A stretch of DNA of 64,000 nucleotides from NCBI GenBank assembly GCA_001898505.1, contig MKTZ01000003.1, positions 1-64,000 of the forward strand, read 5' to 3'. Source of the stretch: Sphingobacteriales bacterium 50-39. GTDB lineage: Bacteria > Bacteroidota > Bacteroidia > Chitinophagales > Chitinophagaceae. Numbering within the stretch: the stretch's first letter is position 1; each line of letters begins with the position of its first letter. This document shows positions 1 through 64,000 of the stretch, piece by piece. Position numbers and translations under genes: made by a program. The notes under the pieces are model-generated. The model searched no databases. It saw only the letters and a list, made by a program, of their open reading frames with translations, and was not told where the DNA came from.

Positions 1-160
1 CGGAAATCGTCAGGATTTGGTAACTTTCTGGTAGGCATAGTGCAGCGTTTTAATCGTTAATAATGGCGAAACACTCCATTATCGCTTAGCTAAATTAAGG
101 CGGCCCCTCAGGGGTGACCGCAGAGTACCTGCACTATGCTTTTCTATACATCACTACTGT

Positions 161-258
161 TTCCTGGCGGATTTGAGGATGGTTGCCGAACTAAGCGCCT
201 GAATTTCTACTATTTAACACAGAAGAGTTTCAGGGTGGTTGGTGCCATTTGTTAAACA
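161..258 (+). repeat. Diverged ~97-nt repeat, copy 1
   Basis: The first 42 nt match 1739-1780 at 34 of 42 positions and end in the same TGA. In the shared frame both read F-L-A-D-L-x-x-V-A-E-L-S-A-stop. Outside the two variable codons every difference is at a third codon position and is silent. The 11-mer TTTGTTAAACA recurs 46 nt after the stop here and 45 nt after it in copy 2. This suggests two old copies of the end of the same gene plus its downstream sequence, flanking the MntA/HepT module. The parent gene is not identified. Confidence 0.55.
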
Positions 259-295
259 TCCGGATTTAGGAGTTTTAATTGTACTTTGTATAAAG

Positions 296-406
296 ATGTT
301 CAATCCGGAATATCCCTTTAAACTGCCGGTTCGTGTTTCGGGGTGGCTCACGCTACTGACCATCTGTTTTCAGACAAGGCTGATTATTGCCCAAACGCCC
401 GCATAA
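296..406 (+). CDS. Possible orphan signal-peptide fragment (36 aa)
   Basis: A short frame starts with ATG and encodes a basic N-terminus, a hydrophobic stretch (W17-LTLLTICF) and an AQTPA end typical of a Bacteroidota Sec signal peptide, then stops at once. A TACTTTG sequence just upstream resembles a weak -7 box. It may be the surviving 5' end of an exported protein gene whose body was lost. It could also be chance. There is no support beyond the signal-like composition. Confidence 0.25.
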   Translation: MFNPEYPFKLPVRVSGWLTLLTICFQTRLIIAQTPA

Positions 407-453
407 GCCTTTAGGTCTTTCAAAATTTGAAAAATAAGTGTAACTTGCAGGTA

Positions 454-744
454 ATGTATACATTAGAGGCCATATTGGAAAAGCTCCGGGCCTACAAGCC
501 TGAGCTCCAGCGGAAGTATCCCATCTCCCGCTTGGGTTTGTTTGGCTCTTACGCCCGTGGCGAAGCTACGGAGAACAGTGATATTGACGTAGCCGTCGAA
601 TTGAGTGGTCCAATGGGGCTTAATTTCGTCGAAATGGCAAACGAGATTGAAGATCTCTTCGGAACAAAGGTGGATGTCGTCCCAAAACGGTCGATCAAAC
701 CAGTTTATCTTGCTTCGGTCGAAAAAGACATATTGTATGTCTAA
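454..744 (+). CDS. mntA: MntA-type minimal nucleotidyltransferase antitoxin
   Basis: Small nucleotidyltransferase of the MNT family. The active-site signature GS-x10-DxD is present exactly as in MntA antitoxins: GSYARGE, then D-I-D. MntA proteins modify the HepT toxin on a tyrosine with AMP and so neutralise it. I chose the ATG at 454 (M-Y-T-L-E); an in-frame TTG at 427 would add nine residues. The gene overlaps the HepT gene by eight bases, the usual antitoxin-toxin translational coupling. It acts in the cytoplasm. The order antitoxin then toxin and the AT-rich context fit a mobile or island-borne module. Confidence 0.85.
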   Translation: MYTLEAILEKLRAYKPELQRKYPISRLGLFGSYARGEATENSDIDVAVELSGPMGLNFVEMANEIEDLFGTKVDVVPKRSIKPVYLASVEKDILYV

Positions 745-1093
745 ACGAACACCTTCGGTTGTTGTAGGTGATATTCTGCGCAGTATCGAGCACATCGAAA
801 CGTACACAGCTAATCTTTCATTCAATGAGTTCTCCAATAATTTCATGGTGATAGAGGCGTGTCTGTATAACATTCAAATAATTGGTGAAGCTGTGAACCA
901 ACTTGCTGATGATGTCAAAGACTCGAACCCGCAAATTCCATGGAAATTAATCAAGGGCATGCGAAATAGATTAATTCACGAATATTTCGGTACCGATCTG
1001 CCATTAGTATGGAATACGATCAAGAGCGATTTGCCCGGATTTACAGAAGAACTAAAGGTGATTCAGCATCACTTGGTAAAGGAAAATCGTTAG
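737..1093 (+). CDS. hepT: HepT-type ribonuclease toxin
   Basis: 118-residue HEPN-fold protein, toxin partner of the MNT gene that it overlaps by eight bases. Near the C-terminus it carries the HEPN RNase motif R-x4-H-x-Y: in RNRLIHEYF the first Arg, the His and the Tyr are in register. The Tyr is the residue that MntA is known to modify in characterised pairs. The helical layout (DILRSIEHIE, ACLYNIQIIGEAVNQL, then the motif) matches the family. The ATG at 737 is preferred because a longer frame from 605 would read through the middle of mntA. Length is typical and no lesion is seen. Confidence 0.85.
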   Translation: MSKRTPSVVVGDILRSIEHIETYTANLSFNEFSNNFMVIEACLYNIQIIGEAVNQLADDVKDSNPQIPWKLIKGMRNRLIHEYFGTDLPLVWNTIKSDLPGFTEELKVIQHHLVKENR

Positions 1094-1220
1094 GCCGAAG
1101 TAAAGCCGATAGCGAGATGTTGGCCTACAAACTCATTGATAAATTGGCAGAAGGAAAGTAATGAATTCGACTTGTAGAAAAGCCTGAAATAGCAGATCAT
1201 CAACGGATAAATCTACTTAA

Positions 1221-1643
1221 TTGCCGGGTTGGACACCTAAGGTAACCGAAGTTTCGAACGGCGTCTATAATATATTGTTGCCCGATAGACATAGTAGAAA
1301 AGTTGAAACTACCGGCGCAGATATTGACGCAATGATGAAGGAAGTTTTGGAGGGGGCTTTGTCCGTTGAGAAGCAGATCTCGCTTAATTGGAATAAGTTT
1401 CTTTTTGATCTATGTTTAAATATACTTGCCGACCTGAACGTCGAGAAGAATTTCGACGAAAAACATTTTGGGTTATGGATTGCCCTGTTAAGTAACAAGC
1501 GAATTGTATATGACGGAAGAGATCATTGGTTGATTTCGCAGATAAGAGAAGGAAACTACTGGTATGATGCGTGCATTTCAACCAAAGAAGACTTGGCCCT
1601 GGATGTTTTACATTTCACCAGCCTTGTAAAATCTATCAAATAA
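1221..1643 (+). CDS. Hypothetical protein, 140 aa, non-ATG start
   Basis: I do not recognise this protein. It begins at a TTG directly after an in-frame stop (1218-1220); the first in-frame ATG lies deep inside at codon 38. The product is soluble, acidic and mixed alpha/beta, with a conserved-looking centre (FGLWIALLSNKRIVYDGRDHWLI) and no signal peptide. The missing ATG suggests either a true TTG start or a 5'-truncated gene. It sits downstream of MntA/HepT, so it may be cargo of the same element. A separate short frame ending at 1161 (MLAYKLIDKLAEGK) lies between them and may be a further remnant. Confidence 0.45.
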   Translation: MPGWTPKVTEVSNGVYNILLPDRHSRKVETTGADIDAMMKEVLEGALSVEKQISLNWNKFLFDLCLNILADLNVEKNFDEKHFGLWIALLSNKRIVYDGRDHWLISQIREGNYWYDACISTKEDLALDVLHFTSLVKSIK

Positions 1644-1673
1644 GTCTCCATAGGCAAAGCTTTCATCTCTGTC

Positions 1674-1703
1674 AAAAAAAACGCCCCTCGCGAGAGCGAG
1701 AGG
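1674..1703 (-). terminator. Rho-independent terminator (minus strand)
   Basis: On the minus strand a GC-rich hairpin (CTCGC-TCTC-GCGAG, extended by G-T and C-G pairs) is followed by eight T. It comes right after a 12-nt match to the 3' end of the tRNA-Gln gene at 5626-5696, the spacing expected between a tRNA and its terminator. It may be the original tRNA-Gln terminator displaced by an insertion. Confidence 0.7.
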
Positions 1704-1707
1704 AGCC

Positions 1708-1719
1708 TGTTGCCCGACC
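1708..1719 (-). other. tRNA-Gln 3'-end-like fragment (candidate attachment site)
   Basis: TGTTGCCCGACC is identical to 5624-5635, the 3' acceptor end of the tRNA-Gln gene plus two flanking bases. A following CGAACC also recalls the T-arm. Elements that integrate into tRNA genes leave such a copy at their far end. With the truncated recombinase at 5386-5620 this would make 1708-5635 an element of about 3.9 kb. A 12-nt match is short, so this is an inference. Confidence 0.4.
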
Positions 1720-1738
1720 TGGACGTTTCTCGAACCAC

Positions 1739-1835
1739 TTCCTAGCTGACTTGATCCTAGTTGCTGAACTAAGCGCCTGATATTCAAAGTCCGGATTTTG
1801 GAATAATGCGCATCCAGGATCGATTTTGTTAAACA
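1739..1835 (+). repeat. Diverged ~97-nt repeat, copy 2
   Basis: Second copy of the sequence at 161-258, with the same 13-codon tail ending in TGA at 1778-1780 and the same TTTGTTAAACA 45 nt later. The intergenic stretch 1644-2108 that contains it also holds the terminator, the tRNA-like fragment, a small inverted repeat (TTTACT/AGTAAA near 1890) and the AHSA1 remnant. No intact gene is visible there. Confidence 0.55.
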
Positions 1836-1954
1836 CTTGGTTGGATCACCGATTGGAAGTCAATTTGGCTCAAAGGGGAATGCGTAGTTTACTATTGACA
1901 GTAAATAGTCAATTTCACAGTGCAGGAATTGCCCGGATAATGTATACCGGCACC

Positions 1955-2104
1955 GACAGGCGCCCATCATTGATCGATTATTTCTGCTTTTGTCCATGCG
2001 TCCCACACCAAATTAAGCGGTGCATCAAATTCACGTGTTACGTTAATGGCGTTGTTTTGTTTGTTGATTGCAAGATCAAACAATAATATTGTTTTGGTTC
2101 TTAT
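1955..2104 (-). pseudogene. AHSA1/SRPBCC family protein, broken N-terminal remnant
   Basis: Reading the minus strand from about 2104 gives a clear AHSA1-family N-terminus: LLFDLAINKQNN, then VTREFDAPLNLVWDAWTKAE. At the family motif D-Q-W-W-A-P the first Trp codon is TGA (1967-1969), a single base from TGG. Homology fades after W-A-P at about 1955, and the expected ATG is ATA. So the gene has lost its start, carries a nonsense mutation and is truncated. It sits just downstream of the VOC gene, at the end of the ArsR operon, and is probably a former member of it. Confidence 0.75.
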
Positions 2105-2108
2105 TTAA

Positions 2109-2513
2109 TTACATTCCAGGTTCAAGGTAAAGCACATTGAACTTGTGTCCGTCAGGGTCTGCAAAAACGCAGTAATAAAAGCCGTCTTCATGCCTGCCTG
2201 CTTTTTTTATGATTGTACCATGTGCTTGTTGAACATTATTTGCCCAATTGTCAACTTCGATTTCACTTTGTGCAGAGATAGAAAACATTATTTCACTTCG
2301 TTTGCCGGAATTATCATTCATAGCAAATTCAAGTTTATCGTGCCGGAAAAAATGAATCACGAAATTGCTGTCGCTAAACAGAAAGCTGGCAAGCTCAGGC
2401 GTCGTGGGTGTCATATTAAGTTTGAACCCCAATTGAGTGTAGAACTTCTCCGTTCTTTTAGTATTCTCTACGGCTAAGTTTGCCCAAATTTGTTTGACCT
2501 GCTCCATGAACAA
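2109..2513 (-). CDS. VOC family (glyoxalase/bleomycin-resistance fold) protein
   Basis: 134-residue single-domain vicinal-oxygen-chelate protein. The paired beta-alpha-beta-beta-beta pattern is visible: IWANLAVENTKRTEKFYTQLGFK at the start and FYYCVFADPDGHKFNVLYLEPG at the end, the latter the usual VOC strand with its D-P-D-G-H/N turn. Substrate is not predictable; many relatives are hydrolases, dioxygenases or drug-binding proteins. Start may be Met1 (2513) or Met3 (2507). It begins one base after the stop of the SnoaL-like gene, so it is translated within the ArsR operon. Confidence 0.8.
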   Translation of the reverse strand: MFMEQVKQIWANLAVENTKRTEKFYTQLGFKLNMTPTTPELASFLFSDSNFVIHFFRHDKLEFAMNDNSGKRSEIMFSISAQSEIEVDNWANNVQQAHGTIIKKAGRHEDGFYYCVFADPDGHKFNVLYLEPGM

Positions 2514-2514
2514 G

Positions 2515-2940
2515 CTATTTTATCTTTTCAGTATTTCCGGGGAAATGTATGCCGGTTCCAAAAAAAGTTTCGATAGATTTTATTTTCCCGTTGCTGAACG
2601 TGTAGTATTCAACATTGTGAACGATCTTGTTATCAGTTGTGAAGATGTTGTACATAGCGAATGCGGTGTTGCCATCGACTACAATCTTTTGAAATTCTAT
2701 ATTTTCAAAAAACTTAAGGCCGGGAGAAAGCCAACATTTTTCTTTATACTGCGCAACGCTTATATGGTCATCGTTGTTAGGGCTGGTAAAGGTAAAGCCA
2801 TCCGCAAGCTGGCTGGCAAGTAAACTCCAGTCTTTTTTTTCAAAGCCGGCAAAAAAGTTTTTTATGCGTTGCTCCTTACTCTGCGATTGGGCATGTACAA
2901 CCATGCCGAAAAAAATAACAGAAAATAAAATCCGTTTCAT
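2515..2940 (-). CDS. Secreted SnoaL/NTF2-like protein
   Basis: 141 residues with a Sec signal peptide (MKRILFSVIFFGMVVHAQS, cleavage near HAQS) followed by a single NTF2-like cone. The helix EQRIKNFFAGFEKKDWSLLASQLADGFTFTSP and the curved sheet around AFAMYNIFTTDNKIVHNVEYYTFSNGKIKSIETFFG are characteristic. Such proteins bind or isomerise small ligands; no catalytic set can be assigned here. Predicted to be periplasmic. It lies between the CrtO-like gene (26 nt away) and the VOC gene (one-base gap) in the same minus-strand operon. Confidence 0.75.
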   Translation of the reverse strand: MKRILFSVIFFGMVVHAQSQSKEQRIKNFFAGFEKKDWSLLASQLADGFTFTSPNNDDHISVAQYKEKCWLSPGLKFFENIEFQKIVVDGNTAFAMYNIFTTDNKIVHNVEYYTFSNGKIKSIETFFGTGIHFPGNTEKIK

Positions 2941-2966
2941 ACTTGCCTATTTTCAGGTATATTTGA

Positions 2967-3485
2967 TTATTTTGCTTTCAAAGGTAAAGAATTGATACGC
3001 AGTTTATTGTATTGTTGTAACATGAGCGAAGCAAAATTGTAAAATATATTGGCCAACGTAATTAGCACTCCTAAAAGAATTTTCCCTAACACAAATGAAT
3101 GAATAGAAGAAAGTAAAAAGAAAAGCAAACACATCCAATGAAAACGCTCGTACATAGAAATCGTTGTCAGGTATTGCTTGGCTTGGGCAATGGTGGTAAT
3201 AAAAAAGCTTTGCTCACTGCTTTTATTGAATTTTTTCGCCAGCGTTCCGTCCTGTACAAACCAGCGAACTGCCTTAATTTTCCATTTTTCATATTGCCTG
3301 CGATGTTTAAAAAACCGAAGTTTTTCAAACATTGTTTCGGGGAGGGTGGTGATGCTAACAGAAAATGCCATGAACAAATACGACCACATATGCAGCCCTT
3401 GCAAATACCAGTACCAAACTATTGGAGCAAAACAAAGTAAGGTCCAAAATACATTTAGAACTTGATTAACAAGGCTTTTATTCAT
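2967..3485 (-). CDS. Membrane protein resembling CrtO-type glycosyl carotenoid acyltransferases
   Basis: 172-residue membrane protein with two hydrophobic segments at the N-terminus (FWTLLCFAPIVWYWYLQGL and YLFMAFSVSITTLP) and two near the C-terminus (WMCLLFFLLSSIHSFVLG, ILLGVLITLANIFYNFASL). Two features recall glycosyl-4,4'-diaponeurosporenoate acyltransferase relatives: a K-W-K ... D-G-T-L segment after the first pair of helices, and the terminal N-x-x-S-L-M-L-Q-Q-Y-N-K-L-R motif. No other carotenoid gene lies in the window. The identification rests on motif shape only, so the function may be a different membrane acyl transfer. Confidence 0.5.
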   Translation of the reverse strand: MNKSLVNQVLNVFWTLLCFAPIVWYWYLQGLHMWSYLFMAFSVSITTLPETMFEKLRFFKHRRQYEKWKIKAVRWFVQDGTLAKKFNKSSEQSFFITTIAQAKQYLTTISMYERFHWMCLLFFLLSSIHSFVLGKILLGVLITLANIFYNFASLMLQQYNKLRINSLPLKAK

Positions 3486-3520
3486 TGCTGCTGAGTTTAC
3501 GAATTGCCCGCTATTCTTTT

Positions 3521-4285
3521 TTAGTGATGATGTACGGCCGAAACCATATTTGTTTCCACCTTTAGAATGGGTTTATACTCGGCCAGTCTTCTCAACAGAT
3601 CCTTATTGTCTTGAACGATCTTTGCCCTTTCGGTCTCTCCGGCCGCAAGCAGAATGAGATTGAAAAACGAATGCTCTTTATCTAAAGCGTCTCCGTAACC
3701 CCCCATAAATGGTTGATGGTCGCTCGGTCCCTGGCTCCCGATATCGCTATCGGTCAGATAGGGGGCATAGAACATATAATGCGGCCATACCTGGTTGACG
3801 ATACCCTGCGGAAGGCGGTTCCGCAAGAGGGGCGATAGCATATAGGAAATGCCTGCCCTCGACGCAGGTTTGTAAACACCACTGTACACCCGCTGTACGA
3901 TCGTGTCCTTGATTTGCGAAGGAGTATACTTCCCGGTAGCCCGCATGGCAGCTACATCGAGGTAAAGGACTAAATAGTTTTTCGACCCCGCGGCATCATA
4001 ACTGATGGGTTCATAAATATCGGATAAGAATTCCGCGCGTTCCCATTGCGTCCTGTTGACGAATGTGGAGAACCCGTTCGTTCCCTGCCGCGAAATATAG
4101 TATCCCTTCGCTGCGTCCAGCAGATACACGGTTGCATGCTCGCGTAAATGTGGAGGGAGCGCACTTAACGCATATTCCGTTTCCAGTTCAGGAGGCATTT
4201 TTTCAAGTTGCCATCCTTGTGTAGTTTGTGCAATACTTGATGAACAAACTAAAATCAAAAGAGTAAATTGTATAAGCGCTTTCAT
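3521..4285 (-). CDS. Secreted hypothetical protein, 254 aa
   Basis: I do not recognise the family. The protein begins with a Sec signal peptide (MKALIQFTLLILVCSSSIAQ) and a mature soluble region with no transmembrane segment. Residues 40-110 (HATVYLLDAAKGYYISRQG, FVNRTQWERAEFLSDIYEPISYD) look like a compact domain. A C-terminal helix ends in VHHH. The three terminal His could bind metal, but this is a guess. It follows the AHSA1 gene by 12 nt and shares the ArsR-controlled operon. Its base composition is somewhat GC-richer than that of the neighbours. Confidence 0.6.
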   Translation of the reverse strand: MKALIQFTLLILVCSSSIAQTTQGWQLEKMPPELETEYALSALPPHLREHATVYLLDAAKGYYISRQGTNGFSTFVNRTQWERAEFLSDIYEPISYDAAGSKNYLVLYLDVAAMRATGKYTPSQIKDTIVQRVYSGVYKPASRAGISYMLSPLLRNRLPQGIVNQVWPHYMFYAPYLTDSDIGSQGPSDHQPFMGGYGDALDKEHSFFNLILLAAGETERAKIVQDNKDLLRRLAEYKPILKVETNMVSAVHHH

Positions 4286-4297
4286 TGTTCTTGTATT

Positions 4298-4744
4298 TTA
4301 TAATGGCTGAATTGTTTGCGATAAGTAGTCAACAAGCCTTTGTGCATTTTGCTTGAAGCCAGTATCAACGCCGTAAGTCTTGGCAGCGTCAATTAAATTT
4401 TCTTTGCTTTCAAAAAGCATTTGCCAACGCAATAATGTTTGTTCGCCGCGGCTTTCGAATTCAATGGTAGCCACATATTTGAATGCGGTGAACTGTTCAT
4501 ACACTATTTTTTTGTACTTCACAATTTCTCTGAAAACACTTTTAATTTCATAATCGCTGCCATCGGGGCCGTGCATTGTCAGGTTCCATTCGCCGTTGGG
4601 CTGTACATCCATTTTCTTGATCGTGTTGGTAAAACCATCTGGCCCCCACCAAATTTTTATATGTTCGGGACTTGTCCATATTTCCCAGACAAGTTTTATA
4701 GGAGCATCAAGCAGCCGTGAAAAGATTAATTCCCGGTCTGCCAT
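4298..4744 (-). CDS. AHSA1-like SRPBCC domain protein
   Basis: Single START/Bet v1-type (SRPBCC) domain of the activator-of-Hsp90 C-terminal class. The start RELIFSRLLDAPIKLVWEIWTSPEHIKIWWGPDGFTNT shows the family's D-A-P ... V-W ... W-W-G-P pattern; the C-terminal helix (AAKTYGVDTGFKQNAQRLVDYLS) closes the ligand cavity. In Bacteroidota and others such genes are regularly paired with ArsR repressors. The ATG at 4744 begins one base after the ArsR stop; a longer form from 4765 would overlap the ArsR gene by 20 nt. Ligand unknown. Confidence 0.85.
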   Translation of the reverse strand: MADRELIFSRLLDAPIKLVWEIWTSPEHIKIWWGPDGFTNTIKKMDVQPNGEWNLTMHGPDGSDYEIKSVFREIVKYKKIVYEQFTAFKYVATIEFESRGEQTLLRWQMLFESKENLIDAAKTYGVDTGFKQNAQRLVDYLSQTIQPL

Positions 4745-4745
4745 G

Positions 4746-5090
4746 TTATCTTTTGCGCTTGGCATGCTTTTTTGTTTTTTGAATTTTGGCCAGATATTTT
4801 TCCAAAGAATCCAATTTTCTTTCCCAATATTGTTTGTATTGCTCTATCCATTCCGATACTTCGCTTAATGAATCTAATTTTGCTTCGCAATATCTTTCCC
4901 TGCCCTGTTGTTTAATAACAATCAGTCCGCATTCAGTTAAAATTTTTACGTGTAATGAAACTGCTTGCCGGCTCATTGCAAACCGTTCTGCCACCGAGTT
5001 AAGATTCAGCGGCTTTTCAGCAACCATTCCAATAATGGCTCTTCTTGTCGGGTCTGCTATTGCCTGAAATACATCTCGTCTTATTTCCAT
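4746..5090 (-). CDS. ArsR-family HTH transcriptional repressor
   Basis: Winged-helix repressor of about 114 residues. The signature D-P-T-R-R-A-I-I near the start is typical of the SRPBCC-linked ArsR subgroup. The recognition helix is in NSVAERFAMSRQAVSLHVKILTECGLI, and the wing is IKQQGRERYCEAKLD. No metal-binding Cys box is seen, so it is unlikely to sense arsenic. I prefer Met at 5090 (M-E-I-R-R-D-V) over 5102. It heads the operon running to 2109, and its promoter is covered by two tandem palindromes (5099-5140), so autoregulation is very likely. Confidence 0.88.
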   Translation of the reverse strand: MEIRRDVFQAIADPTRRAIIGMVAEKPLNLNSVAERFAMSRQAVSLHVKILTECGLIVIKQQGRERYCEAKLDSLSEVSEWIEQYKQYWERKLDSLEKYLAKIQKTKKHAKRKR

Positions 5091-5098
5091 AAAATAAT

Positions 5099-5144
5099 GC
5101 AAGTATTTGCTTGCAAATATATATGCAAGTATTTACTTGCGCAA
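5099..5144 (-). promoter_or_regulatory. ArsR operon promoter with two tandem operators
   Basis: Two near-identical sites GCAAG-N6-CTTGC lie at 5099-5114 and 5125-5140, 26 bp centre to centre. On the minus strand a TTG (5142-5144) and TATATTTG (5114-5121) are 20 nt apart, a good Bacteroidota -33/-7 pair. The upstream operator fills the spacer and the downstream one starts at the -7 box, so repressor binding would block polymerase. The start codon at 5090 follows closely. Confidence 0.75.
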
Positions 5145-5385
5145 GTTTTTTTTCCCTGGCAAATCGTTTTGCAAAAAATAATTACGATTTCCTGCCATGG
5201 TTTTAATCCAAAGGCGGGGCAAACAGAAATAAATGATCTATCAGGTAAAGTGAAAATTAAATTTCCAAGGCGTAACGAATCGGCCAAGTACACCTTTTTG
5301 TGTTTCAGGCTATTGCGGTCCCTACGCCAAGTGCAATTTTGAGTTTAATCCCTTTCAGGCACTAACACTTATTGGATAAGGTTTA

Positions 5386-5620
5386 CTGGCTGTGGAAAAA
5401 GCCGTTTCCAATCTGGCCCACTTGGAAGAATTATATAAGGAAGGGGACGTAAAGCGGGAGCGGGTTATCATTGGTTCGATTTATCCCGAAAAACTCACTT
5501 TTGACGGTTTCCGTTATCGAACCACAAGGGTAAATGAGGCCGTCGAGCTGATATACGCACTGGACTTGGGTTTCAGCCAAAATGAAACTGGACAAACCAA
5601 AGAAGTTTTTGATTTGTCCA
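5386..5620 (+). pseudogene. Serine site-specific recombinase, C-terminal fragment
   Basis: The frame from 5386 matches the C-terminal end of large serine recombinases found on Bacteroidota elements: LEELYKEGDVKRERVIIGS, then PEKLTFDGFRYRT and RVNEAVELIYALD. The catalytic N-terminal domain is missing; an in-frame stop lies just before 5386. The frame runs without a stop through the tRNA terminator and the tRNA itself, so the native end is also lost or altered. Its position against the 3' end of tRNA-Gln is where an integrase gene of a tRNA-targeting element would be expected. Confidence 0.65.
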
Positions 5621-5622
5621 GT
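5575..5622 (-). terminator. tRNA-Gln terminator
   Basis: A perfect 10-bp inverted repeat (ACTGGACAAA / TTTGTCCAGT, 5587-5622) starts three bases after the tRNA 3' end on the minus strand and is followed by a T-rich stretch (TTTCATTTTGG). It overlaps the end of the recombinase remnant. Confidence 0.7.
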
Positions 5623-5625
5623 GTG

Positions 5626-5696
5626 TTGCCCGACCAGGATTCGAACCTAGACAAACAGAACCAAAATCTGTCGTACTACCATTATACTATCGGGCA
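5626..5696 (-). tRNA. tRNA-Gln (anticodon UUG)
   Basis: 71-nt cloverleaf on the minus strand. The acceptor stem is TGCCCGA/TCGGGCA, the D-arm GTA/TAC with GG in its loop, and the anticodon stem ACAGA/TCTGT around TTTTGGT (anticodon TTG). The T-arm is CTAGG-TTCGAAT-CCTGG and the discriminator is A. CCA is not encoded. It has its own promoter (5723-5754) and terminator. Its 3' end is duplicated at 1708-1719. Confidence 0.95.
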
Positions 5697-5722
5697 ATCC
5701 GTCCTTTCTTCAAAAAGGAGTG

Positions 5723-5754
5723 CAAAAATAAGACGTGCCGGGCCATGTTCCAAA
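5723..5754 (-). promoter_or_regulatory. tRNA-Gln promoter
   Basis: On the minus strand TTTG (5751-5754) and TATTTTTG (5723-5730) are 20 nt apart, matching the Bacteroidota TTTG / TAnnTTTG consensus. The -7 box ends 26 nt before the tRNA 5' end. Confidence 0.65.
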
Positions 5755-5917
5755 AGATTTTACATCCTATTCAAAAACGCCCAGCCAGCGTATCAAAACC
5801 GGTCACTTTTGGGAGTATAGAAAAAATCAACTCTTTGATTAACAGTTACTTGAGAAAGTAGCACAATCTTGGCCGCCATAATTGAGCAGTCTGTAAAAAC
5901 AACCAAAAAGTTCCTCA

Positions 5918-8302
5918 ATGATCAAGAACTATCTGAAGATCGCATTTCGCAATCTCTGGCGTCACCGTGTATTTTCCTTTATCAATATCCTGGGTCTCAC
6001 CGTCGGCATGACGGCCTTCTTCCTCATTTTCCTATATATCAAATTCGAACTGAGCTATGATGCCTTCAATTCCAGGGCGGGCAATATCTACCGGGTGGTA
6101 TCTGATATCAAGACCCCGACAGAGACTATTAATGCCGGCGGGCCGTCCTGGGCGGTGGGTCCTCATCTACAGGGCGAGTTCCCGGAGGTGATGGCGTCGG
6201 TGCGTGTCAGCGGAGACAATCTACTAATACGCAGAGGGGATGTCAAGTTCCAGGAAGAGAATATCCTGTTTGTGGACTCCGCCTTCTTCAATATGTTCGA
6301 TCTCCCCCTTTTGAAGGGTAACCCCAAAACTTGTCTGAACGACCAGCTTAGCGTCGTGCTCTCGGAGACGGCTGCTAAAAAATATTTTGGGAAGGAAGAT
6401 CCTTTGGGGAAAACGGTACTTCTTACCGCTGATGGGTTCAATGCTACCATCACTGGTGTCATGAAGGACATACCCGAGAATTCCACCGTCAAAGGGGACG
6501 TAATCATATCCATGTCTACGGTCACAAGAAAATTCAATCCCGGACTGGATGACCAGTGGGGCAATTATGGCAGCAGATTGTTCGTGATGCTAAAACCGAG
6601 CATCAATTACAAAGCCTTTGAAGCCCGGCTGCCGGCCTTCCTGAATAAGCTCAATGGGGACGAGATGAAGAAATGGCAAATGTACCCCACACTATATCTG
6701 GAGCCGCTGCGAGATGTATATCTCCGCAGTACCCGGGATGGCAGCAAGACGGGCAATATAAAAAATGTCTATACCTTCAGCATCATTGGGGTCTTTATCC
6801 TGCTGATCGCCTGTTTCAACTTCGTCAACCTCACTACGGCCCGGAGCGCTGAAAGAGCTAAAGAAGTGGGTGTACGGAAAGTGGTAGGCGCCGCCAGAGG
6901 CCAGCTGGCCAGGCAGTTCATCGGGGAGAGTGTCATACTCTGTCTTATCGCCTATATACTATCTGTCGTATTTTCCGCGTTGCTGTTCCATCTATTCAAC
7001 CAGCTGTCGGGAAAGATTATTGGTCATAATATATTCGATCATCCCCTGTATCTCTTGCTGCTGTTCGGCATAGCGGTTGCTATCGGCATCCTGGCCGGGG
7101 TCTATCCGGCCCTTGTGTTGTCTTCCTTCCAGCCCATCATCGTTTTGAAGGGACGTTTTACCACGGGCGCAAAAGGTATACTGCTTAGAAAGGGACTGGT
7201 AGTGGCCCAGTTCACCATCTCCATCGCGCTGATCATCGGCACGATCATCGTGTATTCGCAAATGCAATATATGCGTAGCCAGGACCTGGGCTTTACCAAG
7301 GACCAAAAGATGATCATCGACACCCATGGAGACAATGCGAAGGAGGCATTTAAGAATGCCATAACCGGACTGCCAGGCGTGGAATCCGTATCGCTGTCGG
7401 GCAGCGTACCCGGTGGTGGTAACCCTGGCGCCTATTCGCAAATACAAAATGTGAAAGGCGACATGCAGATAGCCAATTTAGACCTGTATTTTGTAGACTT
7501 CGACTATATCCCCCAATATAAGATGAAGCTGCTGGCAGGACGGGCCTTTTCAAAGGATTTTATAACGGACACCACCCAGTCGATGATCGTCAACGAGGCG
7601 GCCATGAAGATGTTCGGCTATTCCGACCCCAACCAGATCATCGGCAGGAAATTCGACCAGTGGGGCAGGAAAGGGAATATCATCGGCGTACTAAAGGACT
7701 TTCATTTTCACTCCTTGCAGGAAGTCATAAAGCCCCTCAGCATACGGATAGAACCGGGAGGCTGCAGCCTGATATCCGCGCAACTGGCCGGCGGGAAAAA
7801 TATGCCGGGGACTATTGCGGCTATAGAGGCTAAGTGGAAGAGCCTTATCCCCAACCGCCCCTTTAGCTATTATTTCCTGGATGAGTCCTTTGACAAGCAG
7901 TATCGCAGTGAAGACAGGTTTGGCCGTCTGTTCCTGAACTTCGCCATCCTGGCCATATTCATATCCTGTCTGGGATTGTTGGGGCTTGCGTCTTACAGCA
8001 CCATGCAACGTACCAAAGAGATCGGGATCAGAAAAGTGCTGGGGGCCAGCGTCGGGACTATTGTCAATCTACTTTCCAGGGAGTTCCTTGCTCTTGTGCT
8101 GATATCTTTCCTCATCGCGGGTCCCCTGGCCGGGTATCTTATGCACAAATGGCTGGAAGGCTTTGCTTACCGGATGAGTATGGGGTGGTGGGTTTTCGTT
8201 GTCGCGGGGATATTGGCCTTCTTTATCGCCTTGTTCACGGTGAGCTTTCAAGCTATCAAGGCAGCTTTGACAAATCCAGTGAAAAGTTTACGTACGGAAT
8301 GA
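5918..8302 (+). CDS. FtsX/MacB-type ABC transporter permease
   Basis: 794-residue permease of the MacB/FtsX superfamily in the duplicated form common in Bacteroidota. The N-terminal amphipathic segment and first membrane helix (LKIAFRNLWRHR, FSFINILGLTVGMTAFFLI) are followed by a MacB periplasmic core domain. A first FtsX triple-helix domain comes at about 285-420 (EVGVRKVVGAARGQLARQFI). A second periplasmic domain and a second FtsX domain follow at about 665-790 (TKEIGIRKVLGASVGTIVNLL). It should work with a separate LolD/MacB-like ATPase; none is adjacent. Likely role is mechanotransmission, export or lipoprotein/antibiotic handling, substrate unknown. Its stop is directly followed by the convergent stop of the 8303 gene. 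Confidence 0.9.
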   Translation: MIKNYLKIAFRNLWRHRVFSFINILGLTVGMTAFFLIFLYIKFELSYDAFNSRAGNIYRVVSDIKTPTETINAGGPSWAVGPHLQGEFPEVMASVRVSGDNLLIRRGDVKFQEENILFVDSAFFNMFDLPLLKGNPKTCLNDQLSVVLSETAAKKYFGKEDPLGKTVLLTADGFNATITGVMKDIPENSTVKGDVIISMSTVTRKFNPGLDDQWGNYGSRLFVMLKPSINYKAFEARLPAFLNKLNGDEMKKWQMYPTLYLEPLRDVYLRSTRDGSKTGNIKNVYTFSIIGVFILLIACFNFVNLTTARSAERAKEVGVRKVVGAARGQLARQFIGESVILCLIAYILSVVFSALLFHLFNQLSGKIIGHNIFDHPLYLLLLFGIAVAIGILAGVYPALVLSSFQPIIVLKGRFTTGAKGILLRKGLVVAQFTISIALIIGTIIVYSQMQYMRSQDLGFTKDQKMIIDTHGDNAKEAFKNAITGLPGVESVSLSGSVPGGGNPGAYSQIQNVKGDMQIANLDLYFVDFDYIPQYKMKLLAGRAFSKDFITDTTQSMIVNEAAMKMFGYSDPNQIIGRKFDQWGRKGNIIGVLKDFHFHSLQEVIKPLSIRIEPGGCSLISAQLAGGKNMPGTIAAIEAKWKSLIPNRPFSYYFLDESFDKQYRSEDRFGRLFLNFAILAIFISCLGLLGLASYSTMQRTKEIGIRKVLGASVGTIVNLLSREFLALVLISFLIAGPLAGYLMHKWLEGFAYRMSMGWWVFVVAGILAFFIALFTVSFQAIKAALTNPVKSLRTE

Positions 8303-8605
8303 TCAGATGAATTTGAACAACAGCGCCAAAATAGCATAGATCAGCGTGGCAGCAAAGATCCCTTTGGCCGTGTGATCCTTATGGGAGTTGATATAATAAG
8401 TGAACAGCGCGATATTCAACACCAGACAGGGCACCGACACTGCCGTGATCTGGTCTCTGTGTACATGCAGGAAACTCATGAATTCTCCAAAGCTGACGGA
8501 GGAGAATTTTACAAAATAGTAGATGAAAAGGCTTATGACAGGAGCTACCAGCCCGAGCAGCAAGCCAAACCGGAGGTTGTCTTTTTTGAGGATCACGATT
8601 TCCAC
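8303..8605 (-). CDS. Small membrane protein, 100 aa
   Basis: Three hydrophobic segments are visible (FGLLLGLVAPVISLFIYYFV; VSVPCLVLNIALFTYYI; GIFAATLIYAILALLFKFI), the first preceded by a charged N-terminus. I do not recognise a named family, although short proteins of this layout are common in Bacteroidota. The start at 8605 overlaps the end of surE by 13 nt on the same strand, so the two are probably co-transcribed and coupled. The stop codons of this gene and the FtsX permease are adjacent without a gap. Confidence 0.7.
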   Translation of the reverse strand: MEIVILKKDNLRFGLLLGLVAPVISLFIYYFVKFSSVSFGEFMSFLHVHRDQITAVSVPCLVLNIALFTYYINSHKDHTAKGIFAATLIYAILALLFKFI

Positions 8606-9603
8606 GTTTTTTCGAGTTTGCCTTTAAGAACGTAATTTGTCATGTCAAATTGTACAGGAACCACGCTTACATAGTTGTGTTCCAGCGCCCATACATCTGT
8701 ATCACGTCCTTTGTCGAAATTTACAAACTTACCTGTGAGCCAATAGTACTTTTTCCCAGTGGGGTCGTTACGCTCCAAAAAATCCTCCTCGTATTTTGCA
8801 TAGGCCTGCCTGCAAACCTTGATCCCCTTGATAAGCGAATCCGGAATGGCAGGGAAATTAACGTTGAGGATCAAATGTTTATCCATTGGATGCTCCAGGA
8901 CTTCCTCTACGATGATCCTTACATATTTACGGGCGGCGGTAAAATCCGCCTCGACGCTGTAGTCCAGGAGGGAAAATCCAACGGAGGGGATACTTTCAAT
9001 AGCTGCTTCTACGGCTGCCGACATGGTACCCGAATAAATGACATTGATCGAGTGGTTGCTGCCGTGGTTGATCCCGCTGAGGCAGAGATCCGGCTTGCGG
9101 CGCAGGACTTTATCCACCGCCAGCTTTACACAGTCCACCGGGGTGCCGGAACATTGCCAGGCTTCCACCCCTTCAAAAAGATGATGCATGGGGTGCAGAC
9201 GGAGGGGGTTGCCAATCGTAATAGCATGACCCATACCAGATTGTGGCTTATCCGGGGCTACCACGACGATCTTGCCCAGCCCCTTTACGGCCTCCACCAG
9301 GTTGCGAATACCCGGAGCGCTGATGCCGTCGTCATTCGTAATAAGTATGACGGGTTGTTTTTTCCGGCCCCTGCCCATGCCGTTTGAGCTGCCTTTGTGG
9401 GCTTTGGGGGAGTGTGAGGGCATTTCTTCGGCCTTTTCGCCTTTCAGCTCCAACATGCCGTTATGGCCCGTATCCCGGATAATGCCGGTTGCGCCTGTCT
9501 TGCCGCTACGCGCGGAAGTATTCAATTGCTCGTTGACAGAGGTCTTTTCCGTCCTGGTCCGTTGTCGGGCCTTGCTTTCGTTAGTCTTATTTTTCTTTGT
9601 CAT
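8593..9603 (-). CDS. surE: 5'/3'-nucleotidase SurE with long N-terminal extension
   Basis: SurE hydrolyses nucleoside monophosphates using an Asp-Asp metal site. The hallmark L-I-T-N-D-D-G is at residues 87-93, followed by the Ser loop (DKPQSGMGHAIT), the second Asn loop (SGINHGSN) and the GTMSAAVEA helix, so the catalytic domain is complete. Residues 1-75 are an unusual Lys/Arg/Ser/Gly-rich, probably disordered extension without a signal peptide. An internal Met76 (ATG at 9378) would give the usual length of about 260 residues, so the true start is uncertain. The frame stays open through the extension, which favours at least partial translation. Cytoplasmic. Confidence 0.9.
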   Translation of the reverse strand: MTKKNKTNESKARQRTRTEKTSVNEQLNTSARSGKTGATGIIRDTGHNGMLELKGEKAEEMPSHSPKAHKGSSNGMGRGRKKQPVILITNDDGISAPGIRNLVEAVKGLGKIVVVAPDKPQSGMGHAITIGNPLRLHPMHHLFEGVEAWQCSGTPVDCVKLAVDKVLRRKPDLCLSGINHGSNHSINVIYSGTMSAAVEAAIESIPSVGFSLLDYSVEADFTAARKYVRIIVEEVLEHPMDKHLILNVNFPAIPDSLIKGIKVCRQAYAKYEEDFLERNDPTGKKYYWLTGKFVNFDKGRDTDVWALEHNYVSVVPVQFDMTNYVLKGKLEKTWKS

Positions 9604-9749
9604 AGGTTGAGGGTGTAAAATTCAGCAATATTTTCAACTTTTCCTTAGCGGATTGGGAATACAAAATCTGGAATTTTCACCTGTTTGCAGTACCTTCGCA
9701 GCCGATTTTAAGGGTAGACACGTTCTACCCGTTTAAAAATACTCCTTCT

Positions 9750-10631
9750 ATGGCAGGACAACTTAAAGAGGTACGCAATCGGATAAAATCCATCCAGAAT
9801 TCCCAGCAGATCACCAAGGCTATGAAGATGGTTAGCGCCGCGAAGTTACGCCGTGCGCAGGACGCCATTATCCAAATGCGCCCCTATGCTCAAAAGTTGC
9901 AGGAGCTGCTCAGCAATATCGTCAGCGGCTCGGAAGGCGGTGGAGGGTCCAAGCTTGCCGTGGAACGTCCCGTTGAAAAGGTATTGCTTATCGTCATCAC
10001 CAGCGATCGTGGTCTGGCCGGCGCCTATAATGCCAACCTGATCAAGCTGGCAAAGTCAACCATCCGCGAAAAATATGCTGCCCAGGCTGCCAAGGGCAAC
10101 GTGACCATCTGGAGCATTGGTAAGAAGGGCTATGAGCATTTTGCCAAGAACAATTTCAAGGTCTCCGATACATATAAGGATATTTTCCTCCACCTGAGCT
10201 TCGAAGCCGTCCAGACCGCTGCCCAGGCAGCTGTCAAAGCCTTCGAAAGCAAGGAGTTCGATACTATAGATATTGTCTATAGCCAATTTAAGAACGCCGC
10301 CACCCAGTCCTTTGTCGTGGAAAAATTCCTCCCCATCCCCAAGGTGGAAAAAAAGGCCGGCGCAGCTAACAATGATTTTATTTTTGAGCCTGGCAAGGAA
10401 GAGCTTATCACCGAGCTGATGCCCAAGATCCTGAATACACAGCTCTTCAAGGCCGTCCTCGATGCCAACGCATCCGAACACGGGGCCCGTATGACCGCCA
10501 TGGACAAGGCCAGCGACAATGCCAATGAGCTGCTCAAGCAATTGCGCCTTTCCTACAACCGTGCACGTCAGGCCGCCATCACTACCGAGCTCACCGAGAT
10601 CGTCAGCGGCGCCGCCGCCCTGCAAGGATAG
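9750..10631 (+). CDS. atpG: F1Fo ATP synthase gamma subunit
   Basis: 293-residue central-stalk subunit. The conserved N-terminal helix (KEVRNRIKSIQNSQQITKAMKMVSAAKLRRAQ) and C-terminal helix (ASEHGARMTAMDKASDNANELLKQLRLSYNRARQAAITTELTEIVSGAAAL) that form the rotating coiled coil are intact. The Rossmann-like middle starts at VLLIVITSDRGLAGAYN. Gamma couples proton flow through Fo to catalysis in alpha3beta3. The gene stands alone: upstream lies divergent surE and downstream scpB, with no atpA or atpD in the window. It must therefore be expressed from its own promoter in 9604-9749. Confidence 0.97.
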   Translation: MAGQLKEVRNRIKSIQNSQQITKAMKMVSAAKLRRAQDAIIQMRPYAQKLQELLSNIVSGSEGGGGSKLAVERPVEKVLLIVITSDRGLAGAYNANLIKLAKSTIREKYAAQAAKGNVTIWSIGKKGYEHFAKNNFKVSDTYKDIFLHLSFEAVQTAAQAAVKAFESKEFDTIDIVYSQFKNAATQSFVVEKFLPIPKVEKKAGAANNDFIFEPGKEELITELMPKILNTQLFKAVLDANASEHGARMTAMDKASDNANELLKQLRLSYNRARQAAITTELTEIVSGAAALQG

Positions 10632-10654
10632 TAGGGAACCGTAAATAAGAAATC

Positions 10655-11410
10655 ATGGAAATCGGAATTATCATCCCGCACATCGAAGCGCTGATCTTTG
10701 CCAGCGACAAGCCGCTCACCTCCATGGAGATCACCGAGCTGATCAATAACGCTTTTGGCTTTATGGAAGAAAAGCTGACGCTGGAGCAGATACAGACGTC
10801 CATCGACGGCATCCGGGAAAAATATGCGTCCGAATTCTACCCCTTTGAAGTAAGGGAAAGCGGCGGAGGCTGGCAGTTCCTTACCAAAAAAGATTTTCAT
10901 AAGACCGTGGCCCAGCTCAACGGAGAAAAATTCCTCAAGCGGCTGTCTACGGCTGCCCTGGAAACCCTTTCCATCATTGCCTATAAGCAGCCCATCACCA
11001 AGGGTGAGATCGAAGCCATCCGCGGCGTCAGCAGCGACTATTCCATACAAAAGTTATTAGAAAAAGAGCTGATCGTCATCTCCGGCAGGAATGAAGAAAT
11101 GCCCGGTAAGCCGCTGGTGTATGCTACTTCCAAGACCTTTATGGACTATTTTGGCATCAACTCACCAGCGGATCTGCCGAAGCTGAAAGAAGTGTTTGCA
11201 GATACATTGGTTGAGCCTACCATTATCAACCATAGTCCCGGTGAACTGGAGCCTGTGGAAGAAGTGGCGGAGGCTCCGGCAGAAGATGAAGGGCAGTTCG
11301 TCGTCAACGGGAATGGGGAGCTGACAGCGGAAAACAAGGATGAGGATACGACAGACGATAACAAAGAAGACGAGGCTGGCACGGACAAGGAGGACGACGA
11401 AAATGTCTGA
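10655..11410 (+). CDS. scpB: Segregation and condensation protein B
   Basis: Partner of ScpA and Smc in chromosome condensation. Two winged-helix domains cover about residues 1-165: HIEALIFASDKPLTSMEITELI starts the first, and the second contains the family signature LETLSIIAYKQPITKGEIEAIRGV. From about residue 185 a long acidic, low-complexity tail rich in Glu and Asp follows; such tails are common in Bacteroidota ScpB. The last eight bases overlap lysA. scpA is not nearby. Cytoplasmic, nucleoid-associated. Confidence 0.93.
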   Translation: MEIGIIIPHIEALIFASDKPLTSMEITELINNAFGFMEEKLTLEQIQTSIDGIREKYASEFYPFEVRESGGGWQFLTKKDFHKTVAQLNGEKFLKRLSTAALETLSIIAYKQPITKGEIEAIRGVSSDYSIQKLLEKELIVISGRNEEMPGKPLVYATSKTFMDYFGINSPADLPKLKEVFADTLVEPTIINHSPGELEPVEEVAEAPAEDEGQFVVNGNGELTAENKDEDTTDDNKEDEAGTDKEDDENV

Positions 11411-12614
11411 GCGATTATCTCCCGAGTATCTCGTAAGCCTTGGTCAGCAGTTCGGCACTCCCTTATACGTCTACCACGCAGAAAAGATAAAAGAGCAATA
11501 CAACAAGCTGACCACTGCATTCCACCGCAGCAAACCTGTATTCTTTTACGCCTGTAAGGCTCTTACCAATATCAACATCCTCAAATATATCTGTGGTCTG
11601 GGCGCCAATGTCGACTGCAGCTCCATCAACGAGGTGAAACTTGCCATGCAAGCAGGCTTCCCCCCGGAAAGGATCCTTTATACATCCAACGGCATCGCTT
11701 TTGAGGAGATCATAGAAGCGCGCGATCTGGGTGTGATCATCAATATCGACAGCCTGTCCAACCTGGAGAAGTTTGGCCAGCATTATGGACACAGCTATCC
11801 CGTTGGCATCCGCCTGCGCCCCAATATCATGGCGGGTGGTAATCTAAAGATCTCTACCGGTCATGATAAAAGCAAGTTCGGCATCCCTGTCGACCAGCTC
11901 GACAAGATCCTTGCCCTTGTAAAAAAGTACAACCTTCATATAGCGGACCTTCATATTCACACCGGATCGGAAATAAAAGACGTGGATGTCTTTGTCAAGG
12001 GCATCGAAATACTTTTCGATATCATCCCCCACTTTTCCGAGCTGCGATTTATCGACCTTGGCGGGGGATTCAAGGTCCCTTACAAGGATGGAGATGTGGA
12101 GACGGATATACAGCTGCTGGCTTCGAAGGTGGAGGAGGCTTTTGCCAGCCACCCTAATCCTGGTGGCAGACCGCTGCAAGTGTGGTTTGAGCCCGGCAAA
12201 TTCATGGTCAGCGAGTGCGGTTATTTTATAACCAAGGTCAATGTGATGAAAGAGACGGATGCCGCCACCTTTGTCAGTGTGGACAGCGGCTTTAACCACC
12301 TGATCCGCCCCATGTTCTACGATGCCTATCACCGCATCGATAATATCACCAACCCCAATGGCACACCTAAGCGTTATTCCGTAGTAGGGAATATCTGCGA
12401 GACCGATACCTTCGCGTGGGATCGAACCATCCATGAGGTGCATGAAGGCGACTACCTGGTATTTTACAATGCCGGCGCCTATGGATTCGAGATGTCCTCC
12501 AACTTCAATTCCCGCTACAAACCTGCCGAGGTGCTGGTAAAGGATGAGGAAGCCAGCCTTATAAGAAGGCGGGATACTTTTGACGACCTCCTGAGAAATC
12601 AAATCTTACTTTAA
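11403..12614 (+). CDS. lysA: Diaminopimelate decarboxylase
   Basis: PLP-dependent fold-III decarboxylase that converts meso-diaminopimelate to lysine. The PLP lysine is in FFYACKALTN near residue 46. The barrel motifs HIHTGSEI and FIDLGGGFKVPY follow, then the phosphate-binding EPGKF. The C-terminal beta domain carries the dimer active-site motif around GNICETDTF and the YNAGAYG(F)EM segment. The start is the ATG at 11403, which overlaps the scpB stop as ATGTCTGA and gives about 403 residues. A longer frame from 11340 lies inside scpB and is rejected. Confidence 0.95.
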   Translation: MSERLSPEYLVSLGQQFGTPLYVYHAEKIKEQYNKLTTAFHRSKPVFFYACKALTNINILKYICGLGANVDCSSINEVKLAMQAGFPPERILYTSNGIAFEEIIEARDLGVIINIDSLSNLEKFGQHYGHSYPVGIRLRPNIMAGGNLKISTGHDKSKFGIPVDQLDKILALVKKYNLHIADLHIHTGSEIKDVDVFVKGIEILFDIIPHFSELRFIDLGGGFKVPYKDGDVETDIQLLASKVEEAFASHPNPGGRPLQVWFEPGKFMVSECGYFITKVNVMKETDAATFVSVDSGFNHLIRPMFYDAYHRIDNITNPNGTPKRYSVVGNICETDTFAWDRTIHEVHEGDYLVFYNAGAYGFEMSSNFNSRYKPAEVLVKDEEASLIRRRDTFDDLLRNQILL

Positions 12615-12672
12615 GTTCATTTTGAACATCGGGAATTCTCTTTATATTTAAGGGAATTAAACTCGTAATGTT

Positions 12673-14298
12673 ATGCCTATCCGAATGGTCGATGACCCGC
12701 AGGACCCGAATGAGAACAGCGGTGAAAGTGGCGATAGTGGTGGCGGGGGTGGTTTTTCCGGTGGTGGGGGAGGCGGCGGCGGGATATTCCAGCTGTTGCT
12801 GCTTTTGCTAGGGCTCTTTCGTGGCCGGGGTCTTATTTTGCTGCTGGTGATCCTGGGCGGCGGATATTTCCTTCTTCGAGGTGGTGGCTGCAACAATAGC
12901 GGAGGCGGGATCCTACACAATGTCGCGCAACTGGCGACAGGTGGTTATCTCGACCCACGGCAGTTCGAAAAAGCCAATATTTATGAGTCCCTTTCGGATG
13001 ATACGACAAAAAATCCCATCCCGGAGGCCGCCAATCTGCAGCGATTTGCTCCAGCCGTAGGCGACCAGGGACACCAGGGCAGTTGTGTAGCCTGGAGCAG
13101 CGCGTATGGCGCACGTACCATTGCCGAGGCGGCACGTACGGGAGAAGACCCCAACAGTCTGCGGTTTAGTCCCTCCTTCCTTTACAACCAGATAGGGCTG
13201 GAAGGCTGTGAAGGCTCCTATATCATCAAGGCGATGGATTTCATGACCCAGAGCGGTTCCGTGTCATATGAGCAATTCCCATACTCCGACCAGGACTGTT
13301 CCCGTCAGCCCGATCAGCGGCTTCTCGATGAAGCCCGGCAGCACCGCATGCGTGGCTTCAACCGCCTGACCCCCGGCGACCGGAACAATGCCATAGACCT
13401 TCGGGCCATCAAGGAAAATATTTCGCAGGGCGCGCCCGTCGTCATCGGCATGATGGTGGGCGGCAGCTATATGCAGGATATGATGGGCAAGGACCTTTGG
13501 GAGCCCACTGAAGAGGACAAGAGCCTGATGGGTTTTGGGGGGCATGCGCAATGTGTGGTCGGCTATGACGATAAAAAATATGGGGGCTCCTTCCTTATTA
13601 TGAATAGCTGGGGTCCCAAATGGGGTAATAATGGGTTTGCATGGGTACGCTACCCGGATTTTAAATTTTTTGTCCGCGAGGCATATGGACTGGAGCCGAT
13701 GGATAAGGTCGGGGCCGCGGCTTCCGCCCCCTTCTCCTGTGAAATAGGACTCGTGCAGGTGAGCTATGAAGGGAAGAAGACCGTCGCAGGTGATTATATT
13801 CCTTTACAAACAAAGGATGGTAATATCTTCGAGACCGTCACGCCCGTAAAGAAAGGTACCCGGTTCAAGATGGAAGTGCGGAACACTACCGAATGTTATG
13901 TCTATGTGTTCGGCAAGGAGACGGATGGCACCAGCTATACCCTTTTCCCATATCCCCGGAATGACGACCCCACCAAGACAAAGTATTCGCCCTTTTGCGG
14001 GATCACGGGCTACCGTCTCTTCCCAAAAGACAAGAGCATGATGCCCGATAGCATTGGCACCCGTGATGAGATGGCCGTGGTCGTGAGCCGTACACCCCTG
14101 GACTGGAGCGCCCTGAATAGCAAGATCGCTCAAAATCCCGGGCAGGATTATGCTGCGCGTGTCAATGCCGCCATTGGAGCCAGACTCGTGCGGGATACGA
14201 AATTCCTCAGCTCGGCAAAGGGGAATATGCAATTCACCGTAAAGGGAGGGGATGCCAACAGTGTTGTTGCCACCGTTGTGCAGATCAGCAAACAATAA
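12673..14298 (+). CDS. Membrane-anchored papain-like (C1A) cysteine peptidase with DUF4384-like domain
   Basis: 541 residues. The N-terminus is an acidic, Gly-rich tract (residues 10-37) followed by two hydrophobic stretches (39-49 and 53-68), so the protein is probably membrane-tethered without a classical signal peptide. The peptidase domain (about 125-345) has the full C1A set: oxyanion Gln132 and Cys138 in GDQGHQGSCVAW, His291 in GGHAQCVVGYDD, and Asn311 in MNSWGPKWG. The C-terminal domain (about 375-540) resembles DUF4384, seen attached to peptidases and kinases (KKGTRFKMEVRNTTECYVYVFG). Role is unknown; envelope protein turnover or a bacterial-interaction function are possible. The next gene starts four bases after its stop. 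Confidence 0.85.
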   Translation: MPIRMVDDPQDPNENSGESGDSGGGGGFSGGGGGGGGIFQLLLLLLGLFRGRGLILLLVILGGGYFLLRGGGCNNSGGGILHNVAQLATGGYLDPRQFEKANIYESLSDDTTKNPIPEAANLQRFAPAVGDQGHQGSCVAWSSAYGARTIAEAARTGEDPNSLRFSPSFLYNQIGLEGCEGSYIIKAMDFMTQSGSVSYEQFPYSDQDCSRQPDQRLLDEARQHRMRGFNRLTPGDRNNAIDLRAIKENISQGAPVVIGMMVGGSYMQDMMGKDLWEPTEEDKSLMGFGGHAQCVVGYDDKKYGGSFLIMNSWGPKWGNNGFAWVRYPDFKFFVREAYGLEPMDKVGAAASAPFSCEIGLVQVSYEGKKTVAGDYIPLQTKDGNIFETVTPVKKGTRFKMEVRNTTECYVYVFGKETDGTSYTLFPYPRNDDPTKTKYSPFCGITGYRLFPKDKSMMPDSIGTRDEMAVVVSRTPLDWSALNSKIAQNPGQDYAARVNAAIGARLVRDTKFLSSAKGNMQFTVKGGDANSVVATVVQISKQ

Positions 14299-14301
14299 GT
14301 C

Positions 14302-14760
14302 ATGCATCCTTTAAAATTCAAGCTGTTCCTACTGACAAAATTACCCAGCGCATTTTTTGCGGGTATTCGTATCAAGGATGTGGATGCGGAGCGTTGCGTG
14401 GCTACTATCCCGTATAAATGGTTTACGAGAAACCCATTTCGAAGCACCTATTTTGCCTGTCTCAGCATGGCTGCCGAGGCGAGCACCGGCCTATTGGCTG
14501 TAACGTATGTCCAGGACCGGGGGCAGTCTGTGTCACTGCTGGTCATTAAGCTAGAAGCAAACTATTTCAAAAAAGCTGTCGGGCGCAGTTATTTCCAGTG
14601 TACCGATGGGGCTCTTATAAGGAATGCCATCGACCAGGCCATCGCTACCGGCGAAGGGACTACGGTCCGGGTCTGTTCCATCGGTACGAACGAAGCAGGA
14701 GAGGTCATTGCCGAATTTTTTATTACCTGGTCGTTCAAAGTAAGAAGTACGAAGCTTTAA
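14302..14760 (+). CDS. DUF4442 hotdog-fold thioesterase-like protein
   Basis: 152 residues with a hotdog-fold layout. The N-terminal helix region PLKFKLFLLTKLPSAFFAGIRI, the central helix RSTYFACLSMAAEASTGLLAV and the sheet strands around SVSLLVIKLEANYFKKA match the DUF4442 family of acyl-CoA thioesterase-like proteins. No signal peptide is present. The gene starts three bases after the peptidase stop, so it belongs to the same transcription unit and probably runs on to the MBL gene 34 nt later. Substrate is not predictable. Confidence 0.75.
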   Translation: MHPLKFKLFLLTKLPSAFFAGIRIKDVDAERCVATIPYKWFTRNPFRSTYFACLSMAAEASTGLLAVTYVQDRGQSVSLLVIKLEANYFKKAVGRSYFQCTDGALIRNAIDQAIATGEGTTVRVCSIGTNEAGEVIAEFFITWSFKVRSTKL

Positions 14761-14794
14761 AAGCCTTATCTTCAGGCATCGATAAACTATTCAT

Positions 14795-16198
14795 ATGAAG
14801 ATCGCTTTTCACGGAGCTGCCCGCGTTGTCACCGGATCCAAACATCTGCTCACACTAAAGAATGGCAAAAAGTACCTATTAGACTGTGGGATGTTCCAGG
14901 GAATGGGCCCCCAGACGGATACCCTCAACCGCGACTGGGGTTTTACTCCGTCGGAAGTAGATACCCTCATTTTGTCTCATGCACATATCGATCACAGCGG
15001 ACTTATACCCAAACTGGTAAAGGATGGTTTCAGCGGCAGGATATTCTGTACTCCTGCTACAAAAGAGCTCACGGGCATATTGCTGGAAGATTCTGCCGGC
15101 ATACAAGAAGATGAAGTAAAATATACCAATAAGAAGAGGGCGCTGGAAGGATTGCCTTATGTGCAACCTCTCTATACGGAAGAGGATGCCAGGAACGCCA
15201 TGCAGCACTTCCAAACTGTGGAATACGATACATGGCAGGCCATCGACGAGAACGTACAGGTAATGTGGACCGACGCGGGGCATATTATTGGCAGCGCTGC
15301 CGTCAGCCTGAGAATAAAGGAGGATGGCAGGGAGATACACCTGACCTTTAGCGGCGATGTAGGCAGATACAGGGATGTTATCCTGAAATCACCGGAGGAA
15401 TTTCCCCAGGCCGACTATATACTTATTGAATCCACTTATGGCAACAGTCTTCATGACCCTGCCGACACGACGTCCGACCTGCTGTTGAAATGGATCGTGC
15501 GTACCTGTCTGGAAAAGAAGGGTAAGCTTATCATACCCGCCTTTAGCGTAGGGCGTACGCAGGAGATACTCTTCGCCCTCAACACATTGGAAGAGGAGCA
15601 CCGTCTGCCGCCGCTGGATTATTTTGTGGACAGCCCCCTCAGCATTGCCGCCACTGAGGTGGTCAAAAAATACCCGCAGCTTTTCAACAAGACCATTCAG
15701 AAAGTGCTGGAGACGGACAATGATCCCTTTGCCTTTAAGGGGCTAAAGTATATCAAGACCGTGGCCGAGTCCAAGCTGTTGAACTATCGAAGCGAGCCCT
15801 GCGTCATCATCTCTGCCAGCGGCATGGCCGATGCCGGACGGGTCAAACATCATATCAATAATAGCATCGAGAATTCCCGCAATACTGTTCTCCTGGTAGG
15901 ATATTGCGAACCTCATTCGCTGGGCGGCCGGCTGATGGCCGGGGCCAAAGAGGTGCATATCTTTGGAGCGCTTCGTGAAGTCAATGCCGAGATCGGCAGT
16001 ATCCGGAGCATGAGCGCCCATGGTGATTATGAGGACCTCAGCCAGTTCCTCGCCAGCCAGGATCCCAAGCAGGTGAAAAAGCTTTTTATCGTCCATGGTG
16101 AATACGAGGTGCAGCAGGCATTTAGGGACAGATTGATCCGCAAGGGGTTCACGGATGTAGAAATACCCGAGCTGCATTACGAGATAGGGTTGGGATAG
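14795..16198 (+). CDS. Beta-CASP metallo-beta-lactamase-fold nuclease (CPSF/YSH1-like)
   Basis: 467 residues. The metallo-beta-lactamase zinc motif H-A-H-I-D-H (SHAHIDHSGL) is followed by the motif III His (DAGHIIGSA) and motif IV Asp (FSGDVGR). A beta-CASP domain follows with motif A (ESTYG), His motif B (PEFS-like PAFSVGRTQEILF) and motif C near residues 340-380 (ISASGMADAGRVKHHI). A C-terminal SAHGDY supplies the last ligand. This architecture is that of the RNA-processing exonuclease family in bacteria and archaea. It acts in the cytoplasm; the preferred RNA is unknown. Confidence 0.9.
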   Translation: MKIAFHGAARVVTGSKHLLTLKNGKKYLLDCGMFQGMGPQTDTLNRDWGFTPSEVDTLILSHAHIDHSGLIPKLVKDGFSGRIFCTPATKELTGILLEDSAGIQEDEVKYTNKKRALEGLPYVQPLYTEEDARNAMQHFQTVEYDTWQAIDENVQVMWTDAGHIIGSAAVSLRIKEDGREIHLTFSGDVGRYRDVILKSPEEFPQADYILIESTYGNSLHDPADTTSDLLLKWIVRTCLEKKGKLIIPAFSVGRTQEILFALNTLEEEHRLPPLDYFVDSPLSIAATEVVKKYPQLFNKTIQKVLETDNDPFAFKGLKYIKTVAESKLLNYRSEPCVIISASGMADAGRVKHHINNSIENSRNTVLLVGYCEPHSLGGRLMAGAKEVHIFGALREVNAEIGSIRSMSAHGDYEDLSQFLASQDPKQVKKLFIVHGEYEVQQAFRDRLIRKGFTDVEIPELHYEIGLG

Positions 16199-16404
16199 GT
16201 CGTAGGGGTTTACACTGGTGGGCCAATATATCATGAAGAATATCATCATCGTCTGCGCCGCGCTGGTACTTCGCCAGGCGCATCGGAGTTCGTCGTTAGG
16301 AACCACAGGCTCCTAAAACGCATTTTGGTCCCCATAATCCTGCATTTCATGGATAAATCTTGCCGGATGGTCCTTGAAGGGATAAATTGCACCAAAAGCT
16401 GACC

Positions 16405-17430
16405 ATGCGACGCCTGTTTTCCAGATTTAAATGGCATATCCTTTTTTGGGTGGCCTACTGTACATTCTGGACCCTTATGTCCATATACAGCTATCATTCT
16501 CCTCCCGGCAGGGCATTCCTTATCACCGTGGCCTGGTTCCTGGGGAGCGCCGCCGTCAGCTACCTTGCCATTTACCGGCTCATGCCGGTGTATTTCAACA
16601 GGAGGCGGTATCTTATCTTTTCGCTGCTCTTTTTATCCCTTCTTTTGCTGGGAGCCGTAGTGACGACAGGCATCATACGGGGCATCTATCAGTTGGAGGG
16701 CGTCAAATTTCCCGTAACCATCTGGCAGGAATATTTATATGTGCTGATGGGCAGCTTTTATACGACTTTTTTTATCGTGGCATTCAAGTCCATCAAGGAT
16801 AAGGTACGCAGCGACAGGAGGACGGCCCTGCTGGAAAAAGAAAAGACCGAAAATGAGCTCCGGTTTCTCAAATCCCAGATGAACCCTCATTTTCTCTTCA
16901 ATGCCATCAACAGCATCTATGTCCTTATTAAAAAAGACCCGGATTTTGCTGGATTGACCCTTGTGAAGTTTGCCGACATGCTGCGTTATCAGCTGTATGA
17001 GTGCAATGCGGATGTCATACCTATCGAAAAGGAGATAAGCTATCTGGAAAACTATATACAGCTGGAGAAGCTCCGTAAAGGGGAAATGGTCAACACCAGC
17101 TTCACCGTAAGCGGCAGCACCGGTAAGTTCTCCATTGCGCCGCTGCTGCTTATTCCCTTTGTGGAAAATGCATTTAAATATGTATCCAGTTGTCCGGGTA
17201 AGAATAATTTTGTCATGGTTGATCTTAATTATCAAGACAATATTTTTGAGCTTAGTGTGGAGAACTCCATGGACGAAGACGCCATGATGCCCAAGGAGAA
17301 GACCTGGGGCGGGATAGGACTCGAAAATGTCCGTCGCCGCCTCCAGCTCATATATGACGGTAGCCATGCCCTGGACATCAGCACCAAGGACGATGTGTTC
17401 TCTGTCCTGCTGACAATAAAGGTCCAATGA
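16405..17430 (+). CDS. LytS-type sensor histidine kinase
   Basis: 341 residues with four predicted membrane helices (about 10-28, 36-57, 70-91, 107-128) and a short cytoplasmic linker. The His_kinase domain has the phospho-acceptor His162 in SQMNPHFLFNAINS. The ATPase has its N box in LIPFVENAFKYV and G box in WGGIGLENVRRRL. This family normally signals to LytTR regulators. The ATG at 16405 is preferred over a TTG at 16387. Its likely partner is the LytTR gene at 19112, separated by a cytochrome c/porin pair on the other strand. The signal sensed is unknown. Confidence 0.88.
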   Translation: MRRLFSRFKWHILFWVAYCTFWTLMSIYSYHSPPGRAFLITVAWFLGSAAVSYLAIYRLMPVYFNRRRYLIFSLLFLSLLLLGAVVTTGIIRGIYQLEGVKFPVTIWQEYLYVLMGSFYTTFFIVAFKSIKDKVRSDRRTALLEKEKTENELRFLKSQMNPHFLFNAINSIYVLIKKDPDFAGLTLVKFADMLRYQLYECNADVIPIEKEISYLENYIQLEKLRKGEMVNTSFTVSGSTGKFSIAPLLLIPFVENAFKYVSSCPGKNNFVMVDLNYQDNIFELSVENSMDEDAMMPKEKTWGGIGLENVRRRLQLIYDGSHALDISTKDDVFSVLLTIKVQ

Positions 17431-17438
17431 TCCCCAAT

Positions 17439-17714
17439 TTATTGTTGCAGGAAAGCAATGATCTTTTCTCTTTCGTCATCTGTCAAAAGGGCCCGGCTTT
17501 GCATATGCAGTCCGATGGTCTCCCATTGCTCATGCGAGAAAGTGGTTGGGGATGGCGTGTTATGGCAACGCTGGCAATTTTCAGCCCATAATTGTACGCC
17601 TGTTTTGGAAGCCACCTTCTGGCTGGGCTTGCAGGCGTAAAAATTTAAGCAGATGGTCAAACCCGCCGCCGTGATCAGCAAATACGTGATGCCTTTTATA
17701 GTTAGAGTCTTCAT
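17439..17714 (-). CDS. Small c-type cytochrome
   Basis: 91 residues. An N-terminal hydrophobic segment (ITYLLITAAGLTICLNFYAC) targets the protein to the envelope; Cys28 follows a weak lipobox and may be acylated. One haem-binding motif is present, C-Q-R-C-H at 47-51, with a short C-terminal helix (TDDEREKIIAFLQQ) as in class I cytochromes. A Met in IGLHMQSRA may be the distal ligand. The gene lies nine bases downstream of the porin and is surely co-transcribed with it, so it may receive electrons or serve a substrate delivered by the porin. Confidence 0.8.
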   Translation of the reverse strand: MKTLTIKGITYLLITAAGLTICLNFYACKPSQKVASKTGVQLWAENCQRCHNTPSPTTFSHEQWETIGLHMQSRALLTDDEREKIIAFLQQ

Positions 17715-17723
17715 ACAAATGAT

Positions 17724-18941
17724 TTATAATTGAATGGAAAATTGAAGAAAGAGCGATTTCGATACTGTTCTTGTTCCCGGGTCGTCTACGGCCCTGCTGT
17801 CACTCTTGCTATATTGATAACCGAATTTTAATACGGTGCGCCAGTTGATCCAATAAAGCAGCCCGCCTTCGATGAGATCGGATCTTTGCCCCCACAATGA
17901 GTTTCTCGGAGTAGTGAAGTTGCCGATGCGTAAGGCCGCCTCCAGATTCTTCACCAGTTTTGAGTCCGCGCCTGTCGGCCGCACGGACACCTGTGTGAAA
18001 TAAGAGCTGGTATTATTGTCGAAGCTGTAGTTACTGCCGTCTGTCGGCTTCGCATAAGTCGTTCTGTCGATGTGCGTGTAATTATACTGGCCTTTGACAC
18101 TCACCAGCACGGGATTGAAGAGCTTGACATAGTTGAGGTCTACTGCGAACATGCTGGTCTTTACCCCTTTGAAGGACGTGGATGTATCATCTCCAACAGC
18201 CCCAAATAGTCCGCTGATGCCGAGCTCCAGGGAGGAATTGGAGAAAGGCAATAGCCCCAGCCTGCCTGTAATGGTCTTGTTCTTGTTGTTATCGGTGATA
18301 CCCGCACTCTGCAGTTCGCCATCGGGTAATAATTGCATGCCATTGGTAAGACTTATGTCATAGTTCCATTTCATATCTCCCAGGGGGAGGCCTCCTTCGA
18401 CCTCTATTCCGAAGTCGCTTGCCGGGGGATTGCCTGCTACGCCGGTGGGGTCCGTAGGAAGTTTGTTGATCCAGCCCGCGGCTAATCGTTTATTGTAGAA
18501 GCCGAAGGGTATGACCAGGTAGCCTGCCCTGATAATAACTCCCGGCGCCGCGAAATAAGAGACGTCAGCCCAGTTGACCCCCAGGCTGTTCCCATTAAAA
18601 GAAGGTTCGAATTCAAGCAGGAACTTTTTCCCGTGACGCCACAGCAACATCGGGCTGAATTCGTAGTGATCGGCATCGGCCAGGCTGTTGGTTTTGGAGA
18701 TCTGGCTGGCCCCTCCCGAGGTCACGGTAGTTTTGTTGGACACGAATCCGAATGTCGTCAGCCCTACTACCATAAAATGGTCTTCCCCGGGCTTTTTATA
18801 GGAAACTTGTTTTTCCAGCTCTGCTACCCGGTCATATAAAGCAGAGTCAATAGTGGTCTGCTGCGCCTGCAGACCTCCCCGGGTGCCGGTGATGGCGACC
18901 AGGAGTATCAATAATTTTGACGCATGGGTTTTTAAGCTCAT
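17724..18941 (-). CDS. Outer-membrane beta-barrel porin-like protein
   Basis: 405 residues: signal peptide (LLILLVAITGTRGGLQAQQ), a short coiled-coil-like stretch (YDRVAELEKQV), then alternating amphipathic strands to the end. The last residue pattern LFLQFSIQL is a typical barrel-closing strand. Strands such as RHGKKFLLEFEPSFN, APGVIIRAGYLVIPFGFYN and NWRTVLKFGYQYSKSD suggest a phosphate-porin-like 16- to 18-stranded barrel. Substrate is unknown. It is in one unit with the small cytochrome c and is divergent from the LytTR regulator at 19112, which could control it. Confidence 0.75.
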   Translation of the reverse strand: MSLKTHASKLLILLVAITGTRGGLQAQQTTIDSALYDRVAELEKQVSYKKPGEDHFMVVGLTTFGFVSNKTTVTSGGASQISKTNSLADADHYEFSPMLLWRHGKKFLLEFEPSFNGNSLGVNWADVSYFAAPGVIIRAGYLVIPFGFYNKRLAAGWINKLPTDPTGVAGNPPASDFGIEVEGGLPLGDMKWNYDISLTNGMQLLPDGELQSAGITDNNKNKTITGRLGLLPFSNSSLELGISGLFGAVGDDTSTSFKGVKTSMFAVDLNYVKLFNPVLVSVKGQYNYTHIDRTTYAKPTDGSNYSFDNNTSSYFTQVSVRPTGADSKLVKNLEAALRIGNFTTPRNSLWGQRSDLIEGGLLYWINWRTVLKFGYQYSKSDSRAVDDPGTRTVSKSLFLQFSIQL

Positions 18942-19073
18942 AAACTGAGTTTTATTGGTTCATTATTGTTTTGCAGCGTTATTAACGGCCCGTACGGGCT
19001 CAGAAAGGAGTGAAATAAAGCTACATTCAGTATGATGGCGACTTTATGACTTAAGTCAACTCGCCGATTGATT

Positions 19074-19106
19074 TTTGCCCTATTTTCACGGAGAAGAATA
19101 TCTTTG
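19074..19106 (+). promoter_or_regulatory. Promoter of LytTR regulator gene
   Basis: TTTG (19074-19077) and a perfect TATCTTTG (19099-19106) are 21 nt apart. The expected transcription start falls at or next to the ATG at 19112, so the mRNA may be almost leaderless. Confidence 0.6.
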
Positions 19107-19111
19107 TCCCA

Positions 19112-19801
19112 ATGATGGTACGCTGTATGATAGTCGATGACGAGCCCCTGGCGAGAGAGGGGATGGAACTGCTGGTAAAAGAAGCCGGCTTCCTGGACCT
19201 ACGGGCATCCTGCAGCAATGCCATCGAGGCCAACCGGGTATTGGCCGAGCAACCGATAGACCTTATTTTTTTGGATATACAAATGCCGAGGATCAGGGGT
19301 ATCGACTTCCTGAAAAGCTTGGAGATGGAGAACCGGCCTCTTGTGATCATCACTACCGCCTACCCTCATTATGCCCTGGAGGGATTCGAGCTGAATGTGC
19401 TGGACTATCTTTTAAAACCCATCACTTTGGAGAGATTCCTAAAGGCCGTCAATCGCGCCCGGGAAGCTGTCTTGCCCGAGAACTACTTTTTTATTAAGAC
19501 CCATAATGGCTATGAAAAGATACTCCACCAGGAGATATTATTTATTGAGGCCAGCCAGAACTATAGCATTATCCATACCCCACGGGGCAGGTTCATGACG
19601 TTGACCGCCCTACGGGCCATCGAGGAACAATTACCTTCCACCGGATTCCTGCGCGTGCATAAATCCTATATCGTCTCCATCGACAAGATACAGGCCCTCT
19701 CCGGCAATGAGCTCACCATCGACAAGTACAAGGTACCTTTTGGGAAGAATTATAAAGACCCGTTGATGAAAATCATCGACAGCAGACTGATCAGGAAATG
19801 A
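19112..19801 (+). CDS. LytTR-family response regulator
   Basis: 229 residues. The receiver domain (about 4-118) has the acidic pair D9-D10 with E11, the phospho-acceptor Asp55 in LIFLDIQMP, Thr in IITTAYP and Lys in LLKPI. The LytTR DNA-binding domain (about 130-228) contains YEKILHQEILFIEASQNYSIIHT and FLRVHKSYIVSIDKI. It should bind direct repeats upstream of target genes. The probable kinase partner is at 16405-17430. Promoter position suggests a leaderless mRNA; Met2 at 19115 is an alternative start. Confidence 0.92.
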   Translation: MMVRCMIVDDEPLAREGMELLVKEAGFLDLRASCSNAIEANRVLAEQPIDLIFLDIQMPRIRGIDFLKSLEMENRPLVIITTAYPHYALEGFELNVLDYLLKPITLERFLKAVNRAREAVLPENYFFIKTHNGYEKILHQEILFIEASQNYSIIHTPRGRFMTLTALRAIEEQLPSTGFLRVHKSYIVSIDKIQALSGNELTIDKYKVPFGKNYKDPLMKIIDSRLIRK

Positions 19802-19855
19802 TTAATGTTTCTGTATCGATAGCGTGCAATGCATATAAATATTATAAAGTAGAAT

Positions 19856-20287
19856 ATGAGTAATGACACTGTCAACCTTGAGGTGATGCTTTCTGCCCCG
19901 GTGGAGAAGGTATGGGAAGCATGGACCGATGCTGCTCTTGTTCTGAAGTGGGTCGGGTCCGACCCCAATGGCAGAGGGAAAAGCGCCGCCCTTGATGTGC
20001 GTCCGGGTGGGGAGTATAAGATCAGCTTTGAGAATGCTGATGGCGCCGGGCATACTTTTAGCGGCGTTTATAAGGAGGTGGATCCCTGTCGTGAGCTGGC
20101 ATTTACGTGGGAGTGGGAGAATGAGCCAGGTGTAGAATCTTTTGTTACGGTGCTGCTGACCCCGGAAGGGGATCGTACCCGTATGTATTTTGAGCATGCG
20201 CGGGTAGGGTTCGGATCAGCGCATAATTACGCGGAAGGGTGGACGAGCACCTTTGGCAAACTGGAAAGAATGTTGAGAGGCGGGTGA
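19856..20287 (+). CDS. AHSA1-like SRPBCC domain protein
   Basis: 143-residue single SRPBCC domain. The start VNLEVMLSAPVEKVWEAWTDAALVLKWVGSDP has the AHSA1 class pattern (S-A-P ... V-W ... A-W-T ... W), and the sheet and long C-terminal helix follow (FGSAHNYAEGWTSTFGKLERML). It probably binds a hydrophobic ligand; enzymatic function cannot be assigned. Unlike the copy at 4298-4744 it is not next to an ArsR gene. It starts 54 nt after the LytTR gene on the same strand and converges on the FtsX-type permease. Confidence 0.85.
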   Translation: MSNDTVNLEVMLSAPVEKVWEAWTDAALVLKWVGSDPNGRGKSAALDVRPGGEYKISFENADGAGHTFSGVYKEVDPCRELAFTWEWENEPGVESFVTVLLTPEGDRTRMYFEHARVGFGSAHNYAEGWTSTFGKLERMLRGG

Positions 20288-20293
20288 GCTTGT

Positions 20294-22657
20294 TTATTCT
20301 GCTTTTAAATTTTTGACGGGGTTGGCCACTGCTGCCCGGATGGACTGCATGCTGATGGTGCATAGCGTTACCAGGATCACTGCGAGGCCTGATATCAGGA
20401 ATATGCCCGGACCCATATCGATCCGGTAAGCAAAGGAATGCAGCCATTCGTTCATGATCCACCAGGATACCGGCAGGGCTATCAGCAGCGCTACGCATAC
20501 CAGTTTCAGAAATCCCATCGACAGCATGACTGCTATCTGTCGTGCCGATGCGCCTACCACCTTCCGGATGCCTATTTCTTTTTGTCTCCGTTGTGCTGTA
20601 AAGGCCGCCAGTCCGAACAGACCCAGGCAGGAGATCAGGATGGCCAGTCCGGCGAAGTATTTGGACAGGGCCTCCACATTCTTTTCAGACCGGTATTGCC
20701 ACTGAAAGGCGGCGTCCAGCCACCGGTAGTCAAATACAAAGCCTTTATTCCACGATTGATATAAATTCCGGATGCGGGCGATGGTTTCTGACTCCCTGCC
20801 CGCCTGTATTCGGGCCAGTATCTTATAGGCGATGCTGGAATCCGATGCTTCGGGAAGGAGTACCATTGGTCTTATTATTTCATGGAAGGATTCAAAATGG
20901 AAGTTTTGGATAACGCCGACGATGCGTCTTGGTTTATCTAAGAATCGCACCATCGTGCCAACCGGGCTCTTCAGACCCATCACCTCCACTGCTGCCTGGT
21001 TTAGAATGATGGAAGGCTCTCCTTTGAAGTTCTGCGAGAAGTCCTTTCCTGCAGCCAGCTTGATCTCCATGGTCCGACAAAAGTCATGCCCTACGCTGGC
21101 TGCTTCGAACATAGGGTTTTGTTCCGGGGCCTTGCCTTCCCATTCCATTCCACCCGTGGCAAAGTTATGCCCCACCAGATTATGGTTTGCGCCCGTGGCG
21201 CTGACCACGCCAGGCAGGCGTTTCAGCTCTGCGATAAAATTTTCCTGGTTGCCCAGCAGCCTGCCATCTGAATTGAAGACAAGTACATTGTCTTTATTAT
21301 AGCCCAAATGTTGCGATTGGATGTATCTCATTTGCCGGAACACTACCAACACAGCAACTATAAAGATCATTGATAACGTGAATTGAAAGACAACCAGCCC
21401 TTTTCTGACGAAAAGTTCGCCCATGGAAGTATTCAGCTTACCTTTCAAGACCATCACCGGCCGGAACCCTGAAAGATAAAAGGCCGGATAGCTTCCCGAT
21501 ACTATGCCCGTGACCAGTGCAATGGCCACTGCGGCTGCGATCAGCTCTTTATCTGGGCGCAGGATAATGTGTTTGTCCGTGAGCTGATTAAAGGCGGGCA
21601 GGATTGCGGCCACGATCACCACGGCCAGCAGCAGGGAAAAGAAGCTCAGCAACATCGACTCCGAGACGAATTGATATATTAGCTGTCTCCTGCTGGCGCC
21701 TACTACTTTTTTGATGCCTACTTCCTTCAATCTTTTGGAAGCTTTGGCTGTAGAGAGATTCATGAAATTAATACAGGCAATGACCAGTATAAAAATGGCG
21801 ATGATGGAGAACAGTCGTACATATTCTATCCTTCCGCCTGAGGGCTTGCCATTGACAAAATTTCCGTACAGGTAGTTATTGGAGTATTGATAAGCAAAGA
21901 CCCTGGCTGCGGAGTCACCCGCATAGCGGGTAATGATATCCGACACCTGTCGGTTAAAGGCATCTACATCGGTCCCCTCTTTTAGCAGTACATAGTTGTG
22001 AGGGCCTTTATTGTTCCATTCCTTTACCCATGGCTGTACTTCTTTCATGTATTCGAAAGAGAGGACGAAGTCGAACTTTTCGGAGGAATGATACGGTACG
22101 TCCTCAAAAACTCCAGAAATATGGAATTGTTTGTCGTGCTGCAGCTGGATGGTCTTGCCGATGAGACCGTCTGTCCTATTGAACAGCTTCTTTGCCAGGT
22201 CTTCGGAGATTGCGATAGAACTTTTGTCGGCCAGGGCGAGATCTTTTGTGCCATCCAGCAGCTTGTAGGAGAAGATATTGAAATATTCTTTCCCCGCAAA
22301 TTGGCCTGACGCCTTGATAGTGTTGTCGCTTACTGTCAGCGAAAATTTGGGGGACCATCCGCTGGGCGCCACGGCGGCTGCGTATTGTACCTGGGGCATA
22401 TCCCGTGCTACGGTCTCCGCCAGTATTCCTGAGGATTCAATCGACACACCAATGCCGTTGCCTTTACGTGCTTCCATCAACTGGAAGAGCTGGCTATCCT
22501 TTTGGAAAAACCGATCGACATGCCATTCATCCGACACCCACAGATAGATCAGCAAGGCGCAGGCGAGGCCTGTGGACAGGCCGACCAGATGGAGGACGGA
22601 GGATTGACGGTCCTTGAGCAGGCTCCGCCAGGCTATTTTGAAGTTGTTCCGGAACAT
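20294..22657 (-). CDS. FtsX/MacB-type ABC transporter permease
   Basis: 787 residues, same architecture as the gene at 5918: first helix after NNFKIAWRSLLKDR, MacB periplasmic core, FtsX domain with EVGIKKVVGASRRQLIYQFV, second periplasmic domain, and a second FtsX domain with QKEIGIRKVVGASARQIAVML. No ATPase gene is adjacent. These orphan permeases occur in many paralogous copies in Bacteroidota genomes. The two copies in this window are clearly homologous but well diverged, so they are old paralogs rather than a recent duplication. Confidence 0.9.
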   Translation of the reverse strand: MFRNNFKIAWRSLLKDRQSSVLHLVGLSTGLACALLIYLWVSDEWHVDRFFQKDSQLFQLMEARKGNGIGVSIESSGILAETVARDMPQVQYAAAVAPSGWSPKFSLTVSDNTIKASGQFAGKEYFNIFSYKLLDGTKDLALADKSSIAISEDLAKKLFNRTDGLIGKTIQLQHDKQFHISGVFEDVPYHSSEKFDFVLSFEYMKEVQPWVKEWNNKGPHNYVLLKEGTDVDAFNRQVSDIITRYAGDSAARVFAYQYSNNYLYGNFVNGKPSGGRIEYVRLFSIIAIFILVIACINFMNLSTAKASKRLKEVGIKKVVGASRRQLIYQFVSESMLLSFFSLLLAVVIVAAILPAFNQLTDKHIILRPDKELIAAAVAIALVTGIVSGSYPAFYLSGFRPVMVLKGKLNTSMGELFVRKGLVVFQFTLSMIFIVAVLVVFRQMRYIQSQHLGYNKDNVLVFNSDGRLLGNQENFIAELKRLPGVVSATGANHNLVGHNFATGGMEWEGKAPEQNPMFEAASVGHDFCRTMEIKLAAGKDFSQNFKGEPSIILNQAAVEVMGLKSPVGTMVRFLDKPRRIVGVIQNFHFESFHEIIRPMVLLPEASDSSIAYKILARIQAGRESETIARIRNLYQSWNKGFVFDYRWLDAAFQWQYRSEKNVEALSKYFAGLAILISCLGLFGLAAFTAQRRQKEIGIRKVVGASARQIAVMLSMGFLKLVCVALLIALPVSWWIMNEWLHSFAYRIDMGPGIFLISGLAVILVTLCTISMQSIRAAVANPVKNLKAE

Positions 22658-22800
22658 GGGTGGGTGATTGGTTGAGGGTGGATGTACATATAGAGTGCCA
22701 GGAGTGCATTTTTTTGATAATTAGATTGTTAGACGTATCTCGTGTGCAGGTGATCGCGCGTAAACAGGCAATTTTCGTTCGAAAATGATACATTTGGATT

Positions 22801-23244
22801 ATGCGTACTGCGATTCTTTTTCTTTCTCTGCTGCTTGTCGGCTGTGGACTTCTTACAGACAGAAGCAATATCAATTATATAACGAAAATTACCCGTATCA
22901 GCCTGCCAGATGATGTCAGGATCATATCGGAGTACGACAACGGAGAGTTTATGATGGTAGGGAAATATCAATTACCCAAAAAGGAGATTGAAAGATTTAT
23001 CGTGGGCAAGCCATTTAAACACATCGATCAGTTTTTTACCATTGTGTCTCGTATTTTTAGCATCGTGGGCAAGGAGTATCGAATCCCGCTGGATGATAGC
23101 ACTCATTTGAGCTATTTCACGGGCTGCAAACCTGGTAATGACTGGTCCTTTATCATCAACGACTCTACAGGGGAGCTGTGGGTGAAAGTAGGGTACCCTG
23201 ATTGGGGTGGATTGGGTCCGGGGTGCGATACGACGAAAAAGTGA
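22801..23244 (+). CDS. Putative lipoprotein, 147 aa
   Basis: The N-terminus is a lipoprotein signal: TAILFLSLLLVGCG, with Cys15 in the lipobox L-V-G-C. The mature part has no membrane segment. It includes KITRISLPDDVRIISEYDNGEFMMVGKYQLPK and two further Cys (FTGCKPGNDW and GPGCDTTKK) that could form a disulfide. I do not recognise a family. It is divergent from the FtsX permease and 115 nt before the hexosaminidase leader, and is probably a single-gene unit. Confidence 0.65.
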   Translation: MRTAILFLSLLLVGCGLLTDRSNINYITKITRISLPDDVRIISEYDNGEFMMVGKYQLPKKEIERFIVGKPFKHIDQFFTIVSRIFSIVGKEYRIPLDDSTHLSYFTGCKPGNDWSFIINDSTGELWVKVGYPDWGGLGPGCDTTKK

Positions 23245-23269
23245 ATCCTTCGACGCATAGGGTATATGA

Positions 23270-23319
23270 TATATTTGTGAACGATTCTTCCTGAGCTCAG
23301 AATTTAACGCAAACGTTTG
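23270..23319 (+). promoter_or_regulatory. Hexosaminidase promoter and CAAACGTTTG operator
   Basis: TATATTTG (23270-23277) fits the Bacteroidota -7 box; no good -33 box is seen. The 10-bp palindrome CAAACGTTTG lies at 23310-23319, downstream of the expected start and upstream of the coding region. Extended to CGCAAACGTTTG it is the exact reverse complement of 29896-29907 in the other control region of this locus. A palindrome with central CG is typical of LacI-family operators. Confidence 0.55.
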
Positions 23320-23358
23320 TCCGCCCTTCCAATGGAAAAAATAGCCATTTTGTGGTCT

Positions 23359-24957
23359 ATGAAAAGAATACAACGCATAGGTCTGATAGTGCTGTCTATC
23401 TTTTTTGTTCAGCATTTATTTGCTCTTGACATTATTCCATACCCATTGCAGGTAGAGACGAGGTCAGGCTCCTTTAATCTGGGACATTCTTCCGGGATAC
23501 TTTATACTGGCAACTGTCAAAAAGAAGCAGCATTTCTGAAGACTGTGCTGGAAAAGGAAAATCACGGATCCCTGCCTGTCGAAGCCTTTAGCGCATCCAT
23601 GTTTGAAAACCCGATCATATGCACCATCAATGCTAAACTGAATGAAAGCATGGGGAGCGAGGGCTATGATCTTACGGTGAACGCTGACAAGGTTCAAATA
23701 AATGCGGCAAGCCCTGCCGGTGTATTTTATGCCGTCCAGACCCTACGGCAGCTGATCACAGCGAGTAATTTCATACCCTGCTGTCATATTTTCGACAAGC
23801 CGCGGTTTGCATGGCGTAGCTTTATGCTGGATGAGGGCCGGTATTTTAAAGGCGAGCGGGTCGTAAAGCAGTTGTTGGATCAGATGGCCCTTTTAAAAAT
23901 GAATGTATTTCACTGGCATCTCACAGACGACCAGGGATGGCGTATCGAAATAAAAAAATATCCGCTGCTCACCACCATTGGCTCGAGGAGAGACTCCACG
24001 CAGCAGGGCGTATGGCCTTCCGGATGGAACAGCACTGTTTATGACGGTGTGCCACACCAGGGGTATTATACGCAAGCGCAGATAAAGGATATTGTGCGCT
24101 ATGCCGCTGAAAGGCATATCACTGTCGTCCCGGAAATAGAAATGCCCGGTCATGCGAGTGCGGCTATTGCCAGTTATCCTTTTCTGGGAGCGGAGAACAA
24201 GCCCATAAAGGTGCCCGTGAAGTTTGGAGTACAGTACAATGTTTTTAATGTGGCTGATCCGAAGGTGCTGCGTTTCATAGAAGACGTACTGGACGAAGTT
24301 GTTGGGCTCTTCCCTTCGAAGATTATCCATATCGGAGGTGATGAAGTGCGATATGACCAATGGAAGAGCTCTCCCCAGGTGCAGGCGTATATAAAGCAAC
24401 AGGGGTTGAATTCACCGGCGGACCTGCAAGTGAGCTTTACCAATAATATATCACATCTTCTGGAGTCCAAACATAGGCGGATGATGGGGTGGAACGAGAT
24501 ATTAGGGAGCAAGGTCCATGACTTCAACCAGGAAGAAGGCGTCCGGGAAAAGCTGTCACAGAGCGCTATCATCCATTTCTGGGTCGGTGATACGAGCCTG
24601 ATCACTTCCGCGGCGGAGGCAGGTCATGATATCGTCAATTCGCTCAACGACTATACCTATCTGGACTATGACGATAAGAGCATCAGCCTGGAGAAAGCGT
24701 ATTCCTTCGAGCCTGTACCTGCCAGTCTCCCTGCACGGGACACGGCAAGGATACTGGGGCTGGGCTGCCAGATGTGGGGGGAATGGATACCCACCGTGGA
24801 GCAGATGAATGAAAGGGTATATCCCCGCCTGGCCGCTTATGCGGAAGTGGGATGGACCAGCCGGCGCAATAAAGATTATAAGCGATGGCTTGCCGGGCTG
24901 CCCGCATTGGAGGCCCGCTGGATCAATGAGGGAATTCATTTCACCGCCGTAAAATAA
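23359..24957 (+). CDS. GH20 beta-N-acetylhexosaminidase
   Basis: 532 residues from the ATG at 23359, which gives a clean signal peptide (QRIGLIVLSIFFVQHLFAL); an ATG at 23332 is possible. An N-terminal GH20b-type alpha/beta domain (about 20-140) precedes the TIM barrel. The catalytic Asp328-Glu329 pair is in HIGGDEVRYDQW. The entry motif FAWRSFMLDEGRYFKGERVVKQLLD and the LTDDQGWRIEIKKYP strand are typical. The enzyme removes terminal GlcNAc or GalNAc from chitobiose or glycans in the periplasm. The next gene, galM, starts four bases after its stop. Together with NagP and NagX this points to GlcNAc use. Confidence 0.93.
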   Translation: MKRIQRIGLIVLSIFFVQHLFALDIIPYPLQVETRSGSFNLGHSSGILYTGNCQKEAAFLKTVLEKENHGSLPVEAFSASMFENPIICTINAKLNESMGSEGYDLTVNADKVQINAASPAGVFYAVQTLRQLITASNFIPCCHIFDKPRFAWRSFMLDEGRYFKGERVVKQLLDQMALLKMNVFHWHLTDDQGWRIEIKKYPLLTTIGSRRDSTQQGVWPSGWNSTVYDGVPHQGYYTQAQIKDIVRYAAERHITVVPEIEMPGHASAAIASYPFLGAENKPIKVPVKFGVQYNVFNVADPKVLRFIEDVLDEVVGLFPSKIIHIGGDEVRYDQWKSSPQVQAYIKQQGLNSPADLQVSFTNNISHLLESKHRRMMGWNEILGSKVHDFNQEEGVREKLSQSAIIHFWVGDTSLITSAAEAGHDIVNSLNDYTYLDYDDKSISLEKAYSFEPVPASLPARDTARILGLGCQMWGEWIPTVEQMNERVYPRLAAYAEVGWTSRRNKDYKRWLAGLPALEARWINEGIHFTAVK

Positions 24958-24961
24958 CCTT

Positions 24962-25993
24962 ATGAGACTGGATAAACAGCAGCATCCGGACGGCGTTGTG
25001 TACGAGCTTGCCAACGACCGGGGTGTCAGCATTAAAGTGACCAATTATGGATGTATCATACTTTCCATTGTCACACCCGACAGACAGGGGATAAAAAAGA
25101 ATATCGTAGCAGGTTTTGAGACGGTGGCCGAATATATACCTAATCCCGACTATTTTGGTTGCATAGTAGGCCGTGTCACCAGCCGTACTTCCGGGGCGGG
25201 ATTCTATATCAATGGCCAGCGGTATCAACTCTCTGCCAACAAGGGCAGCGATCATCTGCATGGAGGGTTTAAGGGATTTGACCAAAGATACTGGCAGGTG
25301 AAAGAGGAGATACAAAGCCCGCAGATAGCAGGAGTTGTCTTTTCGTATCAAAGTCCGCAAGGAGAGGAAGGGTATCCCGGATGTCTCGATGTCACCATGG
25401 GATATTTCCTGAATAATGACAACCGGCTGACCCTGCGTTATCAGGCCACTCCCGATCAGACCACTCCTGTCAATCTTACCAATCACAGCTATTTTAATCT
25501 GACGGGCTTTGAAGAACCTACTATCGATGAGCATAGTTTGATGATCAACGCAGAGAGGTATACGCCGTTGAATGCATCTCTTGTGCCTTCGGGAAAAGTT
25601 CTTTCTGTAAGGGACACTGTCCTTGATTTCGGCAGGCATACGCCTGTTGGGCAGCGTATGGGGGATTTGGAGGACGGCAGCTATGATCACAATTATGTGC
25701 TGGATAAGCCCTATCGGGAGATGGGGCTGGCAGCTGAAGTAATATCCCCTTCTACCGGCAGGCTGTTGAGAGTATATTCCGACCAGCCCTGTTTGGGACT
25801 TTATACTTCAGGCTACCTGGATGGAACCCGTATCGGCACGCAGGGAAAAAGCTATCTGCGTAATGGGGCGCTTTGTCTGGAGGCACAGCAGTATCCTGAT
25901 GCCGTCAACCGGCCTGAGTTCCCCAGCACGTTGGTAGGGCCGGGGAGTGAGTATAGTGCAACAACTATTTTTGAATTTGGGGTAGTCGATTAA
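24962..25993 (+). CDS. galM: Aldose 1-epimerase (galactose mutarotase)
   Basis: 343-residue cytoplasmic beta-sandwich enzyme that interconverts alpha and beta anomers. Active-site motifs are present: NKGSDHLHGG, the catalytic His in PVNLTNHSYFNLTG, DHNYVLD, and the Glu near the end in GALCLEAQQYPDAVN. It has no signal peptide although many Bacteroidota mutarotases do. It starts four bases after the hexosaminidase gene, so it may process the released sugar. Its TAA stop overlaps the stop of glmM on the other strand. Confidence 0.92.
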   Translation: MRLDKQQHPDGVVYELANDRGVSIKVTNYGCIILSIVTPDRQGIKKNIVAGFETVAEYIPNPDYFGCIVGRVTSRTSGAGFYINGQRYQLSANKGSDHLHGGFKGFDQRYWQVKEEIQSPQIAGVVFSYQSPQGEEGYPGCLDVTMGYFLNNDNRLTLRYQATPDQTTPVNLTNHSYFNLTGFEEPTIDEHSLMINAERYTPLNASLVPSGKVLSVRDTVLDFGRHTPVGQRMGDLEDGSYDHNYVLDKPYREMGLAAEVISPSTGRLLRVYSDQPCLGLYTSGYLDGTRIGTQGKSYLRNGALCLEAQQYPDAVNRPEFPSTLVGPGSEYSATTIFEFGVVD

Positions 25994-26002
25994 AGACTAC
26001 CC
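25980..26002. terminator. Shared hairpin at converging galM/glmM ends
   Basis: GGGTAGTC (25980-25987) and GACTACCC (25995-26002) form a perfect 8-bp stem whose loop region contains TTAA, the overlapping stop codons of both genes. T-tracts are weak on both strands, so it may work as a bidirectional 3'-end hairpin more than as a strong terminator. Confidence 0.45.
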
Positions 26003-27387
26003 TTTACTTCTTTCATTACACCTGCCGCCAGTTCCTGTGCCGCCTTTTCTGTCTCGCCTTCTGAATATACGCGGATGATCGGCTCCGTATTCGACCCCCG
26101 CAAATGGACCCATCCCCTGTCAAATTCGATCTTCAATCCATCCTCTGTATTGGTCTCATAATCCTTGTACTTCCCCTTCATATTTTCCAGCACGCCGTCG
26201 ATCATCTTTTTCAACTGTTCCTGTGGCGCTGCAGGCAGCGTCACTTTATTCTTCGACATAAAATAGTTGGGGAATGAGTCCCGATAGGCGCGCATGCCTG
26301 TGCCCGCCTCGGCCAGCCCGCTAAGGAAGAGACCGATGCCGATAAGCGCATCCCGCCCATAATGGAAGTCAGGGACGATGATCCCGCCATTGCCTTCGCC
26401 TCCAATGACCGCCTGGACCGCCTTCATCTTTGTCACCACATTTACCTCGCCCACTGCAGAAGGGTAGTACTGGCCTCCACGCCTCGCCGTAACGTCCTTC
26501 AATGCACGCGTCGAGGACATATTCGACACGGTATTGCCTTTGCGACGACTTAGTATATAATCCGCTACTGCCACCAGCGTGTATTCCTCGCCGAACAGTG
26601 TTCCGTCCTCGCAGACAAAACAAAGCCTGTCTACATCCGGATCAACGGCAATACCCAGGTGAGCTTTTTGTTTCTTTACCTCTTCGCAGAGACCTACAAG
26701 GTGTTCCTGCAGGGGTTCCGGATCGTGGGCAAATTCGCCAGTCACTTCTCCATTCAATACCGTTATGTCGTTTACACCCAGCGCCTTTAAGAGGGCCGGT
26801 ACATAGGTCGCGCCCGTGGAGTTTATGCCATCCACTACCACCTTGAAATCCCGGGCTGCGATGGCCGTCTTGTTCACCAGCGGGTAGTCCAATATAGCCT
26901 GGATATGTTTTTCCAAAAAACCTTTTGGCGCGCGATACTGCCCTCCTTTTTCGACCGGGGCAAACTGAAAAGCAGCTTTTTCCGCCTTGTCCAGGACTGT
27001 GGCTCCATCTGCCGCGCTAATGAATTCTCCATCCGCATTTAATAGCTTCAGGGCATTCCATTGTTTTGGATTATGGCTGGCGGTAATGATGATGCCGCCA
27101 CCTGCCTGCTCCCATTTCACGGCCATCTCTACCGTGGGGGTGGTGGATAGTCCCAGGTCGACCACGTCGAGTCCTAATCCCAGGAGTGTCTGTACTACGA
27201 GGTTGCTTACCATTTCCCCGCTGATACGGCCGTCGCGTCCAATGACGATGACGGGGCGGGCGTTTTTTTCTTTCAACCAGCTGCCATAGGCCGCTGCAAA
27301 TTTTACGATGTCAAGGGGGGTTAAGTTTTCCCCCGGCTGGCCGCCGATGGTTCCACGGATACCGGAAATACTTTTTATCAGTGTCAT
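25990..27387 (-). CDS. glmM: Phosphoglucosamine mutase / phosphohexomutase
   Basis: 465-residue alpha-D-phosphohexomutase. The phosphoserine loop is ITASHNPKQWNAL with Ser104, the metal loop is DPDVDRLCFV, the sugar-binding loop is GGEGNGG, and the phosphate-binding tail has RGSNTEPIIRVYSE. GlmM makes glucosamine-1-phosphate for cell-wall precursors; close relatives act on phosphomannose. Here it is the last gene of a nagX-nagP-glmM unit: its ATG overlaps the nagP stop by four bases. Placement with a GlcNAc transporter suggests linkage of sugar uptake to amino-sugar supply. Confidence 0.88.
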   Translation of the reverse strand: MTLIKSISGIRGTIGGQPGENLTPLDIVKFAAAYGSWLKEKNARPVIVIGRDGRISGEMVSNLVVQTLLGLGLDVVDLGLSTTPTVEMAVKWEQAGGGIIITASHNPKQWNALKLLNADGEFISAADGATVLDKAEKAAFQFAPVEKGGQYRAPKGFLEKHIQAILDYPLVNKTAIAARDFKVVVDGINSTGATYVPALLKALGVNDITVLNGEVTGEFAHDPEPLQEHLVGLCEEVKKQKAHLGIAVDPDVDRLCFVCEDGTLFGEEYTLVAVADYILSRRKGNTVSNMSSTRALKDVTARRGGQYYPSAVGEVNVVTKMKAVQAVIGGEGNGGIIVPDFHYGRDALIGIGLFLSGLAEAGTGMRAYRDSFPNYFMSKNKVTLPAAPQEQLKKMIDGVLENMKGKYKDYETNTEDGLKIEFDRGWVHLRGSNTEPIIRVYSEGETEKAAQELAAGVMKEVKGSL

Positions 27388-28676
27388 TGTTTGGATCTCC
27401 CTACTTTATAGCCAAATATAGAGTAATACAGTATATATAAATAACAGGGGAAGGTACAAATAAAAAAAGCAAGGCTGTTCCCGATGGAGGGGCTGCCCTT
27501 TAGCTTGCCATAAAGGAGGGGGATCAGTGCACCTCCGGCTATACCCATGATCAGCAGACCTGATCCGATCTTTGTGAATTTTCCCAGCCCATCGATGGCC
27601 AGGGGCCATATGGCTGGCCACATCAGCGCGTTGGCCAATCCCAACAAAGTAATAAAGGTTATGGCGATATAGCCATGGGTGAGCTGTGCGCAGATGGTAA
27701 AAGCAATGCCTGCGATGGCGGATATCTTCAGCCCTGTCTGTTGAGACATGTATTTTGGTATGGTGAAGATACCCGTGATATAACCCAGCAGCATGGCCAG
27801 CAGGGTGAAGGTGGTGAAATATCGGGTCGTCGCCAGGCCCATGCCCATCGAGCGGCCATACATGCCAATGGCATCACCTGCCATCACTTCCACTCCTACA
27901 TAGAGGAAAAGGCAAATGACACCCAGTACCAGGTAAGGATATTGAAGAACGCTGGTTCTCGGGTTGTTCTTTTCTGCGCTGGCGTCTTCTTCGGCGTCGA
28001 TCTCCGGCAGGGAGGAGAGCCGGATGGCCACTGCCAGGCCTATTAGTACCAGGGCCATGATGATATAAGGTGAAATGATCCTTGCCGCCATCTCGTCCAG
28101 CAGTTGGTCTTTCGTGGCGCCTGTGGCAGCGTTGATCTTTGCCTCCAATGCATCGGCTCCTTTTAGCACCAGTGCACCCAGGATCAGGGGGCTGATGGCG
28201 CCGGCTGTTTTATTACAAACGCCCAAAATGCTGATACGCTTTGCGGCGCTTTCGATGGGGCCGAGGATTGTTGCGTATGGGTTGGAGGCAGTCTGCAGCA
28301 GGGTCAGTCCTGAGCCCTGTACAAAAAGGCCGAGAAGGAAAAGGGGAAAGCTCCTGGCCTGGGCGGCGGGAATAAAGATCAGCGAACCCAGCGCCATGAC
28401 CACCAGTCCCCAGGCCATACCGTTCTTAAAGCCTGTTTTTTTGAGGATAAAGGAAGAAGGTATCCCCAGGACAAAATAGGACATATAAAATGCTGTGGTA
28501 ACCAGGAAGGCCTGGAGATCATTTGTCAGCTGACAGGTGAGCTTGAGGAAAGGGATCAAGGTACTGTTCAGCCAGGTGGTAAACCCGAAGATAAAGAACA
28601 GGATGCCGATGATGACGATGGCGTTGCCCCCACGACGGGTGGGTATGGCAGCAGGGATGGCGACAGTTTGGCTCAT
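27384..28676 (-). CDS. nagP: NagP-like sugar:H+ symporter (FucP family MFS)
   Basis: 430-residue major facilitator with 12 predicted helices. The FucP/GluP subgroup is indicated by the opening helix IGILFFIFGFTTWLNSTLIPFLK, the SSFILKKTGFKNGM loop, and GLTLLQTASNPYATILGP in helix 4. A central acidic loop (about 225-240) separates the halves. In Bacteroidota such carriers next to hexosaminidase genes import N-acetylglucosamine. The gene overlaps glmM by four bases and follows nagX by 18 nt. The inner-membrane substrate is inferred from context; fucose or glucose carriers look similar. Confidence 0.8.
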   Translation of the reverse strand: MSQTVAIPAAIPTRRGGNAIVIIGILFFIFGFTTWLNSTLIPFLKLTCQLTNDLQAFLVTTAFYMSYFVLGIPSSFILKKTGFKNGMAWGLVVMALGSLIFIPAAQARSFPLFLLGLFVQGSGLTLLQTASNPYATILGPIESAAKRISILGVCNKTAGAISPLILGALVLKGADALEAKINAATGATKDQLLDEMAARIISPYIIMALVLIGLAVAIRLSSLPEIDAEEDASAEKNNPRTSVLQYPYLVLGVICLFLYVGVEVMAGDAIGMYGRSMGMGLATTRYFTTFTLLAMLLGYITGIFTIPKYMSQQTGLKISAIAGIAFTICAQLTHGYIAITFITLLGLANALMWPAIWPLAIDGLGKFTKIGSGLLIMGIAGGALIPLLYGKLKGSPSIGNSLAFFICTFPCYLYILYYSIFGYKVGRSKQ

Positions 28677-28694
28677 ATTGTAGATTGCACGATT

Positions 28695-29843
28695 TTATAG
28701 TTTAAAAAATATTTTCTTTTTGTAAAGGAAGTAGCACATACCCCATTCCAGCGCGAAGATGCATAAAGAGGAAAGGATCGCCTGTACAAAGACGGGTGCG
28801 CTGACGATCTGCAGGAGACCCGAGGCAATGCTGGTGATATAGCCGTTGAACCACCTGTCGCCGACGATCTCGAAGAAGAGGTAAATAAATATCGAGTTCA
28901 TACCCACCACCGTAAAGAATTGCAGATGTTTCCGGTGGTTGCGCAGGTCGATCCACCAGTAACACAGCGCCAGCATCAGCAGACAATAACCACCCGAAGC
29001 CAGGACAAATGAGCTGGTTGCTATACGTTTGATGATAGGTGTGATGCCTGCGGTGTCCAACAGAAACCCGGCCGCCAGGCAGGCGAGTCCGCCAATGATC
29101 ATGTAGCGGATCTTGACAGCGCTGGGCTTATTGCTCAGGAGCAGCTTGCCTGTTACGGCTCCCCATATGGTATGAGCCGCTGTGGGTATACAGTTGATCG
29201 CCACCCATCCGCCTTTGTTGATCTTATGCATGAGGATGGTGTCGATGTAATTGCCAAAATTATGCTGATCCGTAAAAGGCTGGTCGAAGCCTGGTACATG
29301 TATGCCCCTGTATAATAGCTCGGTCAATAGCAGCATTCCTATGCTGACCGCCAGCTGTGCTTTTATCGACCAGCGGAAAATGAGGAAAGCCACGAGGAGA
29401 GTGAAGGATAATTGTGTCAGTACATCCCAGAGCTCGAAGGAAAGGCCGTGGGACCGGACCGCGTAGTCCAGGACGCCCCAGAAGAAAAGCCAGCCGCTGC
29501 GTTTCAATGCTTTCCGGAAAGATTGTCCCCAGGAGACGCCGTTGTTCCATTGTTTGTCCAGCGACAGGGCCAGCGCCGTACCCGCCATGAACATGAATCC
29601 AGGCTGGATCAGGTCCCAGAACCGCAGTCCGTGCCAGGGATGGTGGTCGAACTGTATCGTAAACCAGTGAAAAGGGCCGCCTTCGGCGTACTCGTTCAGA
29701 TGGCCGTACAGCCCTGTGCTTTCCAGCATCAGCAATACCATAATGAGCCCCCGCATAAAGTCCAGGGAAAGGAGACGCCCCGACGGGCTGCTGACGGGTT
29801 TTTTCCCGATGTTCGGGCTGGCGGTAGTGGTAGCTGTTGGCAT
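28695..29843 (-). CDS. nagX: NagX-like DUF5009 membrane acyltransferase-family protein
   Basis: 382 residues with about ten hydrophobic helices and the motif FDHHPWHGLRFWDLIQPGFMFMAGTA. This motif is typical of the DUF5009/NagX proteins, relatives of heparan-alpha-glucosaminide N-acetyltransferase. The RLLSLDFMRGLIMVLLML start is also characteristic. NagX occurs in GlcNAc-use operons of several phyla, where an N-acetylating or transmembrane sugar-handling role has been suggested but is not settled. It heads the minus-strand operon nagX-nagP-glmM; the operator palindrome at 29896 lies just upstream of its start. Confidence 0.75.
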   Translation of the reverse strand: MPTATTTASPNIGKKPVSSPSGRLLSLDFMRGLIMVLLMLESTGLYGHLNEYAEGGPFHWFTIQFDHHPWHGLRFWDLIQPGFMFMAGTALALSLDKQWNNGVSWGQSFRKALKRSGWLFFWGVLDYAVRSHGLSFELWDVLTQLSFTLLVAFLIFRWSIKAQLAVSIGMLLLTELLYRGIHVPGFDQPFTDQHNFGNYIDTILMHKINKGGWVAINCIPTAAHTIWGAVTGKLLLSNKPSAVKIRYMIIGGLACLAAGFLLDTAGITPIIKRIATSSFVLASGGYCLLMLALCYWWIDLRNHRKHLQFFTVVGMNSIFIYLFFEIVGDRWFNGYITSIASGLLQIVSAPVFVQAILSSLCIFALEWGMCYFLYKKKIFFKL

Positions 29844-29895
29844 AGTAATGCCAAGATGCTAATTTTTTTCCAGAAAAGGCCATCAATCCTGTCAA

Positions 29896-29931
29896 CAAAC
29901 GTTTGCGCAAAATGCGGGGGGCTTATATTTG
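29896..29931 (+). promoter_or_regulatory. Promoter with CAAACGTTTG operator between nagX and the metalloprotease
   Basis: TTTG (29902-29905) and TATATTTG (29924-29931) are 18 nt apart, a strong consensus promoter for the plus-strand protease gene at 29953. The palindrome CAAACGTTTG at 29896-29905 overlaps its -33 box and lies 53 nt upstream of the nagX start, so one bound regulator could affect both directions. Confidence 0.6.
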
Positions 29932-29952
29932 TAGGGCACCAAAAGACTGCAC

Positions 29953-32391
29953 ATGAGACAGTTTTACGTTTTTGTCGTATTAATCGTAACGACCATCCGA
30001 CTGCTGGCGCAGCCGGTAAAAATAATCAGTATTGAAGAAAAGGTCAAAGGGCTGAAGGCCTATCCCGGCTTTTTCAATTTTTACTGGGATGAGCATAAAG
30101 GCAAGATATGGCTTCAGATAAGCCGGCTGGATAGCGAAGTTTTATACCAGCCCTCTCTTCCTGCCGGCCTTGGCTCCAATGATGTAGGCCTGGACAGAGG
30201 ATTGCTCGGGCCTGGCGCGGTGGTGAGATTCACCCGTATCGGCAATAAGGTGCTGATGATCCAGCCCAATTTCGATTACAGAGCCGTCACCAAAGATCCG
30301 GCCGAAAGACGCGCCGTCGAACAGTCTTTTGCGCAATCCACACTATGGGGCTTCACGGTAGAGGCGGAAAGCAAAGGTTCCGTGCTGGTGGATGCCACCA
30401 CCTTTTTATTGAGTGATGTAATGGGTGTTGCCAGCCGTCTGCGCAGTATGCACCAGGGCAATTATTCCCTCGACGCCAGCCGCAGCGCGCTTTATCTTCC
30501 TGCCACCAAAAACTTCCCTTTGAATACGGAGATCGAGGCCACCGTCAGCTTTGTCAACAACGACGGACAGGCCGGGGACTTTGTACGCAGTGTAACGCCC
30601 TCTTCCGACGCTATTACCCTCCGTATCCATCATTCCTTTGTGCAGCTGCCCGACAACAACTACCAGCCCCGGGTCTTTGATCCAAGGGCGGGTTATTTTG
30701 ACATTTCCTATTTCGATTATAGCACGCCGGTGTACGAACCTATCGAAAAACATTTTATTACCCGTCACCGTCTTATCAAGAAGGACCCCTCTGCCGCCGT
30801 GAGCGAGCCGGTGAAGCCCATCGTATATTACCTGGACAATGGCACGCCCGAGCCTATCCGCAGCGCCCTGATGCAGGGAGCCGGCTGGTGGTCAAAGGCT
30901 TTCGAGGCGGCAGGGTTCAAAAATGCCTTCCAGGTGAAATTATTGCCTGACAGCGCCGACCCCCGGGATATCCGGTATAATATGATCAATTGGGTTCATC
31001 GCAGCACCCGCGGCTGGTCCTATGGGGCCTCCGTCGTAGACCCCCGTACGGGCGAGATCATTAAAGGCAATGTGACACTGGGATCCCTGCGAGTCCGCCA
31101 GGACTATCTGATCGCTCAGGGGCTACTGGCCCCCTTTGAAAAAGGATTACCCGCGGATACCGCCAATCCCATGCTGAAAATGGCGTTGCATCGTCTGCGT
31201 CATCTGGCAGCGCATGAAGTGGGGCATACCCTTGGTCTTGCGCATAATTATATCGCCAGCGCCCAGGGACGGGCCAGCGTTATGGACTATCCTCATCCTC
31301 TTATCAATCTCGATCAGCAGGGGAATGTCGACCTTTCCGACGCGTATACCGATGAAATAGGAGATTGGGATAAGGTCAGCATCCTTTGGGGCTACCAGGA
31401 GATACCCAAGGGGGCTGATCCGTCCGCGACCCTCGACAAGGTGATAAAGGATGCCGCGGCCCGCGGTCTTAGTTTTATCTCGGATAGAGATGCCCGTGAC
31501 CCGGGGGGGATGCACCCCAATGCTCATTTATGGGATAATGGCAAGGACCCTGTCGCCGGATTGCAAGAGCTGATGAAGGTTCGTGCCAAGGCCCTTGCAC
31601 AGTTTGGCGAGAATAATATTCGCCCTGGCACGCCGATGGCCATGTTGGAGGATGTGCTCGTACCCGTATACCTGATGCACCGCTATCAGCTGGAGGCCGT
31701 GACGAAGGTCGTAGGAGGGCTGTATTATACGTATGCGTTGCGGGGAGATGGACAGGTCGTCACGAGGCCTTTGACAAAGGAGCAGCAGCTGGGCGCCCTG
31801 AATGCCATAGCCGACTGTATGTCCCCTGAGCTGCTGGCCCTGCCCGACAATATCATCCGAATGATCCCGCCCCGTCCGGCAGGATATGGTTATACTGTGG
31901 AGCTGTTCAATCATCGTACCGGACTTGTATTCGACCCGCTGGGGGCGGCTGAGTCCGCTACCGATCTGGGGCTATCCTTTCTGTTCAATACCGACAGGCT
32001 CAATCGAATGGCCGAGTACCAGGTAGAGAATGGCGGGCTGGGTGTAACCGAAATGATCGATACCCTGATCAGCCGGACCTGGAAGGCGCCTCGATTGAAA
32101 GGGTTGGCCGAGCTGATCCGTCAGCAGAATGGGCAGATGGTGCTCACCTATCTGTTGGCTGCCAGTGTGGATGAAAAAGCGTCTTTTGCGACCAAGGCTC
32201 AGCTGCGGTGGGAACTGGACAGGTTAAAGCCTATACTGGAAGACTTGCGTGTTAAAAGCAAGGATACGCCAGATGAAGGGAATACAGCGCTGGCGCTGGA
32301 GAGAATGAAGAATCCTGCCGGGGCTAAGGCTACTGTGAGAACCGTAGTGACCCCTCCGGGGTCGCCAATAGGATGCGAGGACATAGAATAA
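29953..32391 (+). CDS. Zinc-dependent metalloprotease (DUF5117/DUF4953 type)
   Basis: 812 residues with a Sec signal peptide (FYVFVVLIVTTIRLLAQP). The N-terminal half (about 30-300) corresponds to the DUF5118/DUF5117 region; the C-terminal half holds the metzincin-like zinc site H-E-V-G-H-T-L-G-L-A-H-N at 421-432. Glu422 is the catalytic base, and a later Met turn is seen near SVMDYPHP. Such proteins are abundant in Bacteroidota and are exported to the periplasm or surface; substrate is unknown. Its promoter overlaps the same palindrome found before the hexosaminidase gene, hinting at coregulation with GlcNAc use. Confidence 0.88.
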   Translation: MRQFYVFVVLIVTTIRLLAQPVKIISIEEKVKGLKAYPGFFNFYWDEHKGKIWLQISRLDSEVLYQPSLPAGLGSNDVGLDRGLLGPGAVVRFTRIGNKVLMIQPNFDYRAVTKDPAERRAVEQSFAQSTLWGFTVEAESKGSVLVDATTFLLSDVMGVASRLRSMHQGNYSLDASRSALYLPATKNFPLNTEIEATVSFVNNDGQAGDFVRSVTPSSDAITLRIHHSFVQLPDNNYQPRVFDPRAGYFDISYFDYSTPVYEPIEKHFITRHRLIKKDPSAAVSEPVKPIVYYLDNGTPEPIRSALMQGAGWWSKAFEAAGFKNAFQVKLLPDSADPRDIRYNMINWVHRSTRGWSYGASVVDPRTGEIIKGNVTLGSLRVRQDYLIAQGLLAPFEKGLPADTANPMLKMALHRLRHLAAHEVGHTLGLAHNYIASAQGRASVMDYPHPLINLDQQGNVDLSDAYTDEIGDWDKVSILWGYQEIPKGADPSATLDKVIKDAAARGLSFISDRDARDPGGMHPNAHLWDNGKDPVAGLQELMKVRAKALAQFGENNIRPGTPMAMLEDVLVPVYLMHRYQLEAVTKVVGGLYYTYALRGDGQVVTRPLTKEQQLGALNAIADCMSPELLALPDNIIRMIPPRPAGYGYTVELFNHRTGLVFDPLGAAESATDLGLSFLFNTDRLNRMAEYQVENGGLGVTEMIDTLISRTWKAPRLKGLAELIRQQNGQMVLTYLLAASVDEKASFATKAQLRWELDRLKPILEDLRVKSKDTPDEGNTALALERMKNPAGAKATVRTVVTPPGSPIGCEDIE

Positions 32392-32405
32392 GCTTATTTT
32401 GACAT

Positions 32406-32747
32406 ATGAGAAACGAATCGAAGTTGAGGATCATAAAGATCCTTCACACGGCGGTGTGGCTTTTTTTCAATGTCGTTATTTTCTATATGCTATATGCCGT
32501 GATCATGGACAGGATCGGGATTTGGTTATGGATAGGCTATGGGCTAGTCATCCTGGAAGGGCTGGTATTGCTGTTCTTTAACTTCTTTTGCCCCCTGACG
32601 ATCATAGCCAGGAGGTATTCCAATTCAGATAAAGATAATTTCGACATTTACCTTCCCAATTGGCTGGCGAAATACAATAAGCTGATCTACACTTGTATCA
32701 TGGGGGTTATCCTGGCCATTACGGTCGTTCGGCTTATTTATCGCTAA
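32406..32747 (+). CDS. Small membrane protein, 113 aa
   Basis: Three or four hydrophobic helices are visible (ILHTAVWLFFNVVIFYMLYAVI; IGIWLWIGYGLVILEGLVLLFFNF; LIYTCIMGVILAITVVRLIY). Between the second and the last is a conserved-looking loop CPLTIIARRYS followed by NFDIYLPNWLAKYNK. That loop recalls small DUF2784-like membrane proteins of Bacteroidota, but I cannot name the function. It lies 14 nt after the protease and its last 14 bases overlap the end of the convergent formylglycine-enzyme gene. Confidence 0.65.
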   Translation: MRNESKLRIIKILHTAVWLFFNVVIFYMLYAVIMDRIGIWLWIGYGLVILEGLVLLFFNFFCPLTIIARRYSNSDKDNFDIYLPNWLAKYNKLIYTCIMGVILAITVVRLIYR

Positions 32748-33828
32748 TACACCGGAACCCGAGATGTTCCAGTCCGCTGTCCTCTGTCGTCTTCATACGG
32801 CGGGATACACGATAGCCTGTGCAGTAGCTTTCATTACACAAGAAAGAGCCGCCCCGGATGGACCTCTTCTTTGCGAAGGGCTCGTCGGGGTCGTAGCTTT
32901 TAGTGGGGCCTTTTGGGTCTTTTGTTCCTTCAGGCACCTGTTTATAGTAATTGTAATCGTAATAGTCCGCACACCATTCCCATACATTCCCTGCCATATC
33001 GTACAGGCCGTAGCCATTGGGGAAGAAGGAGCCTACAGGCGCCGTGTAATAGAATTGATCATCTTCCGTATTCTTGTCCGGGAAATGGCCGTCCCAGAAA
33101 TTGCCTTTGTGTTTTCCTTTATCTACACCTTCATTTCCCCAAGGGTAGATGTTGTCCTTCAGTCCACCCCGTGCCGCATATTCCCATTCCGCCTCCGTAG
33201 GGAGGCGTTTGCCCGCCCATTTGCAGTAGGCCGTGGCGTCTTCCCAGGAAACCTGAACTACGGGAAAGTTCTCTTTTCCTTTCAGGTCGCTGCCCGGGCC
33301 GTGGGGGTGTTTCCAGCTGGCGCCCTGTTTCCAGGCCCACCATTGGCTGTAGTCGTCCAGTGGTACAGGGTGGGAAGGGGGAGCAAATACGAGTGATGCC
33401 GGTACCAGCAGGCTTTCATCGGGCTTGGGTGTCCCCGGCGGCAGGTCTTTTTTTAGCTGTTCCCAATCCGGCTTGCGTTCCGCCGTCGTCACGTAACCTG
33501 TGGCTTTGACAAAAGCGGCAAACTGCGCGTTTGTCACCTCGGTCTTGTCCATCCAAAAGCTGTTGACTGTTACCGTGTGTTTGGGATATTCATCCGGCTG
33601 CGCCTGGGCATTGTCGCCGCCCATTTTGTAAACGCCGCCTTCGATCCAGACCATACCGGGGTGTTTAGGGTCTCCCTTCACGCTAAAGCGTGAAGGGAGG
33701 TTGGATTCGCAGGATACAGTTTTCGATGTGTGACTCGCAGTAGTATCTTGTACGGATGCCTGCTGTTGGCGATCGTGGCAGGAGACCAGAAATATTGTTG
33801 CTATCAGGATTCTTTTACTGTAAATCAT
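32734..33828 (-). CDS. Formylglycine-generating enzyme (SUMF1/FGE), predicted lipoprotein
   Basis: 364 residues from the ATG at 33828 (14-nt overlap with the hydroxylase gene). FGE oxidises the active-site Cys of type I sulfatases to formylglycine. Family motifs include MVWIEGGVYKMGG, TEVTNAQFAAFV, VSWEDATAYCKWAGKRLPTEAEWEYAARGG, and GYGLYDMAGNVWEWC. Unlike many SUMF-fold proteins it keeps the copper-binding Cys pair, Cys331-NESY-Cys336, in RGGSFLCNESYCTGYR. The N-terminus (ILIATIFLVSC) is a lipoprotein signal with Cys17, which would put the enzyme outside the cytoplasm, near the two exported sulfatases in the same operon. Confidence 0.92.
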   Translation of the reverse strand: MIYSKRILIATIFLVSCHDRQQQASVQDTTASHTSKTVSCESNLPSRFSVKGDPKHPGMVWIEGGVYKMGGDNAQAQPDEYPKHTVTVNSFWMDKTEVTNAQFAAFVKATGYVTTAERKPDWEQLKKDLPPGTPKPDESLLVPASLVFAPPSHPVPLDDYSQWWAWKQGASWKHPHGPGSDLKGKENFPVVQVSWEDATAYCKWAGKRLPTEAEWEYAARGGLKDNIYPWGNEGVDKGKHKGNFWDGHFPDKNTEDDQFYYTAPVGSFFPNGYGLYDMAGNVWEWCADYYDYNYYKQVPEGTKDPKGPTKSYDPDEPFAKKRSIRGGSFLCNESYCTGYRVSRRMKTTEDSGLEHLGFRCISDK

Positions 33829-34891
33829 ATAAATACTTTTTTCCAACAAAGTCCTCTTCTTCTTTTTCGAGGGTCGGAGAGATGTAGCCGGGTGCTTCGT
33901 CCGTGACCTCAGGGCCTCCCGCCGAGAGCTCACTCCCTTCTTTTCGGGACTTAAAGATAGGCCAAAGAAACTGAGCATACCATTCTTCACCCTGGTAGTA
34001 TTCCAAACCGTAGGCTTTTGGATATCGCCGTGTGATAATACCCGTCCCAAAGAGCACATCCCAGATAAAGAACATATTCCCAAAATTCCCCTTATAATGT
34101 CCTACCCCGTCATCGTTGCTGGCAGCATGATGCGCGTGATGCGTGGCCGGCGTGGAGATCAACCGTTCCAGGACCCAGGCCAGCGGGTGCAGCCATCGCC
34201 GGCTATACAGGGGTTTGTCCCAGGGGATGCTGGAATGAGCTGCCAGTGTAATCAGGGATTTCACTCCCGTCACCAGCAGGGCAGCATAGCCAAGTCCAAG
34301 GTAGGTCATTGCTGCCGTCAAATAGATCTGGGAGAAAAAGATGGTATAAATGATGTTTTGACGGCTGGCCATTGCCATACCCATATAGGGCGCCGAGTGA
34401 TGCGTCCGGTGGAATCTCCAAAGAAAAGGCACCTGGTGATGGAGGCGGTGATACCAATACTGCGTCAGATCATCCGCCACGGCTATGATCAGAAAGCCCC
34501 AGAACAAGGGCACCCAGGTAAATACACCCTTCAGTCCAGGGAGCAGGAGAGGCAACATCCATAATGTAAAATAGACAACAGTGGGGCGGATGATGATCTT
34601 TGATCCGAAAAAGCATACCAGGTCCAGGATCTTTTCATTCTTCGTCCACCGTTTGTCATACAATCCCAGCAGGAACTCGGCCACTCCGACACCCAGGGTC
34701 AGTACAGGCAAACCCCAGGAGCTGAGATTTTCAAATACCGCCCGTAGTATGGGAATGGAAGGCGTTACCGGCGGGCGCAGCCAGGGCCTATCGCCCGTGA
34801 TGTATAACCAGGCGCCCATCAGCAAGAGGGGAAGAGCGTATAAGAACAGGCTTATAGTGCCATCCCGCAGGATATTTTTTTTCAAAGGCAT
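33815..34891 (-). CDS. Sterol desaturase / fatty acid hydroxylase family membrane di-iron enzyme
   Basis: 358-residue integral membrane protein with the histidine clusters that bind two irons: HRLHH (148-152), HRTHH (161-165) and HHAHH (251-255). Four or more helices surround them (ISLFLYALPLLLMGAWLY; VYFTLWMLPLLLPG; VPLFWGFLIIAVAD; IYLTAAMTYLGLGYAALLV). The family oxidises C-H bonds of lipids or sterols with O2. A charged C-terminal tail of about 60 residues follows (SGG... KEEEDFVGKKYL). The gene overlaps FGE and lies downstream of two sulfatases, so its substrate may be the desulfated product, for example a lipid or sterol alcohol; this is inference. Confidence 0.85.
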   Translation of the reverse strand: MPLKKNILRDGTISLFLYALPLLLMGAWLYITGDRPWLRPPVTPSIPILRAVFENLSSWGLPVLTLGVGVAEFLLGLYDKRWTKNEKILDLVCFFGSKIIIRPTVVYFTLWMLPLLLPGLKGVFTWVPLFWGFLIIAVADDLTQYWYHRLHHQVPFLWRFHRTHHSAPYMGMAMASRQNIIYTIFFSQIYLTAAMTYLGLGYAALLVTGVKSLITLAAHSSIPWDKPLYSRRWLHPLAWVLERLISTPATHHAHHAASNDDGVGHYKGNFGNMFFIWDVLFGTGIITRRYPKAYGLEYYQGEEWYAQFLWPIFKSRKEGSELSAGGPEVTDEAPGYISPTLEKEEEDFVGKKYLYDLQ

Positions 34892-34901
34892 AAAAAAGGG
34901 T

Positions 34902-35015
34902 TTAAATGTGTTGAATAAATTTTAACCCGAGGAAGAAGATCAGGAATGGCACTACCGCGAGCACGATGCCGATGAGGATCTTCCGGGCGAGTATGATGAT
35001 ATCTTGGTAGGTCAT
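34902..35015 (-). CDS. Putative 37-residue membrane peptide
   Basis: A short frame sits precisely between the sulfatase stop (35026) and the hydroxylase start (34891). It encodes M-T-Y-Q-D-I-I-I-L-A-R-K, one strongly hydrophobic helix (ILIGIVLAVVPFLIFFLGL) and a basic KFIQHI end. The spacing of 10 nt on each side and the helix with flanking charges suggest a real small membrane protein, perhaps a partner of the hydroxylase. There is no homology evidence. Confidence 0.5.
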   Translation of the reverse strand: MTYQDIIILARKILIGIVLAVVPFLIFFLGLKFIQHI

Positions 35016-35025
35016 AGTATGGCGA

Positions 35026-36882
35026 TTAAGGGTGAGCGACAATGGGCGCATTCCGATGTATTCTTCTGTGGAAGACATCGTCCCAGTCGATGAGGGGATA
35101 GATATTGTATTTTGTAGCATTCTCGTCGAACAAGGCTTTTAATGCCGCCAGTTTTTCAGGATATTTTTTTGCCAGGTCGATGCGTTCATTAAAGTCATCG
35201 TTGAGGTTGTACAATTCCCAGACGTCGCTGTCGAAGCTGTGCTGTGAGGCGCTGTCCTTACCGAAAGTCACACCGCTGCGCAGCAGGTCGATGATGTCCG
35301 GATGGTGGAGTGTCTCCGCCTTCCAGCCATCTTTATAGATGGAGCGGGCGCCAAAGATGTAGTAGTATTGTTCCGTATGGCGGGAAACGGCTTTGGCGTC
35401 GGAAAAAGAGTAGACGAGAGATGTGCCCTGTATGCTGTCCTGTGCTATGCCCCGGATGGAGGAGGGAGTTTTGATATTCAGGAACTCCAGGGTGGTCGGC
35501 AGCAGGTCGATGACATGGCCATATTGCGTACGTATCTCTCCTTTGGCCGCGATGCCTTTGGGATAATATACGATCAGCGGATTGCGGGTACCTCCTTCTG
35601 CATTGGCGTCCTGTTTCCAGTATTTGAAGGGGGTATTGGCCGCCTGTGCCCAGCCCAGGGGGTAGTTCGTCTGTTTGCCATCGGGGGTGCCTATTTCACC
35701 GATCTTGTCCAGGTTGTCCTTTATGGCCTGCTCGTCCGATGGGGCTTTCGAAAATACTTCCTTATTGATCACGCCGTGGAAGGTGCCTTCCTTACTGGCG
35801 CCATTGTCGCCGATGACGATAAAGATCAGGGTGTTGTCCAGCTGGCCGGACTCTTTCAGGAAATTTACCAGCCTGCCGACCTCAAAGTCCGTGTAGGTGA
35901 GGTAGCCTGCATATATCTCCATGAAGCGGGCATAGAGCTTCTTTTCGTCCGGAGTCAGTGTATTCCAGGCTGCGACATTGGGATTACGTTCCGGCAACTG
36001 TGCCGAGGCCGGTAGGATGCCTTTGCGTTTTTGGTTTTCAAATACCTTCTGCCGGAAGACATCCCAGCCTTCGTCGAACTGTCCTTTGTAAGCGTCGCTC
36101 CAGTATTTATCTACCTGGTGCGGGGCGTGTGTGGCTCCAGGGGAGTAATAGAGGAAGAAGGGTTTGTTGGGCGCTGCCTTTTTCTGACGACGGATATAGC
36201 CGATGGCCTTGTCCGTGATCTGGTCGTTGAGATGCCGGCCATCCGGCGTGACATGGGCGTTGTCTTCTACGAGGTCCGGCTGGTATTGGTCTGTCTGTGA
36301 TCCCAGGAAGCCAAAGAAGTGTTCGAAGCCTTTGCCGCTGGGCCAGCGATCGAAAGGGCCTGCGTCCGTGGCGTCCTCGTCGGGGGTAAGACCATATTTG
36401 CCCACTGCAAAAGTGTTATAACCATTGTCGCGTAATATTTCTGCGATGGTGCCTTTGGTAGAAGGGATGCGCCCGTCCCAGCCGGGGAAGCCAGCCGAAA
36501 GTACCGTGTGCGAAAATCCGCCTTCGTGTACGGAATGATGATTACGGCCTGTCAGCAGGGCCGAGCGGGTAGGAGCGCAGATACCAGCTGTGTGAAAATT
36601 GGTATAGCGTAATCCGTTTGCCGCCAGGCTGTCAAAAGTAGGTGTGTGTATCAGGCCGCCAAAAGTGCTGGTAGCGCCAAAGCCTACATCGTCCAGAATG
36701 ATCCAGATGACGTTGGGAGCGCCCGCCGGTGGTTTGACCGGGTCCGGCCACCATTCTTTTGAATCGGACAGGGTCTTGCCGACCGTGCCCTGGTATGTTT
36801 GCGTCTGTTGGGCTTTTACAGGAATAAAGGCAAGGCTGCTGCCAGCCAGAAGGGCCCATTGTATGAGTCTTTTTGTATACAT
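35026..36882 (-). CDS. Type I arylsulfatase (Sec-exported)
   Basis: 618 residues with a signal peptide ending near VKAQQ. The sulfatase fold begins at NVIWIILDDVGFGATSTFGG, with metal ligands Asp64-Asp65. The formylglycine signature C-x-P-x-R is at Cys102 in GICAPTRSALLTGRN, so activation by FGE (32734-33828) is required. The later metal site is IFIVIGDNGASKEG (Asp-Asn). Overall layout recalls the Pseudomonas arylsulfatase type (PAS), which hydrolyses small aryl or alkyl sulfates, not sulfated polysaccharide. A paralog lies at 37753. Acts in the periplasm. Confidence 0.93.
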   Translation of the reverse strand: MYTKRLIQWALLAGSSLAFIPVKAQQTQTYQGTVGKTLSDSKEWWPDPVKPPAGAPNVIWIILDDVGFGATSTFGGLIHTPTFDSLAANGLRYTNFHTAGICAPTRSALLTGRNHHSVHEGGFSHTVLSAGFPGWDGRIPSTKGTIAEILRDNGYNTFAVGKYGLTPDEDATDAGPFDRWPSGKGFEHFFGFLGSQTDQYQPDLVEDNAHVTPDGRHLNDQITDKAIGYIRRQKKAAPNKPFFLYYSPGATHAPHQVDKYWSDAYKGQFDEGWDVFRQKVFENQKRKGILPASAQLPERNPNVAAWNTLTPDEKKLYARFMEIYAGYLTYTDFEVGRLVNFLKESGQLDNTLIFIVIGDNGASKEGTFHGVINKEVFSKAPSDEQAIKDNLDKIGEIGTPDGKQTNYPLGWAQAANTPFKYWKQDANAEGGTRNPLIVYYPKGIAAKGEIRTQYGHVIDLLPTTLEFLNIKTPSSIRGIAQDSIQGTSLVYSFSDAKAVSRHTEQYYYIFGARSIYKDGWKAETLHHPDIIDLLRSGVTFGKDSASQHSFDSDVWELYNLNDDFNERIDLAKKYPEKLAALKALFDENATKYNIYPLIDWDDVFHRRIHRNAPIVAHP

Positions 36883-36891
36883 TTTTAATTC

Positions 36892-37743
36892 TTAATTAGA
36901 GATGGTGATAAAACCGTATGCGTGATCGTATGTCTGTCCTTTTGTGATTGCCCACTGGAGGAAGTCCGCGATGTTCTTATCCTGTCCGTTGTTACGCCAC
37001 AGGACGTGGACATCTTCCAGGGGTATTTTGGGATGGTGAGTTCTCTCGACAAAGTCAATGACCTGATCCAGCGAACTGTAGAAGTCTTCGTCGCTATCGA
37101 TACGTCCATTTCCGTTGAGGTCGATGGGAATGATGGCGATGCTATCGACCGGCCGGCGGGTGGACAGGTTATAGAGAAAGCCCAGGTTGTTGTAGGATAT
37201 GCCGCCCGTGTCCTTTTTTACTGCAGCCAGCAGGTCTTTGTCATCACCTGTGACACCGACACCTGTTATATCCTTTTGTTCGCTGCCGAAATGGTTGGCA
37301 AAGGAAATGCTGGCGCAGGCAGGCTGCTGACGTTTGTAGACCGTGAACTGATAGGGCGAAGGCGATTGACCTGTGGCGGAGAAATATACCCGCCGGAATG
37401 CCGAGTCGTCGAAGCCACGGGATTGCAGGCCGGCCACATCCTTCCTGTGGAAGTTGACTACCGGTAATTGAACATAGCGGGTAACTACTTCCTCCCTCCA
37501 ACCTTGTTTAAGATCGCTGGCGCCCAACTTGTGACTGACGATGAGGAGGTCGGCGCTGTCGGCAGGCATCCTGGCTACTATGAACTTTACACCAGGATGA
37601 AGACGGCTATATTCGTCGGTCCAACGCTGGAATAACGGGTATACCAGCCGGGTGCCCGTGATCCGGATCGTGGTTGTCTGCTGGGCCTCCGAGTTAGTAA
37701 GTAAGGAGAGGCATATACCGGAGAATAGCAATAGCTTTTTCAT
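36892..37743 (-). CDS. PstS-like periplasmic substrate-binding protein
   Basis: 283 residues with a signal peptide (LLLFSGICLSLLTNSEAQQ). The start TIRITGTRLVYPLFQRWTDEYSRLHPGVKF is that of the PstS-like anion-binding superfamily. The DSADLLIVSHKLGASD loop and the TGGISYNNLGFLY hinge are also typical. Residues 208-219 (D-L-N-G-N-G-R-I-D-S-D-E) form a perfect EF-hand-like calcium loop, which is unusual for this fold. No transporter permease is nearby, so it may bind a sulfate ester or released anion and hand it to other proteins. It sits between two sulfatase genes in the same operon. Confidence 0.75.
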   Translation of the reverse strand: MKKLLLFSGICLSLLTNSEAQQTTTIRITGTRLVYPLFQRWTDEYSRLHPGVKFIVARMPADSADLLIVSHKLGASDLKQGWREEVVTRYVQLPVVNFHRKDVAGLQSRGFDDSAFRRVYFSATGQSPSPYQFTVYKRQQPACASISFANHFGSEQKDITGVGVTGDDKDLLAAVKKDTGGISYNNLGFLYNLSTRRPVDSIAIIPIDLNGNGRIDSDEDFYSSLDQVIDFVERTHHPKIPLEDVHVLWRNNGQDKNIADFLQWAITKGQTYDHAYGFITISN

Positions 37744-37752
37744 TGTCGTGGT

Positions 37753-39603
37753 TTATTTGATCAAGGCCTGTGTATCGCTGCCGTTGGGATGATGTATGCG
37801 TTTGTTGTATACATCGTACCAGTCGATGAGGGGGTAGAGATGATTTTTCTCTGCCTGCTCGTCGAATATTTTTTTCAGCTCGGCCAGTTTTTCAGGGAGT
37901 TTTTTTGCCAGGTCGTTCCGTTCATTGAAATCTTCTTTCAGATTGTACAGCTCCCATGTGTCGTCGTCGAAGCTTTTGTCGGTGACCGTCTGTCCCGGCC
38001 GGAAGTCGAAGTCGATGTTGTCCGGATGGTGGGCTGCTTCCGCCTTCCAGCCATTGTAATAAATGGATCGCGATCCAAAAATATAATAGTGCTGTACTAC
38101 GTGCCGGGAGGCCGACTGCTCATCGTCAAAGGAATAAACGAGGGAAGTGCCCTGTACAGAATCCTGCTTGACACCGCGGATAAGATCTGGCTTGGGAAGA
38201 CCCAGGATCTCCAGGGTGGTGGGCAGCAGGTCGATGACATGACCGTATTGGCTGCGGATGCCGCCTTTTTCTTTTATGCCTTTTGGATAGAATGCGATCA
38301 GGGGGTTGTGCGTGCCGCCTTCGGCGTCCGCATCCTGTTTCCATTCACGGAAGGGCGTGTTGGCAGCTTGGGCCCATCCCAATGGGTAGTTGGCGGAGCC
38401 CTGCGGCGTGCCGATGGAATCGATGTTTTCCAGGTTGGTCTTTAAGAAGTCGGGTTCGGTCTTCAAACGGGCTGAGTTTGTTCTTGGCGTAATGACCCCT
38501 TCATAGGTGCCTTCTTTGCTGGCGCCGTTGTCGCCGATGATGACAAAGACGAGAGTATTGCTCAGCTGGTTCGTCTCGCGTAAATAGTTCACCAGTCTTC
38601 CGATCTGGTAATCTGTATAGGTGAGATAGCCTGCGTATACTTCCATAAACCGGGCAAAGAGCTTTTTCTGATCGGTCGTCAGCGAAGCCCAGGCCTGGAT
38701 GCGGGGGTTACGGGCAGGGAGCTGTGCGTATGCAGGAACGATGCCTTGTTTTTTCTGATTGGCCAATACCTTTTCCCGGAAGGCATCCCAGCCTTCGTCG
38801 AATTTTCCCTTGTATTGATCGCTCCAGTATTTGTCTACCTGGTGCGGCGCATGTGTGGCTCCCGGTGCATAATAAAGGAAGAAGGGTTTGTCCGGCGCCA
38901 GGCGGTGTTGGCGGGCAAGATAGCTGATGGCCTTGTCCGTGATCTGCTCGTTGAGGTGGCGTCCGTCGGGTGTGACGTGTGTGTTGTCCTCTACCAGGTC
39001 GGGTTTGTACTGGTCTGTTTGAGAACCAAGGAACCCAAAGAAGTGATCGAATCCTTTGCCGCTGGGCCAGCGGTCGAAGGGGCCCAGGTCCGTGGCGTCC
39101 TCATCCGGTGTCAATCCGTATTTACCTACTGCATAGGTGTTATAACCATTTTGTCTTAGGATCTCTGCGATGGTCCCATCGCTGGAAGGTATCCTGCCAT
39201 CATAGCCGGGGAAACCGGCCGACGTGGAGATGTGGGAGAAGCCTCCTTCGTGCACGAAATGGCTATTGCGACCTGTCAGCAAGGCCGAGCGGGTAGGAGC
39301 GCAGATAGCACAGGTGTGGAAATTGGTATAACGGAGACCGTTGTTAGCCAGGCTGTCCAATGTAGGCGTGCGTATCACGCCGCCAAAAGTGCTGGTGGCG
39401 CCGAAACCGACGTCGTCCAATATGATCCATATCACGTTGGGCGCGCCTGCCGGCGCTTTGGGGACCGGCGCCCACCATTCTTTCGAATCCGCCAGGGTCT
39501 TGCCTGCGACCCCCTGGTAGGGTTGTTCCTGTGCAGAGACGTTAGAGGAAGATAAAAAACCGATGGTTGATACGATAGCTGTAAAGGAAAGAAACTTTTT
39601 CAT
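37753..39603 (-). CDS. Type I arylsulfatase (Sec-exported), paralog
   Basis: 616 residues, collinear and clearly homologous along its length with the sulfatase at 35026. The signal peptide ends near VSAQ. Asp63-Asp64 are in IILDDVGFGATSTFGG, and the formylglycine Cys101 is in ICAPTRSALLTGRN. The second metal motif is VFVIIGDNGASKEG. The C-terminal sulfatase domain includes NPLIAFYPKGIKEKGGIRSQYGHVIDLLPT. The stop is two bases from nothing but a short gap before the binding-protein gene, and the SusD stop precedes its start by one base. Two paralogs suggest two substrate shapes or regiochemistries. Confidence 0.93.
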   Translation of the reverse strand: MKKFLSFTAIVSTIGFLSSSNVSAQEQPYQGVAGKTLADSKEWWAPVPKAPAGAPNVIWIILDDVGFGATSTFGGVIRTPTLDSLANNGLRYTNFHTCAICAPTRSALLTGRNSHFVHEGGFSHISTSAGFPGYDGRIPSSDGTIAEILRQNGYNTYAVGKYGLTPDEDATDLGPFDRWPSGKGFDHFFGFLGSQTDQYKPDLVEDNTHVTPDGRHLNEQITDKAISYLARQHRLAPDKPFFLYYAPGATHAPHQVDKYWSDQYKGKFDEGWDAFREKVLANQKKQGIVPAYAQLPARNPRIQAWASLTTDQKKLFARFMEVYAGYLTYTDYQIGRLVNYLRETNQLSNTLVFVIIGDNGASKEGTYEGVITPRTNSARLKTEPDFLKTNLENIDSIGTPQGSANYPLGWAQAANTPFREWKQDADAEGGTHNPLIAFYPKGIKEKGGIRSQYGHVIDLLPTTLEILGLPKPDLIRGVKQDSVQGTSLVYSFDDEQSASRHVVQHYYIFGSRSIYYNGWKAEAAHHPDNIDFDFRPGQTVTDKSFDDDTWELYNLKEDFNERNDLAKKLPEKLAELKKIFDEQAEKNHLYPLIDWYDVYNKRIHHPNGSDTQALIK

Positions 39604-39604
39604 A

Positions 39605-41182
39605 TTAATTCCATCCCGGGTTTTGTTGAAAATTTGGATTACGTCCTCCGTAGAGATCGATCTCTGTCTGAGGTATGGGGAATAAAGTATCCTTTAAAGC
39701 AGCTGCCGCCTTTGGATTCCCCGGCATGGCTTTTACCGACTGCAGATAATACTGTCCGGGGCCAAGATCTGTCCTTCTCACGAGGTCGAACCAGCGCTGG
39801 GATTCCTGGATAAATTCCTTTCTCCTTTCCGTAAAGACCGCGTCCCGGAAGTCAGATGCGCTCAGGCCCGGGGACAGGTCATATGTGTGGTCCGTATAGG
39901 AGCCGCTGCTGGTGTAGGATCTGTAGGCCCTGGCCCGGACGATGTTGATGGCTGTATAGGCGTCTGCCGTGGGGCCGCCGTTGAGCTCGTTCAATGCTTC
40001 CGCGTATAACAGCAGGACCTCGGCGTAGCGTATCACCGGGAAGTTGATCTTGCTGTTGGCCCCCTGATTGCCCTGCAGCGCCGTAACGAAACCTGTGCTT
40101 TGGTCCACGAATTTGAGGAAGTTGAAGAAGGGCCATTTCACCCATTTGCCTGTAGTCTGGTTGAAAAGGCTGTCATAGAAAGTGGCGTCCCTGCGCTGGT
40201 CGGCGATGTCGAAAATATGGACCACGCTGCTGTCCGCGGGGATATCCGCCGTATAGGCCGAATTGCTCCAGGTGAAAGAGCTGAGCGTATTTGTGCTGGT
40301 AAAGCCTCCTGTCGTCCCGTTGAACTGGGCGGAGAAGATATGTTCCTTACCGTTCTTGGTAGCCGCCTGGAAGGCGTCGGAGAATTTTGTGAAAAGGTCG
40401 TAGCCATAATTACCTGTGGTGGCGTCGATGAGACCTGCTGTACCTGTTGTGATGACCTTTCTCAATTCCGTCACCGCATGGCTCCAATCGTGACGGGTGA
40501 CATATACCTTGGCCAGCAGGGCATGGGCTGCGCCGCTGGTGACCCTTCCCAAATTGGCGCCTGTATAGGATGCCGGGAGCAGCGTGGCCGAATCCAGGTC
40601 CGTAATGATCTGGGCGTACACGGAGTCTTTTGGAGCGCGACTTACCAGCGTTCCTGCAGCCGCCACTGTTGCCTGGTCATGCAGGACCAGGGACACCGGG
40701 CCAAAGAGCCTCACCAGGTCGAAGTAGAGCAAGGCCCGGATAAAGCGCGCTTCGCGGACGAGGTTGGCGGCGGAGTGCGAGGGGTCTACGAACTGAGCGG
40801 CCGGTATGGTTGGGATCTTGTCGATGGCAATATTGGCCCGGTTGATCCCCCAGTACAACTGTGCATATATTTTATGCACCCTGTCGTTTGTGGTCACATA
40901 GGTGGCCGTGCCCAATGCCCGTACGTCCGGATTGGTATTGGAAGGGCTGTATACCTGGTTGTCGCTGGGATTGTCCACGACGAGGTTCAGGTTGCGGCCA
41001 TAAATGGGGAAGTCGTTGTTGATATCTGTTGTCAGCGTGCTGTATACTGCCGTGACGGCTGCCACTGCATCGCTTTGTGTTTGGTAAAAGTTTTCGGGAG
41101 TGAGGTTGCCCTGCGGGTGCTCGGTCAGCTTTTTGCAGGAGAACGATGCCCCCAGCATAAGCAATAATCCTATCTTTTTCAT
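39605..41182 (-). CDS. SusD/RagB family outer-membrane binding lipoprotein
   Basis: 525 residues. Lipoprotein signal IGLLLMLGASFSC with Cys16, then KKLTEHPQGNLTPENFYQT, the usual SusD opening. TPR-like helices follow (NIAIDKIPTIP, LVREARFIRALLYFDLVRLFGPVSLV). The C-terminal region has the typical INIVRARAY, and TERRKEFIQESQRWFDLVRRTD, and ends PFPIPQTEID-like (LFPIPQTEIDLYGGRNPNFQQNPGW). It is the surface lid of the SusC transporter encoded 20 nt upstream. The ligand is probably a sulfated or otherwise small organic compound given the operon. Confidence 0.95.
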   Translation of the reverse strand: MKKIGLLLMLGASFSCKKLTEHPQGNLTPENFYQTQSDAVAAVTAVYSTLTTDINNDFPIYGRNLNLVVDNPSDNQVYSPSNTNPDVRALGTATYVTTNDRVHKIYAQLYWGINRANIAIDKIPTIPAAQFVDPSHSAANLVREARFIRALLYFDLVRLFGPVSLVLHDQATVAAAGTLVSRAPKDSVYAQIITDLDSATLLPASYTGANLGRVTSGAAHALLAKVYVTRHDWSHAVTELRKVITTGTAGLIDATTGNYGYDLFTKFSDAFQAATKNGKEHIFSAQFNGTTGGFTSTNTLSSFTWSNSAYTADIPADSSVVHIFDIADQRRDATFYDSLFNQTTGKWVKWPFFNFLKFVDQSTGFVTALQGNQGANSKINFPVIRYAEVLLLYAEALNELNGGPTADAYTAINIVRARAYRSYTSSGSYTDHTYDLSPGLSASDFRDAVFTERRKEFIQESQRWFDLVRRTDLGPGQYYLQSVKAMPGNPKAAAALKDTLFPIPQTEIDLYGGRNPNFQQNPGWN

Positions 41183-41202
41183 GATCCTGTTTTTTTCTTT
41201 GA

Positions 41203-44200
41203 TTAAAAAGTCACGTTGACGCCTACCGTATAAGACCTGGTGTTCGGGTATACACCGTAGTCGATGCCCGGCTGCAGGTTGTTCTGATCATAGAAGTTCA
41301 CTTCCGGGTCCAGGCCTTTGTAGTGCGTAATGGTCAGCAGGTTTTGTGCAGAGATATAGACCCTGATCTGTTTGGCCAGGATCTTTGCGGCGAGGTCCTT
41401 GGAGAAATTATATCCAAGCGTGATATTCTTCAGCCGGATGTATGATCCGTCCTCGATATAGACATCTGCTACCTGTACCACCGGTGCGTTCACCACTTTT
41501 GGAGTTCTTCCGCGAGGGTTGGCGAGCGAGTCCCAGCGATCGAGCAGGGTGGTCGATACATTTTGGGTAGTGGTCGTCTTTTCCAGCTGCTGTTGCAGGA
41601 GGTTGAAGATCTTATTGCCAAAGGAACCCTGGAGGAAAACCGACAGGTCAAGGTTTTTGTAAGTAAGGGTGTTGCTGAAGCTGGCCGTGAATTTTGGCTG
41701 TGCATTTCCCAGGTTGTGTTTGTCGGCTGTGGTGACAAGTCCATCCCCTGTGATGTCGACATATTTTCTATCACCCGTGACCTGGGAGACGCCCGTCAGC
41801 TTGGGAGCTGTTTTTGAGCCATACACATCTGAAGTCGTCAGCAGGCCGGCCGTGCTGTATCCCCAGAAAGTGCCTACAGGCAATCCGACCTTGACGATGA
41901 CGGGGGATACCTGTCCTGTCGGTGCGATGGGGAAGAAAGACTGGCTGGGTCCCAGGCTCAATACCTTGTTGGCATTGGCTGCATAGATAAGTGATGAACG
42001 CCAGGTGAAGTCCCTGGCCCGAATGTTCTCTGTATTCAAGGTAAGCTCCACGCCCTTGTTCTCCAGGCTGCCGATGTTCTCGGAGGCGGAGGCATAGCCC
42101 GAGGAGAGGGGTACCAATCCAGCTCCTGTGATAAACAGGTTCGTGGTCTTCTTATAGTATACATCTGCTGTTAGGTTGATGCGTCTGGACAGCAGGCTTA
42201 CGTCTACTCCCGCATTGTATTGTGTGGTAGTTTCCCAGGTGAGGTCGGGGTTGGATAGCTGCGAGGGGGCCAGGCCGTTGGTGGCCGTCAAAGCACTACC
42301 GAAGTAATAGCCATAGGAAGTAAGCGTCGACAGGGAGCTGTAGGCCGGGAAATTGGCGTTGCCCACGCTGCCAGCCGTCAAGCGGAGTTTCAGGCTGTTG
42401 ATCGTGCCGGACAATTTCTGAAAGAAATTTTCATCGGAGACATTCCAGGAGAATCCGACGGAGGGGAAGAAGCCCCATTTTTTATTGGCTCCTGCCGGAG
42501 ATGCGCCATCTGCACGGCCTGTCAAGGTGAGGTTATACCGGTGCCGGAAGGAATAGCTCACCCTTCCCAGCCAGGAATTGCGTGTTTGGAGCGCTTCGCC
42601 CGAGCCCGTCACTTTGTTGACCGATGCATTATACAGGTTGTTGTAAGTGGTGGCATCGGAGGAAAAGGACTGTCCTGCCAAAAAAGTATTTTCAGATTTT
42701 TGATATTGCGTCGTGTAGCCTATGAGGGCGTCCAGGAAGTGCTTGTCCCCAAATGCGTGATTATAGGCTACTGTATTCTCGTTGAGCCAACTTGTGTAGT
42801 TGATCGTTCCAACGGAGCCCGAGCCTGTGATCGTTCCGCCGTTGTTGCCCAGGGTGGTGTAGGAGGGGGCGTAGTAGTTGAGCTTGGTATTCAGCAGGTC
42901 GATGCCGAATGTGGATTTAACCAGCAGGTCGCTTGTAATCCTGTATTCGCCCGAGACATTGCCCAGGATATGGGATAGTTTTGTCTGGTTGATCGTCGAG
43001 GCGATGTCCTGTATGGAGTTGTCGGAGAATTGCTGGCCGCTGATGGTATTCAGCGTGGGATTGATGGCCGGCTGTGGCGCTGTGTTGTAGGTGCCATCCG
43101 TGTTCTTCACGGGCTGCAAGGGGTTGTTAAGATAAAGAGAGGAAAAGGCGTTGCCAAACCCGATGCCGTTGTAGGCTGTACCCGTCAGCTTGTTTTCCAC
43201 GGAATTGCTGCCGAAGATGCTGCTGGCCAGCTTGAAATTTTTTGAATAATTTTTTTCATAGTTGAACCTGCCCGAGTACCGGGTAAAGTCGGTGGCCAGG
43301 ACGATGCCCCGCTGGTTGAAATAATTGCCGGACAGGGAGTACCTGGATTTCTCATCACCGCCGTAGACAGTCAGCTGATGATTTTGAAGGGCGCCTGTGC
43401 GAAGGGCTGCGTCGACCCAGTCCCCGTTGACTCCTGCGGCGCCCAGCGAATCGATGAGCTTTTTATTGGCGGCCAATCCCGCCTGGATAGTGGGTGTTGC
43501 GGCGTAGAGGTCGTCGAAAAGCTTTGCCCACTGGGAGCCGTTGAGCACAGGCAGCGTCTTTCCGGCCCGTTGAACGCCATAGCTTCCGCTGTAGGAGATG
43601 TTATTGCTGTTCTTTGTTCCTCTTTTTGTCGTGATGATGACCACGCCATTGGCGCCCCTTGAGCCGTAGATGGCCGTGGCGCTGGCGTCCTTCAATACGT
43701 CGATGGACTCGATGTCAGAGGGGTTGATGGTGGATAGCCCATTGGAGGTCGCTCCCGTGACGGAGGGTACCGTACCCGAGTTGGGCGCCAGGTTGGTGAG
43801 ACTGTTGTCGTTGTAATAGATAAACCCGTCGATGACGAAGAGCGGATCATTACCGAAGCTCAATGAGTTGCCGCCCCTGATACGGATCGTAGCTGTGGCG
43901 CCCGGCTGTCCCGAGCTTTGATTGACCACTACGCCTGCCACTGCGCCCTGTAACAGATTGTCAAATGAAGAGGTGGGTCGTGTGAGCACGTCCTTGGGAA
44001 CCGTGGCCACCGAGCCTGTGACATCGCTACGACGCTGGGTCCCGTAACCGACAACCACTGCTTCGGTGAGTGCGGCACTGCCTCCTTTTAACTCGATGTC
44101 GAGATGACCATAGCTTGTGACCGGGATCTCGCGGCCCTGGTAGCCTACATAGCTGACGAGGTATACCAGCGGCACGTGCTGACCCGTTATGAATTTGAAT

Positions 44201-44403
44201 TCGCCGTTGTTGTCCGTAGATACTTCGTGTGTTGTCCCCTTTATATGTACTGTGGCGCCTGCCAGGGGTTCTTTTGTCTTTTCGTCGATGACCCTTCCCC
44301 AGAGCGAAACGTTGGTGGTCTGTGAGCGGGCGGAAGAAAGGAGAATGAGAATGGATAATACTCCTGCTGAGGTATATTTTATATACCTTTGAAACAGATT
44401 CAT
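41203..44403 (-). CDS. SusC/RagA family TonB-dependent outer-membrane transporter
   Basis: 1066 residues. Signal peptide (LSILILLSSARSQ), a carboxypeptidase-regulatory-like beta-sandwich (about 30-115: VIDEKTKEPLAGATVHIKGT), the TonB box region with VVVGYGTQRRSDVTGSV, the plug domain (about 125-250, SATAIYGSRGANGVVIITTKRG), then a 22-strand barrel ending NTRSYTVGVNVTF. No STN anti-sigma-interaction domain is present, and no sigma/FecR pair is nearby. It energises import of the ligand captured by SusD. First gene of the sulfatase operon, with a TATCTTTG promoter about 220 nt upstream. Confidence 0.95.
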   Translation of the reverse strand: MNLFQRYIKYTSAGVLSILILLSSARSQTTNVSLWGRVIDEKTKEPLAGATVHIKGTTHEVSTDNNGEFKFITGQHVPLVYLVSYVGYQGREIPVTSYGHLDIELKGGSAALTEAVVVGYGTQRRSDVTGSVATVPKDVLTRPTSSFDNLLQGAVAGVVVNQSSGQPGATATIRIRGGNSLSFGNDPLFVIDGFIYYNDNSLTNLAPNSGTVPSVTGATSNGLSTINPSDIESIDVLKDASATAIYGSRGANGVVIITTKRGTKNSNNISYSGSYGVQRAGKTLPVLNGSQWAKLFDDLYAATPTIQAGLAANKKLIDSLGAAGVNGDWVDAALRTGALQNHQLTVYGGDEKSRYSLSGNYFNQRGIVLATDFTRYSGRFNYEKNYSKNFKLASSIFGSNSVENKLTGTAYNGIGFGNAFSSLYLNNPLQPVKNTDGTYNTAPQPAINPTLNTISGQQFSDNSIQDIASTINQTKLSHILGNVSGEYRITSDLLVKSTFGIDLLNTKLNYYAPSYTTLGNNGGTITGSGSVGTINYTSWLNENTVAYNHAFGDKHFLDALIGYTTQYQKSENTFLAGQSFSSDATTYNNLYNASVNKVTGSGEALQTRNSWLGRVSYSFRHRYNLTLTGRADGASPAGANKKWGFFPSVGFSWNVSDENFFQKLSGTINSLKLRLTAGSVGNANFPAYSSLSTLTSYGYYFGSALTATNGLAPSQLSNPDLTWETTTQYNAGVDVSLLSRRINLTADVYYKKTTNLFITGAGLVPLSSGYASASENIGSLENKGVELTLNTENIRARDFTWRSSLIYAANANKVLSLGPSQSFFPIAPTGQVSPVIVKVGLPVGTFWGYSTAGLLTTSDVYGSKTAPKLTGVSQVTGDRKYVDITGDGLVTTADKHNLGNAQPKFTASFSNTLTYKNLDLSVFLQGSFGNKIFNLLQQQLEKTTTTQNVSTTLLDRWDSLANPRGRTPKVVNAPVVQVADVYIEDGSYIRLKNITLGYNFSKDLAAKILAKQIRVYISAQNLLTITHYKGLDPEVNFYDQNNLQPGIDYGVYPNTRSYTVGVNVTF

Positions 44404-44478
44404 GTTAATGCTATTTTGTCGTTAATGTAATCCGATGAAGATCAGTAAGTGATTGGCGTTACGGACTGATCTCGTCCT

Positions 44479-44511
44479 GGCCGGCAGGAATAATCCTGCC
44501 GGTCTTTTTTT
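44479..44511 (+). terminator. Strong hairpin with T-run in the SusC leader region
   Basis: CCGGCAGGA-ATAA-TCCTGCCGG forms a 9-bp perfect stem, followed on the plus strand by TCTTTTTTT. In plus orientation it would be an intrinsic terminator, although no plus-strand gene precedes it. In minus orientation it lies in the susC 5' leader, where the stem would form without a U-run after it. Confidence 0.6.
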
Positions 44512-44615
44512 AGGGGGATATCGATTACACCCGACATCGGGCAGGCTGGTATCTTGTCATGATGATAGTTTTGGATTAAGAAAATGCTTTGGCAGCAATA
44601 AGTGTGGTGGTTGGG

Positions 44616-44648
44616 CAAAGATAAGGCAAAAAATATTAGTCTACCAAA
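44616..44648 (-). promoter_or_regulatory. Promoter of the susC-sulfatase operon
   Basis: On the minus strand TTTG (44645-44648) and a perfect TATCTTTG (44616-44623) are 21 nt apart. This gives a leader of about 200 nt before the susC ATG, containing the hairpin at 44481-44502. Confidence 0.65.
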
Positions 44649-44663
44649 TTAGTAGAGAATTAA

Positions 44664-45806
44664 ATTAAGAAACTGATCTGGTGTATCCTGCAAAGCAATT
44701 CCCCGTCGGATGGGAATCTGAGCAGTGACATCGACAATCATCAGCAGCCTGCGCCCACTGCTGTCGGTACGCCTGTCGGGGGACCATCATCCAAGGTCAT
44801 CGGGGCTGCCGGTGGGGTGATCTATTCGCTGGACAGCGTATTAAAATTAACCATACCTGCCGGGGCTTTGGCTTCCAATACCAATATCAGCATCCAGCCC
44901 GTGACCAACCAGCTGCCTGGGGGGCTTGGACTGGGCTATGACCTGTTGCCCAATGGAACCCGGTTCAGCGTACCCGCCACCGTCACCTTTCATTATACCA
45001 GCGACCAGGTGAGTGATAACCATCCTTATTTCCTGAATATCAGTCATTTTACCATTTTCGGGATCCAGGATGGTATTGCCGTGCTTGCCGTACCCCGGGA
45101 GATCATGACGGGTCAGACCAGCAGCGTGACGATCTTCGAGTCTATCGTGATAAAGCAGGACAGCAGCTATATTACATCATCGACGGATATACCCACGGAT
45201 TTTGTGGGCCAGTGGACCGTCAATGGGGGCCCCAATGGAAACAGCAGCATAGGTACCGTCTCCGGCAGCGGCGCCAATGTGGTCTATCATGCCCCTGCGA
45301 ATCTCGATGCCCCCATCGAGGTATTGGTAGAGTGCCAGCTCAAGATGCATGAGATCATTTTCATAGGGAATCAGAAGATCGATCTTTTAAGACCTAAAAG
45401 AGGAGTATTGATCCGGGTGTGGCCATATAAAGAATATGATTTTACGGTGAAGCTCTTTTATTATGACAGCACGATCTCCTCTTTTTATGGGCAGACGCCA
45501 AACCCTCCGGTATATTCCGACCATGCGCAGTTCGACGTGCATCTCAAGGCCAAGCTCGATGCGCCGGTGATAGAGATGAGCAATCTCCAGAATTATCCTC
45601 CGGAGGTAAGCTCGGCCACCTATACTTTGGGCAATACCGTATGGACATGGGTACCCGACCCCTATGGAATGATGGATGTTTCAAGCCTGACCCTGAACCA
45701 TGAGACGATCATGGCCGATAGTCTTGTTACCGTATTTGTCAATCATGCCAATGCCACGCTGTATGGGTATGTGCTTTATACAAATGGAATATTGCCGAAG
45801 CAGTAA
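44664..45806 (+). CDS. ZU5-like domain protein, start uncertain
   Basis: The frame is open from an in-frame stop at 44661-44663 to 45806, but contains no ATG early on; GTG at 44817 is the first plausible start, yet it falls inside the recognisable domain. The domain signature IGAAGGVIYSLDSVLKLTIPAGALASNTNISIQP is a ZU5-like module that usually follows a lipoprotein signal and linker in Bacteroidota surface proteins. A linker (NHQQPAPTAVGTPVGGPSS) is present upstream, but no signal peptide is. The 5' end has probably been lost or altered. The rest is beta-rich, with an SVTIFESIVIKQD strand and a Ig-like middle. Function unknown. Confidence 0.6.
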   Translation: MKKLIWCILQSNSPSDGNLSSDIDNHQQPAPTAVGTPVGGPSSKVIGAAGGVIYSLDSVLKLTIPAGALASNTNISIQPVTNQLPGGLGLGYDLLPNGTRFSVPATVTFHYTSDQVSDNHPYFLNISHFTIFGIQDGIAVLAVPREIMTGQTSSVTIFESIVIKQDSSYITSSTDIPTDFVGQWTVNGGPNGNSSIGTVSGSGANVVYHAPANLDAPIEVLVECQLKMHEIIFIGNQKIDLLRPKRGVLIRVWPYKEYDFTVKLFYYDSTISSFYGQTPNPPVYSDHAQFDVHLKAKLDAPVIEMSNLQNYPPEVSSATYTLGNTVWTWVPDPYGMMDVSSLTLNHETIMADSLVTVFVNHANATLYGYVLYTNGILPKQ

Positions 45807-45839
45807 AACCAGCCTGTCGGGGGCGTCGGGCATGGGCGC

Positions 45840-46958
45840 TCAATGCCGGACCTTCCAGTATGCTGTAGTACCTGGTTTGCGTTCGTCCGTAGCCTTGACC
45901 AGCAGGGTATCGCCTGCTGCAAGTTTGCCCAGGATCTCCGTTCCCTTGTCGGTGGCGATGCCCTGGCCTACGTCCACCCATTCTGCTTTATTGTCTTTTA
46001 CGCGGATGACGAATTTCTTTTCCTGGGTAGTGCTGATGGCAGATGGGGGAACGAGAAAAGATGGTCCGCCCCGTTCCAGGTTGAACTGTGCATAGGCAAA
46101 GGCTCCGCTTTTCAGCTCCCGGTGACTGTTGTTGACCTCGAACTCCCACAGTTCCGTACGGGTAGTGGGGTCGATGGTCTCGCTTTTGCGTGCCAGGACC
46201 GCCGGGAAGCTGCGGCCCGGGTAGGCTTCTACCCGGAAGGGAATGGTATGGGTGGCGCTGGCCGATGCCGTATATGCCTCGGGAACGGCGATGCGCAATC
46301 GAAGCAGGTGATCGTCCTGGATGGTGAGCAGTGGTACCGTCGTGCCTACCAGTGTACCTGCATCCGCCTGGCGCGCCGTAATGACCCCTGTAAAAGGGGC
46401 GATGATATAGAGATAGCCTGATACTTCCTTGCTGGCCTGCGCTTGTTTGCGGGCGGCCTCATATGCCGCGCTGTCGGCCAGCATTTGTTCGAGACCCCGT
46501 TCGAGGTCCACGGGCGCCACGATGCCCGGCGTGGGAGCTTGTGCAGCTCTGTAGAGCCGGAGATAATTATCCTTGCTGCCGGCGTATTTTGCCCTGGCAG
46601 CCTGTAGTGCCGCCTGCATTTCTTCCAGTTTTGTGTCTATTTCGGGGGCTTCTATGATCGCCAGCGTCTGGCCTTTCTGCACCCGTGCGCCGATGTCCAC
46701 TTTCATGGTGCGGACAAATCCCTGGACCTTGGCGTATAATTCTGCGCGTTGATAAGGGATCAGCTCGGCCGGCAGCTCCACTGTCTTTTTTAACGTATCC
46801 GTGTGCAGTATGAAAGCTATTGCCGTATCCTGTGATGGGGCAGCCTGGTGCGTGTTATCCGGTTTTTCATCATGATTACCGCATGCCGTCCAAGTGACGA
46901 GCAGGGCCAGCAGCAGGAACGACGAACTGCGTTTATGAGGGAATGACTGATTGATCAT
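45840..46958 (-). CDS. RND efflux periplasmic adaptor (MFP)
   Basis: 372 residues. Lipoprotein signal FLLLALLVTWTAC with Cys26. A biotinyl-lipoyl-like half (AELYAKVQGFVRTMKVDIGARVQKGQTLAII) is followed by a coiled-coil hairpin (EMQAALQAARAKYAGSKDNYLRLY ... AAYEAARKQAQ). The second lipoyl half (YLYIIAPFTGVITARQADAGTLVG) and a beta-barrel and membrane-proximal domain follow. It joins the inner-membrane pump to the TolC-like channel. Its ATG overlaps the pump gene by 26 nt. Last gene of the efflux operon. Confidence 0.93.
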   Translation of the reverse strand: MINQSFPHKRSSSFLLLALLVTWTACGNHDEKPDNTHQAAPSQDTAIAFILHTDTLKKTVELPAELIPYQRAELYAKVQGFVRTMKVDIGARVQKGQTLAIIEAPEIDTKLEEMQAALQAARAKYAGSKDNYLRLYRAAQAPTPGIVAPVDLERGLEQMLADSAAYEAARKQAQASKEVSGYLYIIAPFTGVITARQADAGTLVGTTVPLLTIQDDHLLRLRIAVPEAYTASASATHTIPFRVEAYPGRSFPAVLARKSETIDPTTRTELWEFEVNNSHRELKSGAFAYAQFNLERGGPSFLVPPSAISTTQEKKFVIRVKDNKAEWVDVGQGIATDKGTEILGKLAAGDTLLVKATDERKPGTTAYWKVRH

Positions 46959-49900
46959 AATTTTTACTGTTAATATCGTCCGGGTCTAAGGATAAACTTT
47001 TATATGGTTTTTTGCCTATCACCCAATGATAGGCTGGCGGCAGGAAGAACAGGACGCTCAATGTGGAAAAGAGCAGTCCGCCTATCACCGCGACACCGAG
47101 GGGGGCTGTCTGGTCGCCACCCTCCATGAGTCCCAGGGCCAGGGGTATCATCCCCACGATCATGGCCGCGCTTGTCATGAGGATGGGTCTCAGGCGCGAC
47201 CCTGCCGCCTCCAGCCAGGGTGAGGGGTGGGCCTCTTTCCGCGCACGTTCAGCCTGGGTGATGAAGAGCACACCATTGGCGATGGATACGCCTGCCGCCA
47301 TGAGTATGCCCATATAGGATTGTATGTTCAGGGAATGTCCTGTTAGCAGCAGCAGTAACAGGGAGCCACCGATGACGGCAGGGACTATTGAAAGAAGGAC
47401 GAGGGCTATGCGGAAGGATTGGAAATAGACCGCCATGGTCAGGACGATGACCACCACTGCGATGAGAAGGCCAAACCGGAGGTTGCCCAGTGTCTCCTGC
47501 AGGAGCTCATATTGTCCACGCAGTAATATTTTCGAGCCGGCGAGGGGCTTGCCCAGTGAGGCGATGGCGGATTGTACCTGTCCGTAAGCCGCGCCCATAT
47601 CCTTGCCGGCAATATTGGCTGTGATGGTGAGATAGCGTTGCTGGTTCAGTCTGTCATATTCACCCGGGACCGAAGTGCGTTTCATATCCGCCACTTCACT
47701 AAGGTAATGGGTGTTGGCCCGTCCGGAGGAAATGGGTATCGCTTCCAGCGCACCCGTATTGTTCATGCGGTATTCCGGGTATTGTACCTGTACCTGGTAG
47801 GCCGTGCCCGTGGTCTTGTCGAGCCAGTAGCTGGGAGTGGTAAACCTGCTGGAGGAAGTAGCTGCTACCGTGCTTTTTGCTACCTGGTCACTGGATATGC
47901 CCAGCTGACCAGCTTTTACCCTGTCGATGTCCAGGCGGATAGCGGGATAGTCCATGGGGGTTGCTATTTGTACGTCCCTCAAAGAAGGTATATTCTTTAA
48001 TTTTTCCACCAGCTGTTTTGCTGTCTTTTGACCTTCGGTCAGGTTGCGGTTCACTATGGCAATTTCGACGGGATTGGTGCTGCCCAGGTTTAGCACTTGT
48101 TCGAGGATGTCACCCGGCTCGAAAGATATTTGTACGCCTGGCATTTCTTTGGCTGTGGCGGCCCGAAGTTTTTCCCGGAATTCTTCGATAGGTGTGGTAC
48201 CGTGGCGGAGCTTGATCCGGGTGACCGATTCATGGGGGCCGCTGGTCCAGAGATGGATCAAATTGACAGGGTAGCTGGAAGGTTGAGTGCCGATGAAGGC
48301 AGAAGTGATCTCAACATTGCCCGTGCCGGCGATATTCTCCGACAGCTGTAATAGTTTTCGGGTGGCGTCCTCCGTGCGCTCGAACCGCGTGCCTGTGGGG
48401 AGACGGAGACGGACCTGTGTTTGTCCGCTGTCTGTGGGAGGGAATAGGGAAGTGCCTATGGTGGAAAATAAGAAGATGACCATGCCTATGCCGCCGGCGA
48501 TAAAAAGGCAGGTGGAGAGAATATATCTATTTTGAACTTTTTGTCCATGGTGAATATATAGATCTCTGAGGCGTTGAAAAAAGCCTTTCTGATCACGTAA
48601 GTGAGGGTGTTGTTTTAGTAAACCGTTGGCCACCACCGGTACGAAGGTTTGTGACAGGAGGAAGGAGGCGATCATGGCAAATCCAACTGCCAGGGACAGC
48701 GGCAGGAACATCGCTTTTGGCACGCCATTCATGAACAGGGCCGGTACAAAGACCGCGAGCATGCTCAATAAGATAAGGAGCTTGGGGGCGGCTATTTCTC
48801 TGCTGGCGTCGGCAATGGCTCTTCCTCTGCTCTTGCCCATTTCCTGGTGGCGATGGATATTTTCCACTGTGACCGTTGACTCATCGACCAGTATACCCAC
48901 CGATAGGGCCAATCCGCCCAGCGTCATGATATTGATCGTCTGTCCCATGAGATACAGGACCGTAACCGAAGACAGCAGCGCCAGCGGGATGGTAAAGATG
49001 ACGATGAGGGCGCTGCGGAGAGAGCCTAAAAACAGTAATACCATCAGTCCTGTAAGAATGGCTCCCAATCCGCCCTCGAAGAGGACGCTTTTTAGGGAGT
49101 CGATGACGTAACCAGACTGATCGAATTCGTATGTCACTTTTATGTCGGCGGGAATGGCTGCCTGCATGTCCGGCAGGGCCGCTTTGACGCGCTGTACCAC
49201 GTCCCAGGTGGAGGCATCAGCTCTTTTTGTCACCGGGATATACACCGAGCGTTTGCCATTGACCAGCGCATAGGAAGTCGTGACGTCTGCGCCCATGCTC
49301 ACGGTTGCGATATCGCGGATGTATATGGAAGGACCGCTGCCCAATTGTAGCGGAGTGTTCTGCAGGTCTTGCAGGTTTTCGATGACGCTGTTTTGTGGGG
49401 TGATATAGGTGGTATCGCCGATGCGAACATTCCCGGCGGGTGTGATGGTATTTGTTCTGGCCAGGGATTGGACCACCTGGTCCGGGGAAAGATTGTAGGC
49501 CCGCAGCTTTGCGGGGTCGATGGTGATCAGTACCGTCCGCTGGTTGCCGCCAAAGGGAGGAGGGGCCGATACCCCTGGCAGGGTCGAGAACATGGGCCGG
49601 ACCCGAAAGAGCGCCAGGTCGGATATCTCACTTAGCGAGCGAGTATCCGAGCTGAATACCAGCTGACCTACCGGTACGCTGCCCGCGTCAAAGCGTGTGA
49701 TGAAAGGCGGTACTGTTCCCGGCGGCATAAAGGCTCGTGACCGGTTGACATACCCTACGACTTCCGCCATGGCCTGGCTCATGTCCGTGCCTTCGTTGAA
49801 TTCTATTTTAAGAAGAGCTGAACCCTGGATGTTGCGGGACTGTACATATTTCACTCCCGTGATGTAGAGGAAATGATATTCATAATACGAGCTGATAAAT

Positions 49901-50082
49901 CCTTCCATCTGTTCCGGCGATAATCCCCCATAAGGTTGTGCTACATAAACAGTAGGCAGGCCCAGCCGGGGGAAGATATCTATTTTAGAGTTCCGGATCG
50001 CCAGCCAGGAAAAGAAAACGATGGCCAGAACGGAAACGATGACCGTAACGGGATGGCGGAGGGCTGATGAGATCAGTTTCAT
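46933..50082 (-). CDS. RND efflux pump permease
   Basis: 1049 residues from the ATG at 50082 (ATGA overlap with the outer-membrane gene; the longer frame from 50154 lies inside that gene). The first helix is PVTVIVSVLAIVFFSWLAIRNSKIDIFPRL. Porter domains flank two sets of six helices; helix 4 has the acidic motif GILVDESTVTVENIHRH. The family signature APKLLILLSMLAVFVPALFM follows, and a second half repeats the arrangement (ILMAAGVSIANGVLFITQAERAR). The absence of a second Asp in the helix-4 motif and the Bacteroidota context fit the multidrug-type rather than the metal-type pumps, but the substrate is unknown. Confidence 0.93.
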   Translation of the reverse strand: MKLISSALRHPVTVIVSVLAIVFFSWLAIRNSKIDIFPRLGLPTVYVAQPYGGLSPEQMEGFISSYYEYHFLYITGVKYVQSRNIQGSALLKIEFNEGTDMSQAMAEVVGYVNRSRAFMPPGTVPPFITRFDAGSVPVGQLVFSSDTRSLSEISDLALFRVRPMFSTLPGVSAPPPFGGNQRTVLITIDPAKLRAYNLSPDQVVQSLARTNTITPAGNVRIGDTTYITPQNSVIENLQDLQNTPLQLGSGPSIYIRDIATVSMGADVTTSYALVNGKRSVYIPVTKRADASTWDVVQRVKAALPDMQAAIPADIKVTYEFDQSGYVIDSLKSVLFEGGLGAILTGLMVLLFLGSLRSALIVIFTIPLALLSSVTVLYLMGQTINIMTLGGLALSVGILVDESTVTVENIHRHQEMGKSRGRAIADASREIAAPKLLILLSMLAVFVPALFMNGVPKAMFLPLSLAVGFAMIASFLLSQTFVPVVANGLLKQHPHLRDQKGFFQRLRDLYIHHGQKVQNRYILSTCLFIAGGIGMVIFLFSTIGTSLFPPTDSGQTQVRLRLPTGTRFERTEDATRKLLQLSENIAGTGNVEITSAFIGTQPSSYPVNLIHLWTSGPHESVTRIKLRHGTTPIEEFREKLRAATAKEMPGVQISFEPGDILEQVLNLGSTNPVEIAIVNRNLTEGQKTAKQLVEKLKNIPSLRDVQIATPMDYPAIRLDIDRVKAGQLGISSDQVAKSTVAATSSSRFTTPSYWLDKTTGTAYQVQVQYPEYRMNNTGALEAIPISSGRANTHYLSEVADMKRTSVPGEYDRLNQQRYLTITANIAGKDMGAAYGQVQSAIASLGKPLAGSKILLRGQYELLQETLGNLRFGLLIAVVVIVLTMAVYFQSFRIALVLLSIVPAVIGGSLLLLLLTGHSLNIQSYMGILMAAGVSIANGVLFITQAERARKEAHPSPWLEAAGSRLRPILMTSAAMIVGMIPLALGLMEGGDQTAPLGVAVIGGLLFSTLSVLFFLPPAYHWVIGKKPYKSLSLDPDDINSKNYDQSVIPS

Positions 50083-51449
50083 GGCTGTTGGATTTGTTCG
50101 GTGAAGAGACTGAGATGACCTGTTGCAACAGCCATGTCCAGGAGAGACCGCCATACCTGTATCGTCGCGCCTGCTTGTGCGATCTCGGCTTTTAAGAGGT
50201 CGTATTGTGCCTGAGTAAGGCGGGTGTAGTCGATGAGCCCGCTGTGATAGCTAAGCTGTAATCCGCTGTAGGCGGACTGTTGTGTGCGGGTCACCGTTGG
50301 AGCATGTCCTGCTATCAGGAGATTTTGGCGATAGGCGTAGCGTGCTGTCTCTACCTGTTTGGAGAGGTCGAGCGACACCTGGGCCAGCTGCTCTTCATCC
50401 GCGCGGAGAAATGAGCGGTATTGTTTTTTTATGATGTTGACCTGTGAGAATTGAAGAATGGGGAAGCTGAGCTGGACGCCCGCTCCATAGTTGTCACGGG
50501 TCAATGACCAGCCTGCCGATTTGTCGATGGCGCCCGTGGAGGTCACTCCGGAGCCTCGTGCATAGGCATTGGCCCAAAGGTCCAGATGTGGGCGCCATGA
50601 GCGTTCTTTTTCCCGGAGCGCCGATGCGGAGACATCGCGTTTGGCCTGGTAGAAGTGATAAAGGGGATTGTCCGTAAAAGTACGGGAAGAGTCCGGGAGA
50701 AGGGGAGTCTTTGTGGCGATGGACGTGTCAGTGAGGATAATTTCTTCCGGAGGTAAAGACAGGCCGGTGAGGCGTGTCAGCTCGATGAGCTGCAGCTGAT
50801 AGGTACGTTGCATATTCAGGTAGTCCATCTCCGATTGGGCCAGGGATGCCTCGAACTGGGCCGTGTCTATGCCCGGTCGCAGCCCCTCTTTAGCCAGCAC
50901 CAGCGACTGTTGCAGTGCCTGATTGGTGCGATCTGTATTTGCCTGCAGGCTTGTCAGCAGTTTTTTGAGATAGACCAGGTCGATATAGATCGTCAGGGCC
51001 GTGTATTGTTGCCGGAATACCGCGTCATTGTATTCCGACGTGGCCAGTTTGTATTGGGCGGAGGCCTTTTCGATGGCGGCCTGGCGCTGGCCAAAAGTGA
51101 TAGGTTCCCATCTGAGGAGGGCCGCGAGGGCTGTGCCCGGTACCGGATCATAGACATTGGAGGTGGAGGGCGGTCCCGTGATGGGTTCCATCAGCCCCGG
51201 GTAGCTCATTCCGGTGATATTATTGTAGGTGGCATATCCTGCCTGGTAGCCCGCTGTCAGATCGGGGACCAGCGTATTATGCGCCAGGCTGGTGTTATAG
51301 CCTGCCGCGATGGATCGTTCTTTGGATGCCCGCAGCTGTGGCTGTTGTGTTTCGACGAGGGATAAGGTTTCCCGGATGGAGAGGGACTTTGGTTGTGCTT
51401 GCAATAGCGTGATCCAGGTGATACCTATGAAGAAGAGAAGCAGGCGCAT
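50079..51449 (-). CDS. TolC-like outer-membrane efflux protein
   Basis: 456 residues from the ATG at 51449, which gives a good signal peptide (LLLFFIGITWITLLQAQP); the longer frame to 51566 lacks one. Two repeated halves of long helices and short barrel strands: LSIRETLSLVETQQPQLRASKERSIAAGYN, and LALRALLRWEP-type segments; ALQQSLVLAKEGLRPGIDTAQFEASLAQSEMDYLNMQRTYQLQLIELTRLTGL, and the C-terminal SYHSGLIDYTRLTQAQYDLLKAEIAQ. It forms the exit duct of the RND pump. First structural gene of the unit; the AraC regulator lies 59 nt upstream on the same strand. Confidence 0.9.
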   Translation of the reverse strand: MRLLLFFIGITWITLLQAQPKSLSIRETLSLVETQQPQLRASKERSIAAGYNTSLAHNTLVPDLTAGYQAGYATYNNITGMSYPGLMEPITGPPSTSNVYDPVPGTALAALLRWEPITFGQRQAAIEKASAQYKLATSEYNDAVFRQQYTALTIYIDLVYLKKLLTSLQANTDRTNQALQQSLVLAKEGLRPGIDTAQFEASLAQSEMDYLNMQRTYQLQLIELTRLTGLSLPPEEIILTDTSIATKTPLLPDSSRTFTDNPLYHFYQAKRDVSASALREKERSWRPHLDLWANAYARGSGVTSTGAIDKSAGWSLTRDNYGAGVQLSFPILQFSQVNIIKKQYRSFLRADEEQLAQVSLDLSKQVETARYAYRQNLLIAGHAPTVTRTQQSAYSGLQLSYHSGLIDYTRLTQAQYDLLKAEIAQAGATIQVWRSLLDMAVATGHLSLFTEQIQQP

Positions 51450-51507
51450 ACAGGTGAATTGACGGCAAATTAGGCAAGGCCGACAAGACAGGATGGTAAA
51501 AACGCTG

Positions 51508-52347
51508 CTATTGATGGTGATTTTGAAAATGCACCTTCCGAAACTCTTCCGGGGTAACCTGTTCATGATGCTTAAAGAATTTTATGAAATAAGAAGGGTC
51601 CATAAAGCTCAGCTGGTAAGCGATCTCGTTGATGTGGTTGTCCGTATAGAGCAGGAGACGCCGGGCTTCCCCGATGATATGTTTGTTCAGCACTTCGCTG
51701 GCGCTTTGCCCCGATGCCTTGCGGCAGGCCGCGTTGAGATTTTGGGGTGTGCTGCCCAGCTGTCTTGCCAGCACACCTACTTTTCGCTGGATATTAGGGT
51801 GGGTGAGGAGAAGGTCGACATAGCGGGCGTAGAGCTGGGTCTGTATGCCCGTGTGGAGGAAGGCATGTCGGCCTTTTTCCAGGAGCAGTGCGATCAGGGC
51901 CTTGAGGAGACCGTCGATGCTATGATATTCATAGACAGAGGGGTTTTGGGAATAGGTCACCAATAGGGCAAACAGGCTTTCCAGGTCGCCGGCCTCTTCC
52001 AGGTACAGGCAGTTGGCATGCCATATGAGGGGAAGCAGTTGTTTTAACGATTCATCGCGGCTGTGTTGCAAAAAGGTATTTTTGAAAATGATGACATACC
52101 CTTCCGGCTCATTATCCAGGTCCCAATTATGGACCTGTTCGCGATTGAGAAAAAAGAATACCGGCGGCTTGATATCGTAGCAATGGCCGTCGATCCAGTG
52201 ATGACCGCTGCCGCGGGATAAGAAAATGATCTCGAAATACTGTTTATGTTTATGGGGCGGGGTGACCAATGTACCTTTTCGGAAGGGTTCGATCTTTATA
52301 TGCTTTTCGGGGCTGATCTTGTTCTTGGTTGGAATGTTCTTTTTCAA
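51508..52347 (-). CDS. AraC-family transcriptional regulator
   Basis: 279 residues. An N-terminal cupin-like sensor half (about 15-110: PPHKHKQYFEIIFLSRGSGHHWIDGHCYDI) is followed by a linker. The C-terminal double helix-turn-helix comes at about 180-277 (VGVLARQLGSTPQNLNAACRKASGQSASEVLNKHIIGEARRLLLYTDNHINEIAYQLSFMDPSYFIKFFKHHEQVTPEEFRK). It lies upstream of, and in the same direction as, the TolC-like/RND/adaptor genes. It probably activates them and senses a pump substrate through the cupin half. Confidence 0.9.
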   Translation of the reverse strand: MKKNIPTKNKISPEKHIKIEPFRKGTLVTPPHKHKQYFEIIFLSRGSGHHWIDGHCYDIKPPVFFFLNREQVHNWDLDNEPEGYVIIFKNTFLQHSRDESLKQLLPLIWHANCLYLEEAGDLESLFALLVTYSQNPSVYEYHSIDGLLKALIALLLEKGRHAFLHTGIQTQLYARYVDLLLTHPNIQRKVGVLARQLGSTPQNLNAACRKASGQSASEVLNKHIIGEARRLLLYTDNHINEIAYQLSFMDPSYFIKFFKHHEQVTPEEFRKVHFQNHHQ

Positions 52348-52523
52348 AGTGATTGGCGGTAAAAATTATTTCATATGCAATTTCTGTATAAATTCTGGTT
52401 TTTTTCTGAATTGGCCGAGGTCACCCCATGGAAGCCAGGTTTTATCACTATTTTATGCTTTATCCCGTCACATGGGGTATGGGTGTCTCTATAAATAAGA
52501 TATATTTATGGAAACCCTTTTCG

Positions 52524-54017
52524 ATGAAACTATTCCTTTCACTGTCATTGATATGTTTGCTCGCATTGACCAATATTGCCCGCGCAATGGAACCCGGAAA
52601 AGCTCCACGGTCCTATACCGGGCATTTTGAGAACATTTTGGGTACCTCTATGGAGTTGAAAATTAGAGCCATCTCTCAGGAGGAATCTGAAAAAGCCCAG
52701 AAAGCGGTGCTCCATGAAATATCGAGGATGGCTGCCATTCTCAGTGCATATGATCCGGGCAGTGAGTTCCGGCGTTGGGAGGCTACTTCTCAAAAGGCCG
52801 TACCTATATCACGTGAGCTTTTCGAGGTATTGGATCTTTTTGACCGGTGGCGTATCCGGACCGGCGGTGTGCTGGATGCTTCTGCGGAGGCGATCACAAA
52901 AGTCTGGAAAGAAGCGGCGATACGGCAGCGGGTTCCGACTGCAGCAGAGCTGGATATGGCCGTTGCCCGGGTGAAACAGGCGCATTGGAAATTGGATAGC
53001 CTCCATCAAACAGCTACTCATTTAAGCGATGTTCCCCTGATGCTGAATTCTTTTGTAAAAAGTTATATTATCCGTCATGCGGCGGAGGCCGGTATGGCTG
53101 CGTCAAAAGCAGACGCCATCATCGTAAATATTGGCGGTGACATCGTGGTGACAGGTAATGTCATGGAAACCGTATCCGTCAGCGATCCCAAGGCCGATGC
53201 GGAAAATGACCTGCCCGTCGACGAGATCACTATCAGCAACAGGGCAGTGGCTACCAGTGGCAGCTACCGGCGCGGAGAAATGATAGCAGGCAAATGGTTC
53301 TCCCATATTGTCGACCCCCGGACAGGCGAGCCTGCCGATGGAGTGATCAGCGCTACCGTTGTGGCTCCGGATGCTACAGATGCGGGTGCGTTGGCTACTG
53401 CCTTTAATGTCATGAGTCCTTCGGAAAGTGCAGCATTGGCCCGGACGCTGCCTGGAATAGAATATCTTATCATTACAAAGGCGGGTGTGGAGATCAAAAG
53501 CCCCGGATGGAGCAAGTTGGAGACCGATGTTCGGCCCAAGGCCGTCGGGTTGGGTCCTGATTTTGAGATGCTTGTCAACCTTGAGTTAAATCTCCCGAAA
53601 GAAGGAGCTATCAAACGGCCTTATGTAGCCGTGTGGGTGGAAGATGAGAACCATGCGGCAGTCCGTACCATTTCATGCTGGCATGGCAGTGACCGTTATC
53701 TTCCCGAGCTCAGGTCCTGGTATTTGAAATACAGGACTATCTATGCGTCGGATAAGGGTTTTAGCAGCTCGATGACCAGCGCAACCCGATCGGCGGGGAA
53801 ATACACCGTAAAGTGGGATGGGAAGGACGATAATGGCAATCCGGTGAAGCCTGGAAAATATATCGTGAAGATAGAGGTGAGCCGGGAACATGGTACCTAT
53901 CAGCTGATGAGACAGGAGATAGAATGGAATGATATGGCTAAAACATTCAATCTAACCGGAAATATCGAGATCGCCGCCGCCTCACTCGAACTTAGGAAAA
54001 AAAGCAATGGAAATTAG
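52524..54017 (+). CDS. apbE: FAD:protein FMN transferase (ApbE) fused to DUF2271
   Basis: 497 residues with a Sec signal peptide (FLSLSLICLLALTNIARA). The ApbE domain (about 35-340) has the usual elements: MELKIRAI, EISRMAAILSAYDPGSEFRRW, IVNIGGDIVVTG, VATSGSYRRG and HIVDPRTGEPADG. It attaches FMN from FAD to Thr or Ser of exported redox proteins. A DUF2271-like domain (about 345-497: KRPYVAVWVEDENHAAVRTISCW ... GKYTVKWDGKDDNGNPVKPGKYIVKIEVSREHG) is fused at the C-terminus. The ATG at 52524 is preferred to 52428 because of the signal peptide. It overlaps the PepSY gene by 11 nt. Confidence 0.9.
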   Translation: MKLFLSLSLICLLALTNIARAMEPGKAPRSYTGHFENILGTSMELKIRAISQEESEKAQKAVLHEISRMAAILSAYDPGSEFRRWEATSQKAVPISRELFEVLDLFDRWRIRTGGVLDASAEAITKVWKEAAIRQRVPTAAELDMAVARVKQAHWKLDSLHQTATHLSDVPLMLNSFVKSYIIRHAAEAGMAASKADAIIVNIGGDIVVTGNVMETVSVSDPKADAENDLPVDEITISNRAVATSGSYRRGEMIAGKWFSHIVDPRTGEPADGVISATVVAPDATDAGALATAFNVMSPSESAALARTLPGIEYLIITKAGVEIKSPGWSKLETDVRPKAVGLGPDFEMLVNLELNLPKEGAIKRPYVAVWVEDENHAAVRTISCWHGSDRYLPELRSWYLKYRTIYASDKGFSSSMTSATRSAGKYTVKWDGKDDNGNPVKPGKYIVKIEVSREHGTYQLMRQEIEWNDMAKTFNLTGNIEIAAASLELRKKSNGN

Positions 54018-54600
54018 ACGTAACCTGCCGCGGCTTACGCGTTGGCTGCATATCTATATCTCGATGCTGAGCTTTGCTGTCGTCTTCTTCTTTGCGATAA
54101 CGGGACTTACGTTAAACCACGCTGAAAGGTTCAGCGGCCAGATGCGTGTCAGGGAGAAGAAGGGTAGGGTCGATAAGCGATGGACAAATGCGCAGGATAC
54201 CTTAAAAATTGCAAAACTGGAAGTCGTGGAGGCTCTGCGCAGGGACAATGGCATAACCGCTCCGTTGCGTGATCTGCGGATCGACGATGCTCAGTTGGGT
54301 ATTTCTTTTAAAGGACCCGGATATGAAGCAGATGTTTTTGTCAACCGGGAGACAGGAGAGTATGATCTGACCGAAACAAGCGGAGGGTTGGTTGGGATCA
54401 TCAACGATCTGCACAAAGGCAGGGATACGGGTACAGCAGGATCGGTGTTTGTCGATGTATCTGCTATTCTGCTTGCATTGGTTTCTCTCACGGGATTGCT
54501 GCTGCTTCTTTTCCTTCGGAAAAAAAGGGTCAGCGGCTTACTGGTAGCTGCATTTGGATTGATCTTAAGCTGGCTCATATATGCCATCTGGATAATGTAA
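54007..54600 (+). CDS. PepSY-type membrane protein
   Basis: 197 residues. A first helix after RRNLPRLTRWLHIYISM (MLSFAVVFFFAITGLTLNHAERF) is the PepSY-associated type with a conserved His; a soluble PepSY-like domain (about 60-135) follows. Two C-terminal helices (FVDVSAILLALVSLTGLLLLLFL and GLLVAAFGLILSWLIYAIWIM) complete it. Relatives pass electrons across the membrane to flavinylated partners and often bind haem through helix His. The overlap with apbE and the two following secreted genes suggest an extracytoplasmic flavin electron-transfer unit. No obvious ApbE target motif (D-x-x-(S/T)-G-A-[T/S]) was noticed in the neighbours. Confidence 0.85.
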   Translation: MEIRRNLPRLTRWLHIYISMLSFAVVFFFAITGLTLNHAERFSGQMRVREKKGRVDKRWTNAQDTLKIAKLEVVEALRRDNGITAPLRDLRIDDAQLGISFKGPGYEADVFVNRETGEYDLTETSGGLVGIINDLHKGRDTGTAGSVFVDVSAILLALVSLTGLLLLLFLRKKRVSGLLVAAFGLILSWLIYAIWIM

Positions 54601-54626
54601 TACACTAAACAATCAAACCTTGGCTC

Positions 54627-55550
54627 ATGAAAAAGTATTTTGCACTGTCATTCATTCTTTTGATGTCGTTGGCCTGGTCGATGTCCCGTGCGCAGGGGAT
54701 CCACCTCAATGCTCAGCAATTGCGGGGGGTAGCAGGAGTTTATCAGTCGGTGATTAATAAAGACCAGTATGTTGAATTCTCCGTTAGAGAAGATCAGCTT
54801 GTAGCCAAGTTGCTTTGGAACAATGCGGAGCTGCATTTTATTCCCGAGTCAGAATTGATCTTTAACAGCAGGGAGGCTGAAGAGGCCGGACCTATCCATA
54901 TCGTTTTTCATAAAGATTCGTCGGGAACTGCCGACCAGGTGGATGTGGCAAAGATCGGCATTTGGAAAAGGGCCAGGGATTATAAGCCTATTGTGCGAAA
55001 AGAGATGCCGCATACGCCGGATCAATTGAAGCCATTCGAGGGTTTGTATCAGCTGCAAAACGTGGAGAGCCGGTTCATCCGATTCACAGAAAGGGAGAAC
55101 AAGCTGATATTGAAGCAAAGTTGGGACGGGAATGAGATATTCTTTCTTCCGGAGACTGAACTGACATTTTATAGCCCAGTAATTCCTGCCTTCGTGCTCG
55201 ATTTCACGAAAGAAAAAGACGGTTCTATTTCTCGTGTGCTGGCATTTAAACGGGATGTTTGGATAAAGACGTCAAAAATTGTGATGACACAGGATGTATT
55301 AAAAAAATATCAAGGAAAATATCGGTCCAAGGAAGACCCGGACAACCAGGTGGAGATCAGAGCAGGCAATAATTCCATGGTTGTAAAGCAGCTTTGGGAC
55401 GGCAAAGAGATCACCGTCCTGCCATGGACGGAAAATTATTTTAATAATGATACCCAATCGTATGGACTCGAAATTGTAAGAGACAAGAATGGAAACCTGC
55501 AAGGAGTGCGACTGCTCGATACGAATTTCTTCGAGCGCGTACCCGGATGA
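54627..55550 (+). CDS. Secreted protein with three repeats of a DUF3471-like unit
   Basis: 307 residues with signal peptide (YFALSFILLMSLAWSMSRAQ). The mature protein is three repeats of about 85 residues starting near 32, 132 and 224. Each has L-x-x-(F/Y)-x-G-x-Y, then a strand ending (V/L)-x-x-x-(F/I)-x-x-x-x-(E/N)-x-(L/M)-x-x-K-(L/Q)-x-W-(D/N), then L-P-(E/W)-(S/T)-E, as in LLWNNAELHFIPESE, QSWDGNEIFFLPETE and QLWDGKEITVLPWTE. Such modules are found at the C-terminus of beta-lactamase-like proteins. It follows the PepSY gene by 26 nt and is likely a periplasmic binding or structural component of that cluster. Confidence 0.7.
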   Translation: MKKYFALSFILLMSLAWSMSRAQGIHLNAQQLRGVAGVYQSVINKDQYVEFSVREDQLVAKLLWNNAELHFIPESELIFNSREAEEAGPIHIVFHKDSSGTADQVDVAKIGIWKRARDYKPIVRKEMPHTPDQLKPFEGLYQLQNVESRFIRFTERENKLILKQSWDGNEIFFLPETELTFYSPVIPAFVLDFTKEKDGSISRVLAFKRDVWIKTSKIVMTQDVLKKYQGKYRSKEDPDNQVEIRAGNNSMVVKQLWDGKEITVLPWTENYFNNDTQSYGLEIVRDKNGNLQGVRLLDTNFFERVPG

Positions 55551-55593
55551 TGCAACGGTCATCGCGTGGAATTTGTCAGACTACAAAAAGAAA

Positions 55594-55989
55594 ATGAAAC
55601 GTCTTATAACCGCGCTGGGTTTGGTTGCGCTGATCATTGGCCCTGTTGCGTGCGGAAAGCATGATGTCGGCACTACCCTCGCCTTGTTGCGTCATAAGTG
55701 GAATATTGTATCCTTTAATGGCGAGGCGTATCGCTATACAGGCAAGCCGGGGGATTACTATGATTTTCGGGCGGACAGCAGATTATATGCCTATTACGGC
55801 GGCCTCTTCGATACGCTTGTTTATATATCTATCAATGGGGGAAAGAGCCTGCAGCTGTATAATATTAAGGGTGGCAAGCGGCTGGATGGATCGTTTGAGC
55901 TGGACATCGAAAAGCTGTCGTCTTCTGTCTGTATACTGCATAAGTGCCAGGGACCTCCATTCTGTGTATTAGACTCCCTGAGTAGATAG
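55594..55989 (+). CDS. Putative lipoprotein, 131 aa
   Basis: From the ATG at 55594 the protein begins KRLITALGLVALIIGPVAC, a lipoprotein signal with Cys20. The mature part (KWNIVSFNGEAYRYTGKPGDYYDFRADSRLYAYYGG ... LDGSFELDIEKLSSSVCILHKC) is beta-rich like the lipocalin-like/DUF4136-type Bacteroidota lipoproteins, but no family can be named with confidence. A longer frame from 55489 would overlap the triple-repeat gene and lacks the signal. Its last bases overlap the end of the TetR pseudogene on the other strand. Confidence 0.65.
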   Translation: MKRLITALGLVALIIGPVACGKHDVGTTLALLRHKWNIVSFNGEAYRYTGKPGDYYDFRADSRLYAYYGGLFDTLVYISINGGKSLQLYNIKGGKRLDGSFELDIEKLSSSVCILHKCQGPPFCVLDSLSR

Positions 55990-56498
55990 GCGCGTTTCGG
56001 CGGACTCGTTCTCATCTGGCTTTAGCGCCTTGAGCACCAGGGACAAGGGTGCGAAGGCTATGGACCAGTATACTTCAAATGGCGTGACAACCAATTCTTT
56101 ATTCTTAATAGCCTTGTCGACAAACCGGCCCGTTATCTCCGCAAAACGTTTGTCCCGCATGCCATTGGTTTTACGTTGGAGGGGGTAAATGAAAAGTTCT
56201 CCATAAAATGTGTTGCCTCCGGATGGTCCAATACATATTGAGCCCTCCGTTTCCATTGGATCTCCAAACCCGTCGCAAAATCGGATTCGGGATCGAAGTC
56301 TTCGAGAATATAAGCAAAGAACCGGTCTATTTCCCGCCGGTGCAGCTGGAGGAACAGGTCTTACTTGTCCTTGAAATAAATATAGATCGTTGTGGGAGAG
56401 ACGCCTGCCGCCCGGGCCAGCTTCTGCATACTGAATCCGTCAAAGCCTTCACGGACAACCATTTGTAATGCTTCCCGGTAGATGGCCTCTATTTTATT
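55969..56498 (-). pseudogene. TetR-family transcriptional regulator, inactivated
   Basis: The minus strand from 56498 encodes a TetR HTH: IEAIYREALQMVVREGFDGFSM, then QKLARAAGVSPTTIYIYFKDK. The next codon, normally Glu, Ala or similar before D-L-F, is TAA (56361-56363). The ligand domain continues in the same frame to about 56170 (DLFLQLHRREIDRFFAYILED) and then resumes one frame over (NGMRDKRFAEITGRFVDKAIKNKELVVTPFEVYWSIAFAPL), consistent with loss of one A in the run at 56169-56172. No usable start remains. Three lesions make this a pseudogene. It is divergent from the APC permease it probably once controlled. Confidence 0.8.
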
Positions 56499-56522
56499 CT
56501 AAAAACATTATTTTTAGGCCCA

Positions 56523-57833
56523 ATGGCCAAAAAACTTCGCACGCTGCAGCTTGTTGCCGTCATTTTTCTCACCGTCTCAGGAGGCCCGTATGGACTGGAA
56601 CCACTTTTTTCCTATGTTGGCGATCATGGCGCACTGTTGCTGTTGCTGGTTACCCCTTTGCTGTGGGATGTGCCTGTGATCCTCACGGTGCTGGAGCTGA
56701 ATAGTCTCATGCCCGTGACCGGGGGGTATTATCAGTGGGTAAAGCGGGCTCTTGGTCTACGCTGGGCTTTTTATGAAGGATGGTGGACCTGGCTGTATAC
56801 TTTTGTGGACCTTGCTATCTACCCTGTCCTGTTTGTCGGATATGCCGCCTTTTTTTTTCCCGCGCTGGCGATTTATAAGATACCCATCTGCCTCGTGATC
56901 ATCTGGTCTTCCGCGCTGCTGAACATTCTTGGCATCGTGCCGGTGGGAAAGACCTCTGTTTTTCTGGGGATCGTGGTGCTGGTGCCTTTTCTTGTCCTTT
57001 TTGGCATTCAGCTGACACAGCATACTCACCCCTTCGCCATAGCGGCTCCATCCCTGCATGGGCTGGGTTTTTCGCCCATTGCCATGGGGCTTTACACCGT
57101 GATGTGGAATTTCATCGGTTGGGACAACGCCACCACTTACGCAGGCGAAGTCCGGAAGCCTGCCCGTTCCTATCTCCTGTCTATTAGTGCGGCGTTTGTT
57201 CTTATCGTACTGATATATGTCGTGGCAGCTCTTGGTGTCCACCAGTCAGGTATAAGCGCGGGCGAGTTGGAAAAGGGAAAGTTCCCTGTCTTAGGAACTC
57301 TCGTGGGAGGTCACTGGCTGGGAGCCTTATTGGCCATTGGAGGCATGGCAAGTTCGCTGGGGCTCTATTCCGCCGTGCTGCTTTCCATTAGCCGCATACC
57401 CGAGGTCATGGCCGAGGATAGTCTGCTGCCGCGCTGGCTTTGTACGCTGCATTCGAGGTTCGGGACACCCTATCTGTCCATCATTGCTTCTTCCGTCGTC
57501 GTCAGCATACTCGTCTTCTGGGACTTCTCCGACCTTGTGGTAATGGATATCGTGTTGTATGGGGCGGGTATCACGCTGGAGTTTATAGCTCTTTTTAACC
57601 TGCGTGTCCGCCAGCCGCTGGCCTATCGTCCCTTTAAGATACCGCTGAACAATGCCGGACTGCTGTTGATGATCCTGCTGCCCATTGGCGTATATGCCAT
57701 CGCGTTGTCCGGGGCGCTGATAAGCTCGGACAGTATGGCCACACCGGCGCTGGTCTCCATTGGAATGCTGTTCTCTGCCGAGCTGGCGTGGCAATTGGTG
57801 ATTTGGAGGACTCCCTCATTAAGGCAAACTTAA
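56523..57833 (+). CDS. APC-superfamily amino acid permease
   Basis: 436 residues with about 12 membrane helices. The start RTLQLVAVIFLTVSGGPYGLEPLFSYVG holds the unwound helix-1 motif (SGGPYG) that binds the substrate amino group. Helix 3 to 6 regions include LNSLMPVTGGYYQWVKRALG and the FIGWDNATTYAGEVRKP segment typical of APC family transporters. A C-terminal tail is short. It probably imports or exchanges an amino acid or polyamine. The adjacent divergent TetR gene is broken, so regulation may now be constitutive. Confidence 0.88.
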   Translation: MAKKLRTLQLVAVIFLTVSGGPYGLEPLFSYVGDHGALLLLLVTPLLWDVPVILTVLELNSLMPVTGGYYQWVKRALGLRWAFYEGWWTWLYTFVDLAIYPVLFVGYAAFFFPALAIYKIPICLVIIWSSALLNILGIVPVGKTSVFLGIVVLVPFLVLFGIQLTQHTHPFAIAAPSLHGLGFSPIAMGLYTVMWNFIGWDNATTYAGEVRKPARSYLLSISAAFVLIVLIYVVAALGVHQSGISAGELEKGKFPVLGTLVGGHWLGALLAIGGMASSLGLYSAVLLSISRIPEVMAEDSLLPRWLCTLHSRFGTPYLSIIASSVVVSILVFWDFSDLVVMDIVLYGAGITLEFIALFNLRVRQPLAYRPFKIPLNNAGLLLMILLPIGVYAIALSGALISSDSMATPALVSIGMLFSAELAWQLVIWRTPSLRQT

Positions 57834-57878
57834 CTACTGCGTAACATAGAGGTAATAAGCTGTTATGATCTTTGCGGC

Positions 57879-58301
57879 ATGAAAACACATACTTTAATTA
57901 CAACCATCATCCTTATCGTAGCCTTTTCCGCTCAAAGTTTCGCTCAAAGTTTTCACCCCACTATCCGCCTGCAATTTGCTCAACGATTGAACGCCCTGCT
58001 TGACTCCATAGAAACACCCCATTTGCGGGTCAATATCCAACAGCCGGATAAGAACAACATGAAATTCCGTATCGATGTGTCCAATCCCAATGGCCGTCAC
58101 GCCGTCATCACTATCCGCAAGAAAGAAGACATATATATGTCCGAGAGCGTATCCGGACCTGTATATGCCAGTTTGCTGGATTTCTCACAGATGGAAGACG
58201 GGGATTATCAGATCATCGTAGCGGGAGGAAAAGAGAGGGTGTGCACTAATCTCAGCATCCATACTGAGACACAAGTCAATCGCCAGGTAGTCCTGCATTA
58301 A
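57879..58301 (+). CDS. Secreted hypothetical protein, 140 aa
   Basis: Signal peptide LITTIILIVAFSAQSFAQS, then a small beta-rich domain (HLRVNIQQPDKNNMKFRIDVSNPNGRHAVITIRK ... GDYQIIVAGGKERVCTNLSIHTETQVNRQVVLH) that looks like a single Ig/T9SS-sorting-like fold of about 95 residues. A GATCTTTG just before the ATG recalls a -7 box and would give a nearly leaderless mRNA. It is convergent with the LytTR gene. No family is recognised. Confidence 0.65.
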   Translation: MKTHTLITTIILIVAFSAQSFAQSFHPTIRLQFAQRLNALLDSIETPHLRVNIQQPDKNNMKFRIDVSNPNGRHAVITIRKKEDIYMSESVSGPVYASLLDFSQMEDGDYQIIVAGGKERVCTNLSIHTETQVNRQVVLH

Positions 58302-58325
58302 GGGCTACCTCTTCGGGGGACGAAG

Positions 58326-59051
58326 CTACCTCTTCAGCATCCTGTCCCGGATGATCTCTTTGATCACGCTCTCCTGCAGGCTTTGGCTGATGACCACCTT
58401 GTTCTTGCCCAGATCCACCTCGTTCCCGTCGATGCTTTTGACCTTATCGACATTGATGATCGTGGACTTGTGGATCTTGAGAAAAAGCCGGGATGGCAAC
58501 TGATCCGAGATGGCCTTCATAGTGAGATGTACGATCAATTTGCGGGTGTCCGTGTGGAGGACGATATAGTTGAGCATGGCTTCCACGAATACGAGCTCAT
58601 CGTATTGCACTTTTTCGATCTTGCCATCACATTTTACAAAGAAATATCCTGCCGGAGCGGGTAGTTCCTCTGTCTGCGGGGCAGGACGGCCGGAAAGGAA
58701 GGTATAATATTCTCTGGCCTTGTTACAGGCTTTCAGGAACCTTTCAAAAGAGATGGGTTTTACCAGATAGTCCAGTACATTCAGCTCAAATCCTTCGATG
58801 GCGTATTCCGTATAGGCCGTTGTCAATATCGTGGGAGGCACTGTAGGCAGGCTCCGGAGAAATTCTATGCCACTCATTTTCGGCATGTTGACGTCCAGGA
58901 ATAACAGGTCTATTTGTTGATTGCTTAAAAGGGCATTTGCCTTTAATGGGTTTTCGGCTTTACCTACCAGCTGAAGAAAGTCGATGTCTCCGATGTATTC
59001 TTCCAATAATTTCCGGGCGCCCGGCTCGTCGTCTACGATGATACAATTCAT
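58326..59051 (-). CDS. LytTR-family response regulator
   Basis: 241 residues. Receiver domain with acidic pair D7-D8, phospho-acceptor Asp53 in LLFLDVNMP, Thr in LTTAYTE and Lys in YLVKPI. The LytTR domain at about 140-240 contains IEKVQYDELVFVEAMLNYIVLHT and FLKIHKSTIINVDKVKSIDGNEVDL. Its ATG overlaps the kinase stop by four bases, so both are translated together. Direct targets are likely near; the metallophosphoesterase operon divergent from the kinase is one candidate. Confidence 0.93.
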   Translation of the reverse strand: MNCIIVDDEPGARKLLEEYIGDIDFLQLVGKAENPLKANALLSNQQIDLLFLDVNMPKMSGIEFLRSLPTVPPTILTTAYTEYAIEGFELNVLDYLVKPISFERFLKACNKAREYYTFLSGRPAPQTEELPAPAGYFFVKCDGKIEKVQYDELVFVEAMLNYIVLHTDTRKLIVHLTMKAISDQLPSRLFLKIHKSTIINVDKVKSIDGNEVDLGKNKVVISQSLQESVIKEIIRDRMLKR

Positions 59052-60055
59052 AATAATTGCAGGTTTAAGGTCACTTCATAAATATCTTCGTTGTCCACGA
59101 TATTCAGTGCATGCCGGCCGGGGTACTGCAGGGCCATCCTGCGTCTGGCATTGGCGATGCCGATACCTTTATGATCGATGCTGCTTCCATTCCTTGCTTC
59201 CTTTGTATTATGGCAATAGAAAAGCAGCTCATTGTCCTTTCTTTCAAAAGCAATGACGACCCTGTTGTCCTTGTCTTCATAGTCGCTGACGTATTTAAAA
59301 GCGTTTTCGATAAAGGCGATGAATAACAAGGGCGTTATAAAGAAGCCTGTCACGCTGTCTCCGATGGTCAGGCAGACCTGGACCCGGCTTTCCTTTCTAG
59401 CCTGCTGGATCGCCACGTAGTTCCTTATATAGCTCATTTCCTTGTCTACACTGATATAATTCGTATTGCAGTCGTATAGTTGATACCGCAACATCTCGGA
59501 AAAGCTCAGCAGCATATTCCTTGCGGTGGGATTACGTTTGTCGATGTGCGCGTAGATGGAGTTGATCGAATTGAATAAAAAGTGCGGATTAAACTGTGCG
59601 TTTAAAAAATCCAGCTCTGCCTTGGTCTTTTCCTTTTCCACTTTGTCGAGGCGCTGTTGCAGAAGCATGCGATCCAGTATGAGCTTGATCGAAAGTATAA
59701 TGATAGTCCAGACGGCAATGTTGAGCAAGGAGGAGTAAAATATGCTTGTAAGACCCTGGCTGGTACCACTGGCGGGGAAGACATGGCTATTCATATATAC
59801 TACCAGCGGGACACGCAGGGCGGCGGTGCTGACGATACCTGCCACGAGGAAGGTGACGAACAGGAAATATTGCTTGCGATGGAGGAAGCGGGGGATACCA
59901 TACAATACCTGAAAATAATAATTAGCGGCTATGAAGGCCAGGTAACAAAACTGAACGGTGAGGGACCTGGACAATGTAATAACCCTGTTCTGCAATATGA
60001 ATACAAAGAACAGGTACAGCGCCGCCCACCATAAAATATCGAACCAACGGGTCAT
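59048..60055 (-). CDS. LytS-type sensor histidine kinase
   Basis: 335 residues. Four hydrophobic helices (about 6-23, 34-52, 62-82, 107-128) precede the kinase half. The coiled linker KVEKEKTKAELDFLNAQ leads to the phospho-acceptor His158 in FNPHFLFNSINSIYAHI. The ATPase N box is FIAFIENAFKYVSDYEDK and the G box is HKGIGIANARRRMAL. Forms a co-translated pair with the LytTR regulator. It is divergent from the Tat metallophosphoesterase gene, with a 185-nt intergenic region in which I saw no clear promoter. Confidence 0.92.
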   Translation of the reverse strand: MTRWFDILWWAALYLFFVFILQNRVITLSRSLTVQFCYLAFIAANYYFQVLYGIPRFLHRKQYFLFVTFLVAGIVSTAALRVPLVVYMNSHVFPASGTSQGLTSIFYSSLLNIAVWTIIILSIKLILDRMLLQQRLDKVEKEKTKAELDFLNAQFNPHFLFNSINSIYAHIDKRNPTARNMLLSFSEMLRYQLYDCNTNYISVDKEMSYIRNYVAIQQARKESRVQVCLTIGDSVTGFFITPLLFIAFIENAFKYVSDYEDKDNRVVIAFERKDNELLFYCHNTKEARNGSSIDHKGIGIANARRRMALQYPGRHALNIVDNEDIYEVTLNLQLL

Positions 60056-60240
60056 CTAAAATAGTTGTAATGTCAAAATTAAAAGGTTTCCGGCCTCCTT
60101 TTGCTCCTTTTACACCATTTACGGAAAAACCTTGATGAACGAATAGTGCTGGAAGATCAGTTTTAGGGCCTGCTTCATGTAAAAGATTATTCCGCGCTGC
60201 CGTTTTCCTCTTTTTTTGTACCTGAAAAAAAACATCGAAT

Positions 60241-61245
60241 ATGAAAGATATCATTCACAACGACCACAACGACGATGGCGTAGATAGGAGAGGGTTTATC
60301 AAATGTATGGCATGGGCCGGCACTGGGGTCCTTTGGCTAATGAGCGGCGGCAGTCTGAAAGCAATGAGCATGAGCCAGTTAGTGGACAAGAACACCGGTG
60401 GGCTCAAGGATGGGGTCATCCTTCCCCCCGGCGATTTTACCTTCGCCCAGATCAGCGACAGTCACATCGGGTTCAATAAGCCGGCCAATCCCGATGTAGT
60501 TGGGACATTGCAATCGGCTATCGGAAAGCTCAATGCCATTCCTAAGGCTCCTTCCTTCGTGCTGCATACGGGGGACCTTTCCCATCTTGCCCAGGCCGAC
60601 GAGTTCGACACGCTCGACCAGGTGCTCAAATCAGTAAAAACAGACAAGATATTCTTTGTGCCGGGAGAACATGATGTACTCAACGATAATGGCAAGCAAT
60701 ATTTAGATCGATACGGAAAGGGCACCAAGGGCAACGGCTGGTATAGTTTCGATACCAACGGGGTGCACTTTATCGGATTGGTCAATGTTGTGGGCACAGG
60801 AGAAGGAGGCCTTGGCGTACTGGGCGACCAGCAATTGGAATGGCTGGAGGACGACCTGAAAGGATTGTCGAACAGTACTCCCATTGTAGTCTTTGCGCAT
60901 ATTCCGCTTTGGTCCGTCTACCCTCAGTGGGGGTGGGGTACGAGGGACAGCGCCAGGGCCCTTTCATACCTGAAGCGTTTTGGATCCGTCAGCGTACTGA
61001 ATGGGCATATCCATCAGACCATGTTAAAGGTGGAAGGGAATATAACTTTTCATACCGCGACGTCCACTGCATTCCCACAGCCACAGCCCGGGACGGCTCC
61101 TTCAGCCGGTCCGATGAAAGTACCTGCGGACCAGCTGCAAAAACTGTTGGGTCTCACCAGCGTACATTATGTGGAGCATGATCATACTTTGGCCATTACT
61201 GATACACCACTGATCGATGCCACTAAAACCGCCGTTAACCCATGA
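60241..61245 (+). CDS. Tat-exported calcineurin-like metallophosphoesterase
   Basis: 334 residues. The N-terminus has D-R-R-G-F-I-K (Arg16-Arg17) and a hydrophobic stretch MAWAGTGVLWLMSGG, a twin-arginine signal. The di-metal site motifs are D-S-H (Asp73, His75 in AQISDSHIGF), G-D-L (HTGDLSH), G-E-H-D in place of the usual G-N-H-D (VPGEHDVL), then VFAHIPLW and NGHIHQT. The GNHD-to-GEHD change replaces a metal-ligand Asn with Glu and is unusual. The family cleaves phosphate mono- or diesters, probably on a secreted or lipid substrate. Its stop overlaps the YceI gene (ATGA). Confidence 0.88.
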   Translation: MKDIIHNDHNDDGVDRRGFIKCMAWAGTGVLWLMSGGSLKAMSMSQLVDKNTGGLKDGVILPPGDFTFAQISDSHIGFNKPANPDVVGTLQSAIGKLNAIPKAPSFVLHTGDLSHLAQADEFDTLDQVLKSVKTDKIFFVPGEHDVLNDNGKQYLDRYGKGTKGNGWYSFDTNGVHFIGLVNVVGTGEGGLGVLGDQQLEWLEDDLKGLSNSTPIVVFAHIPLWSVYPQWGWGTRDSARALSYLKRFGSVSVLNGHIHQTMLKVEGNITFHTATSTAFPQPQPGTAPSAGPMKVPADQLQKLLGLTSVHYVEHDHTLAITDTPLIDATKTAVNP

Positions 61246-61772
61246 GAGCACATTTATTGCATGTCCTGATCCTTTTTGCCGTGAGTGATGTGTCGGCGCA
61301 GATAAAGCCTATAGATGACAAGTCCACGATCGACTTTGCGATCCGGAATTTCGGCATACGCGTCAGCGGCAGTTTTAAGGGGGTCGAAGGGAATATTCAA
61401 TTTGACCCTGCGCATATCGATCAGGCCAATTTTAATATCGGATTGGATGCCAACAGTGTCAATACGGATAATTCAATGAGGGATGACCATCTCAGGGGTG
61501 AGAGCTATCTGGATATAAAGCATTATCCCAAGATCCGGTTTGTTTCAACAAAGGTGGTTCCCTCCAATAAGACAGGTATCTGGTTCCTTTATGGAAAGCT
61601 CAATATCAAGGGGCATGAAAAGGATATTTCCTTTCCTTTTTCGGCAACGGCTGCCATGGGGGGCTATCTTTTCAAAGGAGCATTCAAAATAAAGAGAAAA
61701 GACTTCGATGTAGGCGGCACCAGCACCATCTCCGATGAAATGGATGTGTCCCTGAGCGTATTTGCAAATTAA
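61242..61772 (+). CDS. YceI-family periplasmic lipocalin-like protein
   Basis: 176 residues: signal peptide (LHVLILFAVSDVSAQ), then a complete YceI beta-barrel. Motifs are KSTIDFAIRNFGIRVSGSFKGVEGNIQFDP, MRDDHLRGESYLDIKHYPKIRFVSTKV, LYGKLNIKGHEKDISFPFSA and RKDFDVGGTSTISDEMDVSLSVFAN. YceI proteins bind polyisoprenoids or other hydrophobic cargo. Starts in overlap with the metallophosphoesterase and ends five bases before the cytochrome gene, so the three are one transcript. Confidence 0.92.
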   Translation: MRAHLLHVLILFAVSDVSAQIKPIDDKSTIDFAIRNFGIRVSGSFKGVEGNIQFDPAHIDQANFNIGLDANSVNTDNSMRDDHLRGESYLDIKHYPKIRFVSTKVVPSNKTGIWFLYGKLNIKGHEKDISFPFSATAAMGGYLFKGAFKIKRKDFDVGGTSTISDEMDVSLSVFAN

Positions 61773-61777
61773 AGTAT

Positions 61778-62185
61778 ATGAAAAGACTATGTGTTATAGT
61801 GATCGCGATATTAACTACCATTCTGATCTGCAGCGCGGCAGTGGCCCCGCCGGACAAAACGAGGGGCGAGTACAAGAACCTGAAAGTGCTGCCACGGAAT
61901 ATCAGTTCCAAGGCCCTCTCAAAGATGATGGTCGACGAATTTTCGGATGCCCTGGGCGTGGGATGCGGCTTTTGTCATGCCCAGGGGAAGGACTCTTTGA
62001 GCATAGACTATGCCAGCGATGCCAAGCCGGAAAAGGAAATGGCAAGGGTGATGATGCGGATGACCCTGCGTGTCAATAAGCAGTTCTTTCTGCAAAAGCA
62101 TCCCAGTCTCACCGACGGCCCGCTGGTCGTCACGTGTAATACCTGTCACAATGGGAAGCCGCGTCCTGATGAGGAAGGGAAGTGA
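61778..62185 (+). CDS. Diheme c-type cytochrome (PSCyt-like)
   Basis: 135 residues with a signal peptide (LCVIVIAILTTILICSAAVA). Two haem motifs are visible: C-G-F-C-H at 63-67 and C-N-T-C-H at 120-124. The segment KNLKVLPRNISSKALSKMM(V)DEFSDALGVGC is typical of Bacteroidota cytochromes related to the photosynthetic reaction-centre subunit. It is probably a periplasmic electron carrier. Last gene of the operon with the Tat phosphoesterase and YceI; why a cytochrome is linked to those is unclear. Confidence 0.88.
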   Translation: MKRLCVIVIAILTTILICSAAVAPPDKTRGEYKNLKVLPRNISSKALSKMMVDEFSDALGVGCGFCHAQGKDSLSIDYASDAKPEKEMARVMMRMTLRVNKQFFLQKHPSLTDGPLVVTCNTCHNGKPRPDEEGK

Positions 62186-62255
62186 TCTCCCAAAGTTTTC
62201 TTAAATCCAATGGCCAGCTGTAGCAATTCCTTTTATGCAGGGCTATATTTAAGGG

Positions 62256-63533
62256 GTGATAAATGTCTACGACCTGCATTTTAAGAAAGAGATTCTCCCC
62301 CTGTTCGACTACTTATACAATGAGTATTCGAGGGATGCGCTCGTACAGGTGCTGACAGAAATGCCTGAATCCGTAGAAGATATCTATCTTAGGCAGGACA
62401 TATTAAAGGCTTTGTTACAGCATGAGCACCTATATGTCCCCATCTCTTATTCCAAGGTTGAATTCAACCAGGTATATAGCTATATAGAAGAGAAAAGGGT
62501 TCGTGGCACAGACCTGACCGGAGTCTCTTTGCGGGCCCATTTTCTCTTTTCACCATCGGCCCGCAATAGGGAGAAAGGTGGGCTTTACCAGTTGTTCTAC
62601 TTTTTTTATAAGATCAACCAGCTCTATTTTTTCAGGCTGAAGGTAGATGTCTTTCCTCCGCCTTTCCAAGAAAGGATTAGGAATATACAGCGTATGCTGT
62701 CGGAACTCCAGGTCGAAAAGTATTACGCCATTGCCCGGGACAGGGGGTTAACCTTACCGGACACTGCCCATCTGGCGGAGGTTTTGCAGGATAAGATGAA
62801 TGAAGGAGAAATGGACAGATTCTGGAAGGATTTTTTTGCTTTCGAGGCATGGTATTCCATATCAAAAGGGATCCATGTACGTCATTTTAACTTTCCGTCC
62901 TTTGATGATGAGGCGTTTATCATTTCCGAATTTTATCATCCCTTATTAAAATATCCTGTCAGGAACAGCCTGGAGACCTGCAGCAATGTTATGCTGATCA
63001 CGGGACCGAACATGTCCGGAAAATCTACCCTGTTAAAAGCCATCGGGCTATGTGTATATCTGGCGCATCTTGGGCTGGCTGTTCCTGCGGAAAACTGTGT
63101 GCTGCCATTCTTCGATGTTATTTCCGTAGCCATCAATCTCAATGATGATATGAAGCATGGCTACAGTCATTTTATGACGGAGATACAGATACTGAAAAAA
63201 ATTGTCCTTCAGGCGCGGGAGCGCCGGCGATGTTTTGCCATATTCGACGAGCTGTTCAGGGGGACCAATATCGATGATGCTCTTGCCATTTCAAAAATGA
63301 CCATCAAGGGACTCACTGCCTACCAGGGTTCTTTCTTTTTGATTTCGACACATCTTCATAAGCTGGAAGAGGTTGCCCGAATGGACGCCATCCAGACCTG
63401 TTATATTGAGTGCAACCTGGAAGAAGGACGGCCCGTCTTTACGTATAAGCTCAAGCCAGGCTGGTCGGACCTGAAACTGGGGCAGGTGATATTCCGGCAG
63501 GAAGGGTTGGACGAGCTATTGTCGGGGGAATGA
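62256..63533 (+). CDS. MutS-related ATPase (MutS domain V type)
   Basis: 425 residues. Only the lever/clamp-like N-terminal helices (about 1-230) and the MutS ATPase domain are present; the mismatch-binding domain is absent. Walker A is G-P-N-M-S-G-K-S-T at 250-258, Walker B is CFAIFDELFRGTN, and STH closes the site (LISTHLHKLEE). The start is GTG at 62256; an in-frame stop precedes it and the nearby ATG is in another frame. Such small MutS-like proteins are not thought to act in classical mismatch repair. The function is unknown. Confidence 0.85.
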   Translation: MINVYDLHFKKEILPLFDYLYNEYSRDALVQVLTEMPESVEDIYLRQDILKALLQHEHLYVPISYSKVEFNQVYSYIEEKRVRGTDLTGVSLRAHFLFSPSARNREKGGLYQLFYFFYKINQLYFFRLKVDVFPPPFQERIRNIQRMLSELQVEKYYAIARDRGLTLPDTAHLAEVLQDKMNEGEMDRFWKDFFAFEAWYSISKGIHVRHFNFPSFDDEAFIISEFYHPLLKYPVRNSLETCSNVMLITGPNMSGKSTLLKAIGLCVYLAHLGLAVPAENCVLPFFDVISVAINLNDDMKHGYSHFMTEIQILKKIVLQARERRRCFAIFDELFRGTNIDDALAISKMTIKGLTAYQGSFFLISTHLHKLEEVARMDAIQTCYIECNLEEGRPVFTYKLKPGWSDLKLGQVIFRQEGLDELLSGE

Positions 63534-63562
63534 TTTTTGAATACGCTTTTCGAAAAACAGGT

Positions 63563-64000
63563 ATGACCAGGAAGCACAAATTCATTGAGACGATAAAGGA
63601 ATTGATCCAGCTCCATGTCGATCGTGTGGTATTATATCAAGAGGCACTTTCTACCCTGTTACGTCCGGACCGAAAAGATCTCAAACCAATTTTTGGGGAA
63701 ATGATCAGTGGATCCATTCAATTTCAACAAGAGCTAAAGGGCAGCATTGCCGGATTGAATGGCAAAATGGATGGCTGGGACAATGAGTATAAAGGAGCTA
63801 TTTATGAAGTTTGGGAAAGTACCAGGGCTCCTCTTGTGGGGAGTAGCAGCAAGTCGATCCTGGAAACCTGCGAGCAGGAATGTGAAGCCGTTCAACAAGC
63901 GTATCAGGCGGCTCTTTCATTTTCCGAGCCCATGGATGCTGCAACTGAACAGCTCCTGAGAATGCAGCAAGCCAATCTGAGAGAGATACAGGATGAGATC
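63563..64000 (+). CDS. PA2169/DUF2383 family four-helix-bundle protein (partial)
   Basis: The frame opens with an ATG 30 nt after the MutS-like gene and runs to the window end, so the C-terminus is missing. The visible 146 residues form amphipathic helices (FIETIKELIQLHVDRVVLYQEALSTLL, FGEMISGSIQFQQELKGSIAGL, SILETCEQECEAVQQAYQAAL) as in the DUF2383 bundle, a ferritin-like fold without obvious metal ligands. Often associated with envelope stress in other bacteria. Family call by helix pattern only. Confidence 0.6.
   Translation, partial: MTRKHKFIETIKELIQLHVDRVVLYQEALSTLLRPDRKDLKPIFGEMISGSIQFQQELKGSIAGLNGKMDGWDNEYKGAIYEVWESTRAPLVGSSSKSILETCEQECEAVQQAYQAALSFSEPMDAATEQLLRMQQANLREIQDEI

Follow-up and report, generated by a model that had tools for sequence, protein, structure and literature searches.

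The eight-gene operon at positions 32734-44403 (minus strand) of the window, that is, the whole 64,000-nucleotide stretch of Sphingobacteriales bacterium 50-39 analyzed here, is likely part of a sulfur-starvation regulon that scavenges sulfur from sulfate esters, with its hydroxylase processing organosulfur. SusCD, sulfatase, peptide, and hydroxylase genes are linked in this operon and in relatives, and they stand behind a palindrome that the same genome also carries at cys, met, and encapsulin genes. Because sulfate-assimilation and methionine-uptake genes have this kind of palindrome too, the operon probably scavenges sulfur, not sugar. SusCD would import a sulfate ester, and two sulfatases in the periplasm, which the formylglycine-generating enzyme (FGE) encoded in the operon would activate, would release sulfate from it. 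A membrane di-iron oxygenase and its 37-residue partner would likely oxidize a lipophilic organosulfur compound, freeing or processing its sulfur. Such a compound is the most likely substrate of the hydroxylase, and this is the least certain step of the scheme.

Gene content of the operon

The genes run in the order susC, susD, sulfatase A, PstS-like, sulfatase B, peptide, hydroxylase, and FGE, with intergenic gaps of 20, 1, 9, 9, 10, and 10 nt followed by a 14-nt overlap, as calculated from the coordinates. ORF coordinates and family models bear out the eight genes, the order, the single strand, and the tight spacing of the preliminary description. susC (41203..44403, minus strand) encodes a TonB-dependent outer-membrane transporter of 1066 aa (TIGR04056, 823 bits against a cut-off of 368), and susD (39605..41182, minus strand) a surface lipoprotein of 525 aa (PF07980 and PF14322), together the SusC/SusD pair expected of polysaccharide utilization loci (PULs). 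Glycoside hydrolases and polysaccharide lyases, which the preliminary description had found missing, are indeed absent from the operon and its scanned neighbors in the window (10 + 3 ORFs).

Sulfatase A (37753..39603, minus strand; 616 aa) and sulfatase B (35026..36882, minus strand; 618 aa) are PF00884 proteins with export-type N-termini. The closest solved chains are AtsA entries for A and, by alignment, 7all (presumably BT4683) and AtsA entries for B. Both carry C-A-P-T-R, in agreement with the C-x-P-T/S-R signature of S1_4 and with their proximity to AtsA, the S1_4 number being assigned by nearest solved relative. On sequence, the label "PAS-like" therefore stands, whereas the "small-ester type" once attached to it does not follow, since S1_4 also includes a carbohydrate enzyme, the 3-O-sulfogalactose sulfatase BT4683 (excerpt of PMC10154612). 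The catalytic histidine of the second motif (GKWH in AtsA) is absent from both A and B, which read GKYG, so their activity is not assured; among 45 homologues with at least 55% identity, 34 have a glycine there.

Between the sulfatase genes lies a gene for a binding-type protein of predicted PstS fold (36892..37743, minus strand; 283 aa) with an export-type N-terminus. It scores below the cut-offs of the PstS family models (21.9 against 27 bits in Pfam, 22.2 against 205 bits in NCBIfam). Its AlphaFold2 model has a pLDDT of 88, and Foldseek ranks 1-34 are all phosphate-binding proteins, with TM-scores of 0.5-0.7. The protein may bind sulfate. The FGE (32734..33828, minus strand; 364 aa) matches PF03781 with 284 bits, and its C-x4-C pair (CNESYC) aligns with that of solved FGEs. 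The ORF as listed begins at a TTG (34083) within the hydroxylase gene. We took the ATG at 33828 as the start, which yields a lipoprotein-type N-terminus (LVSC, by eye), and the enzyme probably works in the periplasm.

A palindrome shared with sulfur genes

Ahead of the operon, consensus and matrix both match a palindromic operator-like site, ATTCTCTACTAATTTGGTAGACTAA in the minus-strand reading (44636..44660), with 3 mismatches to the consensus TTAGTCTAY-N7-RTAGACTAA. It scores 28.1 bits with a 22-site matrix and 27.3 bits with a 16-site matrix, and is the only site of at least 12 bits within the window; a short form of the motif is not significant in the window alone (1 match with at most 1 mismatch, against 0.90 expected). 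By eye, a Bacteroidetes-type promoter (44616..44648, minus strand) consists of TTTG at 44645-44648, a 21-nt spacer, and the "-7" box TATCTTTG at 44616-44623, the boxes being assigned against the Bacteroidetes consensus. The palindrome overlaps the upstream box of this promoter, and this placement, over the -33 box, points toward a repressor. We regard it as a putative operator of a sulfur-responsive regulator.

Elsewhere in the genome, on contig C16, the palindrome is found upstream of cysH-cysD-cysN-cobA-cysJ-cysI (15107), twice (22641 and 22678) between cysI and a TonB receptor plus a cysG-TauE pair, between metNIQ and a divergent ceramidase-like gene (421060), and ahead of a run that includes a PhyH dioxygenase, an SrpI encapsulin, and a cysteine desulfurase (417318). 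One genome thus has a cis site common to sulfate-assimilation and methionine-uptake genes, as expected of a regulon. Genes with no assigned role adjoin 3 of the 8 best sites. The palindrome is not a general SusC element, as 1 of the genome's 56 scored SusC genes has it (187 candidates); two more SusCD pairs, outside these 56, carry it as well.

Other genomes have the palindrome at comparable genes, including cysHDN..JI (G071 and G060), an SrpI encapsulin run with a site of 0 mismatches (G145), a Cys/Met PLP enzyme of sulfhydrylase type (G145 and G065), and, in Dyadobacter, metNIQ, rhodanese, and sulfatase-FGE genes. In two genomes it also precedes a Porin_O_P-PstS-PstC-type operon, a phosphate transporter by family models. 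Among genomes outside the matrix, it was found at cysH in 7 of 7 Chitinophagaceae versus 0 of 7 others (Cytophagales/Sphingobacteriales, no palindrome within ~1.5 kb of cysH). A search of open-licence papers found no regulon of such kind in Bacteroidota.

The matrix sites were hand-picked among matches with at most 3 mismatches at sulfur-linked genes (omitting L220 4414, L238 11094, and L210 5905), and the 16-site matrix draws only on cys-cluster, met, encapsulin, and sulfhydrylase genes. With this matrix, 101 sites are found in the 1.616 Mb of 80 hydroxylase loci versus 1 in shuffled sequence, and 68 of these fall in regions upstream of operon genes, which make up 6.7% of the sequence. Of the 72 testable loci, 59 have a site ahead of the hydroxylase operon and 13 have none. 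The 22-site matrix, applied to 350 bp upstream only, finds a site in 25 of 80 loci versus 17 of 356 control upstream regions; the upstream span was widened to 600-650 bp because leaders are long.

Raw counts separate less clearly from reversed controls. The short motif has 9 places in this genome (control, 7) and the longer palindrome 19 (control, 8), while in most genomes the palindrome count is little above, or below, the control. Counts at 3 mismatches in 11 other genomes are often no higher than the control (palindrome/control: G114 4/11, G047 5/17, G135 13/18, G098 7/9, and G055 9/11), and Larkinella has 1 against 3. We therefore relied on position and context. A chosen subset of the places listed for the 11 genomes was inspected, none of them from G047, G135, G098, or G058; a later search that included Larkinella covered 26 palindrome places, 18 in inspected regions and 4 in known hydroxylase loci.

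Linkage of hydroxylase and sulfatase across relatives

The first set comprised 13 hydroxylase loci in 12 genomes (one genome twice), and in 9 of the 12 loci besides that of the window, the hydroxylase has a sulfatase next to it. The co-occurrence of the hydroxylase with sulfatase and FGE, on which the preliminary description depended, is found in both cases: of the 12 hydroxylase genomes, 11 have the sulfatase and 11 have the FGE, whereas the 135 others include 7 with the sulfatase (p = 3e-11) and 50 with the FGE (p = 3e-4). Across the 80 loci, a sulfatase lies within ~10 kb of the hydroxylase in 71 and in the same gene run in 56, compared with 1 of 20 loci (within ~10 kb) for paralogous hydroxylases. 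The FGE is present in only 20 of the 80 loci, 18 of them with the gene in the same run. A literature search found no paper that joins these operon parts.

The hydroxylase and its peptide partner

The hydroxylase (33815..34891, minus strand; 358 aa) is a membrane di-iron-type protein of the FA_hydroxylase superfamily, with PF04116 above cut-off and histidine boxes. The histidines of HRLHH and HRTHH are invariant among 49 sequences, and the HHAHH region is more than 90% conserved. Its partner is a 37-residue peptide (34902..35015, minus strand) with one hydrophobic stretch, a homologue of which, with invariant D, K, and P residues, adjoins the hydroxylase at every one of the 80 loci. The next paralogues in the family genomes searched are ~31% identical, and on sequence the hydroxylase is a separate subfamily of PF04116. 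OlsE is the only NCBIfam model to match it, far under the cut-off (NF052566, 42.6 against 475 bits), so the protein does not qualify as OlsE; alkylglycerol monooxygenase may be an analogue. The AlphaFold2 model (pLDDT 70.6, with large parts of the catalytic half under 60) has no Foldseek match below E = 1, and nothing is inferred from structure.

Two public proteins, P0026 and P0047, consist of the hydroxylase fused to a rhodanese-thioredoxin. Rhodanese proteins, some with thioredoxin, occur in the gene run of 6 of the 80 loci, and YeiH-type transporters (PF03601) in that of 2. Tentatively, hydroxylase and peptide could constitute a novel two-part membrane oxygenase of the di-iron type that, with periplasmic rhodanese-thioredoxin, frees sulfur oxidatively from lipophilic sulfate esters or sulfonates, in an undescribed Bacteroidota sulfur regulon marked by the consensus palindrome.

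Alternative explanations

The preliminary description was right that this is not a usual polysaccharide locus, that a sulfate ester is likely taken up and desulfated, and that hydroxylase and sulfatase are linked. It went further and proposed a carbon-catabolic locus, in which a small sulfate ester or sulfated lipid is imported and desulfated and the freed alcohol is hydroxylated for degradation. One operon does unite SusCD, sulfatases, and an oxygenase, and at L045 an SdsA-type alkylsulfatase (PF14863, PF14864) even lies between two sulfatases. A short-chain dehydrogenase, also consistent with catabolism, is present in 6 of the 80 loci but never in the hydroxylase's gene run, and in Dyadobacter L289 one stands between a related hydroxylase and metNIQ. 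No catabolic run is seen, however, and no CoA ligase or beta-oxidation gene is recognized among the 24 protein clusters present in at least 5 of the 80 loci. The promoter palindrome is of the cys and met type, and ten Dyadobacter loci have the hydroxylase in a separate run, with neither SusCD nor sulfatase, yet behind the palindrome. We therefore reject this part of the proposal as improbable. An ordinary sulfated-glycan PUL that lost its glycosidases, or never held them, is more improbable still, even with SusCD in place and a 3-O-sulfogalactose sulfatase in S1_4 (again from the excerpt of PMC10154612). Glycosidases beside the operon in relatives, which by its own terms would tell against the preliminary description, are found only in a few cases: GH89 (alpha-N-acetylglucosaminidase), which would suit either of these readings, comes after the hydroxylase at 4 of the 80 loci, each from Niastella/Longitalea, a putative glucoamylase adjoins it on the other strand at L047, and GH30 is located after a second SusCD pair at L116 and L125. 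Of the 80 in-run proteins of at least 130 aa without an assignment, 56 were compared with Pfam, and the first 25 of the 98 families listed include GH89 (2) and GH30 (1). The PUL reading is thus rejected on the rarity of such genes in relatives, their absence from the operon and its scanned neighbors, and the sulfur-gene palindrome upstream.

A further explanation, possible though not favored, is that hydroxylase and peptide remodel a membrane lipid of the cell itself when it is under nutrient stress (e.g. a sulfonolipid-sparing or hydroxylated lipid) and leave the imported substrate untouched, with the sulfatases alone scavenging sulfur. The FA_hydroxylase superfamily acts on lipids, and OlsE is the one NCBIfam match, weak as it is. 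In two genomes (L049 and L105), the peptide-hydroxylase pair lies inside an IucA/IucC siderophore cluster, where the palindrome is lacking, so its chemistry need not concern sulfur. Bacteroidetes outer membranes, moreover, contain sulfonolipids (excerpt of PMC9304779). Against lipid remodeling, the rhodanese-thioredoxin fusion and the place of the pair in SusCD-sulfatase operons point to sulfur chemistry.

Comparison with known systems

Proteobacterial sulfate-starvation regulons (cys/ssu/tau/ats-type, e.g. in Pseudomonas) tie sulfatase, oxygenase, and uptake genes to sulfate assimilation, and the operon described here resembles them in this respect. It differs in its SusCD import, its own FGE, a different and unnamed cis site, and a membrane di-iron-type oxygenase where theirs are alpha-ketoglutarate or flavin enzymes. 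The hydroxylase shares domain and histidine boxes with PF04116 proteins such as sterol desaturases, OlsE, and alkylglycerol monooxygenase, but stands apart by its apparent subfamily and by its constant 37-residue partner; the analysis draws attention to this oxygenase subfamily and to a very small, conserved peptide of the membrane. Compared with S1_4 sulfatases (P. aeruginosa AtsA and BT4683), the two enzymes have AtsA entries and 7all as closest solved relatives and share C-x-P-T-R, but have a glycine in place of the GKWH histidine. The Synechococcus SrpI-cysteine desulfurase encapsulin rises on sulfur starvation (excerpt of PMC8049743), and the same gene pair is under the same palindrome in this genome, although outside the hydroxylase operon.

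SusCD loci are read as sugar-eating by default. Like Bacteroidota PULs with S1 sulfatases, the operon has a SusC/SusD pair and formylglycine-type sulfatases; unlike them, it has no glycosidases or lyases and has a sulfur-gene palindrome upstream, which offers a cis site at which control by sulfur can be tested in Bacteroidota. Given that site, some sulfatase-bearing SusCD loci of Bacteroidota may serve sulfur.

Operon layout and conservation of gene linkage

The operon comprises 8 genes on the minus strand (window 44403–32734), which encode, in order, SusC, SusD, sulfatase A, a PstS-like protein, sulfatase B, a 37-residue membrane peptide, a PF04116 hydroxylase, and a formylglycine-generating enzyme (FGE). 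The intergenic gaps are 20, 1, 9, 9, 10, and 10 nt, and the last junction is a 14-nt overlap. One flank carries an RND efflux set (HlyD, AcrB, and OEP families; window 45840–51566), and the opposite flank a Met-zincin, an MFS transporter, and a phosphoglucomutase; no Pfam family matched at window 44817–45806 or 28695–29843. An AraC-type regulator (window 51508–52347) accompanies the RND efflux set adjoining the operon.

Of 147 same-family genomes, 12 (the window genome counted) contain a close hydroxylase. These genomes are significantly enriched in the sulfatase (E 1e-100 or better; 11 of 12 vs. 7 of 135 others, P = 3e-11) and in a strong FGE (E 1e-60 or better; 11 of 12 vs. 50 of 135, P = 3e-4), and the sulfatase adjoins the hydroxylase in 9 of 12 loci of the other family genomes. 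In GTDB genomes, the analysis confirmed 369 relatives and retained the best 80 loci; these cover Chitinophagaceae, Dyadobacter, Spirosoma, Larkinella, Chryseolinea, Olivibacter, and others, and 4 of them are on the same contigs as 4 of the 12 family loci (L039/L122, L040/L103, L041/L072, and L043/L107). Sulfatase is present in 71 of the 80 loci, SusD in 73, SusC in 64, all three in 57, FGE in 20, and the PstS-like protein in 17, compared with 1, 1, 2, 0, 1, and 0, respectively, in 20 control loci of paralogous hydroxylases, one of which is only 3.6 kb long. When only the unbroken gene run containing the hydroxylase is considered, the counts are 56 for sulfatase, 53 for SusCD, 46 for both, 18 for FGE, and 11 for the PstS-like protein, with 17 runs having neither sulfatase nor SusCD. 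Nine loci have no sulfatase, and in 6 of these (L062, L065, L069, L084, L085, and L093) SusCD still adjoins the hydroxylase. Gene order differs among clades—e.g. the hydroxylase comes first in Dyadobacter—which argues for a functional rather than merely inherited linkage.

Upstream of the hydroxylase, every one of the 80 loci and all 12 loci from the family genomes have a 36- to 60-residue ORF resembling the membrane peptide; the weakest of these score 52 and 58, respectively, against 31 for the best of 306 control regions. Three residues, an Asp, a Lys, and a Pro, are unchanged across 81 of 81 peptides. The peptide–hydroxylase pair also occurs in 2 siderophore clusters (L049 and L105). There, IucA/IucC siderophore synthetases adjoin the pair without a sulfur site (L105:1109–9787, Chitinophaga solisilvae; L049:15618–19234, genome G006).

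A palindromic site shared with sulfur genes

The nearly palindromic TCTACTAATTTGGTAGACTAA sits 5′ of SusC (window 44636–44660). Its exact short form, TCTAC-N7-GTAGA, is present in 8 of 61 SusC-upstream regions, the window's included, vs. 0.1% of mononucleotide shuffles. The longer form (TTAGTCTAY-N7-RTAGACTAA) occurs, with at most 3 mismatches, at 19 places in the window genome vs. 8 for the reversed control. Eight places have 0 to 2 mismatches: 2 between cysI and a TonB receptor, 1 at metNIQ, 1 at a SusCD pair, 1 at an ATP-grasp-like gene (by eye), and 3 at genes without a known role, one of them beside metNIQ. Those with 3 mismatches include cysH, a PhyH dioxygenase, a second SusCD pair, the window operon, and 7 others, one of which was inspected. 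CysH, CysD, CysN, and CysI pass curated NCBIfam cut-offs, while CysJ and MetN are best-matching names only, below the cut-offs.

The PhyH dioxygenase leads a close one-strand gene run (L166) whose final genes encode an SrpI encapsulin with its cysteine desulfurase, a pair that, in an excerpt of PMC8049743, goes up under sulfur starvation in Synechococcus. An SrpI-type encapsulin and cysteine desulfurase stand behind the same palindrome in 2 genomes (L166:11583–17304 and L211). Small proteins of 84–93 aa (L166:16156–16416 and L055:11366–11647) also recur beside sulfur-site genes and downstream of the hydroxylase in Niastella and Longitalea; their grouping into one family is by eye.

A matrix built on 22 sites lying at sulfur-linked genes in 6 genomes finds 100 sites in the 80 loci (1,616,230 bp) vs. 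0 in shuffled copies. Sixty-five of them, spread over 59 loci, fall in the 600 bp preceding operon genes, which make up 6.2% of the bases, and 67 loci have a site anywhere. When PhyH, Pst, and YeiH sites are left out, the resulting 16-site matrix finds 101 sites vs. 1 in shuffles, 68 of them within 650 bp upstream of operon genes (6.7%), and a site in 59 of the 72 loci whose upstream sequence spans 600 bp or more; some training genomes overlap the 80 loci (L072, L103, and L122). This matrix finds 3 sites in 379 kb of control loci and a site at 20 of 339 other genes, including divergent genes sharing the same region.

Regions of cysH were found in 14 of 16 genomes searched, none contributing to the matrix. 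A site of at least 10 bits lies within about 1.5 kb in 7 of 7 Chitinophagaceae and in 0 of 7 regions from Dyadobacter, Larkinella, Spirosoma, and Olivibacter. Dyadobacter sites stand at metNIQ, rhodanese–thioredoxin, cysteine desulfurase, and sulfatase–FGE genes; an additional PF04116 hydroxylase close to metNIQ is likewise preceded by a site. Ten Dyadobacter loci have a hydroxylase run without SusCD or sulfatase, yet with a site; in 9 of them a sulfatase with a separate site lies further upstream. In Dyadobacter koreensis, a short-chain dehydrogenase (L289:5575–6420) separates a related hydroxylase from metNIQ and is flanked by sites.

FGE, PstS-like protein, and hydroxylase

The operon FGE has a C-x4-C pair and a lipoprotein-type N-terminus. 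All 18 FGE-like neighbours of at least 44% identity begin with an export-type N-terminus as judged by a crude, lax rule; the Cys pair is present in 17 of them, the exception being a 115-residue fragment. Many cluster FGEs (window 32734–33828; L050–L119) also carry an N-terminal Cys-bearing stretch with P-S-R, e.g. SCESNLPSRF or CKVPSR, which brings to mind the motif modified in sulfatases. The PstS-like protein falls below family cut-offs, and its predicted structure (pLDDT 88) has a PstS-type fold. In one genome, a multihaem cytochrome c554-type protein with TPR repeats (L043:3579–5855) lies between the hydroxylase and the PstS-like protein.

The hydroxylase runs of the 80 loci include a rhodanese-family protein in 6 and a PF03601 YeiH-type transporter in 2; some or all of the rhodanese proteins also carry thioredoxin and a signal-type N-terminus. 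Locus L045 holds an SdsA-type alkylsulfatase. Moreover, among 120 listed of 2810 public homologues, 2 hydroxylases are fused to rhodanese–thioredoxin via a hydrophobic stretch (by eye). These partners and fusions hint at sulfur chemistry at the hydroxylase or in its vicinity. A sulfur-scavenging operon is consistent with the cis site as well as with the FGE, the PstS-fold protein, and the partners that handle sulfur; in it, the hydroxylase may catalyze oxidative sulfur release or lipid remodelling under sulfur limitation, and the peptide–hydroxylase pairs in siderophore clusters lend the latter some weight.

Comparison of the sulfatases with AtsA

The formylglycine motif CAPTR is present in both sulfatases. 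Sulfatase A is nearest to entries of AtsA, the P. aeruginosa sulfatase, and sulfatase B to 7all and AtsA entries. AtsA (1hdh) belongs to subfamily S1_4 according to an excerpt of PMC5066984, as does the carbohydrate sulfatase BT4683 in one of PMC10154612. Sulfatase and FGE genes repeatedly have as a neighbour an oxidoreductase of about 480 aa that is FAD-dependent and phytoene-desaturase-like by eye (L112:705–2144, L286, L291, and L296).

In choline sulfatase, His104 coordinates the nucleophile (PMC5870055, in excerpt); its equivalence to the GKWH position of AtsA is our own reading. Glycine replaces the GKWH histidine in 34 of 45 homologues of at least 55% identity within the 80 loci. In longer sulfatases of sister clusters (about 770 aa), the histidine is kept in 19 of 19 with at least 55% identity. 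Sulfatases A and B themselves have GKYG, in contrast to the GKWH of AtsA.
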